Shown here piece after piece: positions 1-58,052 of a stretch of 58,052 nucleotides of DNA (position 1 is its first letter; each line of letters starts with the position of its first letter). Position numbers and translations under genes: made by a program. Below the pieces are notes generated by a model. The model saw only the letters and a program-made list of their open reading frames with translations, was not told the origin of the DNA and searched no databases. Location of the stretch: contig JANYHB010000070.1 of NCBI GenBank assembly GCA_025359265.1, positions 1-58,052 on the forward strand, given 5' to 3'. Source of the stretch: Hyphomicrobiales bacterium. GTDB taxonomy: Bacteria; Pseudomonadota; Alphaproteobacteria; Rhizobiales; Aestuariivirgaceae.

Positions 1-570
1 CGGCCATGATGGTTCCGATGAAAGCACCGATGTGGATGAAGGCACCGCGACCGGAAAACACATGCGTAAACCCATAGGCGGCAGCTCAATCAAGGCGAAC
101 ACACACAGTGCCAGCACGCCCGTGTTGCGGCCAAGCGGCGACCGGCACAGGCCGTCATAGACAAACCACCCGGCAGCGAGAGAGCAAACCGCAATCGCCG
201 AAGCCTGCCACGACGTCAAAGGCAGCACCGCAGGATCAATCAGATAGGTGTCAGCCTGCACATAATACTGGACGATTAAAAGCAGAAAACCACTGATCCA
301 GGTGAGGTAGGCTTCCCATTTGAACCAGATAAGATGGGGCGGCAAATTATCGGGGGCCGAGAGATATTTCTGCACCCGGTAAAAGCCACCGCCGTGAACC
401 TCCCACGCCTCACCCGCAACGCCTTGAGGCAGGACTGTGTCCTTTCGCAGGGAAAGATCAAGAGCGACAAAATAAAACGATGTGCCAATCCAACTGATGC
501 CCGCAATGAGGTGCCCCCAGCGGATGAGGAGGTTAAGCCAGTCAAGAAGGAAAGGATCGAGTGATGGCAT
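1..570 (-). CDS. puuD: PuuD-type urate hydroxylase, N-terminal part, frameshifted and cut by window edge
   Basis: Membrane urate hydroxylase (urate to 5-hydroxyisourate); the family has eight N-terminal membrane helices and usually a C-terminal cytochrome c domain. Reading from the ATG at 570, the first 160 or so residues match the family as I know it: WLNLLIRWGHLIAGISWIGT, then SFYFVALDLSLR, then GEAWEVHGGGFYRVQKYL and APDNLPPHLIWFKWEAYLTW. Near 84-92 the family-like frame changes: upstream it reads LALCVFALI, while the expected continuation AAYGFTHVFSGRGAFIHIGA is one frame over, so one base appears to be missing. This may be a true inactivating mutation or a sequence error. The gene lies about 200 bases downstream of the BMP-type transporter and shares direction with the xdh/uraH operon, whose product (urate) it would consume. 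UraH acts on the next intermediate. Identity fairly sure; intactness unknown. Confidence 0.8.
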   Translation of the reverse strand, partial: MPSLDPFLLDWLNLLIRWGHLIAGISWIGTSFYFVALDLSLRKDTVLPQGVAGEAWEVHGGGFYRVQKYLSAPDNLPPHLIWFKWEAYLTWISGFLLLIVQYYVQADTYLIDPAVLPLTSWQASAIAVCSLAAGWFVYDGLCRSPLGRNTGVLALCVFALIELPPMGLRMCFPVAVPSSTSVLSSEPSWP

Positions 571-605
571 TGGTATTTTGGGTTCCGATTTACTTCCCCG
601 CTCAC

Positions 606-631
606 GTCATTCCTGCCGAGGCAGGATCCAG
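606..631. repeat. Short dispersed-type palindrome in bmp-puuD gap
   Basis: The core is CCTGCC-GA-GGCAGG (612-625), embedded in a GTCATTCCTGCC...GGATCCAGC context. Similar GTCATTCCTGCGAAGGCAGGAATCCAG-like elements are scattered in many alphaproteobacterial genomes. It lies in the 202-base gap between the bmp gene and puuD. Only one copy is seen in this window, so calling it a repeat rests on general knowledge. Confidence 0.4.
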
Positions 632-738
632 CGCAGTGAATACAGGTATGCCGCGAAGGAAACTGGCCCCCAACTTTCGCAAGGGTGACGGAGTGCAGTA
701 GGGCGAGATGGAATGGCTTTCTGCGCGATAGAATAAGA

Positions 739-763
739 CTCCCTCCCCCAAGTGGGGAGGGAG
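739..763. repeat. Hairpin after bmp gene, CTCCCTCCCC family
   Basis: Perfect 10-bp stem CTCCCTCCCC / GGGGAGGGAG with a 5-base loop, 10 bases past the stop of the BMP binding-protein gene in its direction of transcription. Two near-identical palindromes occur at 15453-15475 and 45908-45937, each also just after a binding-protein gene. It probably acts as an mRNA-stabilising or attenuating stem-loop; no clear T-run follows on the minus strand. Confidence 0.65.
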
Positions 764-772
764 AGCTTCACT

Positions 773-1837
773 TTACTGTGGCAGTTTATCGTCGATACCT
801 TTGACGTAGTAATTCATGCCAAGGATGTCTCCGGCGGGGAGTGGCTTGCCTTTTTCGCCAACCGTTGTGCCATCTTGCTTGGTGATAGGGCCGGTGAAGG
901 GTTCCAGCTTGCCTGACTTGATATCATCAGCGGTTTTCTGGGCGAGGGCCTTCACGTCATCTGGCATGTTGGCGAAGGGCGCCAAGGTGACGGTGCCTTC
1001 GGCCATGCCATCCCAGCTTTCGGCTTGCTTGTAGGTGCCATCAAGCAATTGCTTGATGCGGCGCACATAGTAGGGGCCCCAATTGTCAACTGCCGCTGTA
1101 AGCTGTGCATGCGGGCCAAACTTGATTTGGTCTGACGACTGGCCGAAGCCCAGTTTCTTTTGCTCTTCGGCAACCGTTATGGCGGCGGCAGAGTCAGTGT
1201 GTTGGGTGATGATGTCTGCGCCCTGGCTGAACAGCACCTTGGCAGCGTCACCTTCCTTGCCAGGATCAAACCAGGTGTTGACCCAGACAATCTTGACCTT
1301 GAAGTTTGGGTTGACGCTTTGCGCACCCAACATGAAGCTGTTGATGCCCATTACAACTTCAGGAATGGGGAAGGACACGATGTAACCGGCGATGCCGGTT
1401 TTGCTCATCTTGGCGGCAACCACGCCTTGAACATAACGATCCTGATAAAACTTGGCGTTATAAGTTGAAACGTTTGGCGCCGTCTTGAAGCCGGTGGCAT
1501 GTTCAAACATCACTTTGGGATATTTGGCGGCAACCTGGATCGTCGGTTCCATATAGCCAAATGATGTGGTGAAGATGATGGCGCAACCGTCACGCGCGAG
1601 GCGCTCAATCGGGCCCGCAGCATCTGCTTCAGGCACGTTTTCAACGAAAACGGTTTCAACCTTGTCGCCAAGTTCTTTTTGAACTTGCTTCAAGCCTTCG
1701 TTGTGTTGAAATGTATAGCCCATGTCACCAATGGCGCCGAGATATACCCAGCAGGCTTTGAGTTTGCCGGCTGCGTGAGCCTGGGTTCCACCCAAGGCCA
1801 TGGCAACCACGGCGGCGGAAATGAGAAGTTTTTTCAT
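773..1837 (-). CDS. BMP-family purine/nucleoside ABC transporter substrate-binding protein
   Basis: 354-residue secreted binding protein of the basic membrane protein (BMP/Med/PnrA) family, which captures nucleosides or purines for import. It has a Sec signal peptide with the cleavage region AQAHAA near residue 23. The mature start KLKACWVYLGAIGDMGYTF is typical of the family, as are the central blocks TTSFGYM, YIVSFPIPEV and NTWFDPGKEG. It is the last gene of the transporter set (ATPase, two permeases, binding protein) and sits 22 bases downstream of the second permease. Linkage to xanthine dehydrogenase genes suggests a purine base or nucleoside as ligand. A strong hairpin at 739-763 follows the stop codon. 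Family sure; exact ligand inferred. Confidence 0.93.
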   Translation of the reverse strand: MKKLLISAAVVAMALGGTQAHAAGKLKACWVYLGAIGDMGYTFQHNEGLKQVQKELGDKVETVFVENVPEADAAGPIERLARDGCAIIFTTSFGYMEPTIQVAAKYPKVMFEHATGFKTAPNVSTYNAKFYQDRYVQGVVAAKMSKTGIAGYIVSFPIPEVVMGINSFMLGAQSVNPNFKVKIVWVNTWFDPGKEGDAAKVLFSQGADIITQHTDSAAAITVAEEQKKLGFGQSSDQIKFGPHAQLTAAVDNWGPYYVRRIKQLLDGTYKQAESWDGMAEGTVTLAPFANMPDDVKALAQKTADDIKSGKLEPFTGPITKQDGTTVGEKGKPLPAGDILGMNYYVKGIDDKLPQ

Positions 1838-1859
1838 CTTTGAATATCCCTGTTAGACA

Positions 1860-2735
1860 TTATCGATCCGCCACGAATGCTTGTCCAAGGCAGGCGGGCG
1901 TATTGGCGGTTAAGAGTCGCTTATTGCGAGAGATCAGCACAAGTGCCACCACTGTGACAAGATAGGGCGTGGAAGAAAGCAGCTGGGACGGAATGCCCCA
2001 GCCAAAAGTTTGTACGGTGAAGGCCAAAATGGAGATTGTGCCAAAAAGATAGGCACCAAACAGCAGCCTTTGCGGCAGCCAGGTGGCGAACACCACCAAG
2101 GCCAAGGCAATCCAGCCACGGCCTGCCGTCATGTTTTCCACCCATTGCGGGGTTTGGGCCAACGAAAGATAACCCCCTGCCAGCCCGGCACAGCCGCCGC
2201 CAAAGGCCACACAGGCATAGCGCAGGCCAATAACCGAAAAGCCCATGGCATGGGCTGAGCTGTGGTTATCGCCCACCGCGCGCACCATCAAGCCGTAGCG
2301 GGTGCGGAAAAGAAACCACGAGACGAGGCCGACGAGGATGAACGAAAACACGATGAGAATGTCCACCCCCTGAAAATTGGGCACGCGCGTGATTTGTTTG
2401 CCAACAAGGTTTTCACCGATGAGTGCCGAGAGGCCAATGCCCAGCAATGTTATGGCAAGGCCAGTCGCCACCTGGTTGGCCAGCAAAGTGAGCGTAAGGA
2501 AACCAAAGAGCAGCGACATCAACATGCCGCCAAAAATGGCTGCAAGGATCCCGACATAAGGATTGCCGGTGACGTAAGCGGCACCAAAGCCCGTGACCGC
2601 ACCGATGATCATCATGCCTTCAACGCCGAGGTTTAGAACGCCGGAACGTTCCACCACCAATTCACCCAAGGCGGCAATCAACAAGGGCGTTGAAGCACCC
2701 ACAATGGTGATGGCGATAGCGTAAAACTGTTCCAT
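1860..2735 (-). CDS. BMP-type ABC transporter permease 2
   Basis: Inner-membrane permease of the branched-chain/BMP-associated class (BPD_transp_2), hydrophobic throughout with about eight to ten predicted membrane segments. Recognisable family features are ERSGVLNLGVEGMM near residues 30-43, GLAITLLGIGLSALIG, and AGGYLSLAQTPQWVENMTAGRGW in the C-terminal half. I chose the ATG at 2735 because it overlaps the stop of the preceding permease as TAATG, the usual sign of translational coupling; an ATG at 2753 would add six residues. It pairs with the upstream permease in a heterodimeric channel. The last 10-15 residues (TPACLGQAFVADR) are less conserved in character. Confidence 0.92.
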   Translation of the reverse strand: MEQFYAIAITIVGASTPLLIAALGELVVERSGVLNLGVEGMMIIGAVTGFGAAYVTGNPYVGILAAIFGGMLMSLLFGFLTLTLLANQVATGLAITLLGIGLSALIGENLVGKQITRVPNFQGVDILIVFSFILVGLVSWFLFRTRYGLMVRAVGDNHSSAHAMGFSVIGLRYACVAFGGGCAGLAGGYLSLAQTPQWVENMTAGRGWIALALVVFATWLPQRLLFGAYLFGTISILAFTVQTFGWGIPSQLLSSTPYLVTVVALVLISRNKRLLTANTPACLGQAFVADR

Positions 2736-3793
2736 TATTTGCGGGCCTCCCATTTGATGCGGTAAAGCACCAGTGTGTCACACGCCAGAACAAAGAACAG
2801 CAAAACACCTTGAAACACTTTGGCGATCTTGTCGGGAATATGCAGCGTGGTTTGGGCTGCTTCGCCACCCAGAAAGGTGAGGGCCAGCAGCAAACCAGCA
2901 ACGATGGCACCGACGGGATTAAGCCGCCCGAGGAAGGCAACAATAATGGCCACAAAGCCATAAACCGGGGTTGCATAAGGCGTTTGCAACTGGTGGCCCA
3001 CGCCCATCACATCACAAGCGCCCGCAAGGCCCGCCAGGCCGCCCGCCAGCAGGAAGCAGAAATAAATCGATTGACTGGCCGAAAATCCGGCAAAACGCCC
3101 GGCGCGCGGGGCTGCGCCCAGGGTGCGCAACTCAAAGCCCTTGAGCATGCGAAACAGCATGAAAGCCAGCCCTGCCGCTGCGATAACCGCCAAAACCGCC
3201 CCCAAATGGATATCACCCCAACTGGGCAAATTCTGCCATCCGGCGAAATTTACGGTTTTGGGAAAATTATGGCCTTGCGGATCACGCAAAGCCCCGCGCA
3301 CCAGCCAATCAAAAATAAAGTCTGCCACATAGACCAGCATCAATGATGTGAGAATTTCATTGGCGTTGAAGCGCACCCGCAGAAACGCCGGAATGGCGGC
3401 CCAGGCCATGCCGCCCAAAATGCCCAGCGCCAACATCACCGGCATGACGACTGGGTCTTGCCAGCTGGTGAAATAAACCGGCACAAGGCCTGCCATCAAG
3501 GCGCCCATTTGCAACTGGCCCGCAACGCCAATGTTCCACACGTTGGCGCGGTACGACACCGCCAACCCCGCACCCATTAAAACCAGCGGGGTGGCCTTCA
3601 CTATCAGCTTTTCGAGATTCCATTCATCACTCAGTGGCTCTAAAAAATAGACATAAAGGCCATGCAGCGGATCGATGCCGCGTGAAGCGAAAACCATTGC
3701 CCCGAAAAGCAGTGTCAAAGCGATGGCAATAACCGGCGAAAAAAGCGCCATCGTGTTGGATGGTTCGGCGCGTTTTTCCAATCTAAGCGGCAT
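2735..3793 (-). CDS. BMP-type ABC transporter permease 1
   Basis: 352-residue inner-membrane permease, the larger of the pair expected for BMP-type importers. It has an N-terminal hydrophobic anchor (LFSPVIAIALTLLFGAMVFA), a long periplasmic loop, then the family block LVLMGAGLAVSYRANVWNIG followed by GQLQMGALMAG. The open frame extends upstream to 3925, but that part lies inside the ATPase gene in another frame and has no membrane-protein character. The ATG at 3793 (MPLRLEKRAEP), overlapping the ATPase stop by 11 bases, is therefore the likely start. The gene lies between the two-domain ATPase and permease 2 in one transcript. Confidence 0.9.
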   Translation of the reverse strand: MPLRLEKRAEPSNTMALFSPVIAIALTLLFGAMVFASRGIDPLHGLYVYFLEPLSDEWNLEKLIVKATPLVLMGAGLAVSYRANVWNIGVAGQLQMGALMAGLVPVYFTSWQDPVVMPVMLALGILGGMAWAAIPAFLRVRFNANEILTSLMLVYVADFIFDWLVRGALRDPQGHNFPKTVNFAGWQNLPSWGDIHLGAVLAVIAAAGLAFMLFRMLKGFELRTLGAAPRAGRFAGFSASQSIYFCFLLAGGLAGLAGACDVMGVGHQLQTPYATPVYGFVAIIVAFLGRLNPVGAIVAGLLLALTFLGGEAAQTTLHIPDKIAKVFQGVLLFFVLACDTLVLYRIKWEARK

Positions 3794-5300
3794 GGGCCAC
3801 CTCATGCGCGCCAGCCATGGCGAGCCCGATTTTTTCCAGTGTCCAGGTATTTTTCGGTTCCGCTCTGGAAAGTTGGCCGCGTGAAATGACGGCAATGCGG
3901 TCTGCGATCTCGAAAATCTCATCAAGGTCTTGGCTGATCACAACGACGGCCGAACCTGACCGCGCCAGATCAATCAGCGCTTGCCGAATGGTGGCGGCAG
4001 CTCCGGCATCCACGCCCCATGTGGGTTGGTTGACCACCAGAATGCCGGGCCGGCGTTCAAGTTCGCGCCCCACTGTAAACTTCTGCAGGTTGCCGCCTGA
4101 AAGCGAGCGCGCCTCAGGGTCTGGCTTGCCTTTGCGCACATCATAAGCGGCGATCACTTTACCAGCGATTCTCATGGCCATCGATAAATTGATCACACCG
4201 CGTTTGGCCAAGCCTTCATCAACCGCGTGGCGGGTGAGGACGGTGTTATTTGACAGGGCAAAGGCCGGCACTGCGGCATGGCCCAAGCGTTCTTCTGGCA
4301 CAAAGGCTGCGCCACGTTTGCGCCGCCGCGTGATGTTTTCGAAGCCACAGGGCACACCATCCATCATCACCGCGTCGGCGCGGTTGGCGGCGGTTTCGCC
4401 CGAGAGAGCATCAAAAAACTCCGATTGCCCGTTGCCTGCAACGCCCGCAATCGCCACCACTTCGCCGCCGCGCACCTCCAGCATGGCGTTTTTCATCGCC
4501 ACGGCAAAACCATCAGCCTTGGTTGACAGGGCGTTGAGCGCGAGGCGTACGGGGCCCAAGTGATGATTGATTGTGGCATGAACCGCTTCCACATCCGTGC
4601 CCACCATCATGCGGGCCAGTGAGGCGGGCGTCTCCTTGCGTGGATCACACGCGGCCACCACTTTGCCATGGCGCAGAACCGTGGCGGCTGAGCAGAGCTG
4701 GCGCACCTCTTCCAGGCGGTGCGAGATATAGAGCACGGCACAACCTTCTGCGGCCAGGCGGCGCAAGGTGATGAAAAGCTGATCGGCTTCCTGCGGGGTG
4801 AGCACACTGGTGGGCTCGTCCAAAATCAACAGCTTAGGATTTTGCAACAGGCAGCGCACGATTTCAACGCGCTGACGCTGGCCCACCGAAAGATCAGCGA
4901 TAGACGCGGCTGGATCAACCGGCAGGCCATAATCTGCCGAGAGTTTGCGCACCCGCTCTGATAGCGTGTTCACATCAAACTTGCCGGGCAAAGCCAGTGC
5001 GATATTTTCGGCCGCCGTTAAAGCCTCAAACAATGAGAAGTGTTGGAACACCATGCCGACGCCGAGGGCGCGCGCAGCCGATGGGCTTTCTATGGCGATT
5101 TGCTTGCCCAGCCATTCAAAGTGGCCGGAACTGGGTTGCAAGGCGCCATAGATCATTTTGACGAGTGTGGACTTGCCGGCGCCATTTTCGCCGAGCAGAG
5201 CGTGGATTTCGCCCTGCTTTACAGAAAGCGACACATCATCATTGGCGCGCAGGGTGCCAAATATTTTTACAATGTTTTTTGCCGCCAGAAGGTCAACCAC
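3783..5300 (-). CDS. BMP-type ABC transporter ATPase, two nucleotide-binding domains
   Basis: 505-residue cytoplasmic ATPase with two ABC domains, as in NupA/YufO and RbsA. Domain 1 has Walker A GENGAGKST near residue 38, signature LSVGQ and Walker B LLILDEPTS. Domain 2 has a degenerate Walker A (GVAGNGQSE), signature LSGGN and a Walker B in which D and E are replaced (VVNQPTWG); this asymmetry is usual in the family. The start is GTG at 5300, overlapping the xdhC stop (5293) by eight bases, so the importer is apparently co-transcribed with the xanthine dehydrogenase genes. It would energise purine or nucleoside uptake together with the two permeases and the binding protein downstream. Confidence 0.93.
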   Translation of the reverse strand: MVDLLAAKNIVKIFGTLRANDDVSLSVKQGEIHALLGENGAGKSTLVKMIYGALQPSSGHFEWLGKQIAIESPSAARALGVGMVFQHFSLFEALTAAENIALALPGKFDVNTLSERVRKLSADYGLPVDPAASIADLSVGQRQRVEIVRCLLQNPKLLILDEPTSVLTPQEADQLFITLRRLAAEGCAVLYISHRLEEVRQLCSAATVLRHGKVVAACDPRKETPASLARMMVGTDVEAVHATINHHLGPVRLALNALSTKADGFAVAMKNAMLEVRGGEVVAIAGVAGNGQSEFFDALSGETAANRADAVMMDGVPCGFENITRRRKRGAAFVPEERLGHAAVPAFALSNNTVLTRHAVDEGLAKRGVINLSMAMRIAGKVIAAYDVRKGKPDPEARSLSGGNLQKFTVGRELERRPGILVVNQPTWGVDAGAAATIRQALIDLARSGSAVVVISQDLDEIFEIADRIAVISRGQLSRAEPKNTWTLEKIGLAMAGAHEVAHAA

Positions 5301-6141
5301 GAGTCTGAGCCTTAGCGTAAGGACGCTTAACTTGCCCAGTGTATTCTTGGGTTTTCAACATCTCTTGCCAGTGCAGAAGTTGCACGGCCACCGACGCGGC
5401 GATTGCCGCTGGCAATTTTGAGCGGATGGCTTTGGAACCGATGGGGCAAGTGAGGCGGCCTAACGCTGCTGTTTCATGGCCTGCCTCAAGCAGACGCTTG
5501 CGGAACCGCGTGGCTTTGGTGGCACTGCCGATAAGGCCCACGTGGGAGAAGCCGGGTTGGCGCAATCCCCAATCCACAATGTCAAAATCCAGCGCGTGGC
5601 TGTGGGTCATCACCAAGAGGAAGCCAGGCTCCATGTCGTGTGGGGCACCGAGGCGGCAGGTGACAGTTTCAGGAACCGCGGCTGGAAACGCATTATGGCG
5701 AACATCCCACCAGGTTACTTTAAACGGGAGTGGGGCCAGAGCCATGACAAGGGCGCGACCCACATGGCCCGCCCCCCACAGGTTGAGATGCGTGAGTGCA
5801 TCCGTGACAGTGGCGCGTTGCCTTGCATCTTCCCTATCGGCCAGCGTTAAGCTTTCAAGACGCAAAGTCATCCGCCCGCCGCAGCATTGGCCCAGATCGG
5901 GGCCGAGCGATTTCGTCAGTGTACGGATGGATTTGAGTTTGCCCAAAAGGCTTTGCGCCTCGGCCATGGCCAGCCACTCCAGCGTGCCGCCGCCAATCGT
6001 GCCGTGATAGCCCCCCGCCGTGACCAGCATTTGCGCCCCTTCTTCGCGCGGCGTTGAACCTTCGGCTTTGGTGACGGTGACCATGACGCAAGCGGTTTGC
6101 GCTTCCAGCAAGGCCAACGCCTTGGGCCACAGGCTGATCAT
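5293..6141 (-). CDS. xdhC: Xanthine dehydrogenase accessory protein XdhC
   Basis: Binds molybdenum cofactor, promotes its sulfuration and delivers it to XdhB. Family features: VTVTKAEGSTPREEGAQML near the N-terminus, GTIGGGTLEWLA, GQCCGGRM, and a C-terminal Rossmann fold starting LWGAGHVGRALV. The reading frame is open up to 6255, but the ATG at 6141 overlaps the xdhB stop as ATGA and gives a normal family N-terminus (MISLWPKALALLE) and length of about 282 residues. It is the last of the xdhABC triplet and is followed, with overlap, by the purine transporter ATPase. Confidence 0.93.
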   Translation of the reverse strand: MISLWPKALALLEAQTACVMVTVTKAEGSTPREEGAQMLVTAGGYHGTIGGGTLEWLAMAEAQSLLGKLKSIRTLTKSLGPDLGQCCGGRMTLRLESLTLADREDARQRATVTDALTHLNLWGAGHVGRALVMALAPLPFKVTWWDVRHNAFPAAVPETVTCRLGAPHDMEPGFLLVMTHSHALDFDIVDWGLRQPGFSHVGLIGSATKATRFRKRLLEAGHETAALGRLTCPIGSKAIRSKLPAAIAASVAVQLLHWQEMLKTQEYTGQVKRPYAKAQTRG

Positions 6142-8432
6142 TTCACACCCAGGCTTTTCACCGCGCGCATGATCGCCTCTGGCGTGGCGGGTGCATCCAA
6201 CTTCGGCACCGTGCCGGGCTTTAAACTGGCAATAGCATTCATCACCGCGCACCACACGGATATGGGTAACATCAGCGGCGGCTCCCCCACTGCTTTGGAG
6301 CGATAGATGGTATCGGCCTTGTTGCCCTTGCTTTCATACAGCGCCACGCGAAAATCTTCCGGCACATCGGAAGCGCAGGGGATTTTATAGGTTGAGGGCG
6401 CGTGCGTGCGCAAACGGCCTTCCGCGTCGAACACCAATTCCTCGGTGGTGACCCAGCCCATGCCCTGCACGAAGCCGCCTTCGATTTGGCCAATGTCGAT
6501 TGCCGGATTTAGCGAGTGGCCAACGTCATGCAAGATATCCACACGCGAGACTTTCATTTCGCCTGTCAGTGTATCCACCAGGACTTCGGAACAACTGGCT
6601 CCGTAGGCGAAATAAAAGAACGGGTGGCCCCTGCCGGTTGCCCTATCCCAATGAATAGCGGGGGTTGAATAATAGCCAGTGGCGGAAAGGGAAACGCGCG
6701 CACCCTTGCAAGCGGTGGCCAGCGCCGCAAAGCTGCTTGATTTGGTTTTGGCGGATACTTGCCCATCCCAAAACGTAACTTTTGACGGGTGAACGCCGTG
6801 TTGGCGGCCGGCCACTTCCGCCATCCGCGCCTTGATCGCCATTGCCGCATTGCGCGCCGCCATGCCATTAAGATCTGACCCCGATGACGCTGCGGTGGGC
6901 GAGGTGTTGGGCACTTTATCCGTGCGGGTGGCGGTGATGGTGATTTTGTCCACGCCGATGCCGAAAACCTCGGCCACCACTTGCGCCACTTTTTGATAAA
7001 GGCCCTGCCCCATTTCTGTGCCGCCGTGATTGAGGTGCACCGAGCCATCGCCATAAACATGCACCAGAGCACCGGCCTGGTTCATCATGGTGTTGGTGAA
7101 AGAGATGCCGAATTTGACCGGCGTTAACGCGAGGCCCTTTTTCAAGATGGAACTTTTGGCATTGAACTTTGCATTGTCTTTGCGGCGCTTTTGATACGAC
7201 GAGGTTTTCTCGAGAGTGGCCATGATTTTACCGACCAGATGCTCATCAATTTTCTGGCCATAGGGCGTGGTGTTGCGCTGTTTGGTGTAAAGATTTTTCT
7301 TTCTCAGTTCCAACGCGTCGCAGCCGTGCTGGATGGCGATGCTTTCCATCATCGCTTCGGCAAACACCATGCCTTGCGGGCCACCGAAGCCACGGAACGC
7401 GGTGTTGGAAATCGTGTTGGTTTTCAGCCGCCGCGTAGCGATTTTATATTGCGGATAGAAATAGGCATTGTCTGCGTGAAACATGGTGCGATCACAGATC
7501 GCCGCCGAAAGATCGGCCGAATAGCCACACCGCGCCGCCAACAACACATCCACAGCAGCGATGCGCAGTGACTTATCAAGGCCCACTTCATAAGTGGCTT
7601 CAAAGTCATGGCGCTTGCCGGTGAGCATCATATCGTCGTCACGGTCGAGGCGGCATTTCACCGGGTGGCCGGTTATATGCGCGGCAAGTGCGGCAATGGC
7701 CGCCCATTGCGCGGCCTGGCTTTCCTTGCCGCCAAAAGCCCCGCCCATGCGCCGACATTGGCAGATGACTTGCGCATCATCAATGCCCAGCATGGCAGCG
7801 ACGCAATGTTGAATTTCAGTTGGGTGCTGCGTGGAAGAATGCACGAACATGCCGCCCTTTTCCTGCGGAATGGCATAGGCCACCTGGCCTTCAAGATAGA
7901 ACTGCTCTTGCCCACCGATTTTCAGTTGGCCGGCGTGACGGTGGGTGGAATTCTTCAGCGCGGCAACCACACCTTTGCTGGTGAAGGCATAAGGCGGCAG
8001 AAGATCACCATTGCTTGCCAGCGCATCGGCGACCGTGACATCTGGTTTCTGCTTTTCAATTTCGATGACCGCCAGCCGCGCGGCGCGTCTTGCGGCATCG
8101 CGGGTTTTTGCCACCACCGCAAAGATCACCTGGCCATGGAATTCAATTTTACCGTTGGCAAAGATGGGATCGTCACCCGCCACCGGGCTGCAATCATTTT
8201 TGCCCGGTATGTCTTGCGCTGTTAAAACGGCAACAACGCCTTCAGCGGCTTGTGCCGCAGCAAGATTTATTGAAAGGATCTTGCCTTTGGCGCCCTCTTT
8301 GGCAAAGCCCGGAGCCACGTGCAGCGTGCCCTCGATTTCCGCAATGTCATCAATGTAAACTGCGGCACCCGAGACATGCAATGCGGCGCTGTCATGGGCC
8401 AGGGCTTTGCCGACATGAGCCAATGGCTTCAT
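6138..8432 (-). CDS. xdhB: Xanthine dehydrogenase molybdopterin-binding subunit
   Basis: 764-residue large subunit that oxidises hypoxanthine and xanthine to urate at the molybdenum centre. The sequence shows the N-terminal fold (SGAAVYIDDIAEIEGTLHVA), the molybdopterin contact MGGAFGGKESQ near residue 235, the substrate arginine in FRGFGGPQGM, the block GTEMGQGLYQKVAQVVAE and the catalytic glutamate in AVGEPPLMLP close to the C-terminus. Length is normal for bacterial XdhB. It overlaps xdhA upstream and xdhC downstream by four bases each (ATGA), a tightly coupled operon. Looks intact. Confidence 0.96.
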   Translation of the reverse strand: MKPLAHVGKALAHDSAALHVSGAAVYIDDIAEIEGTLHVAPGFAKEGAKGKILSINLAAAQAAEGVVAVLTAQDIPGKNDCSPVAGDDPIFANGKIEFHGQVIFAVVAKTRDAARRAARLAVIEIEKQKPDVTVADALASNGDLLPPYAFTSKGVVAALKNSTHRHAGQLKIGGQEQFYLEGQVAYAIPQEKGGMFVHSSTQHPTEIQHCVAAMLGIDDAQVICQCRRMGGAFGGKESQAAQWAAIAALAAHITGHPVKCRLDRDDDMMLTGKRHDFEATYEVGLDKSLRIAAVDVLLAARCGYSADLSAAICDRTMFHADNAYFYPQYKIATRRLKTNTISNTAFRGFGGPQGMVFAEAMMESIAIQHGCDALELRKKNLYTKQRNTTPYGQKIDEHLVGKIMATLEKTSSYQKRRKDNAKFNAKSSILKKGLALTPVKFGISFTNTMMNQAGALVHVYGDGSVHLNHGGTEMGQGLYQKVAQVVAEVFGIGVDKITITATRTDKVPNTSPTAASSGSDLNGMAARNAAMAIKARMAEVAGRQHGVHPSKVTFWDGQVSAKTKSSSFAALATACKGARVSLSATGYYSTPAIHWDRATGRGHPFFYFAYGASCSEVLVDTLTGEMKVSRVDILHDVGHSLNPAIDIGQIEGGFVQGMGWVTTEELVFDAEGRLRTHAPSTYKIPCASDVPEDFRVALYESKGNKADTIYRSKAVGEPPLMLPISVWCAVMNAIASLKPGTVPKLDAPATPEAIMRAVKSLGVK

Positions 8433-9844
8433 GCCAACACCCGCGTGTTTTGCGCACCCTGCAATTCCATCACCGCTTTCTTGAGCAAGGCTGCCGCTAT
8501 TTCACGACGATATTCCGCTGAGGCGCGCATGTCTGCGATGGGCGCATAGTCATTCAATGTTATGCTCATCGCCTCTTGCAAAGTTTTGCCGCGCAGGATC
8601 GTCTCAGTTTTCGTGGCCCGCTTGGGTGTTGCGGCCATGCCGCCGTAGGCGATGCGGACGTCTGCTATCCGGTCTTTGTCCATCGTGAACAGGAACGCGC
8701 CCAATACGGCGGAGATGTCTTGATCGAAGCGTTTGGTGATTTTGTAGGCTTTGAAAACTTGATTTTGTTTCAGCAACGGCACTTCAATGCGCCACACCAA
8801 TTCGCCGGATTTTCGGTCTTGCTTGCCGTAATCGATGAAGAAACTTTCCAGCGGCATTTTGCGTTCAGTTTCGCCATTTCGCAACACGAGGATTGAACCC
8901 AACGCGATCAACATGGGTGGCATGTCTCCGATCGGAGAGCCGTTGGCAATGTTGCCGCCGATAGTGCCGGAATTGCGCACTTGCACGCAACCGAGCCGGT
9001 GCATGACAGCACCAATATCAGGTGCCAGTTTTGTCAAGCCGTCTTGGGCAGCAGTGTAGGTTGCCCCCGCGCCAATGTGTAAGGCGGCTTCATGCCACGC
9101 TATTTCGGCAAAGCCTCTGGCGCGACCAGTGAAAATGATCTGCTTTTGGGCTTTGAATTGTTTGGTGATCCACAAGCCCACGTCAGTTGCACCAGACACA
9201 ACGCGCGCCTGCGGATGCTGCGCTGCCCTTTCGGCCAAAGACTCCGCAGAAGAAGGGGCCACGAAAAAATTCTGCTCATCGCCAACCAACATAGTCTCGC
9301 TGGAAATCCCGTTCAGCAACGCAATCGATTGCTCTGCATCGCCAGCAAATCTGTCGCGCAAGTTTTGGCAGGCCTTCACGCCAGCATCGATGATGGGTTT
9401 GTATCCTGTGCAACGACAGAGATTTCCGGCGATGGCGGTGGTTACATCGGCGCGCGTTACACTCTTCTTGCCATGGCCGAGCGCAAAGAGCGACATGACA
9501 AAGCCCGGTGTGCAGAACCCGCATTGCGAGGCGTGCAAATCCACCATGGCTTGTTGCACGGGATGAAGTTTTTCGCCTTCAGCCAAGTCTTCAACGGTGA
9601 TGATTTCTTTGCCGTGAATTTGGCCCAAAAGTAAAATGCAGGCATTTACGGCCTGGTAATTCATCGCGCCATTTTGAACTTCGCCCAGCACCACCGTGCA
9701 GGCCCCGCAGTCTCCCTCATTGCAGCCTTCTTTGGTGCCGCGTGATTTTTCGGTGAGGCGCAGATAGTCAAGCAGCATGGTATCGGGCGCGAAACTTTCC
9801 ATTCTCACAATTTTGCCACGCCGCAAAAATTCCAGTGCCATCAT
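8429..9844 (-). CDS. xdhA: Xanthine dehydrogenase iron-sulfur/FAD subunit
   Basis: 471-residue small subunit that passes electrons from the molybdenum centre to NAD+. The N-terminal plant-type 2Fe-2S domain has [13 protein letters not shown]. The second 2Fe-2S domain has QCGFCTPGF and [13 protein letters not shown]. The FAD domain has [15 protein letters not shown], followed by the CO dehydrogenase flavoprotein C-terminal part. All cluster cysteines are present. The start at 9844 overlaps the uraH stop as ATGA; a second ATG follows directly at 9841. Order uraH-xdhA-xdhB-xdhC. Confidence 0.96.
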
Positions 9845-10179
9845 GAACCCCGGTAGGTGGCATAGCCGAAAGGCGAGAGCAGCAGCGGCACGTGAAAGTG
9901 TTGCATGGGATCGCTGATGCCAAAGCGAATGGGAATCACGTCGAGGAACAGTGGTTCGGGCAAGGGCTCGCCTTGCGCGCGCAAATAATCACCCACAAAG
10001 AAACGCAATTCATAGTGTTGGGCTTTAAAGTCATCGCCTTCCAGCAAAGGTGCACCGGCCCTGCCATCGGCATTGGTGTGAATAGACTTCAGAAGCGTCT
10101 CTCCCCACACTTCGATCTTAAGTCCGGCGGCAGGTTTTCCTTTGGCGGTATCCAGCACATGTGTGGTCAGTTTACCCAT
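9841..10179 (-). CDS. uraH: 5-hydroxyisourate hydrolase (transthyretin-like)
   Basis: 112-residue enzyme hydrolysing 5-hydroxyisourate to OHCU, the step after urate hydroxylation. It has the N-terminal [17 protein letters not shown] (catalytic His in THVLD) and the C-terminal signature YATYRGS, equivalent to the conserved YRGS tail. It is the first gene of the purine operon; the promoter should lie in the 103-base gap shared with the divergent infA gene. The next enzyme, OHCU decarboxylase (uraD), is not in the window. Confidence 0.96.
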
Positions 10180-10282
10180 GGTTCCACGCTACACATTTCA
10201 TTACAGTTGGCAAGAACCAGCGCGTCCTTGATTTTGACTCGGTTCCGGCGCAAAAGGCCGCAACCGCATTGAAGGACATTGA

Positions 10283-10504
10283 ATGGCTAAAGAAGAACTA
10301 TTGGAATTTGAAGGTTATGTTGTGGAACTTTTACCCAATGCCACGTTTCGCGTGAAGTTGGAAAGCAACGCCCATGAGATTATTGCCCACACCTCGGGCA
10401 AGATGCGCAAGAACCGCATCCGCGTATTGGCGGGCGACAAAGTGATGGTAGAGATGACGCCCTATGATTTGACCAAGGGCCGCATCAATTATCGGTTTAA
10501 ATAA
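10283..10504 (+). CDS. infA: Translation initiation factor IF-1
   Basis: 73-residue S1-fold protein that binds the ribosomal A site during initiation. Nearly the whole sequence is the conserved IF-1 pattern ([36 protein letters not shown], then the tail [10 protein letters not shown]). An AAGGA motif lies just upstream of the ATG. It is followed after two bases by maf and then yacG, an order often found in Rhizobiales. Confidence 0.98.
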
Positions 10505-10506
10505 AC

Positions 10507-11145
10507 ATGGCTGAGCTGGCGGCGAAACTGGTGTTGGCCAGCGGCTCGCCGCGCCGGTTAGCGCTGTTAGACCGCATTGGCTTGGCGCCTGATCTTTTAA
10601 ACCCGGCAGATGTTGATGAAACACCGCAACGCCGCGAAACGCCGCGTCGGCTTTCGCTGCGCTTGGCGCAGGAGAAGGCGTTTAAAGCCAAGGATTCGCC
10701 TTTGGTGAAGAATTTGGGCAGCACCGTATATGTTTTGGCGGCTGACACTGTTGTGGGCCTTGGTCGGCGGGTGTTGCCCAAGGCCGAGACTTATCAAGAG
10801 GCGAAAGATTGCCTCACCCTGCTGTCAGGCCGTTCCCATTGGGTTTATTCTTCGGTGTGCCTGCTTGCACCTGATGGCACGAAAACCATGCGCTGTGTTG
10901 AAACCAAAGTGCGTTTCAAACGCTTGTCGCGCGATGACTTGGAGAGCTATCTCAAAAGCGATGAATGGAAAGGCAAGGCGGGAGGCTATGCCATTCAAGG
11001 CCGCGCCGAAGCTTTTGTGCGTTATTTATCAGGATCGCATTCTGGCGTGATTGGCCTGCCTCTGAATGAAACTGTGGCGCTGCTGCAAGGCGCAAAATAC
11101 CCCGTCCAGATGCGCTGGATGGCGGCCCCGCCCGCCGGGCTTTAG
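10507..11145 (+). CDS. maf: Maf-like nucleotide pyrophosphatase
   Basis: 212-residue Maf/HAM1-fold enzyme that hydrolyses non-canonical or modified nucleoside triphosphates (family activity on dTTP, UTP and modified pyrimidines). It carries the family signature LASGSPRRLALLDRIG at residues 9-24, the DVDETP block, and AADTVVGLGRRVLPKA in the middle. C-terminal GKAGGYAIQGRAEAFV and GSHSGVIGLPLNET are intact. Start ATG at 10507, two bases after the infA stop, so very probably co-transcribed with it. Confidence 0.95.
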   Translation: MAELAAKLVLASGSPRRLALLDRIGLAPDLLNPADVDETPQRRETPRRLSLRLAQEKAFKAKDSPLVKNLGSTVYVLAADTVVGLGRRVLPKAETYQEAKDCLTLLSGRSHWVYSSVCLLAPDGTKTMRCVETKVRFKRLSRDDLESYLKSDEWKGKAGGYAIQGRAEAFVRYLSGSHSGVIGLPLNETVALLQGAKYPVQMRWMAAPPAGL

Positions 11146-11148
11146 ACG

Positions 11149-11346
11149 ATGGCAGACGTTGTTGCTTTCACCCGGCGCAAGCCCTGCGCGGTGTGCGGCA
11201 AACCTTCTGATGCCAAGCTTCATCCGTTCTGTTCAAATCGTTGCCGCGAGGTGGATTTGAACCGCTGGCTGGGCGGCCACTATGCCATTCCCGCCGTGGA
11301 ACAAGACGACGAGAATGAAACAATCAGCCAACACAACGAAGACTGA
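11149..11346 (+). CDS. yacG: YacG-type zinc-ribbon protein (DNA gyrase inhibitor)
   Basis: 65-residue zinc-binding protein; in Escherichia coli YacG binds GyrB and inhibits gyrase. Zinc ligands are visible as CAVCGKP near residue 13 and FCSNRCREVDLNRWL near residue 28, followed by the typical GGHYAIP. The acidic tail (EQDDENE) is common. Three bases separate it from maf. Likely third gene of the infA transcript. Confidence 0.95.
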   Translation: MADVVAFTRRKPCAVCGKPSDAKLHPFCSNRCREVDLNRWLGGHYAIPAVEQDDENETISQHNED

Positions 11347-11411
11347 AAGAGGGTTGCACGCCCTGATTTTGTAACCTATAGGGAGCGCCGCACTTTAAGA
11401 AAAGTGAAGGC

Positions 11412-11487
11412 GCCCGGGTAGCTCAGTTGGTAGAGCAGCGGATTGAAAATCCGCGTGTCGGCAGTTCAATTCTGTCCCCGGGCACCA
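11412..11487 (+). tRNA. tRNA-Phe (GAA)
   Basis: Full cloverleaf: acceptor GCCCGGG/CCCGGGC, D arm GCTC...GAGC, anticodon arm GCGGA-TTGAAAA-TCCGC with anticodon GAA, T arm with TTCAATT loop, and encoded CCA. It lies 65 bases after yacG and faces the end of the dppF-like gene. The 3' end (CCA at 11485-11487) is firm; the 5' end is set from the 76-base length. Confidence 0.97.
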
Positions 11488-11493
11488 TCGTTT

Positions 11494-12465
11494 TCAACCA
11501 GAATTTGCCTCAGCATGGTGACACGCAACTTTGCTTGCATTGATCTGTCGCAAGCTTGGCGCGGTATTCAGGCAAATATCTGTCGCAAGCGCACACCGCG
11601 GATGAAAGGCGCAACCACTTGGCGGTTTCAGCGGCGATGGCAATTCGCCCTTCAGAACAACGCGGTTGCGCTGTGCCAATGGATCAGCCCGCGGAGTGGC
11701 CGATAACAAAGCTTGGGTATAGGGGTGTAATGGATGTGCAAAAATATCCGCAGCAGGCCCCTGTTCCACCACCCGGCCCAGATACATCACCATCACCTCA
11801 TCAGCAATATGGCGCACCACCGCCAAGTCGTGGCTGATAAAAAGATACGCGAGATTGAGGTTGCGTTGCAGTTCAGCCAGCAAGTTGAGCACTTGGGCTT
11901 GAATGGAAATATCCAGCGCCGAGACCGGCTCATCCAAAACCAGCAACTCCGGCTCCAACATCAAGGCTCTTGCCACGGCGATGCGCTGGCGTTGGCCGCC
12001 GGAAAACATGTGCGGATAACGATCATAATGTTCAGGCCGCAGGCCTACAGCGGCCATCATGTCCCGAACTTTTTCGATGCGCCGGGCTTTGGCAAAGGCG
12101 GTGTTGACAGTGAGCGGTTCTTCCAAAATCGCCCCCACTTTTTGGCGCGGATTTAGTGAGCCATAAGGATTTTGGAAAACCATCTGCACGTTGGGCCGCA
12201 AGGATTTCAGTGTGGCAAGCGAAGCGCCATCAACGCGTGCACCGGCAATCGAGAGTTTACCTGATGTGGGTGGCTCGATCATGGTGACCATGCGGGCCAA
12301 GGTGGATTTGCCGCAGCCGCTTTCGCCAACCACGGCCAGTGTCTGGCCTTTTTCAAGGGCGAAGCTTGCGCCATCAACCGCTCGCAATGTGGCGGCTTGT
12401 GCAAAGGGCCCGCGCGAAACCTTGTAGTGGCGTGCGAGATCTTGGGCTTCCAGCAGCGCCATCAT
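11494..12465 (-). CDS. Dipeptide/oligopeptide ABC transporter ATPase (DppF/OppF type)
   Basis: 323-residue ATPase of a peptide importer. Walker A GESGCGKSTLAR near residue 50, Q-loop QMVFQNPYGSLNPRQ, signature [15 protein letters not shown], Walker B LLVLDEPVSALD, H-loop ISHDLAVVRHIAD. The C-terminal oligo_HPY region includes LKGELPSP and GCAFHPRCALATDIC with cysteines found in family members that carry an iron-sulfur cluster. Start at 12465 overlaps the preceding ATPase stop (ATGATG). It is the last gene of the dpp-like operon and ends six bases from tRNA-Phe on the other strand. Confidence 0.94.
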   Translation of the reverse strand: MMALLEAQDLARHYKVSRGPFAQAATLRAVDGASFALEKGQTLAVVGESGCGKSTLARMVTMIEPPTSGKLSIAGARVDGASLATLKSLRPNVQMVFQNPYGSLNPRQKVGAILEEPLTVNTAFAKARRIEKVRDMMAAVGLRPEHYDRYPHMFSGGQRQRIAVARALMLEPELLVLDEPVSALDISIQAQVLNLLAELQRNLNLAYLFISHDLAVVRHIADEVMVMYLGRVVEQGPAADIFAHPLHPYTQALLSATPRADPLAQRNRVVLKGELPSPLKPPSGCAFHPRCALATDICLNTAPSLRQINASKVACHHAEANSG

Positions 12466-13412
12466 TTCACCCCCAACGGATAATGACAGAGCGCGGAATA
12501 ATTCATCACGGGCTCTGACATGCGGCAGAGGTCAGTCGCATGGGCACAGCGCGGATTGAACAAGCAGCCAGAAGGTCGATCAAATTGCCCAGGCACCACA
12601 CCCTTGATCGACTGAAGCTCACGCCCCGTGGCGCGTTCGGGCAAAGCTGACAACAATGCGGCAGTATAGGGATGACGCGGATGGGCAAAGAGCGGCCTGA
12701 CATTTTGCTCTTCCACTTTCTGGCCGGCATATTGCACACAAACACGGTCTGCCATCTCAGCAACAACACCCATGGAATGGGTGATAAGCACGAGGCCCAT
12801 GCCACGCTCTTTTTGCAAGCGCCTCAGCAAGTCAAGAATTTGCGCTTGAATGGTGACATCAAGGGCCGTCGTTGGTTCATCCGCGATGAGCAACTTGGGG
12901 CGGCAGGATAATGCCATGGCAATCATGACGCGCTGGGCCATGCCGCCGGAGAATTGGTGGGGGAAGGAACCCATGCGCTCAGACGCGGCCGGAATGCCGA
13001 CTTCATCCATCAATTGCAGGGCGCGTGTGCGGACTTCACTGCGCGAAAGCTTCTCATGCGTGCGCAGCGCCTCAGTCAACTGCCAGCCCACAGTGAAGCA
13101 AGGATTGAGGCTGGTCATCGGCTCCTGGAAGATCATGGCAATCTCTTTGCCATTGATGGCGCGGCGCTGATGGGCCGATTGCGTCAGCAGGTTGCGATGC
13201 TCAAATGTCATCAATTCTGCTGAAACCTGCGCGGTCCAAGGCAACAAGCCCATGACGGCGAGCATGGCCACGGATTTTCCGGAGCCGCTTTCGCCCACAA
13301 TTGCGAGAACTTCACCGCTGTTCACCTCAAAAGAAACCCGGTCAACCGCCTTGAACAAGCCGCGACTGGTTTTGAATTCCACAGTGAGATTTTGAATTGA
13401 AAGCAAAGCCAT
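12462..13412 (-). CDS. Dipeptide/oligopeptide ABC transporter ATPase (DppD/OppD type)
   Basis: 316-residue first ATPase of the peptide importer pair. Walker [13 protein letters not shown] near residue 40, Q-loop [18 protein letters not shown], signature FSGGMAQRVMIAMAL, Walker [16 protein letters not shown]-loop ITHSMGVVAEMAD. The C-terminal GCLFNPRCAHATDLC pattern is typical. Note signature SGGMAQ rather than SGGQRQ, a common DppD variant. Three bases separate it from the upstream permease gene. Confidence 0.94.
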   Translation of the reverse strand: MALLSIQNLTVEFKTSRGLFKAVDRVSFEVNSGEVLAIVGESGSGKSVAMLAVMGLLPWTAQVSAELMTFEHRNLLTQSAHQRRAINGKEIAMIFQEPMTSLNPCFTVGWQLTEALRTHEKLSRSEVRTRALQLMDEVGIPAASERMGSFPHQFSGGMAQRVMIAMALSCRPKLLIADEPTTALDVTIQAQILDLLRRLQKERGMGLVLITHSMGVVAEMADRVCVQYAGQKVEEQNVRPLFAHPRHPYTAALLSALPERATGRELQSIKGVVPGQFDRPSGCLFNPRCAHATDLCRMSEPVMNYSALCHYPLGVK

Positions 13413-13415
13413 CGG

Positions 13416-14312
13416 TCAGCTCCGCCGTAAGCGCGGATCCAGCGCGTCGCGTATGCCATCACCCATCAGATTGATGGCCAAAACCAAGATCAGTATCGCC
13501 AGGCCCGGCATGGCCATGACCCAGGGATTGGATTGAATCAGGTCTTTGGCATCAGCCAGCATGGAACCCCATTCCGGTGTGGGCGGCTGGGCGCCGAGAC
13601 CCAGAAAGCCCAAGGCGGCGGCGGCTAATATGGCGTCAGAGAGACCCAACGCCGCTTGTACAATGAGCGGGGCGAGGCAATTTGGCAGCACGGTGGACAA
13701 CATCAGGCGCATCGGCAGCACGCCTGATACTTTGGCGGCGGTGACATAGTCTTTTTTCAATTCCACCAAGGCGGTGTTGCGCATGAGGCGCACATAGCGC
13801 GGCAGATATACGACCATGATGGCAATGATGGTGTTGGTGAGATTGGGGCCGATCACCGCAATCACCATGATCGACAAAAGAATATCAGGAATGGCCATGA
13901 TCAAATCCATCACCCGCAAGGTAAGCACATCAACCCAGCCGCCACGATAAGCCGCAAGCAAGCCCACAATGATACCGACGCCCGTAGAAACGATCATCAC
14001 TGCGGCGCCAATGAAGATTGAAAGCCTGGAGCCGTAAACCAGTCGCGCCCACATATCGCGGCCCAAAGGGTCGGTGCCAAGTGGGTGCGCCCAACTGCCC
14101 CCCTCAGCCCAGATCGGTGGAACTTTGACGACGTCTCGGTATTGGATCAGCGGATCGTACGAGGTGAGCAGGGGCGCAAAGATGCCGGCCAGCACGATAG
14201 AAATTACAACGCACATGCCGATGACCGCCCCACGGTTTTCTTTGAAGGCACTCCAGAACGCAGCGAGCGGCGTTGGCGCAGACATGGTGGTGGGTGAAGT
14301 CATGGCGCTCAT
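13416..14312 (-). CDS. Peptide ABC transporter permease (DppC type)
   Basis: 298-residue inner-membrane protein with about six membrane segments. The OppC_N region (FKENRGAVIGMCVVISIVLA) is followed by HPLGTDPLGRDMWARLVYGSR near residue 78, typical of DppC/OppC. The EAA-type cytoplasmic loop reads YVTAAKVSGVLPMRLM, followed by HVLPN-like TVLPNCLAPLIV. Start at 14312 is preceded by GAGAAG; internal ATGs at 14303 and 14285 are possible. Confidence 0.93.
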   Translation of the reverse strand: MSAMTSPTTMSAPTPLAAFWSAFKENRGAVIGMCVVISIVLAGIFAPLLTSYDPLIQYRDVVKVPPIWAEGGSWAHPLGTDPLGRDMWARLVYGSRLSIFIGAAVMIVSTGVGIIVGLLAAYRGGWVDVLTLRVMDLIMAIPDILLSIMVIAVIGPNLTNTIIAIMVVYLPRYVRLMRNTALVELKKDYVTAAKVSGVLPMRLMLSTVLPNCLAPLIVQAALGLSDAILAAAALGFLGLGAQPPTPEWGSMLADAKDLIQSNPWVMAMPGLAILILVLAINLMGDGIRDALDPRLRRS

Positions 14313-14329
14313 GATCTGCTTCTCATGTC

Positions 14330-15343
14330 TTATTTTTCATGGCGCAGGCGCGGATTGATCAGGCCGGATGTCATATCGAGAACCACATTCAGCAGCATTA
14401 CCACCAACGCCACCAGCATGATGCCGCCTTGCAAAACGGGATAATCCCTTCGGCCAATGGATTGCACCATCCAATGGCCCACACCGGGCCAGGAGAAAAT
14501 GGTTTCAGTGAGAAAGGCACCCGCCAGCAAGCTGCCCATTTGCAGGCCAATGGATGTGACCACGGGAATGAGGGCATTGCGCAGCGCATGCAGATTGATT
14601 GTGCGAAAAGCTGACAAGCCTTTGGCCTTGGCGGTACGGATATAATCTTCATCCAACACTTCCAACATGGCCGAGCGTGTCATGCGCGCAAAGGCACCGA
14701 GCGGCACCGTGCCAAGAACGATAGATGGCAGAATGAGATGTCGCACGACATCCAGAAAAGCCCCTTTGGGCCCATTCAAAATAGAATCGATCAGCAAGAA
14801 TCCTGTGGTTTGCGGATAGTAATATTTGATAAGATCAACGCGGCCAGACACCGGCGTGAGATGCAAGGTGTTTGACATCAGCAAGATCAAGATCAGCCCC
14901 CACCAGAAGATCGGCATGGAATAGCCGGTGAGAGCGGTGATCATCAGGGCTTGATCAAAAAATTTTCCGCGCCGCACGGCGGCATAGACGCCAGCGGGGA
15001 TGCCAACCAAAATCGCAAACAGCGTGGCGCAGAGTGTGAGTTCTACCGTGGCCGGAAACAGCGTGAAGAACTCCTGCGTCACCGGCGTTTTGGATACAAT
15101 GCTGGTGCCGAAATTTCCGTGAAGAATGCCCCAGACATAATTGCCAAACTGCGCCGACACAGGTTGGTCCAGACCTAAATCATGCAAGGCCTTGGCGTGC
15201 ATTTCCGGGCTGAGGCCGCGCTCACCGCGCCGAGCTTCCACCGGATCGCCCGGCACCAGGCGCAACATCACGAACGTCACAAACATCAACGCCACAAAAG
15301 TGGGGATGGTGAGGGCAATGCGGTTGAGCAGAAGGCGGAGCAT
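14330..15343 (-). CDS. Peptide ABC transporter permease (DppB type)
   Basis: 337-residue inner-membrane permease with N-terminal LLLNRIALTIPTFVALMFVT and RLVPGDPVEA near residue 30, both DppB hallmarks. The EAA loop reads YIRTAKAKGLSAFRTINLHALRNALIPV. It heterodimerises with the DppC-like permease 17 bases downstream. A 156-base gap with two palindromic repeats separates it from the binding-protein gene upstream. Confidence 0.94.
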   Translation of the reverse strand: MLRLLLNRIALTIPTFVALMFVTFVMLRLVPGDPVEARRGERGLSPEMHAKALHDLGLDQPVSAQFGNYVWGILHGNFGTSIVSKTPVTQEFFTLFPATVELTLCATLFAILVGIPAGVYAAVRRGKFFDQALMITALTGYSMPIFWWGLILILLMSNTLHLTPVSGRVDLIKYYYPQTTGFLLIDSILNGPKGAFLDVVRHLILPSIVLGTVPLGAFARMTRSAMLEVLDEDYIRTAKAKGLSAFRTINLHALRNALIPVVTSIGLQMGSLLAGAFLTETIFSWPGVGHWMVQSIGRRDYPVLQGGIMLVALVVMLLNVVLDMTSGLINPRLRHEK

Positions 15344-15353
15344 TAAGATGAAC

Positions 15354-15380
15354 TCTCCCTGCCGCTAGCGGGTAGGGCCG
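15354..15380. repeat. Degenerate palindromic repeat, GC-rich
   Basis: The core CCGCTAGCGG sits between CCCT and AGGG (15357-15377), followed by GGGTGGAGGG. It resembles the CTCCCTCCCC...GGGGAGGG family seen nearby at 15453-15475. It lies directly upstream of the dppB-like gene. Confidence 0.4.
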
Positions 15381-15452
15381 GGGTGGAGGGCGAGCAGAGA
15401 TACGAAATTGGCACAAAATGCTGGCGGAGATTGGAGCGACCCCGATCCTTGA

Positions 15453-15475
15453 TCCCTCCCCACATGGGGGAGGGA
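15453..15475. repeat. Hairpin between dppA-like and dppB-like genes
   Basis: 9-bp perfect stem TCCCTCCCC / GGGGAGGGA with a five-base loop, 24 bases past the stop of the binding-protein gene. Same sequence family as 739-763 and 45908-45937. Position between binding protein and first permease fits an intercistronic stem-loop that lets the binding protein be made in excess. Confidence 0.65.
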
Positions 15476-15499
15476 AAAAGCAGAGCGTGCATTTCGATT

Positions 15500-17101
15500 C
15501 TACTCGGCCACGTCAACGTTCCAGAACTCATGGGCACCCAGGGGCGAGACTTTATAACCCGACACTTTTTTGCTGATGGGTTCAAATACCGTGGAATGGG
15601 CAATGTTCAGCCAAGGCACTTGCGCATCAACGATCTTCTGGGCGTCAACATAAAGTTTACTGCGCTCCGCTTGATCAGTGAGGGTTACGGCTTTGTTCAC
15701 ATCCTCCTGGAACTTGGCATCGCACCACTTTGGAATGTTCTGGCCATTGGGCTTGCCGTCTTTGCCACAGCCCAAGAGCACGGCGAGGAAATTGTCAGGA
15801 TCGCCATTGTCACCCGTCCAGCCGAGAAGCGCCATCTGGTGCTCACCCGCTTGTGCGCGCTTGCGATATTCACCCCACTCATAGGAAACCAGCTTGGCCT
15901 GGATGCCCACTTTGGCCAAGTCGGCCTGCATCATTTCAGCCATGCGTTTGGCATTGGGATTGTAAGGGCGCTGCACCGGCATCCACCACAGATCAGTTTG
16001 CAGATCTTTGACACCAGCCTTATCCAAGGCGGCTTTAGCGGCAGCCGGATCGTAAGGAATATCGGCTGCATCCTTATCATAAGACCACATGGTGGGTGGA
16101 ATTGGGTTCTTTGCCTGTTGGCCAGCACCCTGATAAACTTCTTTCAAAATCGCGCCACGATCAATCGCCTGTGCGATGGCTTTGCGTACTTCGGGCTTAT
16201 CAAACGGTGGCTTCTGTGCATTCAAGGCGAGATAGCCAATGTTAAGACCAGCCTGTTGCATGAGATTGACACCATCATCCTTGGCCATGGCGGCGAGATC
16301 GGCCGGGTTAGGTGCAATCATGACCTGGCATTCGCCCGCCTTCAACTTGGCATAACGGGCAGAGGCATCCGGCGTGATGGCATAAACAAGATCATCCACC
16401 TTGGGCTTGCCGCCGAACCAATTTGGATTGGCTTTGAAGCGGATCACCGCATCTTTCTGATAATCCACAAAAGAGAATGGCCCGGTGCCAACGGGGATTT
16501 GGTCAAACTGCTCAGGTGTTCCTTTCTTCATCAGGAAGTCGGCATATTCAGCTGAATGAATGGTGGCGAAATCCATGGCCAGATTGGCAAGGATTGGCGC
16601 ATTTGGCTGCTTCAACTTTATCACCACGGTGCTGTCATCAGTTTTGGTGATTGAGTCGATCAGGTCTGGCATGCTCATGTCAGAGTAATAATCAAAGCTG
16701 CCGCCAGACACTTTGTGCCATGGGTTCTTTTCATTGGCCTGGCGGTCAAATGACCAGATAACGTCGTCGGCGTTCATATCACGCGTGGGCGTGAAGCCGT
16801 TGACGCCAGAATGGAACTTGACACCTTTGCGCAAATGAAACGTAAGCGTGAGGCCATCGGCCGACACATCAGTTTTTTCAGAAAGCGATGGTTCAACCTG
16901 AGTGGTGCCGGGAACAAAACGCACCAGCTTGTCATATATTGGCCGCGCGGCATCCAGACTTGTGCCTGTGGTATTCATCGCCGGCGTGAAATTTTCGGGC
17001 GAGCCTTCTGAGCAATAGACCAGGGTCTTGGCTGAAAGGCTGGACGCGCTCCAAGCCGTCGCAAGCAGTGCCGCTGTCAAATATTTTAGCGTCGATCTCA
17101 T
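15500..17101 (-). CDS. Dipeptide ABC transporter substrate-binding protein (DppA type, SBP_bac_5)
   Basis: 533-residue periplasmic binding protein. Signal peptide of about 23 residues (LTAALLATAWSASSLSA), then KTLVYCSEGSPENFTPAMNT, the characteristic DppA opening including the YCSEG motif. Further family blocks are LRKGVKFHS, NADDVIWSFDRQ, VGTGPFSFVDY, FDKPEVRKAIAQAIDR and WTGDNGDPDNFL. Length is normal. RBS GGGAGA precedes the ATG. An 18-codon ORF with a strong RBS lies 54 bases upstream. Likely ligand is a dipeptide or heme-like compound by DppA analogy; not provable here. Confidence 0.94.
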   Translation of the reverse strand: MRSTLKYLTAALLATAWSASSLSAKTLVYCSEGSPENFTPAMNTTGTSLDAARPIYDKLVRFVPGTTQVEPSLSEKTDVSADGLTLTFHLRKGVKFHSGVNGFTPTRDMNADDVIWSFDRQANEKNPWHKVSGGSFDYYSDMSMPDLIDSITKTDDSTVVIKLKQPNAPILANLAMDFATIHSAEYADFLMKKGTPEQFDQIPVGTGPFSFVDYQKDAVIRFKANPNWFGGKPKVDDLVYAITPDASARYAKLKAGECQVMIAPNPADLAAMAKDDGVNLMQQAGLNIGYLALNAQKPPFDKPEVRKAIAQAIDRGAILKEVYQGAGQQAKNPIPPTMWSYDKDAADIPYDPAAAKAALDKAGVKDLQTDLWWMPVQRPYNPNAKRMAEMMQADLAKVGIQAKLVSYEWGEYRKRAQAGEHQMALLGWTGDNGDPDNFLAVLLGCGKDGKPNGQNIPKWCDAKFQEDVNKAVTLTDQAERSKLYVDAQKIVDAQVPWLNIAHSTVFEPISKKVSGYKVSPLGAHEFWNVDVAE

Positions 17102-17155
17102 TTTGTTCTCCCACTAAATTGCCTGTGTCTTCGGGCAAGGTAAGAAATCTAAGCA

Positions 17156-17212
17156 CTAATAGAAGTCGAGGTCAAAAGCCTTGAAGCTAAGTCTGGCGAC
17201 TTTCATTGACAT
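17156..17212 (-). CDS. 18-codon leader-like ORF upstream of dppA-like gene
   Basis: Very short ORF encoding MSMKVARLSFKAFDLDFY, ending in TAG. A strong Shine-Dalgarno GAGGAG (17215-17220) precedes the ATG at 17212 at close spacing; the third-codon ATG (17206) is an alternative. It starts 31 bases downstream of the PfpI-like gene and stops 54 bases before the dppA-like start. The peptide is basic at its N-terminal half and ends acidic/aromatic (DLDFY). I do not recognise it. It could be a leader peptide coupling translation to expression of the importer, or chance. No RNA evidence. Confidence 0.45.
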   Translation of the reverse strand: MSMKVARLSFKAFDLDFY

Positions 17213-17243
17213 ATCTCCTCAAGTAGCATTGCAGTAACGGCGT

Positions 17244-18002
17244 TCATGCGGCTTTTACCAGTTGTTTTACCAACGCATCAATCATGCGTGGCAGATCATA
17301 GGGGAAGCGCGCGGTGATGAGATTGCCGTCCACCACGCAAGGCTCATCAAGCACGATGGCCCCGGCGTTTTCCAAATCAATTTGGATGTTCCAGACGGCG
17401 GTGGCTTTTTTGCCCTTTAACATTTTGGCGCTCACCATTACCCATTGCCCGTGGCAGACGGCACAGGTGGGTTTGCCGGCGTCGTGCATGTCTCTGGCAA
17501 AATTCACGGCGTGCTTATCCATGCGCAGCGCGTCTGGGTTCCAGGCACCACCGGGATAAATCACGGCATCATAGTCTGCCACTTTTGCTTCATCGGTATA
17601 TTTGTCGATTTTCAGCCAGCCGGCGTTTTCCATCAGTCTGATGGCCAAGACGTGGGTTTTGGTGAGCGGCGGGAAGCGCAGACCCAGCGTGGGGTCAAAC
17701 TCACCAATGCGGGTGGCAACGATGTGCACCTTTGCGCCATGTTCTGTGAGCCAGCGTTGGGCACCTATAATCTCGACCTCCTCAACGCCGTTGGTGCAGC
17801 AGATGGCGACGGTCTTGCCCTTCAGCAGATCGGGGTTGGAAGGCGGATCGAGGAGGAAATGATGCAGCTCGCGGTTCAATTCGCCGTCGGCTGTCACCAA
17901 TAATTCGGTGGAGATGGAAGGCACCGGCGATGATGACATCAAATTCTGCAAGCGGTGCAATACGGCTTCGGTTGCATTGGTGGGTGCAAATGGCTTGTTC
18001 AT
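17244..18002 (-). CDS. DJ-1/PfpI family protein with N-terminal extension
   Basis: 252 residues from the ATG at 18002, chosen because GGGAGA lies just upstream; the frame opens earlier at 18062 without a good start. The DJ-1/PfpI domain spans roughly residues 60-250: KGKTVAICCTNGVEEVEIIGA with the conserved acidic residue, DYDAVIYPGGAWNPD, and the nucleophile elbow TCAVCHGQWVM with cysteine followed by histidine. The first 60 residues are extra compared with the usual 180-190-residue proteins. Members act as deglycases, chaperones or amidase-like hydrolases; function here unknown. It is upstream of, and in line with, the peptide importer and divergent from the Tm-1-like operon. Confidence 0.88.
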   Translation of the reverse strand: MNKPFAPTNATEAVLHRLQNLMSSSPVPSISTELLVTADGELNRELHHFLLDPPSNPDLLKGKTVAICCTNGVEEVEIIGAQRWLTEHGAKVHIVATRIGEFDPTLGLRFPPLTKTHVLAIRLMENAGWLKIDKYTDEAKVADYDAVIYPGGAWNPDALRMDKHAVNFARDMHDAGKPTCAVCHGQWVMVSAKMLKGKKATAVWNIQIDLENAGAIVLDEPCVVDGNLITARFPYDLPRMIDALVKQLVKAA

Positions 18003-18131
18003 TGAAATCTCCCATTTATCTTCTGGCTCAGTCTCTGACGATTGGCGCCAAACGTCCAGCAAAAACCGACTCAGTTATTGACAAAACTCGATTTCCGGAT
18101 TGATCTGATCCAAAAAAAATGGGAGCGCTTC

Positions 18132-18977
18132 GTGAAATTTGGTTTCAATCTTCTGCTTTGGACTCCGCATGTGACGAGGGCGCATTTGCCCATCATCATG
18201 GCTTTGAAAAAGGCCGGCTATGACGGCGTTGAAATCCCGCTGTTTGAAGGAACTCCTGACCATTACGCCTGGCTGGGTGAGGAGCTCAACAAGCTTGGTC
18301 TGGGGCGCACCACGGTGAGCGTGTTGGGCGCAGGGAACAATCCGCTCTCTGCAGATAAAGCGCAACGGCAAGCCGCACTTGCACGCGCTAAATGGTTTGT
18401 GGATTGCAATGCGGCGCTGGGCTCAGCCATTGGGGGTGGACCGATGCATTCGGAATTGGGGTATTTTTCAGGCGCGGGTGCAACGGCGCAAGAGCGCAAG
18501 CGCGGCATTGCATTTCACCGCGCTGCCGGAGATTATGCCGCCAGGAAGAATATGCGATTTGCCTTGGAAGCCTTGAATCGGTTTGAAGTTTATTTTCTAA
18601 ACACCATGGCGCAGCTGGCTGAATACCTTGATGAAGTGGATCACCCGCATGTGAAGGCGATGTATGATACTTTCCATTCCAACATCGAAGAGAAAGACCC
18701 GGTGGTGGCGATCAAAACCATCAAGCGCCATATGATCCATGTGCATATTTCCGAAAATGATCGTGGCACACCAGGGCGCGGCCACGTGCCTTGGGCTGCA
18801 ACCTACAAGGGTTTGAAGGCCGCCAAATATGAGGGCTGGATGACCATTGAGGCCTTTGGCCGTTCAATGCCGGCCCTTGCGGCGGCCACGCGGGTGTGGC
18901 GCGATTTTGCGCCCAACAAAGAGCAGGTTTATAAAGAAGGCTTGAAGTGCATGAAGCAGGGCTGGGCCCAAGCTTAA
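18132..18977 (+). CDS. Sugar 3-epimerase-like TIM barrel (D-tagatose 3-epimerase family)
   Basis: 282 residues from GTG at 18132, preceded by GGGAG; the longer frame from TTG at 18042 gives a non-family N-terminus. The start VKFGFNLLLWTPHVT is typical of tagatose/psicose 3-epimerases. All four metal ligands of that family are present with the right spacing: E146 (ALEALNRFE), D179 (MYDTFHSN), H205 (VHISENDRG) and E240 (TIEAFG). Known members epimerise ketohexoses or keto-sugar derivatives with Mn2+. First gene of a four-gene operon with split Tm-1 homologues and an SRPBCC protein; substrate unknown. Confidence 0.9.
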   Translation: MKFGFNLLLWTPHVTRAHLPIIMALKKAGYDGVEIPLFEGTPDHYAWLGEELNKLGLGRTTVSVLGAGNNPLSADKAQRQAALARAKWFVDCNAALGSAIGGGPMHSELGYFSGAGATAQERKRGIAFHRAAGDYAARKNMRFALEALNRFEVYFLNTMAQLAEYLDEVDHPHVKAMYDTFHSNIEEKDPVVAIKTIKRHMIHVHISENDRGTPGRGHVPWAATYKGLKAAKYEGWMTIEAFGRSMPALAAATRVWRDFAPNKEQVYKEGLKCMKQGWAQA

Positions 18978-18978
18978 G

Positions 18979-20178
18979 ATGGCCAAGCCTGTTTATGTGA
19001 TCGGCACCTTCGACACCAAGGGCGAAGAATTGCGCTATGCCGCACGGCGCGTGAAGGCTTCGGGGGCCGTTGCGGTTACGGTTGATGTTTCAACAACGCC
19101 AAGCGCCGCTGCGGCTGATGTCTCTGCGGAAATGGTGGCGGCTTATCACCCACAAGGCAAAGGCGCAGTATTGGGATTAAGCGACCGGGGCTCAGCCGTG
19201 GCGGGCATGGCGGAGGCTTTGACGCATTTCATGCTGGCGCGCAAAGACCTAGGCGCGGTTTTGGGCCTTGGTGGCTCAGGCAACACGGCGATTGTGACGA
19301 CCGCAATGCGCGCCCTGCCGGTGGGCCTGCCGAAAATCATGGTTTCAACTTTGGCTTCGGGAAATGTCGCGCCCTTTGTTGGTGCAAGCGACATTATGAT
19401 GATGCCTGCAGTGGCTGACGTGGCAGGCCTGAATGACATCACCCGCGTGGTCATCGGCAACGCGGCCCATGCCGCCGCAGGCATGGTGTTGCATAAAATA
19501 CCTCGGGCCAAGAAATCCAAGCCCGGCATTGGCCTCACCATGTTTGGGGTGACCACGCAGGCCATCTCATACATTCGAGAGAGAATCGACAAAGACAACG
19601 AGTGTTTTGTGTTTCATGCCACGGGCACGGGCGGCCAATGTTTTGAGAAACTCATCGACTCGGGTTTTCTATCCGCTGCAATCGATTTGACAACGACCGA
19701 AGTTGCGGATCATTTGTTTGGCGGCGTTCTTGCCTGTTCTGATGATCGATTTGGCGCTGTGATCAGAACACGAATACCTTATGTGGGTTCTGTGGGTGCC
19801 GTGGACATGGTGAATTTCGGGGCCCGCCAAACAGTGCCTGCCGCGTTGGCGGGCCGCAATTTATATATTCACAACGCCTTCGTCACTTTGATGCGCACGA
19901 CGCCCGATGAAAGTGCCGCCATTGGAACCTGGATTGTTCAGCGCTTGAACCAAATGCACGGGCCGGTGCGCTTTCTTCTGCCGCTTGGTGGGGTTTCTGC
20001 CATCGATGCACCGGGCCAGCCCTTTCATGATCCAGCTGCCGATGCCGCTTTATTTGAGGCCATCAAGAAAGCGTGGCACCCTGCTCCCAACCACAAACTG
20101 GTTGAATTGGACGCCCATATCAATGACGTTGCCTTTGCTGATGCAGTGGTTGCTGCTTTCATTGAGATAAGGACATAA
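18979..20178 (+). CDS. UPF0261 / Tm-1 N-terminal ATP-binding domain protein
   Basis: 399-residue protein of UPF0261, homologous to the N-terminal half of the tomato Tm-1 resistance protein. N-terminal [18 protein letters not shown], the block [40 protein letters not shown], and C-terminal [17 protein letters not shown] are family features. In Tm-1 this domain binds ATP; the bacterial role is not established. It starts one base after the upstream epimerase stop. The gene for the other half of Tm-1 follows two bases downstream, so the two products probably work as one complex. Confidence 0.93.
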
Positions 20179-20180
20179 AC

Positions 20181-21011
20181 ATGCCGCGCTTCGAACGCCA
20201 AGCATTGCTCGGCAAATTTCACGAGATGATTGCCAAACGCCAACCCATTATTGGCGGCGGTGCAGGCACGGGGCTTTCGGCCAAATGCGAAGAGGCGGGC
20301 GGCATTGATATTATCGTGATTTACAATTCGGGCCGTTACCGCATGGCGGGGCGCGGCTCTTTGGCGGGTCTGCTTGCTTATGGTAACGCCAACGAGATTG
20401 TGGTGGATATGGCGCGCGAGGTTTTACCCGTGGTGAGGCACACGCCCGTTCTTGCCGGTGTGAATGGAACCGATCCCTTCATGTTGCGCGATCAGTTTCT
20501 TGATCAGTTGCAGGGGCTGGGCTTTTCCGGCATCCAGAATTTTCCAACGGTTGGTTTGTTTGATGGTGTATTTCGCAAAAACCTTGAAGAAACCGGCATG
20601 GGGTATGGGCTTGAGGTTGACTTGATCAAAGCAGCGCATGACAAAGACATGTTGACCACGCCCTATGTTTTCTCTGCGGGTGAAGCCGTGGCCATGACAG
20701 AAGCCGGCGCTGATATTATTGTGGCGCATTTGGGCCTGACCACGGGAGGTGCCATTGGTGCTGAGACAACTCTGAAGCGCGAAGACTGCCCGGCCCTCAT
20801 CAACGCTTGGGCTGAAGCTGCCAAAAAAATTCGCAAGGATGTGATTGTGCTCTGCCATGGCGGGCCAATTTCTTCTTCCGAAGATGCCGCTTATGTTTTG
20901 CAAAACACCAAGGGCATTCACGGTTTTTATGGCGCGAGTTCGATGGAGCGCCTGCCAACGGAAATTGCACTGACGGCGCAAACCAGACAATTCAAAGCAA
21001 TTTCATTCTGA
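20181..21011 (+). CDS. PEP-hydrolase family TIM barrel (Tm-1 C-terminal domain homologue)
   Basis: 276-residue TIM-barrel protein of the phosphoenolpyruvate-hydrolase family (PF09370), the family that forms the C-terminal half of plant Tm-1. Seen: [19 protein letters not shown] near residue 25, [55 protein letters not shown] and LCHGGPIS. The active-site-like pattern resembles PEP mutase/isocitrate-lyase-type barrels. True reaction unknown. Two bases after the UPF0261 gene, nine before the SRPBCC gene. Confidence 0.92.
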
Positions 21012-21019
21012 GGTGAGCC

Positions 21020-21946
21020 ATGGCCCGCGCTTATGCCAGCATTGTTCTCAAAGCCCCGGTGCAAACCGTATGGAGCTTGGTGCGCGATTTCAACGGCCTG
21101 CCCAGCTGGGCCCCGGCCATCGAGCGGTCAAAAATCGAAGGCGGGCTTGCTTCCGATGTGGTGGGCTGTGTGCGCTCATTCTACACGAAAGATGGCAGCC
21201 ATATCCGCGAACGATTGTTGGCGCTGGATGATTCACATTACACTTTCACCTATAATTTCGAGAAGCCGGCCTATCCGGTAAAAAACTATGTGGCCACGCT
21301 GCGGCTCTATCCGGTGACGCACACCGATGAAACTTTTGCTGAATGGAGCGCCACTTTTGATGAAGCGCCGGGCGATGAAGGCAAATATCAGGATATTATA
21401 TCGCGCGATGTTTTTGCCGCGAATTGGCAATCATTGGCGTCGATCATCAAGGCAAAGAAGCCTGTGCCGCTTGAGGCACCGCGTTGGAAAGGTGGATCAC
21501 CCAACAAAGTGTGGACATCACGTGTGATCAAGGCGCCTGTGCAGGAGGTGTGGAAGATCATGCGGGATTTTGCGGGCATGGGAGAATGGCATGGCGATAT
21601 CACCAAGATGCATATGTTGATGAAGCATCGCTCCGACAAGGTTTCTGGGGTGCGCGATTTTTATTTCGGTGCGGGGCACTTGAATGAAGAATTGCTGCAT
21701 ATGGATGATGTGGAGCGTTCATTTTCATATCGCATTACAAAATCGGATTTGCCGTGGCTCAATTATGTTTCGGGCCCAAGGCTGTGGCCCGTTACCAGCA
21801 CCAATTCTACCTTTGGTGCGTGGACTGGTGACTGGGACACCAGCCCACAGGATGATCTGACACTGATGCCCAACACTGAGACGAATGTCTATCAGCAGGG
21901 TTTTGCCGAGCTGGAACGCAATTTTTTCAGCAAGAAGAAGCGCTAA
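21020..21946 (+). CDS. Double SRPBCC-domain protein
   Basis: 308 residues containing two tandem SRPBCC (START-like, polyketide cyclase) domains. Domain 1, about residues 5-150, starts SIVLKAPVQTVWSLVRDFNG. Domain 2, about 165-300, starts SRVIKAPVQEVWKIMRDFAG. The paired motifs show an internal duplication. Such folds bind hydrophobic ligands in a deep pocket or catalyse cyclisation and dehydration. It is the last gene of the Tm-1-like operon and overlaps tail to tail by four bases with the rhamnose-mutarotase-like gene on the other strand. Single-domain SRPBCC proteins are common; the tandem form is less so. Confidence 0.85.
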   Translation: MARAYASIVLKAPVQTVWSLVRDFNGLPSWAPAIERSKIEGGLASDVVGCVRSFYTKDGSHIRERLLALDDSHYTFTYNFEKPAYPVKNYVATLRLYPVTHTDETFAEWSATFDEAPGDEGKYQDIISRDVFAANWQSLASIIKAKKPVPLEAPRWKGGSPNKVWTSRVIKAPVQEVWKIMRDFAGMGEWHGDITKMHMLMKHRSDKVSGVRDFYFGAGHLNEELLHMDDVERSFSYRITKSDLPWLNYVSGPRLWPVTSTNSTFGAWTGDWDTSPQDDLTLMPNTETNVYQQGFAELERNFFSKKKR

Positions 21947-22272
21947 TCCGTGTGAAAAACTTCTTCTGTGCTCGCCCACCATTCTCCGGCTTGGCGGGTT
22001 TCTAAAGCTGCTTGCATCGGGTCAGTGATGCTCCACCATTCCTGCATGCGCGGAGCTGATTTTATCTCTTGCATGTCCTTGGCATAGTCGCTGCCGTGAT
22101 ATTCCCAATAGGCGATCAACAGGTTTTCCGGCTCACGCAGGAAGATGGAGTAATTTTTCACGTTGCTCTCGGCGATACCGTTCAGGATTTCGGGCCACAC
22201 GGCAGCGTGAAGGCGCTTATATTCTGGAATGATCTCTGGCTTCAGATGAATGATATGGCACATTCTTTTCAT
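21943..22272 (-). CDS. L-rhamnose mutarotase-like protein
   Basis: 109 residues from the ATG at 22272 (MKRMCHIIHLKPE), preceded at about ten bases by AGGA; the frame continues to 22323 without family similarity. It shows the RhaM pattern: Y-x3-H then VWPEIL (residues 17-28), NYSIFL, LLIAYWEY, and MQEWWSITDPMQ. RhaM interconverts alpha and beta anomers. Last gene of the CUT1 sugar operon, so the imported sugar may be a rhamnose-like or other hexose whose anomer matters. Confidence 0.88.
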   Translation of the reverse strand: MKRMCHIIHLKPEIIPEYKRLHAAVWPEILNGIAESNVKNYSIFLREPENLLIAYWEYHGSDYAKDMQEIKSAPRMQEWWSITDPMQAALETRQAGEWWASTEEVFHTD

Positions 22273-22326
22273 GGGTCTATTTATCCTCATCAGTTGAAGC
22301 GGCAACTGTGCCCCTGCCAGCACATA

Positions 22327-22764
22327 TCATTTTTTGCTGCGCCACCAGATCAGCAGCGCCAGCACCGAGGCAATGACAGCCACCGTCCACACGAAGGGAT
22401 GAAAATAAAAAGGCGTTGCAGCCAACATGGCCTTGCCTGCCACGGTATCAGGATTAGGCGGCGCGAGGAAAAATTTGCCATAAAGATAGGCAGCCCAGAT
22501 CGAAACCAGCAAAACAATGCAGAAAATCATCGCAACCACCATGGCAATGGTGATGACGGCTTTCACCCTTACGCCTGGCCTGGCCAGCGGCAGCAAATTG
22601 TTGATGAGACCAGCCAGCACAACCAGCATGCAACCCACTGCGAACAACCCAATGCTGAATGGTTGAAAAATCAAGACCAGAGCAAAAAGGCCAAGCCCGA
22701 TGATGAACAGTTCAAGGCGCAAGGCAGCGCGGGCAGACATGCCGGTTTGGCGAATCTCGTTCAT
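22327..22764 (-). CDS. Small four-helix membrane protein
   Basis: 145 residues with four hydrophobic segments: about 20-38 (LFIIGLGLFALVLIF), 40-58 (GLFAVGCMLVVLAGLIN), 68-90 (AVITIAMVVAMIFCIVLLVS) and 120-141 (PFVWTVAVIASVLALLIWW), ending in basic RSKK. I do not recognise the family. It starts with ATGA overlap on the ATPase gene, so it is translationally coupled to the importer and may be an accessory subunit; small membrane proteins are known in some two-ATPase CUT1 systems such as the glycerol importer of rhizobia. Confidence 0.75.
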   Translation of the reverse strand: MNEIRQTGMSARAALRLELFIIGLGLFALVLIFQPFSIGLFAVGCMLVVLAGLINNLLPLARPGVRVKAVITIAMVVAMIFCIVLLVSIWAAYLYGKFFLAPPNPDTVAGKAMLAATPFYFHPFVWTVAVIASVLALLIWWRSKK

Positions 22765-23849
22765 GCGCGCACCGCCTTGGCATCTTCACCAAAAACATGA
22801 ATTTGGCTTGGGTCTGGCCTTAAATGCAGGGCTTCGCCGATTTTCACGCGCATTTGGCGCGGCACCACAACACGTATATCATTGCCGCCCTGGGTGCGGG
22901 CATGAACCAGGGTTTCGGCACCCATCGGCTCAATGAGTTCAGCTTTGGCTTGGATGTTTTCCGTGCTGGCCTTGGATTCTGTGGCAAAAGCACGCGGCCT
23001 GATGCCAAGGGTGATTTTCGGCGATTTAAGCGCGCCGACTCTTTCATTGGTGGTGATTTCAAGATTTTGCCCATTAAAGCTGATGCGGGCTTTGCCCTTT
23101 GAGAAGTTCTGCAACTGGGCTTCCACCAAATTCATTTGCGGCGTGCCAATAAAGCTGCCCACAAAGACATTGGCAGGCTTGGCGAAAACCTCATGGGGGG
23201 TGCCTACTTGTTCAATCAATCCATCTTTCATGATGGCGATGCGGTCTGCCATTGTTAAGGCTTCAAGCTGATCATGCGTAACGATGACAGTTGCCTTAGA
23301 CAGGTTTGCAAGCACTTGCTTGATTTGGCCGCGCATGGAATGGCGCAGCTCCACATCAAGGCGAGATAGTGGTTCATCAAACAGGAAACAATTTGGGTCT
23401 CGCACAATGGCGCGGGCCACGGCAACCCTCTGCTTTTCGCCTTCGGATATTTGGCCCGGCAACCGCTTGAGCACAGGGCCAAGATGCAAGATCTCCGCAA
23501 CCTTATCCACCCGGGAATTGATCTCGGCGGCGCTGATTTTTTCATGATGCAGCGGCATGGCGATATTTTGGCCAACAGTGAGTGCTGGATAGAGGGCGTA
23601 AAATTGAAACACCATGGCGATGTTACGCTTCTCGGGCGCAAGTTCGTTCATGCGTTGTCCGGCAATGATGACTTCGCCCGAGGTGATGCGTTCCAAACCG
23701 GCAATCATTCGCAATGTTGTGGTTTTGCCGCAGCCAGAAGGGCCCAGCAGGCAAACCACTTCGCCCTTCTTGACCGAAAGATCAACATCACGCGCGGCAA
23801 CAAAGTCGCCATATTTTTTAGTCGCTTGTTTGAGTTCAATGGTGGACAT
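22761..23849 (-). CDS. CUT1 ABC transporter ATPase A (degenerate signature motif)
   Basis: 362-residue MalK/UgpC-like ATPase with C-terminal TOBE/OB regulatory domain. Walker A GPSGCGKTT (36-44), Q-loop FQFYALYP (81-88), Walker B FLFDEP with D158/E159, and H-loop H192 (IVTHDQLEAL) are intact. The ABC signature is unusual: residues 134-139 read ISEGEK where LSGGQ is expected. The partner ATPase (27398-28489) has the complementary defect. Its start overlaps the permease stop as TAATG. Part of a nine-gene sugar operon. Confidence 0.92.
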   Translation of the reverse strand: MSTIELKQATKKYGDFVAARDVDLSVKKGEVVCLLGPSGCGKTTTLRMIAGLERITSGEVIIAGQRMNELAPEKRNIAMVFQFYALYPALTVGQNIAMPLHHEKISAAEINSRVDKVAEILHLGPVLKRLPGQISEGEKQRVAVARAIVRDPNCFLFDEPLSRLDVELRHSMRGQIKQVLANLSKATVIVTHDQLEALTMADRIAIMKDGLIEQVGTPHEVFAKPANVFVGSFIGTPQMNLVEAQLQNFSKGKARISFNGQNLEITTNERVGALKSPKITLGIRPRAFATESKASTENIQAKAELIEPMGAETLVHARTQGGNDIRVVVPRQMRVKIGEALHLRPDPSQIHVFGEDAKAVRA

Positions 23850-24793
23850 TAGCGCTTCACCGTTCCGAAGGTTACGCCCCGCAGCAGATGATCTTGCAGG
23901 AAGAAGGTGACGAAGAATACCGGGATCAAGAACAGCGTTTCAATGGCCGCAAGCAGGCCCCACAAAACTCCGATGCCGCCGCCCGCCACCGCTTGGCTCA
24001 TGCCCACCGGCACGGTGCGTGTGTCAACCCCGGTCAGCAGCAAGGCAAACAGGAACTCGTTCCAGGTGAGGATCAATCCGAAAACGAAAGTGGCGGCAAG
24101 GCCTGCGATAACTTGCGGTAAGCAAATTTTGAAAAACACTTTCACGTCCGATGATCCATCCAGCCGTGCCGCATCTTCAACATCCAATGAAAGTTCATCA
24201 AAAAAGCTTTTCATCATCCAGATCGTGAAAGGTAGATTAAAAGCCGTGTAAAGCATGATGATGCCGAGATAGGAACCTGAAAGGCCGGTAATACGGAACA
24301 TCAAGATCACCGGAATGATAACCACAATGGCGGGCAACATGCGGGTGGTGAGAATCACAAACAGATAGGTATCATTGCCTTTTAGCGGATAGCGCGAGAA
24401 GCCGAAAGCCGCGAGCGTTCCGATGATGAGGGCAAGAAAGACCGACACGCTGGCGATGACGATTGAGTTGAAAAAATAGCGATCAAAGCCGGTGTTTTCA
24501 GCGGCGGCACCCGCTGTCATCGAACGTGAGAAAACCGATGTGTAGTTTTCAAGAGTGGGCGTGAACACATAAGCGTCTGGGATCAACCCGAATAGATGGG
24601 TCGGAATGAATTTGGGTGGAATGGCCAAGGCTTCCGTTTGAAGTTTGAAACTGGTGATGATGATGAGCAATACCGGGAGAAAATAAATCAGGCTGATCAA
24701 TCCGGCAAACAGGGTTTGGCCCCATCCCGCCTCACTGACGCCTGATGCTTTTCGAAAGCCCAGCTTTTCCCACATTGAAGCGGTTTCACTCAT
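23849..24793 (-). CDS. CUT1 ABC transporter permease (MalG type)
   Basis: 314 residues from the ATG at 24793 (MSETASMWEKLGF), which overlaps the upstream permease stop by eight bases; a start at 24823 would add ten residues. About six membrane segments. MalG-type features: LPVLLIIITSFK near the N-terminus, FFNSIVIASVSV, and the EAA loop SLDVEDAARLDGSSDVKVFF followed by CLPQVIAGLAATFVFG and WNEFLFALLL. C-terminus GVTFGTVKR is typical. Confidence 0.93.
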   Translation of the reverse strand: MSETASMWEKLGFRKASGVSEAGWGQTLFAGLISLIYFLPVLLIIITSFKLQTEALAIPPKFIPTHLFGLIPDAYVFTPTLENYTSVFSRSMTAGAAAENTGFDRYFFNSIVIASVSVFLALIIGTLAAFGFSRYPLKGNDTYLFVILTTRMLPAIVVIIPVILMFRITGLSGSYLGIIMLYTAFNLPFTIWMMKSFFDELSLDVEDAARLDGSSDVKVFFKICLPQVIAGLAATFVFGLILTWNEFLFALLLTGVDTRTVPVGMSQAVAGGGIGVLWGLLAAIETLFLIPVFFVTFFLQDHLLRGVTFGTVKR

Positions 24794-25856
24794 GGGCAGG
24801 CTCCACTGTGCGTCGGTTGGCAATATAAAGATAAAGATTGGTGAGAACGATGACGATGAATAGCATCACATAAGAAATGGCAGCGCCTTCGCTGGTTTTG
24901 TTCTGTTCATTGGCGATGCGGATCAGGTGATAAGAAATCGTCATGGTGCCATTGCCGCCTTTGGTGAGCAGGATCACCAGATCGGCCATTTTGAATGCTT
25001 CAATGGTGCGAAACAAAAGGGCCAACATCAAAAGCCCGCGAATATAGGGGAAGGTGATTGACCAAAACTGCCGCCAGCCCGAGACGCGGTCAATGGCTGC
25101 GGCTTCATAGAGATATTTTGGCACGGAAACGAGACCGGCAAGCACCAGCAACATGACAAAAGGTGACCACATCCAAGCATCGGCAAACACAATGCCAGCG
25201 ACTGCGCCCGCCTTATTATCCATCAAAATGAATTGCTGGCCGCTGAATATGCGGATGAAATAGCTCAACAGACCGAAGGTTGGATCATAATAGTAGGAAA
25301 AGAAAACGCCTGCCGCCACCACGGAAAGCATCATCGGTGTGAGCACAAGAATGAGCAAATATTTGCGCAAGGGGAATTGCTTGGCAAACATGAGTGCCAA
25401 TAAAAAGCCCATGATCATTTGGGTTGTTACAGTGAGCACCACAAACATGGCAGTGTTGGTGAGGTTGGCCCAGTTTTCAGGCGCTTTCAATTCGTCGGCG
25501 AGAACCTTGATGTAATTGGCGAGGCCCACAAAACGAATGGTTTGCTGGTTGCTTTGATAGGCAAAAAATGAAAGGCCCAAAGACCACAGCAGCGGAAATA
25601 TATTCATCACAACCAGCACGGCGATAGCGGGTGCGACCAACAGGCCACCATAGTAATAACGCCGATAGGCATTCACCACAAAGCTGGCGGCAACCATGGC
25701 AGCCATTGCGCCCACACTCCAAAAAGAAACCGCAGGTGGCAATAAAATCATTGCCAACACCGCCACAATCAAGCCGATCATGATAGCGAGCTTCCAATTA
25801 TCGGGCGTCGGCGTGAACAAGGTGGGCGGCGGCGCGGTGGTGATCGGGTTCATCAA
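24786..25856 (-). CDS. CUT1 ABC transporter permease (MalF type)
   Basis: 356-residue permease with about eight membrane segments. Two early helices (LAIMIGLIVAVLAMILL and FWSVGAMAAMVAASFVV) precede the usual MalF-like opening GLLVAPAIAVLVVMNIFPLLWSLGLSF. EAA loop: VPKYLYEAAAIDRVSGWRQF. The extra N-terminal helices and 356-residue length exceed the usual 290-310. A hairpin with T-run (25875-25905) separates it from the upstream binding-protein gene, so read-through controls its level. Confidence 0.92.
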   Translation of the reverse strand: MMNPITTAPPPTLFTPTPDNWKLAIMIGLIVAVLAMILLPPAVSFWSVGAMAAMVAASFVVNAYRRYYYGGLLVAPAIAVLVVMNIFPLLWSLGLSFFAYQSNQQTIRFVGLANYIKVLADELKAPENWANLTNTAMFVVLTVTTQMIMGFLLALMFAKQFPLRKYLLILVLTPMMLSVVAAGVFFSYYYDPTFGLLSYFIRIFSGQQFILMDNKAGAVAGIVFADAWMWSPFVMLLVLAGLVSVPKYLYEAAAIDRVSGWRQFWSITFPYIRGLLMLALLFRTIEAFKMADLVILLTKGGNGTMTISYHLIRIANEQNKTSEGAAISYVMLFIVIVLTNLYLYIANRRTVEPAHE

Positions 25857-25874
25857 CTCATTTCCACAGGAGAG

Positions 25875-25905
25875 TAAAAAAGAGCGCGCAGTTTCACCTG
25901 CGCGC
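25875..25905 (-). terminator. Intrinsic terminator/attenuator after CUT1 binding-protein gene
   Basis: On the minus strand a perfect 8-bp stem GCGCGCAG / CTGCGCGC (25898-25905 with 25884-25891, loop of six) is followed within three bases by six T (25876-25881). It starts 12 bases after the stop of the binding-protein gene and ends about 20 before the permease start. A partial terminator here would give excess binding protein over membrane subunits. Confidence 0.75.
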
Positions 25906-25916
25906 CCTGCAGTAAG

Positions 25917-27350
25917 TTACTTGATCAAGCCAGCATTTTTCAGCAGGTCTTCCTGAAACTTTGCGACGTTGTCCAAGGTGGCTTTAGCATCCTGCTTGCC
26001 CGTGATGGCAAGGTCATACTGGTCTTGCTGCTGGGTCAGAATTTCAAAGAACTGCGGAATATGCCACATGTCTTTTTGCCAATCGAGCTGGGAAGCCCAA
26101 GCCCGGTTCCACGGGCGGAACGTATTGTATTTCGGATCGGTATAGACTTCCTTGATGGCCGACTGGCCGCCCTTTGAGGCGTATTCCATCTGCACATCTT
26201 TCGACAGCCACCACTTCACGAAGCCAACAGCTTCTTTGTTGATGACATCCGTGTTCCATGTGGTGAGAACAAAGGGTTGCCCGCCGATCTGGCTGGTGTG
26301 GTTGATCTTGCCATCAGCTCCCTTGGTGCCGGGGCCCATGCCAAAAACCAGCTTATCAGCCACTTTGGACGATTTGGGATCAAGCGAAGCTTCACCCAAG
26401 CCAATCCAATCCACGTTAAGCGCAACCTTGCCGGCACGGAACAGTTCATCAGATTTGAAGATGTCCATGGTGCCAGTCTTGGCCACGGGCGGCATATACT
26501 TGATGAAGCTTAGCATATGGTTCAGCGCCTTGACTGCAACGTCGGAGTTGACCTGGCCCATGGCATGGCCGTTAGGGGCTTTGGTTTCATCCCAGATGTC
26601 GCCGCCAGCCTGCCACACAAATGTGTGCACGGATGTCGTTGAGAAATCATAGCCTTTGCCAACTTGGAAGGCGACGCCGTAGAAGTCATCATCAGCTGGT
26701 TTGCCCGCCAGCATCTCACCCTTCTTCCTCATGAAGAATTCGCCGATGTTGCCGAACAAGTCCCAATCCACGTTGTCGAACTCTTCGCCCGTGCACGGAA
26801 GTTTCTTGTTGTATTTCGCTTTGAAGTTCTTTTGTTCGTCGTCATTGCAGAAGATATCCTTGCGGGCATAGCTCACAAGGAGATCGGGGAACTGCGGAAA
26901 GCCATAATAGTTTGGCGTGCTGTTGGGATAGGTTGAATAGGCATTGAGAACGATTGGATGCATGCCATCCATGGCTTTTTTCAACTCTTTGTCAGCGTCG
27001 ATGAGATCGTTGATCTTGCGGAAATAGCCGCCTTCAATGAAGGCCCCGAGCCACTGCGAATCTGACACAGCCATGTTGTATTTCTTTTCACCCGATGTGA
27101 GCGAAGCGTTGACGCGGGTGTAGAAGTCTGGCCACGGAATGAAATCAACATCAAGAGTCACCTTGTTGCCCGATGTTGGCTTATATTCCTTATCAAACAT
27201 GTCTTTCATGATGCGCGTTGGCGGCCAATCTGGCACCGCCATGTGGAGCACCACATCTTCGGCAGATGCAGAGTTGGCACCTCCAACCGCCAAGGCCAAA
27301 GCGAAGCCTGCAGCTGTCGCCAGTCCTTGTATCTTTGTTATTGCAGTCAT
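25917..27350 (-). CDS. CUT1 ABC transporter sugar-binding protein
   Basis: 477-residue periplasmic binding protein (SBP_bac_1). Signal peptide to about residue 30 (GFALALAVGGANSASA-E). Seen: VVLHMAVPDWPPTRIMKDMFD, FYTRVNASLTSGEKKYNMAVSDSQWLG, a cysteine pair (IFCNDDEQ and LPCTGEE), and KGYDFSTTSVHTFVWQAGGDIWDE. It is longer than most MalE-like proteins (about 400-430). A near-perfect Shine-Dalgarno AAGGAGG precedes the ATG, suggesting high expression. The ligand cannot be read off; neighbours suggest a sugar, glycoside or polyol. Confidence 0.92.
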   Translation of the reverse strand: MTAITKIQGLATAAGFALALAVGGANSASAEDVVLHMAVPDWPPTRIMKDMFDKEYKPTSGNKVTLDVDFIPWPDFYTRVNASLTSGEKKYNMAVSDSQWLGAFIEGGYFRKINDLIDADKELKKAMDGMHPIVLNAYSTYPNSTPNYYGFPQFPDLLVSYARKDIFCNDDEQKNFKAKYNKKLPCTGEEFDNVDWDLFGNIGEFFMRKKGEMLAGKPADDDFYGVAFQVGKGYDFSTTSVHTFVWQAGGDIWDETKAPNGHAMGQVNSDVAVKALNHMLSFIKYMPPVAKTGTMDIFKSDELFRAGKVALNVDWIGLGEASLDPKSSKVADKLVFGMGPGTKGADGKINHTSQIGGQPFVLTTWNTDVINKEAVGFVKWWLSKDVQMEYASKGGQSAIKEVYTDPKYNTFRPWNRAWASQLDWQKDMWHIPQFFEILTQQQDQYDLAITGKQDAKATLDNVAKFQEDLLKNAGLIK

Positions 27351-27397
27351 TTAGTTTTCCTCCTTTTGGATGTTTTTTTAACTTCTTTCTTCAGCCG

Positions 27398-28489
27398 TCA
27401 GGTTATTGCCTGGCCGTCTGAAGCGCGGAAGACGTGAAACTTTTTATGGTCTAGAAATATGGATGTCGCTTGGCCCGGCCTAAGCGCCAGCGCGGCTGAT
27501 TCAGGCACCACCATGCGCAGTGTTTCGCCCCTTGCCACTATGGAAACAACCGTGACATCACCAAGCGGCTCCAGCATTTGCACAGTCGATTTGACGCCTG
27601 CCTCGCCCTTGTTGGCAAAGCGAACATCACTTGGCCTTATGCCCAGTATCGCGGCTTCACCACTGGCCACCGATTTGATTTTTGATCGCGCGGTGATCTT
27701 GCCCAGCGCGGTTTCAAATGTGGTTTTATCAGCCCCGGTTATGGCAGTGATGATGTTCATGTGTGGCGAACCGATTTTTCCGGCCACATACATGTCAACG
27801 GGATTTTCATAAAGCTCATCGGGCGTGCCGTGTTGCACCACTGCACCATCGCGCATGACGGCAATTTCTTCACCCATGGAAAGGGCTTCGAGTTCATCAG
27901 GCGTGGCGTAAACAATGGTCATGCCGAATTGTTGGTGCAGGCGTTTCAGTTCGGCGCGCATGTCATGGCGAAGTTTGGCATCAAGATTGGTGAGCGGCTC
28001 ATCCAGCAACAGAATTTTAGGACGGCGGATGAGCGACCGCCCCAGCGCCACACGCTGTTGCTCTCCACCTGACAGCGTGTTGGGTTTGCGTTCCAGACGA
28101 TGCGAAAGCTTCAGCATGGTGGCTGTCTCTTTCACCCGCTTGGCAATTTCTTCGCGCCCCAATCTTTCTTCACGCAAAGGATAGGCCAAATTTTCAAAAA
28201 CGCTCAAATGCGGATAAAGCGCGAAGGATTGGAAAACCATTGACACGCCGCGACCGGCAATCGGCGCCTGGCTTACATCTTTGCCGTTGATTTCAACTTG
28301 ACCCGAATCCGGTTTCACCAAGCCGGCAATGGTGCGCAGTGCCGTGGTTTTACCAACTGAACTGGGCCCAAACAACACAAAGAAACGCCCTTCGACAACA
28401 TCGAAAGACAATCTCTCCAGCGCGCGCACATGCGCATAGGATTTTGAAATTCCCAAGAGTCTCAGCGCATGTTTTGACGCTTCAGACAT
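27398..28489 (-). CDS. CUT1 ABC transporter ATPase B (H-loop His replaced by Pro)
   Basis: 363-residue MalK/UgpC-like ATPase with TOBE domain. Walker A GPSSVGKTT (41-49), Q-loop FQSFALYP, canonical signature LSGGEQQ (139-145) and Walker B LLLDEP (D163/E164) are intact. The switch histidine is missing: residues 194-203 read YATPDELEAL where THD is expected, so His is Pro197 (codon CCT, one base from CAT). The other ATPase of the operon keeps His but has a broken signature. A heterodimer would hold one complete and one degenerate ATP site. Confidence 0.92.
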   Translation of the reverse strand: MSEASKHALRLLGISKSYAHVRALERLSFDVVEGRFFVLFGPSSVGKTTALRTIAGLVKPDSGQVEINGKDVSQAPIAGRGVSMVFQSFALYPHLSVFENLAYPLREERLGREEIAKRVKETATMLKLSHRLERKPNTLSGGEQQRVALGRSLIRRPKILLLDEPLTNLDAKLRHDMRAELKRLHQQFGMTIVYATPDELEALSMGEEIAVMRDGAVVQHGTPDELYENPVDMYVAGKIGSPHMNIITAITGADKTTFETALGKITARSKIKSVASGEAAILGIRPSDVRFANKGEAGVKSTVQMLEPLGDVTVVSIVARGETLRMVVPESAALALRPGQATSIFLDHKKFHVFRASDGQAIT

Positions 28490-28566
28490 TTTGCTCCCAA
28501 TCAGCTTTTGCAGCTCTTTGTTTCAACAGACTATCGCGTGGATAAATTTTTACAAGACGATAACAA

Positions 28567-29724
28567 CTATTTTGCTTTTTCCCATTTGCCCGTTTTAACA
28601 GATTTCAACACGGCATCCGTAACCATATCGGTTGCCATTGCTTCCCTGAATGTGGGTGCAGCGGGCTTGCCTGAGCTCACACCTTCCAGGAAATCGGCGG
28701 CCTGATGGATGAAAGTATGCTCATAGCCAATCTGCAATCCGGGCACCCACCATTTATCCATGTAAGGGTGGTCACCATCGGTTATATGCAACGCACGCCA
28801 GCCACGGGTGCGGCCTTCATCACGATGATCAAAATATTGCAGGCGGTGCAGGTCGTGCAAATCCCAGGCGATGGAGGCTTTCTCGCCGTTTATCTCCAAG
28901 GTATAAAGCGCCTTGTGGCCACGCGCATAACGTGTCGCTTCGAAATTGGCCAGTGAACCATTGGCGAACTTGGCGAGGAACAAGCTGGCATCGTCGATTC
29001 CCACCTTTTCTTTCTTGCCCGTCAAATTATGTTGGCGTTCTTTAATAAAGGTTTCCGTAAGGCCGACCACTTTGTCAATTCCGCCATTCAGCCACATGGC
29101 CGTGTCGATGCAGTGCGCCAGAAGATCACCCGTCACACCACTGCCTGCCACATTCACATCCAAGCGCCACAAGCCTTGTCCGCCTTGCGGCAGATCGGCA
29201 GAGATCGTCCAATCCTGCAGGAACTTGGCACGGTAGTGAAAAATTTTGCCGAGCTTGCCTTCTTCAATCAACTGCTTGGCCAAGGTGACGGCAGGCACGC
29301 GGCGATAATTATACCAAACCATATTGGCCACACCGGCTTTTTCAACGGCAGCCACCATTTTCCTCGATTCAGCGGCATTGCGGCCGAGGGGCTTTTCGCA
29401 CATCACCATCTTGCCAGCCTTGGCTGCGGCGATGGCAATTTCCATGTGGGTGTCATTGGGGCTGGCAATATCAATTAAATCAATATCTTTGCGCGCCACC
29501 AAATCGCGCCAATCGTTTTCCATGGACTCATAGCCCCATTGCTCAACGAAGGGCTTGAGCTTCAAGGCATCACGGGCACAGGCGGCTTTCAGAACAGGTT
29601 GATAAGTCAGATCAAAGAAATGGCCGACTTGGGAAAAGGCGTTGGAGTGGGTGCGGCCCATGAAGCCATAACCCACCATGCCAATATTCAGTTTTTTCTT
29701 CGCCACGTTAAGCCACCCAACCAT
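28567..29724 (-). CDS. Gfo/Idh/MocA family oxidoreductase
   Basis: 385-residue NAD(P)-dependent sugar or inositol dehydrogenase family member. Rossmann motif [16 protein letters not shown] near residue 15, then the [17 protein letters not shown] strand and [15 protein letters not shown] containing the EKP motif. The C-terminal half carries [17 protein letters not shown], with the His/Asp of the catalytic region. Start is ATG 29724 (16-base overlap with the upstream gene) or GTG 29706, two bases after its stop. Relatives oxidise sugars at C1 or C3. It follows a TIM-barrel isomerase and precedes the importer, so it likely oxidises the imported sugar. Confidence 0.9.
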
Positions 29725-30757
29725 GCTTTTCGCGCACTTTGATCATCGTGGCCAAAATGTCGTTCCAGGTTTGTTGTTTCAGCATCACTTCATTGGGGAA
29801 CATGCAGCCATCCCAACAAATATGCCGGAAGGCCTTGGTGAGTTCACCCTTGCCATCGCGCAGCCAGAAGCCTGCATGTTTCGGAATGTCAAGTTTACCA
29901 TTCTTGTCTGTCACCATGCAGTGACGACCGGTCTTGTCGTGGTAGCCCAGGCCTTTTACCGTGCCATCGTTTTGTGCAACGTGGAAGTCAATCGTCCAGG
30001 GGCGCAGGGCATCCGTCATCTTCTTCAACGCCGCGTCGAGCGTGGGCTTGCTTTTCCAATCAAACTTGGCAGGAAGCAGTCGTGACTTGGGCGCGTTGTA
30101 GCCCATCGTATAAAGCAGAGTATGGGCCATATCCGCCTGGAAGCCGATGGTTTGCGGCCGGTCAGTTTCTTCCAGCGTATTGATCATGTCTTTCCATGAA
30201 TGCATGCCGCCCCAGCAGATTTCACCTTCAGCCGCCAGGCGCTCACCATGGTCAACCGCAACGCTGCACGCCTCACGCCACGTTTTAGCGATCTTCTTGG
30301 TATTACCCGCCGGGTCTTTGGCCCAGTCGCTAGGGCTGCAGGCGGAGTCGATGCGAACCACGCCATAGGGGCGCACGCCCAGCTCACGCAAACGCTGGCC
30401 AAGCTTGCAGGACTTCAGCACGTTCTCCACGAATTTTTTGCGATCGGCGGGCGAACCCATGGCCGAGCCGCCGCCCACCGGGGGCCAAACCGGGGCCACG
30501 ATAGAGCCGATGTTTAGCCCGCGTCTTTGCACTTTTTCTGCCAGGCGTTTGATCTCATCATCGCTGGCATCAAGGTTTGTGTGAGGGGTCACATGGAAAA
30601 TATCAATGCCATCAAACTTCACACCGTTCACTTGGGCTTTGGCTGTGAGATCAATCAGCGTATCGAGTTCAATGCCAGGTTCTGAGTCTGCACCCTTGCC
30701 AACAAGGCCCGGCCACATCGCATTGTGAAGCTTGGGAAAATTATTTGCGGTAACCAA
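29708..30757 (-). CDS. Sugar isomerase/epimerase-like TIM barrel (AP_endonuc_2 fold)
   Basis: 349-residue xylose-isomerase-like TIM barrel. Probable metal ligands: Glu in [10 protein letters not shown], Asp in [11 protein letters not shown], His in DFHVAQNDG, and acidic residues in [10 protein letters not shown]. Also [14 protein letters not shown] near the N-terminus and [17 protein letters not shown]. First gene of the minus-strand sugar operon, 78 bases from the divergent GntR gene. In other bacteria pairs of Gfo/Idh/MocA dehydrogenase and such barrels act on keto-sugars or keto-glycosides. Substrate unknown. Confidence 0.88.
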
Positions 30758-30818
30758 AGCACCCTCCCTCTATATTTTTGTATTTTCCCTAATCTATGCA
30801 AGTTTTATGTTGCTGTCC

Positions 30819-30846
30819 ATAACTGTTATATTAGTATGACAGTTAT
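30819..30846. promoter_or_regulatory. Candidate GntR operator
   Basis: Inverted repeat ATAACTG (30819-30825) and CAGTTAT (30840-30846) with 14 bases between, overlapping the GntR start codon region and lying 60-90 bases upstream of the divergent sugar operon. Position suits autoregulation plus control of 30757-21943. The long spacer is unusual for GntR proteins, so this is tentative. Confidence 0.4.
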
Positions 30847-31540
30847 GGGATTGCATCTTTCAAAAGCCCGAATAGATCGCAAGCGCCCGCTTCGCGACCA
30901 GATTTATGAACTTATTCGCAATCTGGTTCTCACCGGCCAAATTGGCCCGGGAGAGATTGTTGATGAAAAGCTGATTGCGGCCCAACTCAAAATATCCCGC
31001 ACACCAGTTCGTGAAGCCGTGAAGAAATTGAGCGATGAACACCTCATTGATGTCATAGCGCAATCAGGAACCAGAGCAGCGCTGATCGATCGCCGCGAGG
31101 TGGAGCAGGCCTATATTATCAGGCGGGCCCTGGAAATGGAAAGTGCGGGTCGCGCGGTGCCCCATATGAACGGCGCCCATGCCGAAGCGCTTTCAGAAAT
31201 TTTGATGGCCCATGCCCGCGCCATCGAAGGCAAAGATTATGTTTTGGCCATTGCGACTGATGATAAATTTCATAAATATATTTCTGAAATCAGCAATCTG
31301 CCGCGCTTGTGGCGGGCGGTCGAGATTTCCAAAGCCCAGCTTGATCGATGTCGTCACATTATGTTGCCTCGTGCCGGTGAAGCTGAAGCAACATTGGAGC
31401 AGCACCGCGCCATCATTCGCGCCCTCAACAGCAAAGATCCTGACAAGGCCCGAAGTGCCATGGGGCAACATCTGGATCGTTCATTCGCCACCGCAGCAAA
31501 AGTGCTCGATGCAGAAGCTGTAAAATCAATTGCCAGTTAG
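30836..31540 (+). CDS. GntR-family transcriptional regulator (FadR/FCD type)
   Basis: 235 residues from ATG 30836 (MTVMGLHLSKARIDRKRPL) or 227 from ATG 30845; the open frame back to 30725 lies in the divergent gene and is not family-like. The winged helix is residues 15-80 (LRDQIYELIRNLVLTGQIGP, SRTPVREAVKKLSDEHLIDV). The C-terminal FCD domain has candidate metal ligands in TDDKFHKYI and LEQHRAIIRAL. It should respond to a sugar acid or other metabolite and control the divergent sugar operon. It overlaps the DhaK-DhaL gene tail to tail by 15 bases. Confidence 0.92.
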   Translation: MTVMGLHLSKARIDRKRPLRDQIYELIRNLVLTGQIGPGEIVDEKLIAAQLKISRTPVREAVKKLSDEHLIDVIAQSGTRAALIDRREVEQAYIIRRALEMESAGRAVPHMNGAHAEALSEILMAHARAIEGKDYVLAIATDDKFHKYISEISNLPRLWRAVEISKAQLDRCRHIMLPRAGEAEATLEQHRAIIRALNSKDPDKARSAMGQHLDRSFATAAKVLDAEAVKSIAS

Positions 31541-33160
31541 ACCTTCCAGCAGCAAGGCCACCGCTTCTGCCCCCGGATCATTGACGCCTTTCAAATTTTC
31601 GGCTGACACATAAGTTGCGCGCCCGGCTCCAGCCTGCATCATGCGGCCTGTGGCATCGGCGCTTTTGCGAGCGGCTTGTGCCGCCTTAACCAAGCTGCCG
31701 GAGTGCAACAGCACATCAAGGGCAGGTGCCAAGGCATCAATCATGGTGCGGTCGCCGGGTTTGGCTCCGCCGTATGCCATCATTTTATCAAGGCCGGACT
31801 GCAATGCCGCCTGCCAACCGGCACCAGCGGCCGACGCATGCGAGGCTGCCGCAAAGAAGATGGCCAGCAATACGCCTGATGAGCCACCCATGCTGCGCGT
31901 CATGGCCGTGCTGACACCCATGAAGAATTGATCTGGCTTGGCGAGGGGCAATTTATTCAGAATTGATTGTAAATGGCGCGCAGCCGTGGCCACGGTGGAG
32001 CCAGTGTCGCCATCACCAACTTTGGCATCAAGCGCATTCAACTTTGCTTCGGCACTGATCAGAATTGCACAGGCTTGATTGACCAAAGCGTTGAGCTGTG
32101 GATTGCGACTGGGTTTCACCGCCCTGGTTTTCAGCAGCGCTGGAAGTTTCACAAGCCTGGGCTTGATGTGCTGATGCACGCCGGGCCAAGCCAGCGCGCT
32201 GGCCGGTGATTGCAGCGCTGTTTCAAACTCTGCATTCAGCGCCAAAAGGCTGAACGAGAAGCCGTGCATATCAAGCGACGTCACCAAGGCTGACGGCCCA
32301 CATACAAGTTTGATCTTTTTGCCATGGGGGCCATTCAACACTTCATTGGTGAGCAGACCCATTTCAAGTGGCGTGGTGGAACCCAGATTGTTGACCAATA
32401 AAGCATAGGTGCGGGCGGGCTTGGCGGCTTTAAACAAGCGATCCGCCAACAGCCGAGCGCTGCGTTTGGCGCCGTCAAATTCTATCAGATTGACCCCCGG
32501 TTCCCCGTGGATGCCAAGGCCAAGTTCTGCCTTGCCATGCGGTATGCGGTCTTCGCGGCCAATGCCGGGCACCGTACACGAGCTCAGCGAAATACCAAGC
32601 GACACCGTTGCATCAGCAGCCCTTTGGGCCATCGCTGTTACCTTCTTGAGCGACCAGCCTTTGGCCGCATAGTGGCCAGCAATTTTTTCGACCAACAACA
32701 CGCCAGCGATGCCGCGCGGCTGGGCAATATCCGGCAATGCAATATCATCGCGCACAACCACCATGTCGACCGTCTTGCCCCAGGCACGGGCGCGCTCTGC
32801 AGCCAAGCCGAAATTCAAGCGATCACCCGTATAATTTTTGACAATCAGCAAGCATCCGCCCTTGCCAGCAACGGCCATGATTGCCGCCAAAACCGCGTCT
32901 ACAGTGGGCGAGGCAAAAACTTCGCCGCAGACGGCCGCAGTCAAAAGCCCCTGCCCCACAAAGCCCGCATGGGCTGGCTCATGGCCTGAACCGCCACCGG
33001 CAAGCACCGCAACATGCGACGGATTGTGATCGGTTCGCAAAACCACTTTAATATCAGGATAGCCGTCCAGTCTGGCCAGCTTTGCCCCGCCAGAGCTTCG
33101 CAATAATCCGTCGATGGCATCAACAACCAGCGTGTTCTTGCTGTCAATAAACTGTCTCAT
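31526..33160 (-). CDS. Dihydroxyacetone kinase family protein, DhaK-DhaL fusion
   Basis: 544 residues from ATG 33160 (MRQFIDSKNTLVVDAIDG), the usual family start; the frame opens at 33193. DhaK domain, residues 1-330, has VAVLAGGGSGHEPAHAGFVG and the substrate-binding histidine H218 in GLGIHGEPG. DhaL domain, about 350-544, has the nucleotide/Mg site LDAKVGDGDTGST and TRSMGGSSGVLL. The fusion is of the ATP-dependent type. Family members phosphorylate dihydroxyacetone or erythrulose. Next to a YtfQ-like importer, divergently arranged, so it may phosphorylate a ketose produced from the imported sugar. Confidence 0.93.
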   Translation of the reverse strand: MRQFIDSKNTLVVDAIDGLLRSSGGAKLARLDGYPDIKVVLRTDHNPSHVAVLAGGGSGHEPAHAGFVGQGLLTAAVCGEVFASPTVDAVLAAIMAVAGKGGCLLIVKNYTGDRLNFGLAAERARAWGKTVDMVVVRDDIALPDIAQPRGIAGVLLVEKIAGHYAAKGWSLKKVTAMAQRAADATVSLGISLSSCTVPGIGREDRIPHGKAELGLGIHGEPGVNLIEFDGAKRSARLLADRLFKAAKPARTYALLVNNLGSTTPLEMGLLTNEVLNGPHGKKIKLVCGPSALVTSLDMHGFSFSLLALNAEFETALQSPASALAWPGVHQHIKPRLVKLPALLKTRAVKPSRNPQLNALVNQACAILISAEAKLNALDAKVGDGDTGSTVATAARHLQSILNKLPLAKPDQFFMGVSTAMTRSMGGSSGVLLAIFFAAASHASAAGAGWQAALQSGLDKMMAYGGAKPGDRTMIDALAPALDVLLHSGSLVKAAQAARKSADATGRMMQAGAGRATYVSAENLKGVNDPGAEAVALLLEGLTGN

Positions 33161-33405
33161 GAGCAGCCCGACCCTCTCTCGATTGTTTGCCAAAGTTGTG
33201 CTGCCGCTTTTTATTCATGCCCGGCGCTCTTCTCTACACCAAGCAGGCAACCAAATTCAATCGCAAGCAAGCCCACGTCCTCGCTTGGCGATGTTGTGGA
33301 AAGATTAGTTGCAAGCTTTGGCTTTTCACCGATTTGACCAAAAACCCTTTCGCGCAGTGGCCAGCGTCGTAAAATTATATCGCGTGCTGTTGGTTTTTTC
33401 CGAGT

Positions 33406-33429
33406 GCGGCGCAGCAATTGGTGCGCCGC
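33406..33429. promoter_or_regulatory. Palindrome upstream of ytfQ-like operon
   Basis: Perfect 8-bp inverted repeat GCGGCGCA / TGCGCCGC around an 8-base centre (GCAATTGG), 28 bases upstream of a promoter-like TTGACT. It could be an operator for an unlinked regulator or the stem of a transcript starting to its left. No regulator gene of LacI type is nearby. Confidence 0.4.
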
Positions 33430-33456
33430 GAAACCATTTGTATGATAAATTAGATG

Positions 33457-33485
33457 TTGACTGAAAATTGAATTGGAGATTTACT
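33457..33485 (+). promoter_or_regulatory. Candidate sigma-70 promoter for ytfQ-like operon
   Basis: TTGACT (33457-33462), 17 bases, then TTTACT (33480-33485). Five of six and four of six consensus matches, 56 bases before the ytfQ-like ATG. Inferred only from pattern and position. Confidence 0.4.
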
Positions 33486-33540
33486 TGTTTTCTACACGCC
33501 GGACAAAAAGTGCGTGCATATTTTTCAAGGGAGATCACCA

Positions 33541-34521
33541 ATGACACTTATTAACCGCCGCGCGGCACTTCTGATGACAGTCGGAATTGTGGGCGCTTTT
33601 GCCGCGACAGCTTTGGCCGATGGCCTTCCCAAGTTAGCAGTCAAGAAAACTTATAAAGTTGGCTTTGCGCAAACCGAAAGCAACAATCCTTGGCGCTTGG
33701 CGCAAACGGCCAGCATGAAAGCTGAAGCCGAAAAACTGGGCTGGCAATTGGTTTATACCGATGCCGCTGGTTCTGCCGCCAAGCAAGTGGCTGACGTCAA
33801 CAGCATGATTGCCCAAGGCGTTGATGCAATCTTCTTGTCGCCACGTGAAGAAAAGCCACTTATTCCGGCCGTTATGGCAGCCAAAAAGGCTGGCATTCCG
33901 CTGTTCTTGATCGACCGCAACGTTGATGCAAACCTTGCCAAAGGCGGCACAGATTATGTGACGTTCATTGGCTCAGACTTTCTCAAGGAAGGCACCACGG
34001 CGGGCGAGAACCTCGTGAAACTGACCGGCGGCAAAGCCATCATTCTGGAACTGGAAGGGTCAACCGGGTCTTCGCCTGCCAATGATCGCAAGAAGGGTTT
34101 TGACGCGGTTATCGCAAAGAACCCTGACATGAAGATTGTTGCATCGCAAACCGGTGATTTCAACCGCGACAAAGGGCGGCAAGTGGCTGAAGCTCTGCTG
34201 CAAGCCCATCCGGAAGCCACGGTGATTTATGCTCACAATGACGAAATGGCCATTGGCGCTATCTCAGCCCTGGAAGCAGCGGGCAAGGTTCCCGGCAAGG
34301 ATGTGACGGTTGTTTCGATTGATGGTGAAAAAGATGCGTTGCAGGCAATCATTGACGGCAAGATGGCCTTCTCGGTTGAGTGCAATCCTAAATTCGGCCC
34401 GGCGGCTTATGCTGCCGCAATGGCCTATGCCAAGGGTGATACTCTTCCGCCCACAATGACAAACACCGATCGGTTCTTCGATAAGAGCAATGCTAAAGAC
34501 AGCATGGCAGATTCTTATTAA
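33541..34521 (+). CDS. YtfQ-like sugar ABC transporter binding protein
   Basis: 326-residue periplasmic binding protein (Peripla_BP_4) from ATG 33541 with RBS AAGGGAGA. Signal peptide ends near ATALA-D (residue 26). It resembles galactofuranose-binding YtfQ of E. coli: YKVGFAQTESNNPWRLAQT, QGVDAIFLSP, FLIDRNVD, the block QTGDFNRDKGRQV, VIYAHNDEMAIGAI, and VVSIDGEKDALQAI. Followed by a YtfR-like ATPase and two permeases, the same composition as ytfQRT-yjfF. A pentose- or hexofuranose ligand is plausible; galactofuranose itself is an inference. Confidence 0.9.
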   Translation: MTLINRRAALLMTVGIVGAFAATALADGLPKLAVKKTYKVGFAQTESNNPWRLAQTASMKAEAEKLGWQLVYTDAAGSAAKQVADVNSMIAQGVDAIFLSPREEKPLIPAVMAAKKAGIPLFLIDRNVDANLAKGGTDYVTFIGSDFLKEGTTAGENLVKLTGGKAIILELEGSTGSSPANDRKKGFDAVIAKNPDMKIVASQTGDFNRDKGRQVAEALLQAHPEATVIYAHNDEMAIGAISALEAAGKVPGKDVTVVSIDGEKDALQAIIDGKMAFSVECNPKFGPAAYAAAMAYAKGDTLPPTMTNTDRFFDKSNAKDSMADSY

Positions 34522-34548
34522 TCGTTAGTCAGTAAGCGTTTTCTCCCA

Positions 34549-34580
34549 GAGCCCGGCTTTGTACGGCCAAAGTCGGGCTC
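34549..34580 (+). repeat. Intercistronic stem-loop after ytfQ-like gene
   Basis: 13-bp stem GAGCCCGGCTTTG / CAAAGTCGGGCTC with one G-U pair and a six-base loop, 28 bases after the binding-protein stop. No T-run follows, so a stabilising or attenuating hairpin rather than a full terminator. Confidence 0.7.
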
Positions 34581-34677
34581 AAATATTGGCAGGCATGCGA
34601 CCTCAAAAATCCCCATGTGCGTGATTGGTTGAGCACTTGACTTTGTGAGATGGCGGCGCATCACTCATGCTCCGAAA

Positions 34678-36231
34678 ATGGCACTTGAAATGGTCTCTGA
34701 GACACCACAAAAATCACCTATCTTGCTTTCAATGCAAAATATCAACAAGGCATTTGCCGGTATTCCCGCATTGTCTTCTGCCTCATTAGAAGTGGGTTTT
34801 GGTGAGGTTCATGCGCTGATCGGCCAGAACGGCGCCGGCAAATCAACGATGATCAAAGTTCTCACCGGCTATGTGAAAAGTGACACCGGCGCCATTTCCT
34901 TTGATGGTTCGCCGTTTGAAGCGCGCTCGCCGCAAGATGCCCAGAGACAGGGCATTAGCACGATATATCAGGAAATAAATTTAGTCCCGTTCCGCTCCAT
35001 CACCGAAAACATCTGCTTGGGGCGAGAGCAGCGCCGTTACGGCTTGCTCAACTGGGCGGCCATGCACGAAGAAGCCCAGAAGTTAATGGCGCGGTTCAAC
35101 ATAAAGATTGATGTTCGCAAACCCTTGTATGAGTTCAATACGGCAACCCAGCAAATGGTGGCCATCGCCCGCGCCATCGGGTTCAAGGCCAAGCTGGTGA
35201 TCATGGATGAGCCGACATCTTCCCTCGATGAGCGCGAAGTGAGCGTTCTTTTCGATGTCATTCGCCAGCTCAAGCATTCTGGCATCTCGGTTATTTTTGT
35301 CAGCCACAAACTGGATGAGCTTTACCAAGTGTGTGACCGGGTGACAATCATGCGCGACGGGCGCACGGTGAAAGTGGGTGAACTGCAATCGATCAGCAAA
35401 ATTGAGCTTGTCGCCAGCATGCTGGGGCGCGACGTTGTGCAAGTTGCAAAAAGTGCCACGGCCTTTGGCAAACGCAGTGGCAAGATTGGTGAAACTGTTC
35501 TTGTGGCCAGCAATTTGAGCGCCGGACATAAGGTGCAAGACGTTTCTTTCAGTGTAAAATCTGGCGAAATTGTTGGGCTTGCTGGCTTGCTTGGTGCCGG
35601 GCGCACGGAATCCGCGCGGTTGGTGTTTGGCGCGGATGCGCGCCGCGGTGGCGAGATGTCTCTGGGTGGCCAGAGCCATCATCCGCGCGACCCCATTGAA
35701 GCCATTGCCAGAGGCATTGGATTTTCATCTGAGGATCGAAAAGTTGAAGGCATAATTCCCGACATGTCGGTGGCCGAGAATTTGACCTTGGCGCTGATGC
35801 CGCAACTGACCAAGGTTGGTATTGTGGATGAACAAAAGCAGCTGGTTATTGTTGAAAAATTCATCAAACGCTTGGGCGTCAAATGCAATGGGCCGGATCA
35901 AAGAATTCGTGAACTTTCCGGCGGCAATCAACAAAAGGTATTGCTGGCGCGCTGGTTGGCGATGAACCCGAAGCTGGTTATTCTGGATGAGCCCACGCGC
36001 GGGATTGATGTTGGGGCAAAAGCTGAAATCCAATTGCTGATTAAGGAACTTGCCAATGATGGGCTTGGCGTTTTGATGATCTCTTCCGAGCTGGAAGAAG
36101 TGATTGAAGGATCGGATCGTGTATTTGTTTTGCGCGAAGGCCGCAGTGTGGCTGAACTTTCGGGCAAACAGATCACTGAGGCTGCTGTGATGGCAGCCAT
36201 GGCCCATGGCGAAACGGAACAAGCCTTATGA
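34678..36231 (+). CDS. YtfR-like sugar ABC transporter ATPase, two domains
   Basis: 517 residues from ATG 34678, with ATG 34690 as alternative; the frame starts with GTG at 34645. Domain 1 has Walker A GQNGAGKSTMIK and Walker B VIMDEPTSSLD, but where the signature should be it reads NTATQQMVAIARA; E. coli YtfR shows a similar SVAIQQ. Domain 2 has the degenerate Walker A GLLGAGRTES, signature LSGGNQQKV and Walker B VILDEPTRGID. It is followed by the first permease with ATGA overlap. Energises the YtfQ-like uptake system. Confidence 0.93.
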   Translation: MALEMVSETPQKSPILLSMQNINKAFAGIPALSSASLEVGFGEVHALIGQNGAGKSTMIKVLTGYVKSDTGAISFDGSPFEARSPQDAQRQGISTIYQEINLVPFRSITENICLGREQRRYGLLNWAAMHEEAQKLMARFNIKIDVRKPLYEFNTATQQMVAIARAIGFKAKLVIMDEPTSSLDEREVSVLFDVIRQLKHSGISVIFVSHKLDELYQVCDRVTIMRDGRTVKVGELQSISKIELVASMLGRDVVQVAKSATAFGKRSGKIGETVLVASNLSAGHKVQDVSFSVKSGEIVGLAGLLGAGRTESARLVFGADARRGGEMSLGGQSHHPRDPIEAIARGIGFSSEDRKVEGIIPDMSVAENLTLALMPQLTKVGIVDEQKQLVIVEKFIKRLGVKCNGPDQRIRELSGGNQQKVLLARWLAMNPKLVILDEPTRGIDVGAKAEIQLLIKELANDGLGVLMISSELEEVIEGSDRVFVLREGRSVAELSGKQITEAAVMAAMAHGETEQAL

Positions 36232-37223
36232 GCGATGTTGCAACAGATACGCATAAACTTGCAAAGAGCTTTGATGCCACCCAGTTTCTCACCAAATATT
36301 CGACCGTGCTCGCCCTGCTGGCGCTGGTGATTTTCAATTTAATCTTCACCAAACATTTTATTTCCGTGCAAACCCTCAACGTCAATCTCACGCAAGTTGC
36401 CACAATCGTGATCGTTGGCGTGGGCATGACGCTGGTGATCGCCACGGGTGGGATTGATCTGTCGGTGGGATCAATGATGGCCATATCTGGGGCCATTGCA
36501 CCGCTTATCTTTTTAGGCACCGCTGTTCACATCAGCGAAATCCATCTGAGTGTGGCAGTGGCCATGATCGTGGCCGTGACCACAGCCGGGGCTTTTGGTT
36601 GGTTTAATGGCTGGCTCATTACCCATTTTCGCATTCAGCCAATCATTGCGACTTTGGTGCTGTTCATCGCTGGGCGCGGCATTGCGCAGGTATCCACCAA
36701 TGGAAATCTGCAGCCCTTCAAGCTGGGTGAATTTCAATGGATTGGGCTTGGCCGCTGGCTTGGTGTGCCGGTGCAGGTTGTCATCATGATCGCCTTGGTG
36801 GCCATTGCCGCCTGGGTGCTGCGCCGTTCGTTGTTTGGCAGGCAAATTCTGGCGATTGGCGGCAATGAGCAAGCGGCCCGATTGTCTGGCATTCCGGTGG
36901 CGCGGGTGAAGCGCTGGGTTTATTGCATAAGCGGCTTGTGCTCTGGCATTGCCGGTTTGGTGGTGATCGCCATTAATTCATCCAGCGATGCCAACCTTGT
37001 TGGCCTTGGCATGGAGCTTGATGCCATTGCCGCAGTTGCCGTGGGTGGCACCTTGCTTAGCGGTGGACGCGCCACCGTCACCGGAACTTTGGTTGGCGCG
37101 TTGATAATCCAATTGGTGCGCTACACCTTGTTGTCTAACGGTGTACCTGATGACGTGGCCAAGCTGGTTAAGGCAGCACTGATTGTTCTGGCCGTGTGGT
37201 TGCAACGCCAAAGCAGAGCCTGA
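36228..37223 (+). CDS. YtfT-like sugar ABC transporter permease
   Basis: 331-residue BPD_transp_2 permease with about eight to ten membrane helices. Family blocks: TIVIVGVGMTLVIATGGIDLSVGSMMAISG near residue 60-90, FGWFNGWLITHFRIQPIIATL, LAIGGNEQAARLSGIPVARVK, and AVAVGGTLLSGGRATVTGT. The ATG overlaps the ATPase stop. Forms a heterodimeric channel with the following gene. Confidence 0.93.
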   Translation: MSDVATDTHKLAKSFDATQFLTKYSTVLALLALVIFNLIFTKHFISVQTLNVNLTQVATIVIVGVGMTLVIATGGIDLSVGSMMAISGAIAPLIFLGTAVHISEIHLSVAVAMIVAVTTAGAFGWFNGWLITHFRIQPIIATLVLFIAGRGIAQVSTNGNLQPFKLGEFQWIGLGRWLGVPVQVVIMIALVAIAAWVLRRSLFGRQILAIGGNEQAARLSGIPVARVKRWVYCISGLCSGIAGLVVIAINSSSDANLVGLGMELDAIAAVAVGGTLLSGGRATVTGTLVGALIIQLVRYTLLSNGVPDDVAKLVKAALIVLAVWLQRQSRA

Positions 37224-37226
37224 CCG

Positions 37227-38192
37227 ATGAAAAAAAATTCCATCATTGCCGCATTATCAAGCCAGGGTGTTTTGCTGGCGCTGGCGCTGCTCATACTTTT
37301 TGGATGGTTGCGCTATGACAACTTTTTAGGCCTGTTTAATATCTCAACCGTGCTGCGCTATAATTCGATGTTCGCGCTGGTGGCGCTGGGCATGTGTTTT
37401 GTGATCATGACGGGGGGCATCGATCTTTCAGTAGGATCAACCGCAGCCCTGGGCAGCGTTGTGTCGGCTTTGTTCAGCACGCAAGGCATGGTGGTGGGAA
37501 CCTTGGTTGGCGTAGGTGCTGGCTTGATTGTTGGGATCCTCAATGGCTTTCTCATCGTGCGCTTGAAGATTTTGCCCTTCATCGCCACCTTGGCCACGAT
37601 GCTGGCGGCCAATGGCACGGCGCTGCTGCTGGCCCATGATGAAACTGTTTCGGTTTCCTATGATGGAACTTTTGTCAATCTCGGCCAGGGTGATTTCTAT
37701 AACATTCCAATTCCGGCGCTCATCGCGGTTTTGGCTTATGCCATCGGTTCTGTGGTTTTGAATTTCACCAGCACCGGCCGATCGGTTCTGGCCATTGGTG
37801 GCAATGAAGATGCCAGCCGCATGATGGGGCTTCCCGTCAACCGCGTCAAATTCATGGTTTATGTGCTGAGCGGCGGGCTTTCGGGCTTGGCCGGAGTTAT
37901 TCTGGCCTCACAATTCGGCGCGGGCCAGCCCATTGAGGGCGTGGGCTGGGAACTTTTCGCCATTGCCTCAGTGGTTGTCGGCGGCACGTTGTTGACGGGT
38001 GGTGTTGGCTCAGTTGGCGCCACCTTGGCTGGCGTGTTGCTGTTGGGCCTTATTTTTAATGTGTTGAACTTTGAAAATGGGCTGGGCTGGATTTCTCTCT
38101 CGGCCTACTGGCAATCAGTTATTCGCGGATTGTTTTTGCTGTTTGTTGTTATCCTGCAATCGCGGTTGACGCTGCGGCAAAAACAAGCCTGA
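37227..38192 (+). CDS. YjfF-like sugar ABC transporter permease
   Basis: 321-residue second permease of the same family: MFALVALGMCFVIMTGGIDLSVG near residue 50, GILNGFLIVRLKILPFIATLA, LAIGGNEDASRMMGLPVNRVK and ASVVVGGTLLTGGVGSVGAT. The two different permeases per system are a feature of ytfT-yjfF. Three bases separate it from the first permease. Last gene of the plus-strand transcript, converging on the SDR gene with a 20-base gap. Confidence 0.93.
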   Translation: MKKNSIIAALSSQGVLLALALLILFGWLRYDNFLGLFNISTVLRYNSMFALVALGMCFVIMTGGIDLSVGSTAALGSVVSALFSTQGMVVGTLVGVGAGLIVGILNGFLIVRLKILPFIATLATMLAANGTALLLAHDETVSVSYDGTFVNLGQGDFYNIPIPALIAVLAYAIGSVVLNFTSTGRSVLAIGGNEDASRMMGLPVNRVKFMVYVLSGGLSGLAGVILASQFGAGQPIEGVGWELFAIASVVVGGTLLTGGVGSVGATLAGVLLLGLIFNVLNFENGLGWISLSAYWQSVIRGLFLLFVVILQSRLTLRQKQA

Positions 38193-38212
38193 GGTTTATG
38201 ATGTAATGGGGT

Positions 38213-39064
38213 TTAGCCATTCGTGGCAAAGCCGGGATAAAGCGTCATCCCGCCATCAATGAACAGCGTTTGGCCGTTGATATAATCAGCATGATCAGAG
38301 GCCAGCCACACCGCAGAATGCGCCACATCTTCCGGCTCGCCAATGCGGCCATAGGGCACCAGTGTCATTAACTTGTCATAGGCTTGCTGCGTATTCCACG
38401 CCGCAGTATTGATTGGCGTGCGCGTGGCACCCGGGCCAATGCTGTTGACGCGGATTTTCTGCGGTGCCAATTCCTGCGCCAAGCTTTGCATGAACATCCG
38501 CATGCCGCCCTTGGAAGAGGCATAGTTCACATGCCCGCCCCATGGAATGATTTCATGCACCGAACTCATGCAAATAATCTTGCCCGCCGCGCGCGAGACC
38601 GCTGGCACAATGCCGCGACGTTTGAATTCGCGCACCGCTTCCCGCGCGCACAGAAATTGCCCCGTGAGGTTGACGCCCATGACCATGTTCCATTGGGCCA
38701 GTGTCATTTCTGCAAAAGCTGCATCGCGCTGCAAGCCGGCATTGGCCACCAGAATATCAATTGTGCCGAATTCCGCGATCATGCTTTTGAACATGGCGGC
38801 AACTTGTTCCTCGTTTGAAACGTCAGCCTTGTAAGCAGCTGATTTTACGCCAAGGGCCTTGATGGTTTCAACCACCGCATTGGCCGCCTCATCACCCGCC
38901 ACATAGTTGACCGCCACATCAGCACCAGCCTGCCCCATGGCGATAGCCACCGCTTGGCCAATGCCCGAATTGGCCCCCGTGACCAAGGCTTTTTGCCCCA
39001 CGAGCAATTTGGGCAATGGCGGAAGCGCCGTTGATGACAAATAGTTTGGTGTTGCGTCACTCAT
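38213..39064 (-). CDS. SDR family oxidoreductase (glucose 1-dehydrogenase-like)
   Basis: 283 residues from ATG 39064, preceded by AGGGAG. Classical short-chain dehydrogenase: cofactor motif VTGANSGIGQAVA near residue 33, NAG in LVANAGLQRD, catalytic Ser in CMSSVHEI and YASSK active-site motif, C-terminal INGQTLFIDGGMTL. Relatives oxidise aldoses at C1 to lactones. It starts 15 bases past the ATG side of the glucosidase stop and is co-directional with it, so both may be in one transcript acting on the same sugar. Confidence 0.9.
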   Translation of the reverse strand: MSDATPNYLSSTALPPLPKLLVGQKALVTGANSGIGQAVAIAMGQAGADVAVNYVAGDEAANAVVETIKALGVKSAAYKADVSNEEQVAAMFKSMIAEFGTIDILVANAGLQRDAAFAEMTLAQWNMVMGVNLTGQFLCAREAVREFKRRGIVPAVSRAAGKIICMSSVHEIIPWGGHVNYASSKGGMRMFMQSLAQELAPQKIRVNSIGPGATRTPINTAAWNTQQAYDKLMTLVPYGRIGEPEDVAHSAVWLASDHADYINGQTLFIDGGMTLYPGFATNG

Positions 39065-39078
39065 TTTAGACTCCCTGT

Positions 39079-41781
39079 TCAATTATTCGTTTGCAGAAGC
39101 AAGGCGATGAGGCCCGTCCACCCGGTTTGATGAGAGGCCCCCAAGCCTCGCCCGGTGTCGCCATGAAAGTATTCGTGGAACAGCGGCAATTCGTTTGCTT
39201 CTGGCGCATTTTTTTGGCCATTGGAAGGATCGCCGAAAGGGCGGCTGCCATCGGCTCGTTTCAAAAAGAGGCGCTGCAAACGTTTGGAAAGCTCATCAGC
39301 GATCTGTGCCAGGTTCATCGGGGTGCCGGAACCAGTGGGGCATTCGATCTGAAAATCATCGCCGTGATAGCGATGAAATTTCATCAAGGCATCGATGATC
39401 AAAAAATTCGCTGGCATCCAAATGGGGCCGCGCCAGTTTGAGTTGCCACCATAGATGCGCGTCTCACCTTCTCCCGGCTCATAGTGAAGCCCAAAGTTTT
39501 CGCCCGCGTGTACGAAAGTGTAGGGATGTTTCTGATGAAATTTCGAAAGCGAGCGAATGCCATAGTCTGACAAGAACTCAGTCTCATCCAGCATCCGCGT
39601 CAACACAGCATTGAGCCGGTGCTTGCGCATCAGCGACATTAAATGGAAGCCGTTTTTATTTGGCATCCGCCAATCAGAGACCAGTGCCGCAAGATCAGGC
39701 CGGTGCGAAATAAACCAATCCAACCGCGCGGCAAAATCCGGGAATAGTTTTGTGCAGTCTTCTTCCAGCACTTCAACGGCCAACAACGGAATTAAGCCAA
39801 CTAAAGAATGAATGCGCATCACGGTTTGCGGGGCACCAGGAATGTGCAAAACGTTATAATAGAATTCGTCTTGTTCATCCCAAAGCCCGGTTGGCATGGG
39901 CCCTGTTGTGCTATGGACGGCCTCAGCGATATATAAAAAATGCTCCAGAAATTTGGTGGCGATGTCTTCATAGACTTTATTTCTGCGCGACAGTTCCAAC
40001 GCGATGCGCATCATATTGAGGGCGAAGGTGGCGGCCCAGGCCGTGCCATCAACCTGATCGAGATAACCGCCACCAGGCAGCGCTTTGCGCAGATCAAACA
40101 GCCCAACATTGTCGAGGCCGAGAAAACCGCCTTGAAAAATGTTGCGCCCCATATTGTCTTCGCGGTTTACCCACCACGTGAAATTCAGCATCAGCTTGTG
40201 GAAAACCCGTTCAAGAAACACCACATCGCCCGCGCCAACGGCTTTTCGCTCTTGTTCATAGATCTGCAAGGCGGCCCACGCCTGCACAGGCGGATTTACA
40301 TCGCCGAAATTCCATTCATAGGCAGGAATTTGCCCATTGGGATGCAGTGAGCGCGCTTGCGTGAGAAGGACCAGCTGGGATTTTGCAAAGCTCGGATCAA
40401 TGAGCGCAAGAGTTACGGCATGAAAAGCCAAATCCCAAGCGGCGAACCATGGATATTCCCATGAATCGGGCATGGAAATGATATCGCCCATATCAAGGTG
40501 GCTGCCATCGCCAAGCGATAGATGGCCCCATTCCGCATTTCGAATGGCGGCACGCGCGGGCGAAGGTGCGGGCTGCGACGGGTCGCCTTCCAGCCACAGC
40601 CTCACGTCATAACCGTAATATTGCTTGCACCACAACATGCCCGCAAGCGCTTGGCGCTGGACAAGCCGTTTGTCTGAATCGCCTTGTCCCGCTTGCAGCG
40701 CCGCATAAAATTCATCGGTTTCATTGCGCCTCAGCAACACGGTGGCATCAAAGTCTTTGAACCAATTCTTGCTCGTGCCACGTGATAGCCTGACGCGAAC
40801 TGTCTTCTTTCCACCGGGCGCTATCATTGCAACGCAATGGGCGGCAGCCTTGGTGCCACTTTTTGCAGCGTTGCGCGTACCTCGGCCATTGACAACCGCG
40901 TTATTGATCTCATCTTTAAAATTGGCGCCGAGCTTGGTGCCATACAGCCGGTCTGTATTCGTATCATTTTCGCAGAATAGAATGTCTGCCTCTTGATCAC
41001 ACTGCCATTGCATTGCCGGCAGCGCGCCATGGCTGATATAAATGGCTTTTGAATCCGCCGCGCTTAAAGTGGGCCTCGCACTGCCAGTTGCCCAAGACCA
41101 CTGATTGCGGAACCAAATTTGCGGCAAAATATGAAGTGGCGCCGCATCTGGCCCGCGGTTCGTTGCAGTAATCTGCAAAAGAATATCGTCGGGTGCCGCC
41201 TTTGCGTATTCAATCTCCACGTCAAAGTAGCGGTTGTCTTTGAATACGCCGGTATCGATCAACTCATATTCTGGCTCAGTCAGCGGACGCACGGCATTGA
41301 CCTTGACTAATTCCTCATAGGGAAATTCACCCTGGGGATATTTATACAGCATTTTCATATAAGCATGGCTGGGCAGACCATCGAGATAGTAATAGAGTTC
41401 CTTTACATCCTCACCATGATTGCCTTGTGAATTGGTCAGGCCAAACAGCCGCTCTTTCATGATCGGGTCGCGGCCATTCCACAAAGCCACGCTCATGCAA
41501 ACATTCAACTTGTCATCGCCAAACCCACCCAGGCCATCTTCGCCCCAGCGATAAGCTCTGCTGCGTGCATGATCATGCGGGAAATACTCCCATGCAGAAC
41601 CATCGGCAGAATAGTCTTCCCGCACAGTGCCCCATTGGCGCTCACTCAAATAAGGGCCCCATTGTCGCCATCGAGCAACATCCGCGCTGTCTGCACTGAG
41701 CCGTTGCCCCTCTGCGGTTTTTGCCAACTTTGGGTTTATCGGGCTCGCCGTTTGTATTTTCATGCTGCTTTGTAACAGCAT
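39079..41781 (-). CDS. Glucosidase, GH63-type (MGH1-like) glycoside hydrolase
   Basis: 900 residues without signal peptide, so probably cytoplasmic. N-terminal beta-rich part with RWRQWGPYLSERQWGTVRED and DHARSRAYRWGEDGLGG, then an (alpha/alpha)6 barrel with PWFAAWDLAFHAVTLAL, PAYEWNFGDVNPPVQAWA, GLWDEQDEFYYN, GGNSNWRGPIWMPANFL and HQTGWTGLIALLL. These are features of bacterial GH63 alpha-glucosidase-like proteins and mannosylglycerate-hydrolase-like barrels. The actual substrate is unknown. Start ATG 41781 or 41763. With the SDR gene and the nearby importer it suggests use of a small alpha-glucoside. Confidence 0.9.
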   Translation of the reverse strand: MLLQSSMKIQTASPINPKLAKTAEGQRLSADSADVARWRQWGPYLSERQWGTVREDYSADGSAWEYFPHDHARSRAYRWGEDGLGGFGDDKLNVCMSVALWNGRDPIMKERLFGLTNSQGNHGEDVKELYYYLDGLPSHAYMKMLYKYPQGEFPYEELVKVNAVRPLTEPEYELIDTGVFKDNRYFDVEIEYAKAAPDDILLQITATNRGPDAAPLHILPQIWFRNQWSWATGSARPTLSAADSKAIYISHGALPAMQWQCDQEADILFCENDTNTDRLYGTKLGANFKDEINNAVVNGRGTRNAAKSGTKAAAHCVAMIAPGGKKTVRVRLSRGTSKNWFKDFDATVLLRRNETDEFYAALQAGQGDSDKRLVQRQALAGMLWCKQYYGYDVRLWLEGDPSQPAPSPARAAIRNAEWGHLSLGDGSHLDMGDIISMPDSWEYPWFAAWDLAFHAVTLALIDPSFAKSQLVLLTQARSLHPNGQIPAYEWNFGDVNPPVQAWAALQIYEQERKAVGAGDVVFLERVFHKLMLNFTWWVNREDNMGRNIFQGGFLGLDNVGLFDLRKALPGGGYLDQVDGTAWAATFALNMMRIALELSRRNKVYEDIATKFLEHFLYIAEAVHSTTGPMPTGLWDEQDEFYYNVLHIPGAPQTVMRIHSLVGLIPLLAVEVLEEDCTKLFPDFAARLDWFISHRPDLAALVSDWRMPNKNGFHLMSLMRKHRLNAVLTRMLDETEFLSDYGIRSLSKFHQKHPYTFVHAGENFGLHYEPGEGETRIYGGNSNWRGPIWMPANFLIIDALMKFHRYHGDDFQIECPTGSGTPMNLAQIADELSKRLQRLFLKRADGSRPFGDPSNGQKNAPEANELPLFHEYFHGDTGRGLGASHQTGWTGLIALLLQTNN

Positions 41782-41890
41782 TTCAAACCTGTGACATCCT
41801 CAGATATGGTGGCGCCACGCCTAACTGGTGATTGCTAAACAGCAGTCAAAATCTTGGCGCATTTCACCCGCGCTGCCGTTTCGCGCAAGA

Positions 41891-41929
41891 CCGCTGTTTT
41901 ATGCAGCGGCCCGGTTTGGCCGAAACCGG
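41891..41929. terminator. Tandem hairpins in gap between crotonase and glucosidase genes
   Basis: Two adjacent perfect stems: CCGCTG / CAGCGG (41891-41909, loop TTTTATG) and CCGGTTT / AAACCGG (41911-41929, loop GGCCG). They lie in the 220-base gap downstream of the AraC-crotonase pair and upstream of the glucosidase gene. No T-run; they may end or process the upstream transcript. Confidence 0.4.
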
Positions 41930-42001
41930 CCCTGAGCGAATTGCCGCCTGCCATTTTCCCAACTTCGATGGGCAGACTGCGACCTTATAATTAGCCTGGT
42001 T

Positions 42002-42799
42002 TCATGCGGGCTTCACCTTTGCCCCCGTCTTATTGGCAAAGGCTTGCAACAATGTGCGCGACGCGGGTTGCGTGTTGACAATCCCGGCCACGACAGCCTC
42101 AGCGTAAGATGCGTCAAAGGCCGACATATTTTGCATGTGGGCGATAGCCGAGCAGATTGCGAAATTGGAAAGCGGTGGATTTTTGGCGGCTATCCGCGCC
42201 AGCTCCATGGCCTTGGCTTCACTGTCTTCCACCAAATACTGGCAGAGACCTATGTCTACCGCTTCGCGGCCTTTATAAATGCGACCTGTCAGCATCATGT
42301 CAATCATCCTGGCTTTGCCCACCAAGTCTGCCACGCGGATGGTGGCACCGCCGCCGGTAAACAAGCCGCGCTGCCCTTCCGGCAGAGCAAAATAAGTGGT
42401 TGCATCGCTCACGCGGATGTGTGCCGATGAAGCCAGTTCCAAGCCGCCGCCGACCACCGCGCCTTTCAAGGCCGCGATCACTGGAATACCGCCGTATTCC
42501 ATTTTGTTGAAAGCCTCGTGCCAGCGCATGCAAATAAACATGAAATCCGCCGCCGAGCGATCCTGCCTGTGGTGTTCCACCAAATCCAGGCCCGCAGAAA
42601 AATGCGCTCCGGCGGCGCATAGCACCACCGCGCGAATGCCTGAACGCGGCAAGCCATTGAACAGCCTGATGAGTTGTTCCACCGTTTCAGCATCAATGGC
42701 ATTGCGCTTTTCAGGCCGATTGAGACGCACGGTCGCGATAGAGTCTTCCACGCTGACCTGTAAATTGGAAAATTCCGGCATTTCAAAAGTGTTAGCCAT
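42002..42799 (-). CDS. Enoyl-CoA hydratase/isomerase (crotonase) family protein
   Basis: 265-residue crotonase-fold protein acting on acyl-CoA thioesters. Oxyanion-hole motifs AHFSAGLDL (near residue 65) and [10 protein letters not shown] (near 113) are intact, with [13 protein letters not shown] at the N-terminus. The catalytic region reads [18 protein letters not shown]; a glutamate is present at the usual second position (PEGQRG), with the first less clear. It starts immediately after the stop of the AraC regulator gene. Its role beside an alpha-galactoside-type locus is not obvious; it may serve an unrelated short-chain acyl-CoA. Confidence 0.9.
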
Positions 42800-43693
42800 T
42801 CACGCTCCTCTATATTTAATCCGCAATTGATTGGGGGCCATGCCGTATGCGGCGGCGAAATGGGCATAAAATTGGCTGGTGGAACCGAAACCGCTGGCTT
42901 CAGCCACTGTTGCAATGGCCACATCGCTTTCCAACAGCAAGCCGCGCGCCCGCAAAAGACGCATGCGCAAGACGAATTGCTTAAGCGGAATGTTCATCGC
43001 TTTCGAAAAAATGTTGAGCGCATAATTAGGATGCAGGCCGGTAACTTCGGTTACGTCTTCATTTTTCAGATGCTGATCTAAATTTTCCAGCACGTGCCGC
43101 ACCATATTCACCACATGGCGGATGTGGGCTGAGGCCAACGATTGGGGCGCTTTTTTCCTGGCCCATGGTTCTTTGATCAACTGCAAGCCTTGCATCTCCA
43201 TACGGCGGAACAGGGCGTTGAGTTCCATTTTGAGAATGTCCAAACGCTCGGCATTCACCGCACGATAATCGCTGTGCCAACGCATCAGCATATCATAGCT
43301 GCACAGTGCCACAGGGCAGGCGACGATGGCGCCATTCAACAACGCCGTTTGCAATTCTGCCAGGTGCGGCATCATCAAAAACACATCAAGCGGGATATAG
43401 ATGTTGCAGAGTTCCGGCTCTCCGTATGGTTCCACGGCGATAAGCTGATGCGGCACATTCGCCCAAAAGATTACCAGCTGGCCAGGTTCCACCATAATCT
43501 CGGCCCCATCCATATTATATTTCAATTGGCAGTTCTGGGTGAAATTAACCTCCACGTGACCATGATGATGGGGATGGGCCATAATCTGCGGCTTGAACAC
43601 GCGCATGCCAAATCGGCCAAAGGCCTTAGAGCGTGCATAAAATCTACGCTCACTGGCAACGGTGCCTGACACTTTGGCAATGATACCAGCCAT
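42800..43693 (-). CDS. AraC-family regulator, MelR/AgpT-like
   Basis: 297 residues from ATG 43693; the longer frame uses TTG 43711. N-terminal cupin sensor domain with HPHHHGHVEVNFT, LVIFWANVPHQL and IYIPLDVFLMMPHL, closely recalling MelR of E. coli (HWHGQVEVN, FWACTPHQL). The C-terminal double helix-turn-helix spans about residues 195-297 (LHPNYALNIFSKAMN, FVLRMRLLRARGLLL, ASGFGSTSQFYAHF). MelR activates melibiose genes, and in S. meliloti the AraC-type AgpT activates the agp/aga genes. It is divergent from the AgpA-like operon, fitting that role. Confidence 0.9.
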   Translation of the reverse strand: MAGIIAKVSGTVASERRFYARSKAFGRFGMRVFKPQIMAHPHHHGHVEVNFTQNCQLKYNMDGAEIMVEPGQLVIFWANVPHQLIAVEPYGEPELCNIYIPLDVFLMMPHLAELQTALLNGAIVACPVALCSYDMLMRWHSDYRAVNAERLDILKMELNALFRRMEMQGLQLIKEPWARKKAPQSLASAHIRHVVNMVRHVLENLDQHLKNEDVTEVTGLHPNYALNIFSKAMNIPLKQFVLRMRLLRARGLLLESDVAIATVAEASGFGSTSQFYAHFAAAYGMAPNQLRIKYRGA

Positions 43694-43835
43694 GCGTAAC
43701 AATTTCACCAATCTTTAAAACTCGGAATTGTTATTATGGAAACGGGATTGCCGCAAGCCCCAATTTAAGTGAACCTGTGGCAACGGAGAGTCTTCGAAGC
43801 TCCGACAAAAAGAATAAAGTTTTGGGAGGATAATA

Positions 43836-45896
43836 ATGAAAACAGTAACAGGCCTGTTGGCTGCGCTGCTGGCGCTTGGTGTATCGGGCAACGCGGCAAG
43901 GGCGGATGCTGTGCCAGATGCCCCGAAGTTTGACGCGCAAGGCAAAGTGACGCTGGTGGGCGTTGGCGATATTCTGGAATACAAAGCGCTCGCCTCATAC
44001 AATGAGCCAGATTTTGTGAAAGCTTTGGAAAAAGCTGGCAAGTTGCCCGCGCTGAAGGATCGGTTGCCGAAAGAGCCGATGGTTTATAAAACCGGCAACA
44101 TGAAAGACGGCGTGGGCGTTTATGGTGACGTGATGCGCCATGTGATCGGCGGCCGTCCGGAAGGCTGGAATTACTGGGCGGGCCAATCCCAAGGCTGGGG
44201 CGGCATCGACATTGGTTTGCAAGAATGTTTGACCCGCACGGGCCCCCTGTTCCAAGTGAAGGCTGAAGAACTCCAGCCACTGCCAAACCTCGCCAAAGCC
44301 TGGGAATGGAGCAAAGACGGCCATGAACTGACCATGCACCTCATCGAAGGCGCCAAATGGTCTGACGGCCAGCCTTTTTCAGCTGATGACGTGATGTTTT
44401 ATTGGGAAAAGAACGTGCTTGATACCAACGTTCACCCCTTGAACGGGGCGACACCTGATACTTTCGGCAAAGGCACAAAGCTTGATAAAATTGATGCCAA
44501 CACCATCAAGTGGACGTTTGCCGCGGCCTTCCCAACCTCAGCACTTTATGAAATGGCTTACGGCAAGTTCTGCCCCGGCCCCATGCACATCTTGGCGCCA
44601 CAACATCCCGCCAATTCCAAAAACACTTATGATCAATATAAGAACGCCTTCCCCGGCACCTACATGGCCATGCCCACCATGGGCGCTTGGGCCGTTGTAG
44701 ACCACAAGCCAGACAATATTGTGGTTCTGCGCCGCAATCCTTACTATTGGAAAGTGGACGAGAAGGGCAATCAATTGCCTTACCTGAATGAAATGCACTA
44801 CCGCCTGTCCACCTGGGCAGACCGTGACGTGCAAGCCGTGGCCGGTTCGGGCGATTTCTCCAATCTTGAGCAGGCTGAAAACTATGTTGAGTCTCTGAAG
44901 AAAGCAGCCGATCCAGCTTCTCCGGCACGATTGGAATTTGGCCAACGCACCATCGGCTATACGCTGGACTTCAACTATTCAGCCAATGGCTGGGGCGAAA
45001 CCGATGAGCGCAGTGTGGCCGTTCACAAATTGAACCGCGACCTGAACTTCCGCAAAGCCGTGACAATGATGCTGGATCGCCAACGCTTGGGTGAATCACT
45101 GGTGAAGGGCCCCTTCACAACGATTTATCCTGGTGGTCTTTATGCTGGCACCAGCTTCTATGACAAGGCTTCCACCGTCTATTATCCTTTCAATGTCGAC
45201 GCTGCCAAGAAAGCCTTGGAAGCTGCCGGCTTGAAAGACACCGATGGAGACGGTTTTGTCAACTTCGCCGGTGGCAAGAATGTGGAAATCACACTTCTCG
45301 TCAACGCTGATTATCAGTCTGATAAGTCGCTTGCCGAAGGTGTTGTGGCAATGGGTGAAAAGGTGGGACTGCGGGTTATCCCAAAAATAATATCGGGCAA
45401 AGACCATGATGCGGCACGTGATGCAGGCAAGTATGACTGGATGGTGCAACGCCAAGGCACCGAAGTGATCACGGCCGTACAAAACACCGACCATTTGGCT
45501 CCGGTTGGGCCAAACACCACAGACTTCCACAAGGCCGGCACTGACGGCAAGGTGGACATGATGGACTTTGAAGCCAAGCTCACCGACGTGGTGGCAAAGT
45601 TCATGGCCGCGAGCGATCCAAAAGAACGCATAGACCTGATGAAGCAATACCAGAAAATGGCCACTGAGAACGTTTATCAAGCCGGTCTCACGGTCTATCC
45701 TGGGGCTTTGATTGTCAACAAGCGCTTTTCCAACATCGCGCCTGGTGCCCCAATCTTCATGTATAACTGGGCGGAAGATAACATCATCCGTGAACGCGTG
45801 TTTGTGGCTGCCGACAAGCAATCCAAGAACGAGCTGTTCCCCAACACCTTGCCCGGCAAGCCTGGTTCTGCACCTGGTGAAGGCTTGGTAAAGTAA
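43836..45896 (+). CDS. AgpA-like periplasmic glycoside-binding protein (SBP_bac_5)
   Basis: 686-residue binding protein with a 23-residue signal peptide (LLAALLALGVSGNAARA-D) and RBS GGGAGGA. SBP_bac_5 features: PLPNLAKAWEWSKDGHELTMHL, KWSDGQPFSADDVMFYWE, RDLNFRKAVTMMLDRQRLGE. At nearly 690 residues it is far longer than peptide-binding DppA (about 530) and fits AgpA, the alpha-galactoside-binding protein of S. meliloti that belongs to the oligopeptide-binding family. The adjacent MelR-like regulator and GH4 enzymes support an alpha-galactoside or related ligand rather than peptides. Ligand is inferred. Confidence 0.9.
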   Translation: MKTVTGLLAALLALGVSGNAARADAVPDAPKFDAQGKVTLVGVGDILEYKALASYNEPDFVKALEKAGKLPALKDRLPKEPMVYKTGNMKDGVGVYGDVMRHVIGGRPEGWNYWAGQSQGWGGIDIGLQECLTRTGPLFQVKAEELQPLPNLAKAWEWSKDGHELTMHLIEGAKWSDGQPFSADDVMFYWEKNVLDTNVHPLNGATPDTFGKGTKLDKIDANTIKWTFAAAFPTSALYEMAYGKFCPGPMHILAPQHPANSKNTYDQYKNAFPGTYMAMPTMGAWAVVDHKPDNIVVLRRNPYYWKVDEKGNQLPYLNEMHYRLSTWADRDVQAVAGSGDFSNLEQAENYVESLKKAADPASPARLEFGQRTIGYTLDFNYSANGWGETDERSVAVHKLNRDLNFRKAVTMMLDRQRLGESLVKGPFTTIYPGGLYAGTSFYDKASTVYYPFNVDAAKKALEAAGLKDTDGDGFVNFAGGKNVEITLLVNADYQSDKSLAEGVVAMGEKVGLRVIPKIISGKDHDAARDAGKYDWMVQRQGTEVITAVQNTDHLAPVGPNTTDFHKAGTDGKVDMMDFEAKLTDVVAKFMAASDPKERIDLMKQYQKMATENVYQAGLTVYPGALIVNKRFSNIAPGAPIFMYNWAEDNIIRERVFVAADKQSKNELFPNTLPGKPGSAPGEGLVK

Positions 45897-45907
45897 AGCA
45901 CTCCTGT

Positions 45908-45937
45908 TCCTCCCTCCCCTAAATCGGGGGGGGAGGA
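45908..45937 (+). promoter_or_regulatory. Hairpin overlapping the ribosome binding site of the next permease gene
   Basis: 12-bp stem TCCTCCCTCCCC with GGGGGGGGAGGA (one G-U pair), loop TAAATC. The right arm contains GGGAGG (45931-45936), the only strong Shine-Dalgarno-like sequence before the permease start. Same palindrome family as 739-763 and 15453-15475. The stem could mask the permease RBS and lower its translation relative to the binding protein. Confidence 0.6.
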
Positions 45938-45954
45938 CTTTGGATTTTCAGATC

Positions 45955-46959
45955 ATGCTGCGCTATCTCGCATATCGCATTCTCGCGGCGATCCCCGTGC
46001 TCTTCATCATGAGCGTTATCACTTTTGCAATCATTCATGCGACGCCGGGTGACTATGCGGATTATGTTGGCAACATGCTGCGCACACAGGGCCATGCCAC
46101 CAATGAAGTGGCGCTGGCTGCAGCCGCGCAATTTCGTATAGACCACGGGCTGAATGACCCACTGATTATTCAATATTTCCGCTGGATCTGGGATGTATTG
46201 CGTGGTGATTTTGGCACCAGCTATTTCTTCAACCGCCCAATATCTGAAGTGGTGTGGCAACGCCTGCCGCCAAGCCTGGGTTTGGTCATCACCGTTCACA
46301 TTATCGGCACGATCATTGGGGTAACGCTTGGAATCATTGCCGCTGCCAACCAATATTCCTGGGTGGATAGTGCGCTGTCCTTCTTCGGGTTTCTTGGCAT
46401 TACGGTTCCAAAATTCCTGTTCGCCCTGGTATTGATTTACATTTTGGCCTTCCGCCTTGGCATTCAAGAAATTGGCAGCTTTTATTCGAGCTATTGGAGC
46501 TATCAGCCAATGTCTTTGGGCAAGTTCTGGAATCTTATTCTACATGTGTGGCCGATTATCTTGGTGGGTGTGCTCAACGGCATTTCCTACAACATGCGCA
46601 TGATGCGCGGCAATCTGCTGGATACATTGAACGCCCAATATGTTGAAACCGCCCGCGCCAAGGGCTTGAGCGGTGCCATGGCGATTATCAAACATGCGGT
46701 GCCCAATGCATTGCATCCGTTGGCGGCCTATCAAGGTGCCGTCATGCGTTATATGATTGAGGGCGAGATTGAAACCGCTATCACTTTTGGCTTGCCAACC
46801 ATTGGCGTGGCCATCGTGCTTTCCATGGGCATTGGCGATGTGCTGGTCACCGCCACACTGATGCTTATTCTGGGCACCGTGCAAATTATCGGTAGCATTG
46901 TATCAGATTTATTACTTGCGTGGCTTGACCCGCGCGTCCGTCTGGGCGGTGCTGCATGA
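45955..46959 (+). CDS. ABC transporter permease, AgpB/DppB-like
   Basis: 334 residues from ATG 45955 (MLRYLAYRILAAIPVLFIMS); the frame may instead start at TTG 45940, which sits only three bases after GGGAGG. DppB-type features: IIHATPGDYADYV near residue 30, RGDFGTSYFFNRP, EAA loop YVETARAKGLSGAMAIIKHAVPNALHP. About six membrane helices. The RBS lies within a stable hairpin shared with the intergenic palindrome, so translation may be reduced compared with the binding protein. Confidence 0.9.
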   Translation: MLRYLAYRILAAIPVLFIMSVITFAIIHATPGDYADYVGNMLRTQGHATNEVALAAAAQFRIDHGLNDPLIIQYFRWIWDVLRGDFGTSYFFNRPISEVVWQRLPPSLGLVITVHIIGTIIGVTLGIIAAANQYSWVDSALSFFGFLGITVPKFLFALVLIYILAFRLGIQEIGSFYSSYWSYQPMSLGKFWNLILHVWPIILVGVLNGISYNMRMMRGNLLDTLNAQYVETARAKGLSGAMAIIKHAVPNALHPLAAYQGAVMRYMIEGEIETAITFGLPTIGVAIVLSMGIGDVLVTATLMLILGTVQIIGSIVSDLLLAWLDPRVRLGGAA

Positions 46960-48107
46960 GCGACATTTTAATTGGGCCATTCGTAAAACAGGAGGGAACT
47001 GATTATCTGGATCAAATTCCCGCATCTGCCCGCCACGCCACGAGCGAGAGCTATCTCACTTTAGTGTGGCGAAAGTTCCGGCGCTCGGTGATGGGCATGA
47101 TTGGGCTTATTCTGGTAACCCTGCTTTTTTTAACCGCCATTTTCGCGGATTTTGTTGCCCCCCTTGATCCCAAAGAACCAACACTGGCTTTCGCCCCGCC
47201 CGACACGGTGAGCTTTTACAATAAAGACGGTTTCACGTTCAGGCCACAAACCTTTGCGATATCGGAATCGGGCGCCTTGGACCCTATAACGTTTCAACCT
47301 CTCAACGGCCCGGATTATGATCACCCGCGGCCCGTCAAGTTTTTTGTTCAGGGCTATGCTTATCATGCACTGGGCTTTATCCCGGCAACAGTTCATCTGT
47401 TCGGCACAGATGACGGGCAACCCTTTCATATTTTGGGAACCGATAAATTTGGGCGCGATATATTTGCGCGCGGCGTGATCGGTTCACGCATTTCACTGGC
47501 GGTGGCCCTTATCACCGTCACCTTTATCACCATTGTGGGAACTTTGGTGGGCCTGCTTTCGGGCTATTTGGGCGGGCGCTTTGATGCTTGGGTGCAGCGT
47601 GTGGTCGATATTTTTTTCGCGCTGCCGCAGCTGCCACTTTATCTTACTTTGGCAGCACTCATCCCGGTTGCCGCTCCCAGCATGGTTTTTCTGTCCATTG
47701 TGGTTGTGGTTATTGCCGCCTTGAATTGGGCGCAGCTTTCACGCGAAGTGCGCGGCAAAACCCTGGCCTTGGCGCGCATTGAATATGTGCGCGCCGCCGA
47801 GGCTGTGGGTGCCACTGATATGCGCATTATTCTGCGCCATATCCTGCCCAATGTGGTGAGCCATGTTATCGTGTCTATCACCACCTGGATTCCACAAGTT
47901 GTTTTGATTGAATCATTTCTGGGCTATCTGGGCTTTGCGGTGAAACCGCCGCTGATCTCTTGGGGCATGATGTTACAAGATTGCGGAAACTTCTCAGTGT
48001 TGGGCTCCTACCCTTGGATACTTTCGCCAGTGGCATTTGTCTTGATCACCGTGTTCGCGTTCAACGCGTTGGGCGATGGACTGCGTGACGCGATTGACCC
48101 CTATTGA
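46956..48107 (+). CDS. ABC transporter permease, AgpC/DppC-like
   Basis: 383 residues, longer than usual DppC (about 300) because of a periplasmic insertion between the first helix and the channel domain (about residues 70-150, including DPKEPTLAFAPPDTVSFYN). Then FHILGTDKFGRDIFARGVIG, the DppC-type hallmark, EAA loop YVRAAEAVGATDMRIILRHILPNVV and LGDGLRDAIDPY. The insertion is typical of the AgpC/YejE-like group. ATGA overlap with the upstream permease. Confidence 0.93.
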   Translation: MSDILIGPFVKQEGTDYLDQIPASARHATSESYLTLVWRKFRRSVMGMIGLILVTLLFLTAIFADFVAPLDPKEPTLAFAPPDTVSFYNKDGFTFRPQTFAISESGALDPITFQPLNGPDYDHPRPVKFFVQGYAYHALGFIPATVHLFGTDDGQPFHILGTDKFGRDIFARGVIGSRISLAVALITVTFITIVGTLVGLLSGYLGGRFDAWVQRVVDIFFALPQLPLYLTLAALIPVAAPSMVFLSIVVVVIAALNWAQLSREVRGKTLALARIEYVRAAEAVGATDMRIILRHILPNVVSHVIVSITTWIPQVVLIESFLGYLGFAVKPPLISWGMMLQDCGNFSVLGSYPWILSPVAFVLITVFAFNALGDGLRDAIDPY

Positions 48108-48112
48108 GGCGC

Positions 48113-49732
48113 ATGATGGAACAGACTGACATGATCCTTGAAGCCCGCAACGTGGCTGTTACTTTTAAAGTGGAAGGCGGCACGGTGGAAGCCGTGAAAG
48201 ATGTGTCTTTCGCGCTGCGCAAAGGCGAAACCATCGCCATTGTGGGCGAAAGCGGATCCGGCAAATCGGTGACGGCGCGCGCAGTGATGCGGCTGCTTTC
48301 GCGGCGCGCAACCATGGGCCGCGGCTCCTACATTAATCTCGGCGGCCAAGATATTTTGAAATTGCCTGAGCGCGAGATGCGCAAACTGCGCGGCAGCCGT
48401 GTTTCAATGATTTTCCAAGAGCCGATGACCTCACTGAATCCGGTTTACACGGTGGGTTCGCAAATTGCCGAAGTAATCCGCATTCATAATAAAATCTCCA
48501 AAGCCGAAGCGATGGCCAAAGCGCTGGCGCTGCTTGAAGAAGTGCAGATACCTGATCCGGAAGCACGGCTGAAACAATATCCGCATCAACTGTCAGGCGG
48601 CCAGCGCCAGCGCGTGATGATTGCCATTGCTTTGGCCAACCGCCCAGATATTCTGATTGCCGATGAGCCCACCACAGCCCTGGACGTAACCGTGCAGGCG
48701 CAGATTTTGAATTTGATCAAAGATCTGAAAACCAAATATGGCATGGCGGTGATTTTGATCACGCATGACCTCACCGTGGTGCGCCAGTTTGCCGACCGCG
48801 TTTATGTGATGCAGCATGGCGAGGTGAAAGAGCACAATACCACAGCGGCATTATTCGCACGTCCGCAACATCCCTATACCCAGCGTCTACTGGCCTCAGA
48901 TCCCAAGGGCACAGCCAAACCACTGGAAGGCGACTTGCCTGTGGTGCTTTCAGGCAAGAATGTCAGAGTGACTTATACGTTGAAAAAAGGCGGGCTGTTC
49001 AGCGCTATCTATACTGATCTGCAAGCGGTGGATGGCTTGAGCCTCGAACTTAAGCGCGGCGAAACGCTGGGCCTTGTGGGTGAAAGTGGCTCAGGTAAAA
49101 CCACTTTCGGCCAGGCGCTGATCAGGCTTCTTAACCCGCATGAGGGGGAAATCACGTTTGATGGCACGCGTATCGATGGCCTGAAGCGCGATGGTCTGCG
49201 CCCCTTCCGCTCGCGGATGCAGATTGTATTTCAAGACCCGTTCTCATCGATGAACCCGCGCATGAACATCCGGCAGATTATCGAAGAAGGTTTAATCGTC
49301 AATCAAATCGGCAAAACTGATGCAGATAGATTAGACCGCGTACAGAAAGCGCTGGAAGACGCGGGGCTGCCCACCAATATCCTCAATCGCTTTCCACATG
49401 AGTTTTCAGGCGGCCAACGCCAGCGCGTTGCCATTGCGCGGGCCATAGCCATGGAGCCTGAATTCATTCTGCTGGATGAACCCACGTCGGCGCTCGATCT
49501 TTCCGTACAGGCCCAAATCATTGAGTTGCTGCGCAAGCTGCAGCGCGAACGAGGGCTTTCCTATCTCTTCATCAGCCATGATCTCAAGGTGGTGCGGGCC
49601 TTGTGCCACCGCGTTATCGTGATGCAGAATGGCAAGATTGTAGAGCAAGGGCCAGTGGCCGACGTTCTGAACAACCCCAAAACTGATTACACCAAGCGCC
49701 TGGTGCGCGCCGCATTTGAAATTGCTGCATAG
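48113..49732 (+). CDS. ABC transporter ATPase, fused DppD-DppF type (AgpD-like)
   Basis: About 540 residues holding two complete ABC domains. Domain 1: Walker [13 protein letters not shown], signature [15 protein letters not shown], Walker [13 protein letters not shown]-loop [14 protein letters not shown]. Domain 2: Walker [13 protein letters not shown], signature [15 protein letters not shown], Walker [13 protein letters not shown]-loop [11 protein letters not shown]. Both sites look active. Start ATG 48113 or 48116; the frame reaches a TTG at 48104. It powers uptake through the two preceding permeases. Confidence 0.93.
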
Positions 49733-49741
49733 GAGATTTTT

Positions 49742-51118
49742 ATGACCGCACTTCCACGCATTGCCTTTATCGGGGCTGGATCAACAGTTTTCATGAAGAA
49801 CATTATCGGCGATGTTCTGCAATGTAAGGCCATCAGCGGTGCCACCATTGCCTTGATGGACATCAACCCTGAGCGCTTGAAAGAATCTGAAATTGTTGTT
49901 GGCAAATTGATTGCAACTTTGGGCGTGAAGGCCAAGGTTGAAATCCATGGCAGCCAGCGCAAGGCGCTCGAAAAGGCGGATTTTGTGGTCACGGCTTTCC
50001 AGGTGGGCGGCTATGAGCCTTGCACAGTCACGGATTTTGAAATTCCAAAAAAATACAAGCTGCGCCAAACCATTGCCGACACGTTGGGCGTGGGGGGCAT
50101 CATGCGGGGTTTACGCACCGTGCCGCATTTGTGGAGTGTTTGCGCCGACATGATGGAAGTCTGCCCCGATGCCATCCTTATGCAATATGTGAACCCCATG
50201 GCCATCAACACCTGGGCCATTTCTGAGAAATTTCCCAAGATCAAACAGGTTGGGCTGTGCCATTCTGTGCAAGGCACAGCCTTTGAATTGGCCCGCGATC
50301 TTGATATTCCCATTGAAGAAATTCGTTACCGCGCCGCTGGCATCAATCATATGGCGTTTTATCTGCAATTTGAACACCGCCAGAAAGATGGTTCCTACCG
50401 CAGCCTTTATCCCGATTTGCTGAAAGGCTACCGCGAAGGCCGCTTTCCCAAGCCTTCGCATTGGAACCCGCGCTGCCCTAATAAAGTGCGCTATGAAATG
50501 CTCACGCGGCTGGGTTATTTCGTGACTGAAAGTTCAGAGCATTTTGCTGAATATACGCCCTATTTCATCAAGGAAGGCCGCGAAGATCTGATCGAAAAAT
50601 TCGGCATTCCGCTGGATGAATATCCCAAGCGCTGCGTAGAGCAAATTGCACGGTGGAAAAAAACCGCCGAAGAATACAAATCGGCCGAGAAAATTCACGT
50701 TGCACCCAGCCACGAATATGCTTCATCAATCATGAACTCGGTGTGGACGGGTGAGCCTTCGGTAATTTATGGCAACCAGCGCAACAATGGCTGCATAACC
50801 TCACTGCCGGATAATTGCGCCGCTGAAGTGCCCTGCCTGGTGGATGACCGTGGCATTCAGCCCACATTTGTGGGGGAGTTGCCGCCTCAGCTCACCGCGC
50901 TCATCCGCACCAACATCAATGTGCAGGAACTGACCGTGCGCGCATTGCTTACTGAAAATCGCGAACACATTTATCACGCCGCGATGATGGACCCGCATAC
51001 GGCGGCTGAGTTGGATTTGCAGCAGATTTGGGATCTGGTGGATGACCTGCTGGCAGCCCATGGCAATTGGCTGCCTGAGTTCGCCCGCCTGCCAACCAAG
51101 ATGCAAGCTGCTGAATAA
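49742..51118 (+). CDS. GH4 family alpha-galactosidase-like enzyme (MelA type)
   Basis: 458-residue NAD+- and metal-dependent glycosidase. N-terminal Rossmann IAFIGAGSTVFMKNI, then ADTLGVGGIMRGLRTVP, NPMA (151-154), metal site GLCHSVQGT with Cys173, and AGINHMAFYLQFEHR (199-213). The last pattern is close to MelA alpha-galactosidases. GH4 enzymes cleave by transient oxidation at C3 and elimination. RBS GGAGA precedes the ATG. Its stop overlaps the next gene start as TAATG. With MelR-like and AgpA-like proteins encoded in the same locus, melibiose or raffinose-type sugars are likely. Confidence 0.92.
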   Translation: MTALPRIAFIGAGSTVFMKNIIGDVLQCKAISGATIALMDINPERLKESEIVVGKLIATLGVKAKVEIHGSQRKALEKADFVVTAFQVGGYEPCTVTDFEIPKKYKLRQTIADTLGVGGIMRGLRTVPHLWSVCADMMEVCPDAILMQYVNPMAINTWAISEKFPKIKQVGLCHSVQGTAFELARDLDIPIEEIRYRAAGINHMAFYLQFEHRQKDGSYRSLYPDLLKGYREGRFPKPSHWNPRCPNKVRYEMLTRLGYFVTESSEHFAEYTPYFIKEGREDLIEKFGIPLDEYPKRCVEQIARWKKTAEEYKSAEKIHVAPSHEYASSIMNSVWTGEPSVIYGNQRNNGCITSLPDNCAAEVPCLVDDRGIQPTFVGELPPQLTALIRTNINVQELTVRALLTENREHIYHAAMMDPHTAAELDLQQIWDLVDDLLAAHGNWLPEFARLPTKMQAAE

Positions 51119-52623
51119 TGTTGAAGCCACCGCAGCATTTTGTGATTGTGGGTGGCGGCACGGCTGGTTGGTTGGCCGCGCTGATGCTGCGCCAGACTTT
51201 ACCTGATGTGCACAAAATCACCGTGGTGGAAAGCTCCAAAATTCCGAACATTGGCGTGGGTGAGGGAACCACGGCGGTTTTTCGCCAAATGCTGAAGGGC
51301 TTTGGCTTTGATGAGTTTGAGTTTTTGCGTGAGGCTGAGGCCACCATAAAATTCGGCATACGCCATAAAGATTGGCGGCGCTTGGGCCACCACTATGATG
51401 GCCCGATTGATGATCCACATTTGGTGATGGAACCCGCCAGTTCACGCCCGCAAAGCTATATCGACATTTTTTCTTGTGCCGCCGGTCGCAGATTGGCCGA
51501 CACACATTTGTTTGCTTATTTGCTGGATCAACAGCGAGCGCCCTTCGCTCGCAAAACTGATGGCAGCTTGGTGCCAATGGGGCCTTACCATAACGCTTAC
51601 CATTTTGATCAAGCCAAAGCGGGCGAGTGGCTGCGCAACAAATCACGCGGCGTTGAGAAGATCGACGCGCAGGTCAACGGCATCACGCGGGAAAAAGAGT
51701 CTGGCAAGATAACCGCGTTGATATCCGACGCAGGTGAAATCACGGGGGATTTTTTCATCGATTGCACCGGTTTTCGGCGTACGCTGATTTCGGCAATGGG
51801 TGCAAGATGGATATCGTATGCCAAGGAATTGCCGGTTAACCGCGCCATGCCATTTTGGCTCGATATCGGCGAAGATGAAGAGCTCACACCATACACCACT
51901 GCCTGGGCGCAGGGCGCGGGCTGGTTGTGGATGATCCCCACCCAAAAGCGCATGGGCTGCGGCTATGTCTATTCCGATCACTTCACAACGCCTGACCAGG
52001 CCCAGGCCGAAATCGAAAAGACGCTGGGCCGCAAGATTGAGCCGCGCAATGACATCAAAATAGATTCAGGCCGCCTGGACAAGGCGTGGATTGGCAATTG
52101 TTTGGCGCTTGGCCTTGCTTCAAGTTTTCTCGAACCGCTTGAGGCCACATCCATCCACGGAACCATTGTGCAGATGATGGTTTTTTTATCACATCACATA
52201 AATTGCACAACAAAGGATGCTGACCAATACAATGGCTTTGCAGCGCGCCAACTTGATGACTTCAAGCAATTCATCAATATGCATTATGTGAGTGAGCGGC
52301 GCGACACCAGCTTTTGGCAAAGTGTGGCGCAGGACTTTATCAGCGATGAAACCAAATCGCGCCTCGCAACGTGGCAGAGGAAGATGCCTGGTTGGGAAGA
52401 TTTTTCGCCCTTGCCCGGTGGTTTTGCGCATACCGAACAGCAGCTGTATTACCCGGTGCTTGATGGCCTGGGTTTGCTGAACCGCGCCGTTGCGCAGGCC
52501 CATATGGAAAGCCTGCCAGACTTGCGCAAAAACGCCAAGTCAGCGGCAGATACACTAACTGAAGAATATCGCGCAGCTGCGCCTCGCGCATTGCGGCACC
52601 GAGAGTTTTTAAAGTCACTTTAG
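51118..52623 (+). CDS. Flavin-dependent (tryptophan) halogenase family protein
   Basis: 501-residue PF04820-type flavoprotein. FAD fold GGGTAGWLAALM (12-23) and IGVGEGTTAVFRQML; candidate catalytic Lys78 in EATIKF, aligned by eye with PrnA Lys79; halogenase motif WLWMIP (269-274), matching WxWxIP; and FLEPLEATSIHGT with Glu343 in the place of PrnA Glu346. All key residues therefore look present. Family members halogenate indoles or other aromatics using FADH2 from a separate reductase, none of which is encoded nearby. It is translationally coupled to the GH4 gene upstream and ten bases from a second GH4 gene. Related halogenases sit in carbohydrate-uptake loci of Xanthomonas and Caulobacterales, but usually with TonB receptors. 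Confidence 0.92.
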   Translation: MLKPPQHFVIVGGGTAGWLAALMLRQTLPDVHKITVVESSKIPNIGVGEGTTAVFRQMLKGFGFDEFEFLREAEATIKFGIRHKDWRRLGHHYDGPIDDPHLVMEPASSRPQSYIDIFSCAAGRRLADTHLFAYLLDQQRAPFARKTDGSLVPMGPYHNAYHFDQAKAGEWLRNKSRGVEKIDAQVNGITREKESGKITALISDAGEITGDFFIDCTGFRRTLISAMGARWISYAKELPVNRAMPFWLDIGEDEELTPYTTAWAQGAGWLWMIPTQKRMGCGYVYSDHFTTPDQAQAEIEKTLGRKIEPRNDIKIDSGRLDKAWIGNCLALGLASSFLEPLEATSIHGTIVQMMVFLSHHINCTTKDADQYNGFAARQLDDFKQFINMHYVSERRDTSFWQSVAQDFISDETKSRLATWQRKMPGWEDFSPLPGGFAHTEQQLYYPVLDGLGLLNRAVAQAHMESLPDLRKNAKSAADTLTEEYRAAAPRALRHREFLKSL

Positions 52624-52633
52624 GAGAATTCAC

Positions 52634-54130
52634 ATGACCTTCAAAATCGCCATCATTGGTGCGGGCTCTATCGGCTTCACTAAAAAGCTGGTGAGCGATA
52701 TTCTTTGCGTGCCGGAATTTGCTGAAGTTGAAATCGCCCTTACTGACAACAATCCGCATAATTTGGATATGGCAAGGCAAATTATTGAACGCTTGGTTGC
52801 CGCCAATAAATTGCCCACAAAAATTACCGCAACAACCGATCGGCGCCGCGCTTTTGACGGCGCTAAATATGTGATGAACTGCGTGCGAATTGGCGGGCTG
52901 GAGGCCTATGCGGGCGATGTAAACATCCCCCTCAAATATGGCATTGATCAATGTGTCGGCGATACCATTTGCGCTGGCGGCATTATGTATGGCCAACGCA
53001 CAATTCCCGCCATGCTGGATTTCTGCCAAGACATGCGCGAGGTGGCGCACAGCGATCTACTGCATCTTAACTATGCCAACCCCATGGCGATGAACACATG
53101 GGCTTGCCTTGATTATGGCAAGGTGAATACGGTGGGCTTGTGCCACGGCGTGCAGAATGGATGGCGGCAGATTGCCAAGGCCTTGGGCATCACAAACCAT
53201 TTGGAGCTGGATATCATCTGCTCCGGCATCAACCATCAAACCTGGTATATCGGGCTTAACCATAAAGGCCGCAAGATCGGAAAAGATGAACTGTTGGCCG
53301 CATTTGAAAAACATCCGCAATTTTCCGAGCAGGAAAAAGTGCGCATCGACGTGTTGAAGCGCTTTGGCTTCTACTCCACCGAGAGTAACGGCCATCTTTC
53401 CGAATATCTGCCATGGTATCGCAAGCGGCCCGACGACATCACCAAATGGATCTCGCTGGAAGATTGGATTCATGGCGAAACGGGCGGTTATCTGCGTTAT
53501 TGCACTGAGAATCGGAACTGGTTTGAACAGGATTTTCCGATGTTCTTGGAGGCCGCCGGAAAGTCTCTCGCAAATTACCAACGCACCGATGAACATGCCT
53601 CGCATATTTTGGAGGCATTGGAAACCGGTCGAACTTATCGCGGGCACTTCAACGTGAAGAATGGCGGCATAATCAAAAATTTGCCGGCTGATTGCATTGT
53701 TGAAAGCCCCGGCCATGTGGACCGTTTCGGCATCAACATGACGGAAGGCATTGAGCTGCCGCTCGCCTGTGCCGCCACGTGCATGTCTTCCATCAATGTG
53801 CAGCGCATGAGTGTGCAGGCCGCCGTAACAGGCGATGTTGATTTACTGAAACTTGCGGTGTTGCATGATCCATTGGTCGGCGCCATCGCAACGCCAGAGG
53901 AAGTTTGGCAAATGGTGGATGAAATGCTGGTGGAGCAAGCCGCATGGTTGCCGCAATATGCCGATGCCATACCTGCTGCCAAACAACGGTTGCAGAACCC
54001 AAAAGTAAAGACCCGCAATTGGGCGGGGGCGGCGCGCCAACAGGTGCGCACGGTCGAAGAAATGCGCGTGGCCAAGCCCACTTCAATCGCCAATGTTGGC
54101 CATGCCCTGGGCACCAGGCTTATGGGTTGA
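52634..54130 (+). CDS. Second GH4 family glycosidase
   Basis: 498 residues. Rossmann IAIIGAGSIGFTKKLVSDIL, GDTICAGGIMYGQRTIP, NPMA (149-152), metal site GLCHGVQ with Cys170, and CSGINHQTWYIGLNHKG (196-212). It differs clearly from the first GH4 enzyme (GINHQTW against GINHMAF) and is about 40 residues longer at the C-terminus, with a basic tail. It may accept another glycon, such as alpha-glucose or alpha-galacturonic acid. RBS AGGAG precedes the ATG. Last gene of the Agp/Mel-like operon. Confidence 0.92.
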   Translation: MTFKIAIIGAGSIGFTKKLVSDILCVPEFAEVEIALTDNNPHNLDMARQIIERLVAANKLPTKITATTDRRRAFDGAKYVMNCVRIGGLEAYAGDVNIPLKYGIDQCVGDTICAGGIMYGQRTIPAMLDFCQDMREVAHSDLLHLNYANPMAMNTWACLDYGKVNTVGLCHGVQNGWRQIAKALGITNHLELDIICSGINHQTWYIGLNHKGRKIGKDELLAAFEKHPQFSEQEKVRIDVLKRFGFYSTESNGHLSEYLPWYRKRPDDITKWISLEDWIHGETGGYLRYCTENRNWFEQDFPMFLEAAGKSLANYQRTDEHASHILEALETGRTYRGHFNVKNGGIIKNLPADCIVESPGHVDRFGINMTEGIELPLACAATCMSSINVQRMSVQAAVTGDVDLLKLAVLHDPLVGAIATPEEVWQMVDEMLVEQAAWLPQYADAIPAAKQRLQNPKVKTRNWAGAARQQVRTVEEMRVAKPTSIANVGHALGTRLMG

Positions 54131-54443
54131 GTGCGCAAGTGTATGAAAACCGCATGCTTGAACTCATGCTTTAATGGCCGGGCTTGCCAAGCGGTAATGG
54201 ATTTCTGACTTGGCATGCGTTTGCGATGTGGATTGGGGTGATGCCGCAAGGAGATCCATGGACAAGCTGTCGCTGATTTGGAAACAATGATCCCAGAGAC
54301 GCCTGCTGCGGGGTATCAGGTTTGCGTAATGCCAAACCACTTATGGAAGATTAACGACATTCCACGCCAATTTACCCAAGCCAGGCTTTTCGATATATGC
54401 TGAGGTCAGCTGCTTTTCAGCGCATTAATCAAAGCCTGGCCCC
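54131..54443. other. Intergenic region after GH4 operon
   Basis: 313 bases without a recognisable gene. An AAGGAG (54248-54253) precedes a ten-codon frame (54258-54290, MDKLSLIWKQ) that I regard as chance. No strong terminator hairpin is seen. The promoter of the acyltransferase gene should lie in the right half. Confidence 0.5.
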
Positions 54444-55571
54444 ATGTCCAAACTCGTCAATATCCAAATCCTTCGCGCTATCGCCGCCCTTTCGGTGGTG
54501 GTTTATCATTTGGGCGTTGAGGCCACAAAAATCTGCGATGCCACCAAGCAGGCGTGCAGTTACGACACATTCTTTGGCCTCAATGGCGTGGCGTTGTTTT
54601 TTATGATCAGCGGTTTCATTATGGTGACGATCAGCTGGGATGATTTTGCCATGCCGGGCAATGCGGCGCGCTTTCTGCGCCGCCGTTTAGAGCGCGTCTT
54701 GCCGTTGTATTGGATTGTCACAACCTTGGCCGTGGCGGGTGTGATGCTCATTCCTAGCATGCTGAGTGTGCCGGTGCTGGATTTGGGATATATTGTCTCA
54801 TCATATCTTTTCTGGCCGGTTACGCGCATAAACGGCTTGGTGCGGCCCATTGCCAACCTGGGTTGGACGCTTAATCTCGAAATGATGTTCTATATTGTGT
54901 TTACCGGGGCTCTGTTCTGGCGGCGCATGACGGGGCTCTTGATCGCATTGGCAACTTTGTTGTTATTGGTGGCATTGCGGTTAAGCGGATTGTTCGCGTT
55001 GGATGGAAGTCTTGCCTCAGTGCCTCTGAATTTCTGGGGCGACCCGATTATTTTAAACTTCATCATCGGCATGTTGGCGGCTGTGGCTTATCAACAAGGG
55101 TTGCGATTATCGCGCCCGCTGGCCTTCGGTCTGTCGGCGGTAGCGCTGCTGGCGTGCGTCTGGGTGCGCTTCGGGTTGCAAGATTATGTCGCCAGCATCA
55201 GCGAAGATGGGTTGGCAAATCGCTTGCTGGGCATGGGCCCTGCCCTCTTGCTGTTTTCCGCCGCAACATTTGGACCGCAGCTTGATGTGACGCAAAAATT
55301 CTGGCGCTATGCTGTGCTGATGGGCGATGCATCATACAGCATCTATCTGCTGCACCCATTTGCCTTGCGCCCGATCAGCAAAATGTGGTCGGTTTTGGTG
55401 GGTGCGCATTTGCCGCCGATACTGTTCAGCCTTGTGGGCCTTCCTGTGGCCTTGGCCCTCAGTTTCGGGTTTTTTGTCTTTGCAGAGCGACCGTTTGTGG
55501 ATTTCTTCCATCGCCGCAGGAAAGCCCAGTCGATAAGCCACAAAAGCATGGCCGCCACCAACGTTATCTAG
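54444..55571 (+). CDS. Acyltransferase 3 family membrane protein
   Basis: 375-residue integral membrane O-acyltransferase (OafA/YrhL/NodX-like) with about ten helices. N-terminal NIQILRAIAALSVVVYHLG with the catalytic-region histidine, then NGVALFFMISGFIM, FLRRRLERVLPLYWI and C-terminal DASYSIYLLHPFALRPI. Such proteins acetylate or succinylate surface polysaccharides or lipids. No SGNH domain is fused. It stands alone between the glycoside locus and a sugar isomerase gene; substrate unknown. Confidence 0.92.
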   Translation: MSKLVNIQILRAIAALSVVVYHLGVEATKICDATKQACSYDTFFGLNGVALFFMISGFIMVTISWDDFAMPGNAARFLRRRLERVLPLYWIVTTLAVAGVMLIPSMLSVPVLDLGYIVSSYLFWPVTRINGLVRPIANLGWTLNLEMMFYIVFTGALFWRRMTGLLIALATLLLLVALRLSGLFALDGSLASVPLNFWGDPIILNFIIGMLAAVAYQQGLRLSRPLAFGLSAVALLACVWVRFGLQDYVASISEDGLANRLLGMGPALLLFSAATFGPQLDVTQKFWRYAVLMGDASYSIYLLHPFALRPISKMWSVLVGAHLPPILFSLVGLPVALALSFGFFVFAERPFVDFFHRRRKAQSISHKSMAATNVI

Positions 55572-55697
55572 CTCTCCCAAAAACCGATTAAAATTGTAAA
55601 CGGCGAAGGCTTAGGCACGCCTCTGCCTTTGCTGAAAGTGGAATTGCCATTCTGCCTAATTCAACCTAGAATTTCGTTCAGGAGTGCAAGCAAAATA

Positions 55698-56546
55698 ATG
55701 AACTTTCATCCGCGTATCGCTGTTTCAACTTGGTCGCTGCATCGCAAATTGGGTATAACTTATGCCAATGGGCCAAGCGGTTCAGACCACGCACCGCCCA
55801 TGGAAACATTTGGCAAGCCTGAAATCACCTTGCTCGATCTGCCGGCGGCACTTCGCGGCCATGGCTATGCCCGCGTTGAACTCTGCCACTTTCATCTGGC
55901 GTTGATTGACCCGGTATATCTGGAAGAGGTGCGTTCGTCTTTCAAAGACGCGGGAGTTATGATCCAAACGCTTCTGATCGACGATGGCGATATCACCAAT
56001 TCCGCCACCCGTTCACGCGATATGGCTTGGATGAATAAATGGATCGGCGTGTCGGCAAGACTGGGCACCATCCACGCCCGAGCCATTGCAGGCAAACAAC
56101 GGCCAAGTGCCGAGGCGCTGGCGCTTTCCATTTCAGGGCTTACACATTTGGCAAATAGCGCAGCCACCCAGGGCGTGAAGCTGGTGACCGAGAACTGGTT
56201 TGATCTCACTGCAACACCCGCGGAAGTGTATCACATTCTGGCGGGCGTCTCTGGCCTCGGCTTTTTGGCCGACACCGGAAACTGGGGCGGAACCACGAAA
56301 TATGCTGATCTCACCAGCATTTTTGCCCGCGCCCAGCTGTGCCACGCCAAGGCGAGTTTTACCGGCTTAACAATGGATGAGACGGACTATGCGGCATGTA
56401 TCGCTGCGGGCGAAAAAGCAGGCTATACCGGACCCTACACCCTGATTTTTGCCGATGAGGGCGATGAGTGGGAAGGCTTGGCAAAAGAGCGGGCGCTCGT
56501 TACAAATTTGATTACGCCGCCAGCTTCTTCATTAGACCGCGGTTAA
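55698..56546 (+). CDS. Sugar phosphate isomerase/epimerase family TIM barrel
   Basis: 282 residues from ATG 55698 (MNFHPRIAVSTWSLHRKLG), with CAGGAG about a dozen bases upstream; the longer frame from 55629 is not family-like. AP_endonuc_2-type barrel with probable metal ligands Glu in VTENWFDLTA, Asp in FLADTGNWGG, His in QLCHAKAS and acidic residues in IFADEGDEWEG. Substrate unknown. Its last 35 bases overlap the asd gene on the other strand. Confidence 0.88.
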   Translation: MNFHPRIAVSTWSLHRKLGITYANGPSGSDHAPPMETFGKPEITLLDLPAALRGHGYARVELCHFHLALIDPVYLEEVRSSFKDAGVMIQTLLIDDGDITNSATRSRDMAWMNKWIGVSARLGTIHARAIAGKQRPSAEALALSISGLTHLANSAATQGVKLVTENWFDLTATPAEVYHILAGVSGLGFLADTGNWGGTTKYADLTSIFARAQLCHAKASFTGLTMDETDYAACIAAGEKAGYTGPYTLIFADEGDEWEGLAKERALVTNLITPPASSLDRG

Positions 56547-57552
56547 TCAAAGTTTCGGCAATCTGGATGGCATTGAGTGCGGCACCTTTGCGCAAATTGT
56601 CTGATACAACCCAGAAATTCAAGCCATTCTCAATCGTGGCATCTTCCCTGATGCGGCTGATAAACGTGGCATCATCACCCGCACATTCCACCGGCGTAAT
56701 ATAGCCGCCTGCTTCGTGCTTATCGATCACCATGCAGCCCGGTGCTTCCCGCAGAATGTCGCGTGCTTCATCCGCAGATATCGGCGTTTCAAATTCGACA
56801 TTCACTGATTCAGAATGGCCCACGAACACCGGTACACGGACGCAAGTGGCAGTAAGCTTAATTTTGGGGTCCAAGATTTTCTTGGTCTCTGCCATCATCT
56901 TCCACTCTTCTTTGGTGTAGCCATCTTCCATGAACACGTCGATGTGCGGGATCACGTTAAACGCAATCTGCTTCGAGAATTTTTTCGGCGTGGGCTTATC
57001 GGTCACGAACAGGCCTTTGGTCTGCGTCCACAATTCATCCATGCCCTCTTTGCCAGCGCCGGAAACCGATTGGTAAGTGGCAACCACCACCCGCTTGATC
57101 TTGGCAACATCATGCAATGGTTTCAAAGCCACAACCAGTTGGGCGGTTGAGCAGTTTGGATTGGCGATAATGTTCATGCGGTTGTTGCGCGCCATATATT
57201 CGTCAAGCACCTGCGCGTTTACTTCCGGCACAATCAAAGGCACGTTTTGATCATAGCGCCAGCAGGATGAGTTATCGATCACCATTACGCCCATGGCGCC
57301 GATCCTGGGCGACCAGACTTTGGATACTTCTGAACCTGCCGACATCAGAACCATATCAACTGTAGAAAAATCAAACTGCTCTAAATCTTTGCACTTCAGC
57401 ACCTTATCGCCAAAACTTACCTCTCGGCCAAGCGAACGGCGCGACGCAATCGCGTGAATTTCATCAATCGGGAATTGGCGTTCATCAAGAACCTTCAACA
57501 TCTCGCGGCCCACATTGCCTGTGGCCCCAACAACGGCAACTTTATAACCCAT
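56512..57552 (-). CDS. asd: Aspartate-semialdehyde dehydrogenase
   Basis: 346-residue enzyme making L-aspartate semialdehyde for lysine, methionine, threonine and diaminopimelate synthesis. Cofactor motif VVGATGNVGREML at the N-terminus, active-site cysteine in NPNCSTAQLVVALKPLHD (near residue 134), QSVSGAGKEGMDEL, and NVIPHIDVFMEDGYTKEE. C-terminal NLRKGAALNAIQIAE is typical. A housekeeping gene; it marks the end of the accessory part of the window. Confidence 0.97.
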   Translation of the reverse strand: MGYKVAVVGATGNVGREMLKVLDERQFPIDEIHAIASRRSLGREVSFGDKVLKCKDLEQFDFSTVDMVLMSAGSEVSKVWSPRIGAMGVMVIDNSSCWRYDQNVPLIVPEVNAQVLDEYMARNNRMNIIANPNCSTAQLVVALKPLHDVAKIKRVVVATYQSVSGAGKEGMDELWTQTKGLFVTDKPTPKKFSKQIAFNVIPHIDVFMEDGYTKEEWKMMAETKKILDPKIKLTATCVRVPVFVGHSESVNVEFETPISADEARDILREAPGCMVIDKHEAGGYITPVECAGDDATFISRIREDATIENGLNFWVVSDNLRKGAALNAIQIAETLINRGLMKKLAA

Positions 57553-57805
57553 TTCGGCAATTCCTTTATTCCGCCCCCAAGAATTTTCATTCTGTCTTCC
57601 GGCATTATTTGGGCCATATCCCCCCGCGGGGGAACTGACCGGGGACGGCGCTTTTAGACGGTTTTGGTGTGTTTTAGCGAAGACGTGATCATCGTCGGGC
57701 TTCTAGCAGAGTGAGCCGCACTGTCAAATCTCGCGGAAAGGGGCTTGGCGGCGGCTGGCCCTTCAGCTATCACGCGCTCCCGACCATAGGTTTTCAACCC
57801 ATTGC

Positions 57806-57895
57806 GGAGAGGTGGCAGAGTGGTCGATCGCGTCGCACTCGAAATGCGAAGTGGGTGCAAGCCCACCGGGGGTTCGAATCCCTCCCTCTCCGCCA
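57806..57895 (+). tRNA. tRNA-Ser (CGA)
   Basis: 90-base class II tRNA: acceptor GGAGAGG/CCTCTCC, anticodon arm TCGCA-CTCGAAA-TGCGA with anticodon CGA, long variable arm GTGGG...CCCAC, T loop TTCGAAT, discriminator G, encoded CCA. Confidence 0.97.
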
Positions 57896-57912
57896 CTCAA
57901 TTCTGTTACATA

Positions 57913-57987
57913 TGGTGGGTGGTACAGGGATCGAACCTGTGACCCTTACCATGTCAAGGTAATGCTCTACCGCTGAGCTAACCACCC
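57913..57987 (-). tRNA. tRNA-Val (GAC)
   Basis: 75-base tRNA on the minus strand: acceptor GGGTGGT/ACCACCC, D arm GCTC...GAGC, anticodon arm with loop TTGACAT (anticodon GAC), T loop TTCGATC, encoded CCA. It is convergent with tRNA-Ser, 17 bases away. Confidence 0.97.
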
Positions 57988-58052
57988 ACACTTGCGGCGT
58001 TGGTGGCTATAGGAGTGCCGCTCGTTTTAGGCAAGCTGCAAATCAGGCGGCC

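Follow-up and report, generated by a model that had tools for sequence, protein, structure and literature searches.

A halogenase-family flavoprotein as a candidate accessory of an alpha-galactoside import operon in Alphaproteobacteria

The window analyzed here, a 58,052-nucleotide stretch of DNA from a Hyphomicrobiales bacterium, contains a gene for a halogenase-family flavoprotein (HAL) between two glycoside hydrolase family 4 (GH4) genes, downstream of the genes for an ABC importer. The features of this region are as follows.

42800–43711, minus strand: divergent AraC-family regulator (Pfam).
43836–45896, plus strand: SBP_bac_5 periplasmic alpha-galactoside-binding protein of the AgpA/MelB type (Pfam, 6EPY match).
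45940–46959, plus strand: Opp-type permease B (Pfam and Sinorhizobium meliloti comparison).
46956–48107, plus strand: Opp-type permease C (Pfam and S. meliloti comparison).
48104–49732, plus strand: fused two-domain ABC ATPase (profile scan and S. meliloti comparison).
49742–51118, plus strand: GH4a, a GH4 of the alpha-galactosidase type with 83.6% identity to the GH4 encoded at the 3' end of the locus in S. meliloti 1021.
51118–52623, plus strand: HAL, halogenase-family flavoprotein of 501 residues with Lys78, Glu342, GxGxxG and WLWMIP.
52634–54130, plus strand: GH4b, second GH4 (melA by position), with 72% identity to the GH4 encoded at the 5' end of that S. meliloti 1021 locus.

GH4a and GH4b each contain both GH4 domains and score 678 and 573 bits, respectively, against the NCBIfam model PRK15076, "alpha-galactosidase" (cut-off 486). 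In GH4 enzymes, the motifs CHSV and CHGV mark the alpha-galactosidase and alpha-glucuronidase types. The best PDB match of the window binding protein is 6EPY, a solved alpha-galactoside-binding protein, at 1030 bits, followed by the next match at 128 bits. 6EPY is also the best match for the importers of an f143 family locus (L137, 560 bits) and of a second type of locus in family f25 (L193, 635 bits). The organism of 6EPY presumably uses galactinol. The agp/mel alpha-galactoside operon of S. meliloti contains agpT, melA, agpA and downstream genes, and this operon type is described for raffinose and melibiose (PMC4254191). The window encodes the same type of transporter, with an AgpA/MelB-type binding protein (64% identity to strain 1021), two Opp-type permeases and the fused ATPase, as well as both GH4 enzymes. 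Judged by these comparisons, the window operon is the rhizobial agp/mel gene set plus one gene, HAL. An earlier note, made from the letters of the window, had proposed uptake of an alpha-glycoside; carbohydrate import stands, and the 6EPY match and the rhizobial gene set narrow the substrate class to alpha-galactosides. The two systems differ in that no halogenase is found in the rhizobial agp/mel loci examined, and in that both window GH4 genes lie at the 3' end with HAL between them, whereas S. meliloti 1021 has one GH4 gene at each end. The window AraC regulator is also not close to that of the S. meliloti loci; in neither of the two compared did a match exceed 60 bits. A gene related to the window regulator lies beside the operon in f1 and in many f25 relatives.

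The HAL reading frame is intact, with no internal stops. At the junction with GH4a, GAATAATGTTG, the last base of the GH4a stop codon TAA is the first base of the HAL ATG. Ten bases separate the HAL stop codon from the ATG of GH4b (52634), which is preceded by AGGAG. Thus the frame, the junction sequence and Pfam bear out the earlier description of a complete gene that overlaps one GH4 gene and ends ten bases before another. A recent foreign insertion was considered and set aside, as GC content gives no sign of one, being 53.1% for HAL, 51.9–54.3% for four operon genes and 53.7% for the window. In agreement with the earlier note, the nine neighbors scanned with Pfam included no family of TonB receptors, flavin reductases or aromatic biosynthesis (the ATPase was scanned with NCBIfam instead). 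Two proteins of the genome exceed the cut-off for PF01613 (Flavin_Reduct), both encoded on other contigs.

The Pfam family PF04820 (Trp_halogenase) covers HAL residues 8–443 with 339 bits against a cut-off of 21 (E = 6e-101). The motif set listed in the earlier note is present in HAL as GGGTAGW at residues 12–18, Lys78 and WLWMIP, with the correction that the catalytic glutamate is residue 342 and not 343. In an alignment of 44 distinct HAL orthologues, GxGxxG, the catalytic lysine, the catalytic glutamate and WxWxIP are each present in all 44. The predicted structure (pLDDT 94) gave 605 PDB matches at E ≤ 0.001, the best 50 of which are all halogenases of the PF04820 family (TM-score by query length 0.80–0.88, 26–32% identity). 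We estimated dN/dS for HAL at about 0.06–0.13, from 6 of 15 pairs and with dS near saturation. Taken together, the low dN/dS, the invariant motifs and the model fold indicate that HAL function has been kept. Halogenation dependent on FADH2, O2 and halide is predicted from the conserved residues of the hypohalite machinery.

Alternatively, HAL could be a halide-independent flavin monooxygenase or oxidase that acts on the sugar or polyol part or oxidizes galactose. In favor of this, polar residues occupy clade-specific positions (His83, Asp98, Asp99 and His438), one f25 locus (L193) carries galactose-pathway genes, and PF04820-like proteins with other functions exist, namely the monooxygenase QhpG and the maturase LodB. 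However, HAL falls far short of the thresholds of the QhpG and LodB models (35 of 240 and 24 of 400 bits), and WxWxIP is exact in only 48 of 99 other PF04820 members, in contrast to its invariance, together with the lysine and glutamate, in the HAL orthologues. The GH4 pair also stands without HAL elsewhere. We therefore consider a halide-independent activity unlikely, and the suggestion that a flavin oxidase feeds the 3-keto chemistry of the GH4 enzymes finds no support in the HAL-free GH4 pairs of four rhizobial loci, Qingshengfaniella and genome G1164, or in the halogenase motifs.

In a midpoint-rooted tree that included the tryptophan halogenases PyrH and SttH (PrnA, RebH and Thal were left out), the HAL orthologues form a single clade of their own with a support of 1.0. 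This clade has a long stem and lies apart from PyrH and SttH, so the clustering with tryptophan halogenases that the earlier note had named as fatal to a catabolic role is not seen for the two in the tree. The sister is an uncharacterized protein (L051), and the scanned neighbors of this sister (L051/L080), among them genes for a sulfatase and for several peptidases, one of the M81 family, give no hint of a substrate. HAL shares the fold, FAD motif, lysine, glutamate and WxWxIP with the tryptophan halogenases PyrH (2WET), PrnA (2APG), RebH (2E4G) and Thal (6H43), but is only 26–32% identical in the structural matches and is altered in the indole-site residues. The orphan halogenases BrvH (6FRL), Xcc4156 (6Y1W) and 9LUQ resemble HAL in family, motifs and the lack of an apparent biosynthetic cluster, but fall outside its clade. 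Members of this wider group adjoin TonB receptors, whereas HAL adjoins GH4 genes and an ABC importer. Ten large reading frames, one from each of ten loci of other family members, all encode TonB plug or barrel proteins. This agrees with the earlier statement that family members occur in uptake loci with TonB receptors; the word TonB does not occur in the body of the article on BrvH (PMC5945002).

Inspection of the substrate site, with residues placed by alignment rather than from a ligand-bound structure, revealed Gly95 and Ile97 in all 44 HAL orthologues, where other members, including the BrvH kind, have His/Asn and Phe. Position 439 is Val or Thr in 41 of 44 (mostly Val) and Phe in other members, and His438 and Leu443 are invariant in the clade. 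Some of the compared positions, we assume, touch indole in PyrH. The residues with which tryptophan halogenases hold indole are thus replaced in the HAL clade by Gly, Ile, His, Val/Thr and Leu, with the indole contacts taken from PMC5945002. On this basis, HAL is best read as a hypohalite-generating flavoenzyme putatively specialized for a hydrophilic, non-indole compound of alpha-galactoside use. The same residues weaken the earlier proposal of an aromatic aglycone, in which a phenolic or indolic part of an aryl alpha-galactoside would be halogenated after GH4 cleavage. This proposal draws on the arene-halogenase motifs of all 44 orthologues, on solved relatives mostly named tryptophan halogenases, and on BrvH, which in the account of PMC5945002 still brominates indole despite its altered site, although its authors doubt that indole is the natural substrate. 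Since the positions that contact indole are altered across the clade, and the operon type is described for raffinose and melibiose (PMC4254191), an aglycone substrate appears improbable. Flanking genes were scanned in a few loci, so a partner for aromatic degradation may exist in others.

To place the locus in a broader context, we surveyed 523 genomes from three alphaproteobacterial families. A full-length HAL orthologue was found in 43 genomes, all 43 of which also encode the importer; the importer occurs in 46 genomes, two of which truly lack HAL and one of which has a contig cut. Among HAL orthologue loci, 44 of 45 adjoin agp genes, compared with none of 43 other halogenase loci; the order of the genes varies, with at least three arrangements. 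In family f25, HAL and the importer co-occur with a Fisher p of 3e-29, uncorrected for kinship. The earlier note had held that a linkage confined to one strain would defeat a catabolic role; the GH4–HAL–importer linkage is conserved across genera and families, indicating that it is more than chance. The tie of HAL to the agp/mel operon is well supported. Two other views were discarded: orthologue loci in other genera and families rule out a strain-specific oddity, and GH4b is not a constant partner, since second-type f25 loci (including L193, L201, L202 and L203) have HAL without GH4b in the fetched stretch. The constant partner of HAL is thus the importer. HAL is missing from four rhizobial loci, from G958 (Qingshengfaniella) and from G1164, all of which have the importer and both GH4 genes, implying that the hydrolysis of galactosides in itself does not require HAL. 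Among the literature matches listed (titles and starts of abstracts), none describes a halogenase in an alpha-galactoside operon; one of them, PMC11433161, concerns a fungal genome.

Pairwise distances of HAL and of the importer proteins are correlated (r = 0.84–0.88 over 40 loci, with none of 999 permutations as high; 0.75–0.78 within f25). Importer proteins correlate more strongly with one another (0.97 between the binding protein and the ATPase), which indicates that the history of HAL is partly its own. Within the genus, HAL is 64–73% identical, compared with 82–94% for the GH4 enzymes and ATPase and 60–83% for the permeases. HAL therefore diverges faster than the GH4 enzymes and ATPase, but not more than the permeases, and we count this against a role as operon accessory, as we do the HAL gene of G1028, which adjoins an SDR gene and is on a different contig from the operon. 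Both observations would fit a side function, in which a halogenated signal or deterrent is made when an alpha-galactoside is sensed and the operon is simply the trigger. The absence of HAL from comparable loci in rhizobia and an MFS transporter gene adjoining one f143 cluster (L137) point the same way. A mere trigger, however, does not readily explain the same importer in all 43 HAL genomes, and no biosynthesis gene was present in the few flanks scanned, making a side function quite unlikely. It is very improbable that HAL is a passive hitch-hiker, carried intact on a mobile catabolic module. Its distribution is patchy in each family, and the copy of Sulfitobacter mediterraneus M342 (WP_259956315.1) is plasmid-borne, flanked by transposase genes of the IS6 and IS3 types; but dN/dS is low, the motifs are invariant, several gene orders occur, HAL is retained in assemblies of 1.1–1.6 Mb, and the single clearly broken copy (G1167) lies beside a broken importer.

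HAL is a regular extra member of the alpha-galactoside operon and so probably performs some step in using these sugars. We tentatively propose that it represents a separate branch of the flavin-dependent halogenases that serves the agp/mel import operon as an accessory and acts on a hydrophilic galactoside-linked compound. In this scheme, reduced FAD from an unlinked flavin reductase would react with O2 and chloride or bromide, and the resulting hypohalous acid would move to Lys78/Glu342. There, a small hydrophilic compound would be halogenated, or oxidized via a halogenated intermediate. The compound, neither tryptophan nor a ring-clamped indole, would enter with the alpha-galactoside or be freed from it, and the step may open up a portion of the natural substrate for use or remove one that is inhibitory. 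The hosts would be alphaproteobacteria whose galactosides differ from those taken up by rhizobia. In our judgement, neither raffinose nor melibiose has an evident position for hypohalite to attack, which argues against this reading. That HAL is a catabolic halogenase, one that regularly contributes to alpha-galactoside use by applying enzyme-bound hypohalite to a non-aromatic substrate derived from carbohydrate, is possible but rather doubtful. For halogenase-family genes located in nutrient-uptake loci, no natural role is established, and here the surroundings name a substrate class, the alpha-galactosides. If the proposal is true, HAL would, as far as we know, be the first of the flavin-dependent halogenases to have its substrate on the carbohydrate side, and would provide a first function for the orphan halogenases of uptake loci. 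Should HAL indeed employ halide, the degradation of a common class of sugars would involve halide chemistry.

The surveyed loci show further variety in gene content. Locus L193 also carries GH36, 2-keto-3-deoxy-galactonokinase, dehydratase and SDR genes. A gene equal in length to the MFS transporter gene of L137 (377 residues) is present in several other f143 loci. PhyH-type oxygenase genes occur in f143 loci, and none was found among the scanned neighbors in the window, L186, L193 and L197. Finally, two f143 loci have a GC content of 30–31%; genomes of this kind occur in marine plankton.

The window contains an intact halogenase-family gene (HAL) between two alpha-galactosidase-type GH4 genes, GH4a (49742-51118) and GH4b (52634-54130), which confirms the arrangement proposed in the earlier note. 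The relevant features are:

51118-52623, + strand: HAL, an intact PF04820 protein of 501 residues (open reading frame and Pfam)
43836-54130: the operon as a whole, encoding SBP_bac_5, two Opp-type permeases, a fused ABC ATPase, GH4a, HAL and GH4b
42800-43711, opposite to the operon direction: divergent AraC regulator

The HAL ATG and the stop codon of the upstream GH4 gene have one base in common, and ten bases separate the HAL stop from the next GH4 gene. The GC content of HAL and the operon gave no sign of recent insertion. After a gap of 313 bases, the operon is followed by an acyltransferase-3 gene and one for a xylose-isomerase-like TIM-barrel protein (54444-56546, +). These have no match in the three relatives from the window's own family (f1) whose contigs continue past GH4b (by only ~950 bases in L037), and so probably lie outside the operon.

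The best solved match to the window's SBP_bac_5 protein (SBP) is 6EPY, a periplasmic alpha-galactoside-binding protein (1030 bits, covering residues 15-678; second-best match 128 bits). Close SBP relatives are present in 248 plasmid records (E<=1e-80), chiefly from Rhizobium (149) and Sinorhizobium (79). We compared four rhizobial loci of the alpha-galactoside import (agp/mel) type, which has been described in S. meliloti (PMC4254191); they come from S. meliloti 1021, S. meliloti RCAM1115, R. tumorigenes and R. phaseoli. The gene set in these loci is GH4b, SBP, two permeases, ATPase and GH4a, and HAL has no match in any of the four. Since the rhizobial set is the same without HAL, the window operon is a known kind of operon with one additional gene. 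The GH4 genes are at opposite ends of the rhizobial operons, whereas in the window both are at the 3' end, with HAL between them. A search of the plasmid collection with HAL matched 91 records, and among the best 30 of these only Sulfitobacter (54%) exceeded 35% identity.

We collected 45 HAL orthologue loci: 6 from f1 (window included), 19 from the alphaproteobacterial family f143, 19 from family f25 (18 genomes) and that of the Sulfitobacter mediterraneus M342 plasmid. Genes of the agp set adjoin HAL in 44 of the 45, part of the set being hidden by contig ends in L191, L197 and L198; the sole exception is G1028, where the agp operon is on a different contig from HAL. The position of HAL varies. 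It lies between GH4a and GH4b in f1, many f25 loci and Sulfitobacter, between GH4b and SBP in nine f143 loci, and behind the ATPase in ten f143 loci and L203; in a further arrangement it lies behind GH4a in clusters without GH4b. Two f25 loci of a second type carry extra genes consistent with galactose as product: GH36, an IlvD/EDD-type dehydratase, an SDR and 2-keto-3-deoxy-galactonokinase in L193, and GH42 in L197. SBP_bac_5 or GH4 genes were found near none of 43 other halogenase-family genes (sets of 29 and 14), which were drawn from the best-scoring non-orthologues of the genome searches (<=39% identity per search tool). Large open reading frames from ten of 19 listed non-orthologue loci, one per locus, all (10/10) contained TonB plug or barrel domains. 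On the Sulfitobacter plasmid (NZ_CP081110.1, 136 kb), the complete operon with HAL (10195-24586) lies between IS6 and IS3 transposase genes, and thus may be mobile as a unit.

Across the three families (523 genomes), HAL was found in 43 genomes, the importer in 46 and both in 43. HAL occurs in 6/69 f1 genomes, all of one genus, and the importer in 7/69; in the seventh, G019, the contig ends within the ATPase gene, so that HAL presence cannot be judged. The same 19 of 60 genomes have HAL and importer in f143, whose genomes are small (GC 30-31% in two loci measured). For f25, HAL (E<=1e-140) was detected in 18/394 genomes, although the copy in G1229 is truncated at the edge of its contig. The importer was detected in 20/394, and all 18 HAL genomes have both (Fisher p=3e-29, kinship ignored). 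HAL is damaged in two further f25 genomes, which were scored as lacking it: G1167, where a broken HAL adjoins importer remnants, and G980, where a match of only 92 residues stands at a contig start and the importer is absent. The true exceptions with importer and no HAL are the f25 genomes G958 (Qingshengfaniella) and G1164, in both of which GH4a is directly followed by GH4b. Broader samples yielded one orthologue each besides the window: G229 (f143) among 385 class genomes (484 bits; next 295) and G800 (f25) among 398 phylum genomes (768 bits; next 319).

A midpoint-rooted FastTree phylogeny, in which PyrH and SttH stood for the tryptophan halogenases, covered 44 distinct orthologues (L198 partial), 5 PDB chains and 99 further members of the family. 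It placed the orthologues in a single clade (support 1.0, stem 0.66) with the uncharacterised L051 as sister. Lys78, Glu342, GxGxxG and WxWxIP are conserved in 44/44 orthologues, and the exact WxWxIP is found in 48/99 other members; the glutamate was numbered 343 in the earlier note and is in fact 342. By identity, HAL (64-73%) falls below the GH4s and ATPase (82-94%) but resembles the permeases (60-83%). Within f1, dN is 0.13-0.29 for HAL and 0.05-0.14 for GH4a, GH4b and ATPase. With dS mostly near saturation, dN/dS is 0.06-0.13 for HAL (6/15 pairs with computable dS) and 0.02-0.13 for the other three. Protein distances of HAL and importer correlate at 0.84-0.88 (0.75-0.78 in f25 alone), against 0.97 for SBP and ATPase. 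The history of HAL is thus partly separate from that of the importer.

The HAL structure model (pLDDT 94) matched only halogenases of the same family among the best 50 listed PDB entries (TM by query length 0.80-0.88). Site positions were assigned by alignment. Positions 95 and 97 are Gly and Ile in 44/44 of the clade, and mostly His/Asn and Phe in the 99 others. Position 439 is Val (36/44) or Thr (5/44), mostly Phe in the 99 others; position 52 is Thr, where most others have Ile or Val and PyrH has Phe; position 443 is Leu, mostly Ser/Asn/Thr in others. His83 (44/44) and Thr275 (42/44) stand where 99/99 others have Phe and Leu, and Asp98, Asp99 and His438 are invariant in the clade. In PyrH, indole is contacted by F49, H92 and F94. 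The BrvH paper describes indole contacts by the residues equivalent to HAL 438, 439 and 443 (PMC5945002). The change in the HAL clade is on the substrate side, and since indole-contact positions are changed, HAL is unlikely to bind indole in the known manner.

HAL is very probably tied to the alpha-galactoside operon. Its motifs make it likely that HAL still generates hypohalite, and the substrate site and operon partners suggest a target that would be hydrophilic and galactoside-derived. The full mechanism, a hypohalite-forming HAL acting on such a target, we propose tentatively, as possible and somewhat short of probable. Counted against it are the absence of HAL from the four rhizobial operons and from two f25 genomes, the f25 genome with HAL away from the operon, the partly independent history of HAL and, in our judgement, the absence of an obvious site for hypohalite in simple alpha-galactosides. 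Among the matches listed from the PMC literature, which excludes subscription papers and preprints, none describes a GH4, galactosidase or agp locus that contains a halogenase.

Several further observations were made. GH4a-type genes (54-85% identity) are present in genus relatives without the importer (L041-L048), several with an adjoining AraC-type gene; thus this alpha-galactosidase type serves other uptake systems too. The SBP gene of L038 (G005, assembly 66% complete) is split between two frames, one encoding residues 1-388 and the other 386-678, reflecting either decay or assembly error. In the f143 locus L137, a PhyH-type 2-oxoglutarate oxygenase gene (12293-13033) adjoins GH4a, a second oxidative enzyme beside alpha-galactosidases; in the remaining f143 loci this place is taken by a gene of similar size (243-260 aa; only L137 was domain-scanned). 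An MFS transporter gene (1841-2974) also adjoins the L137 cluster, matched in length (377 aa) by a gene in several other f143 loci, and could encode an exporter or an additional importer. Elsewhere in the window (18979-21946, +), UPF0261, PEP_hydrolase-like and polyketide-cyclase-like proteins, from little-characterised families, are encoded in a row adjoining ABC import genes.
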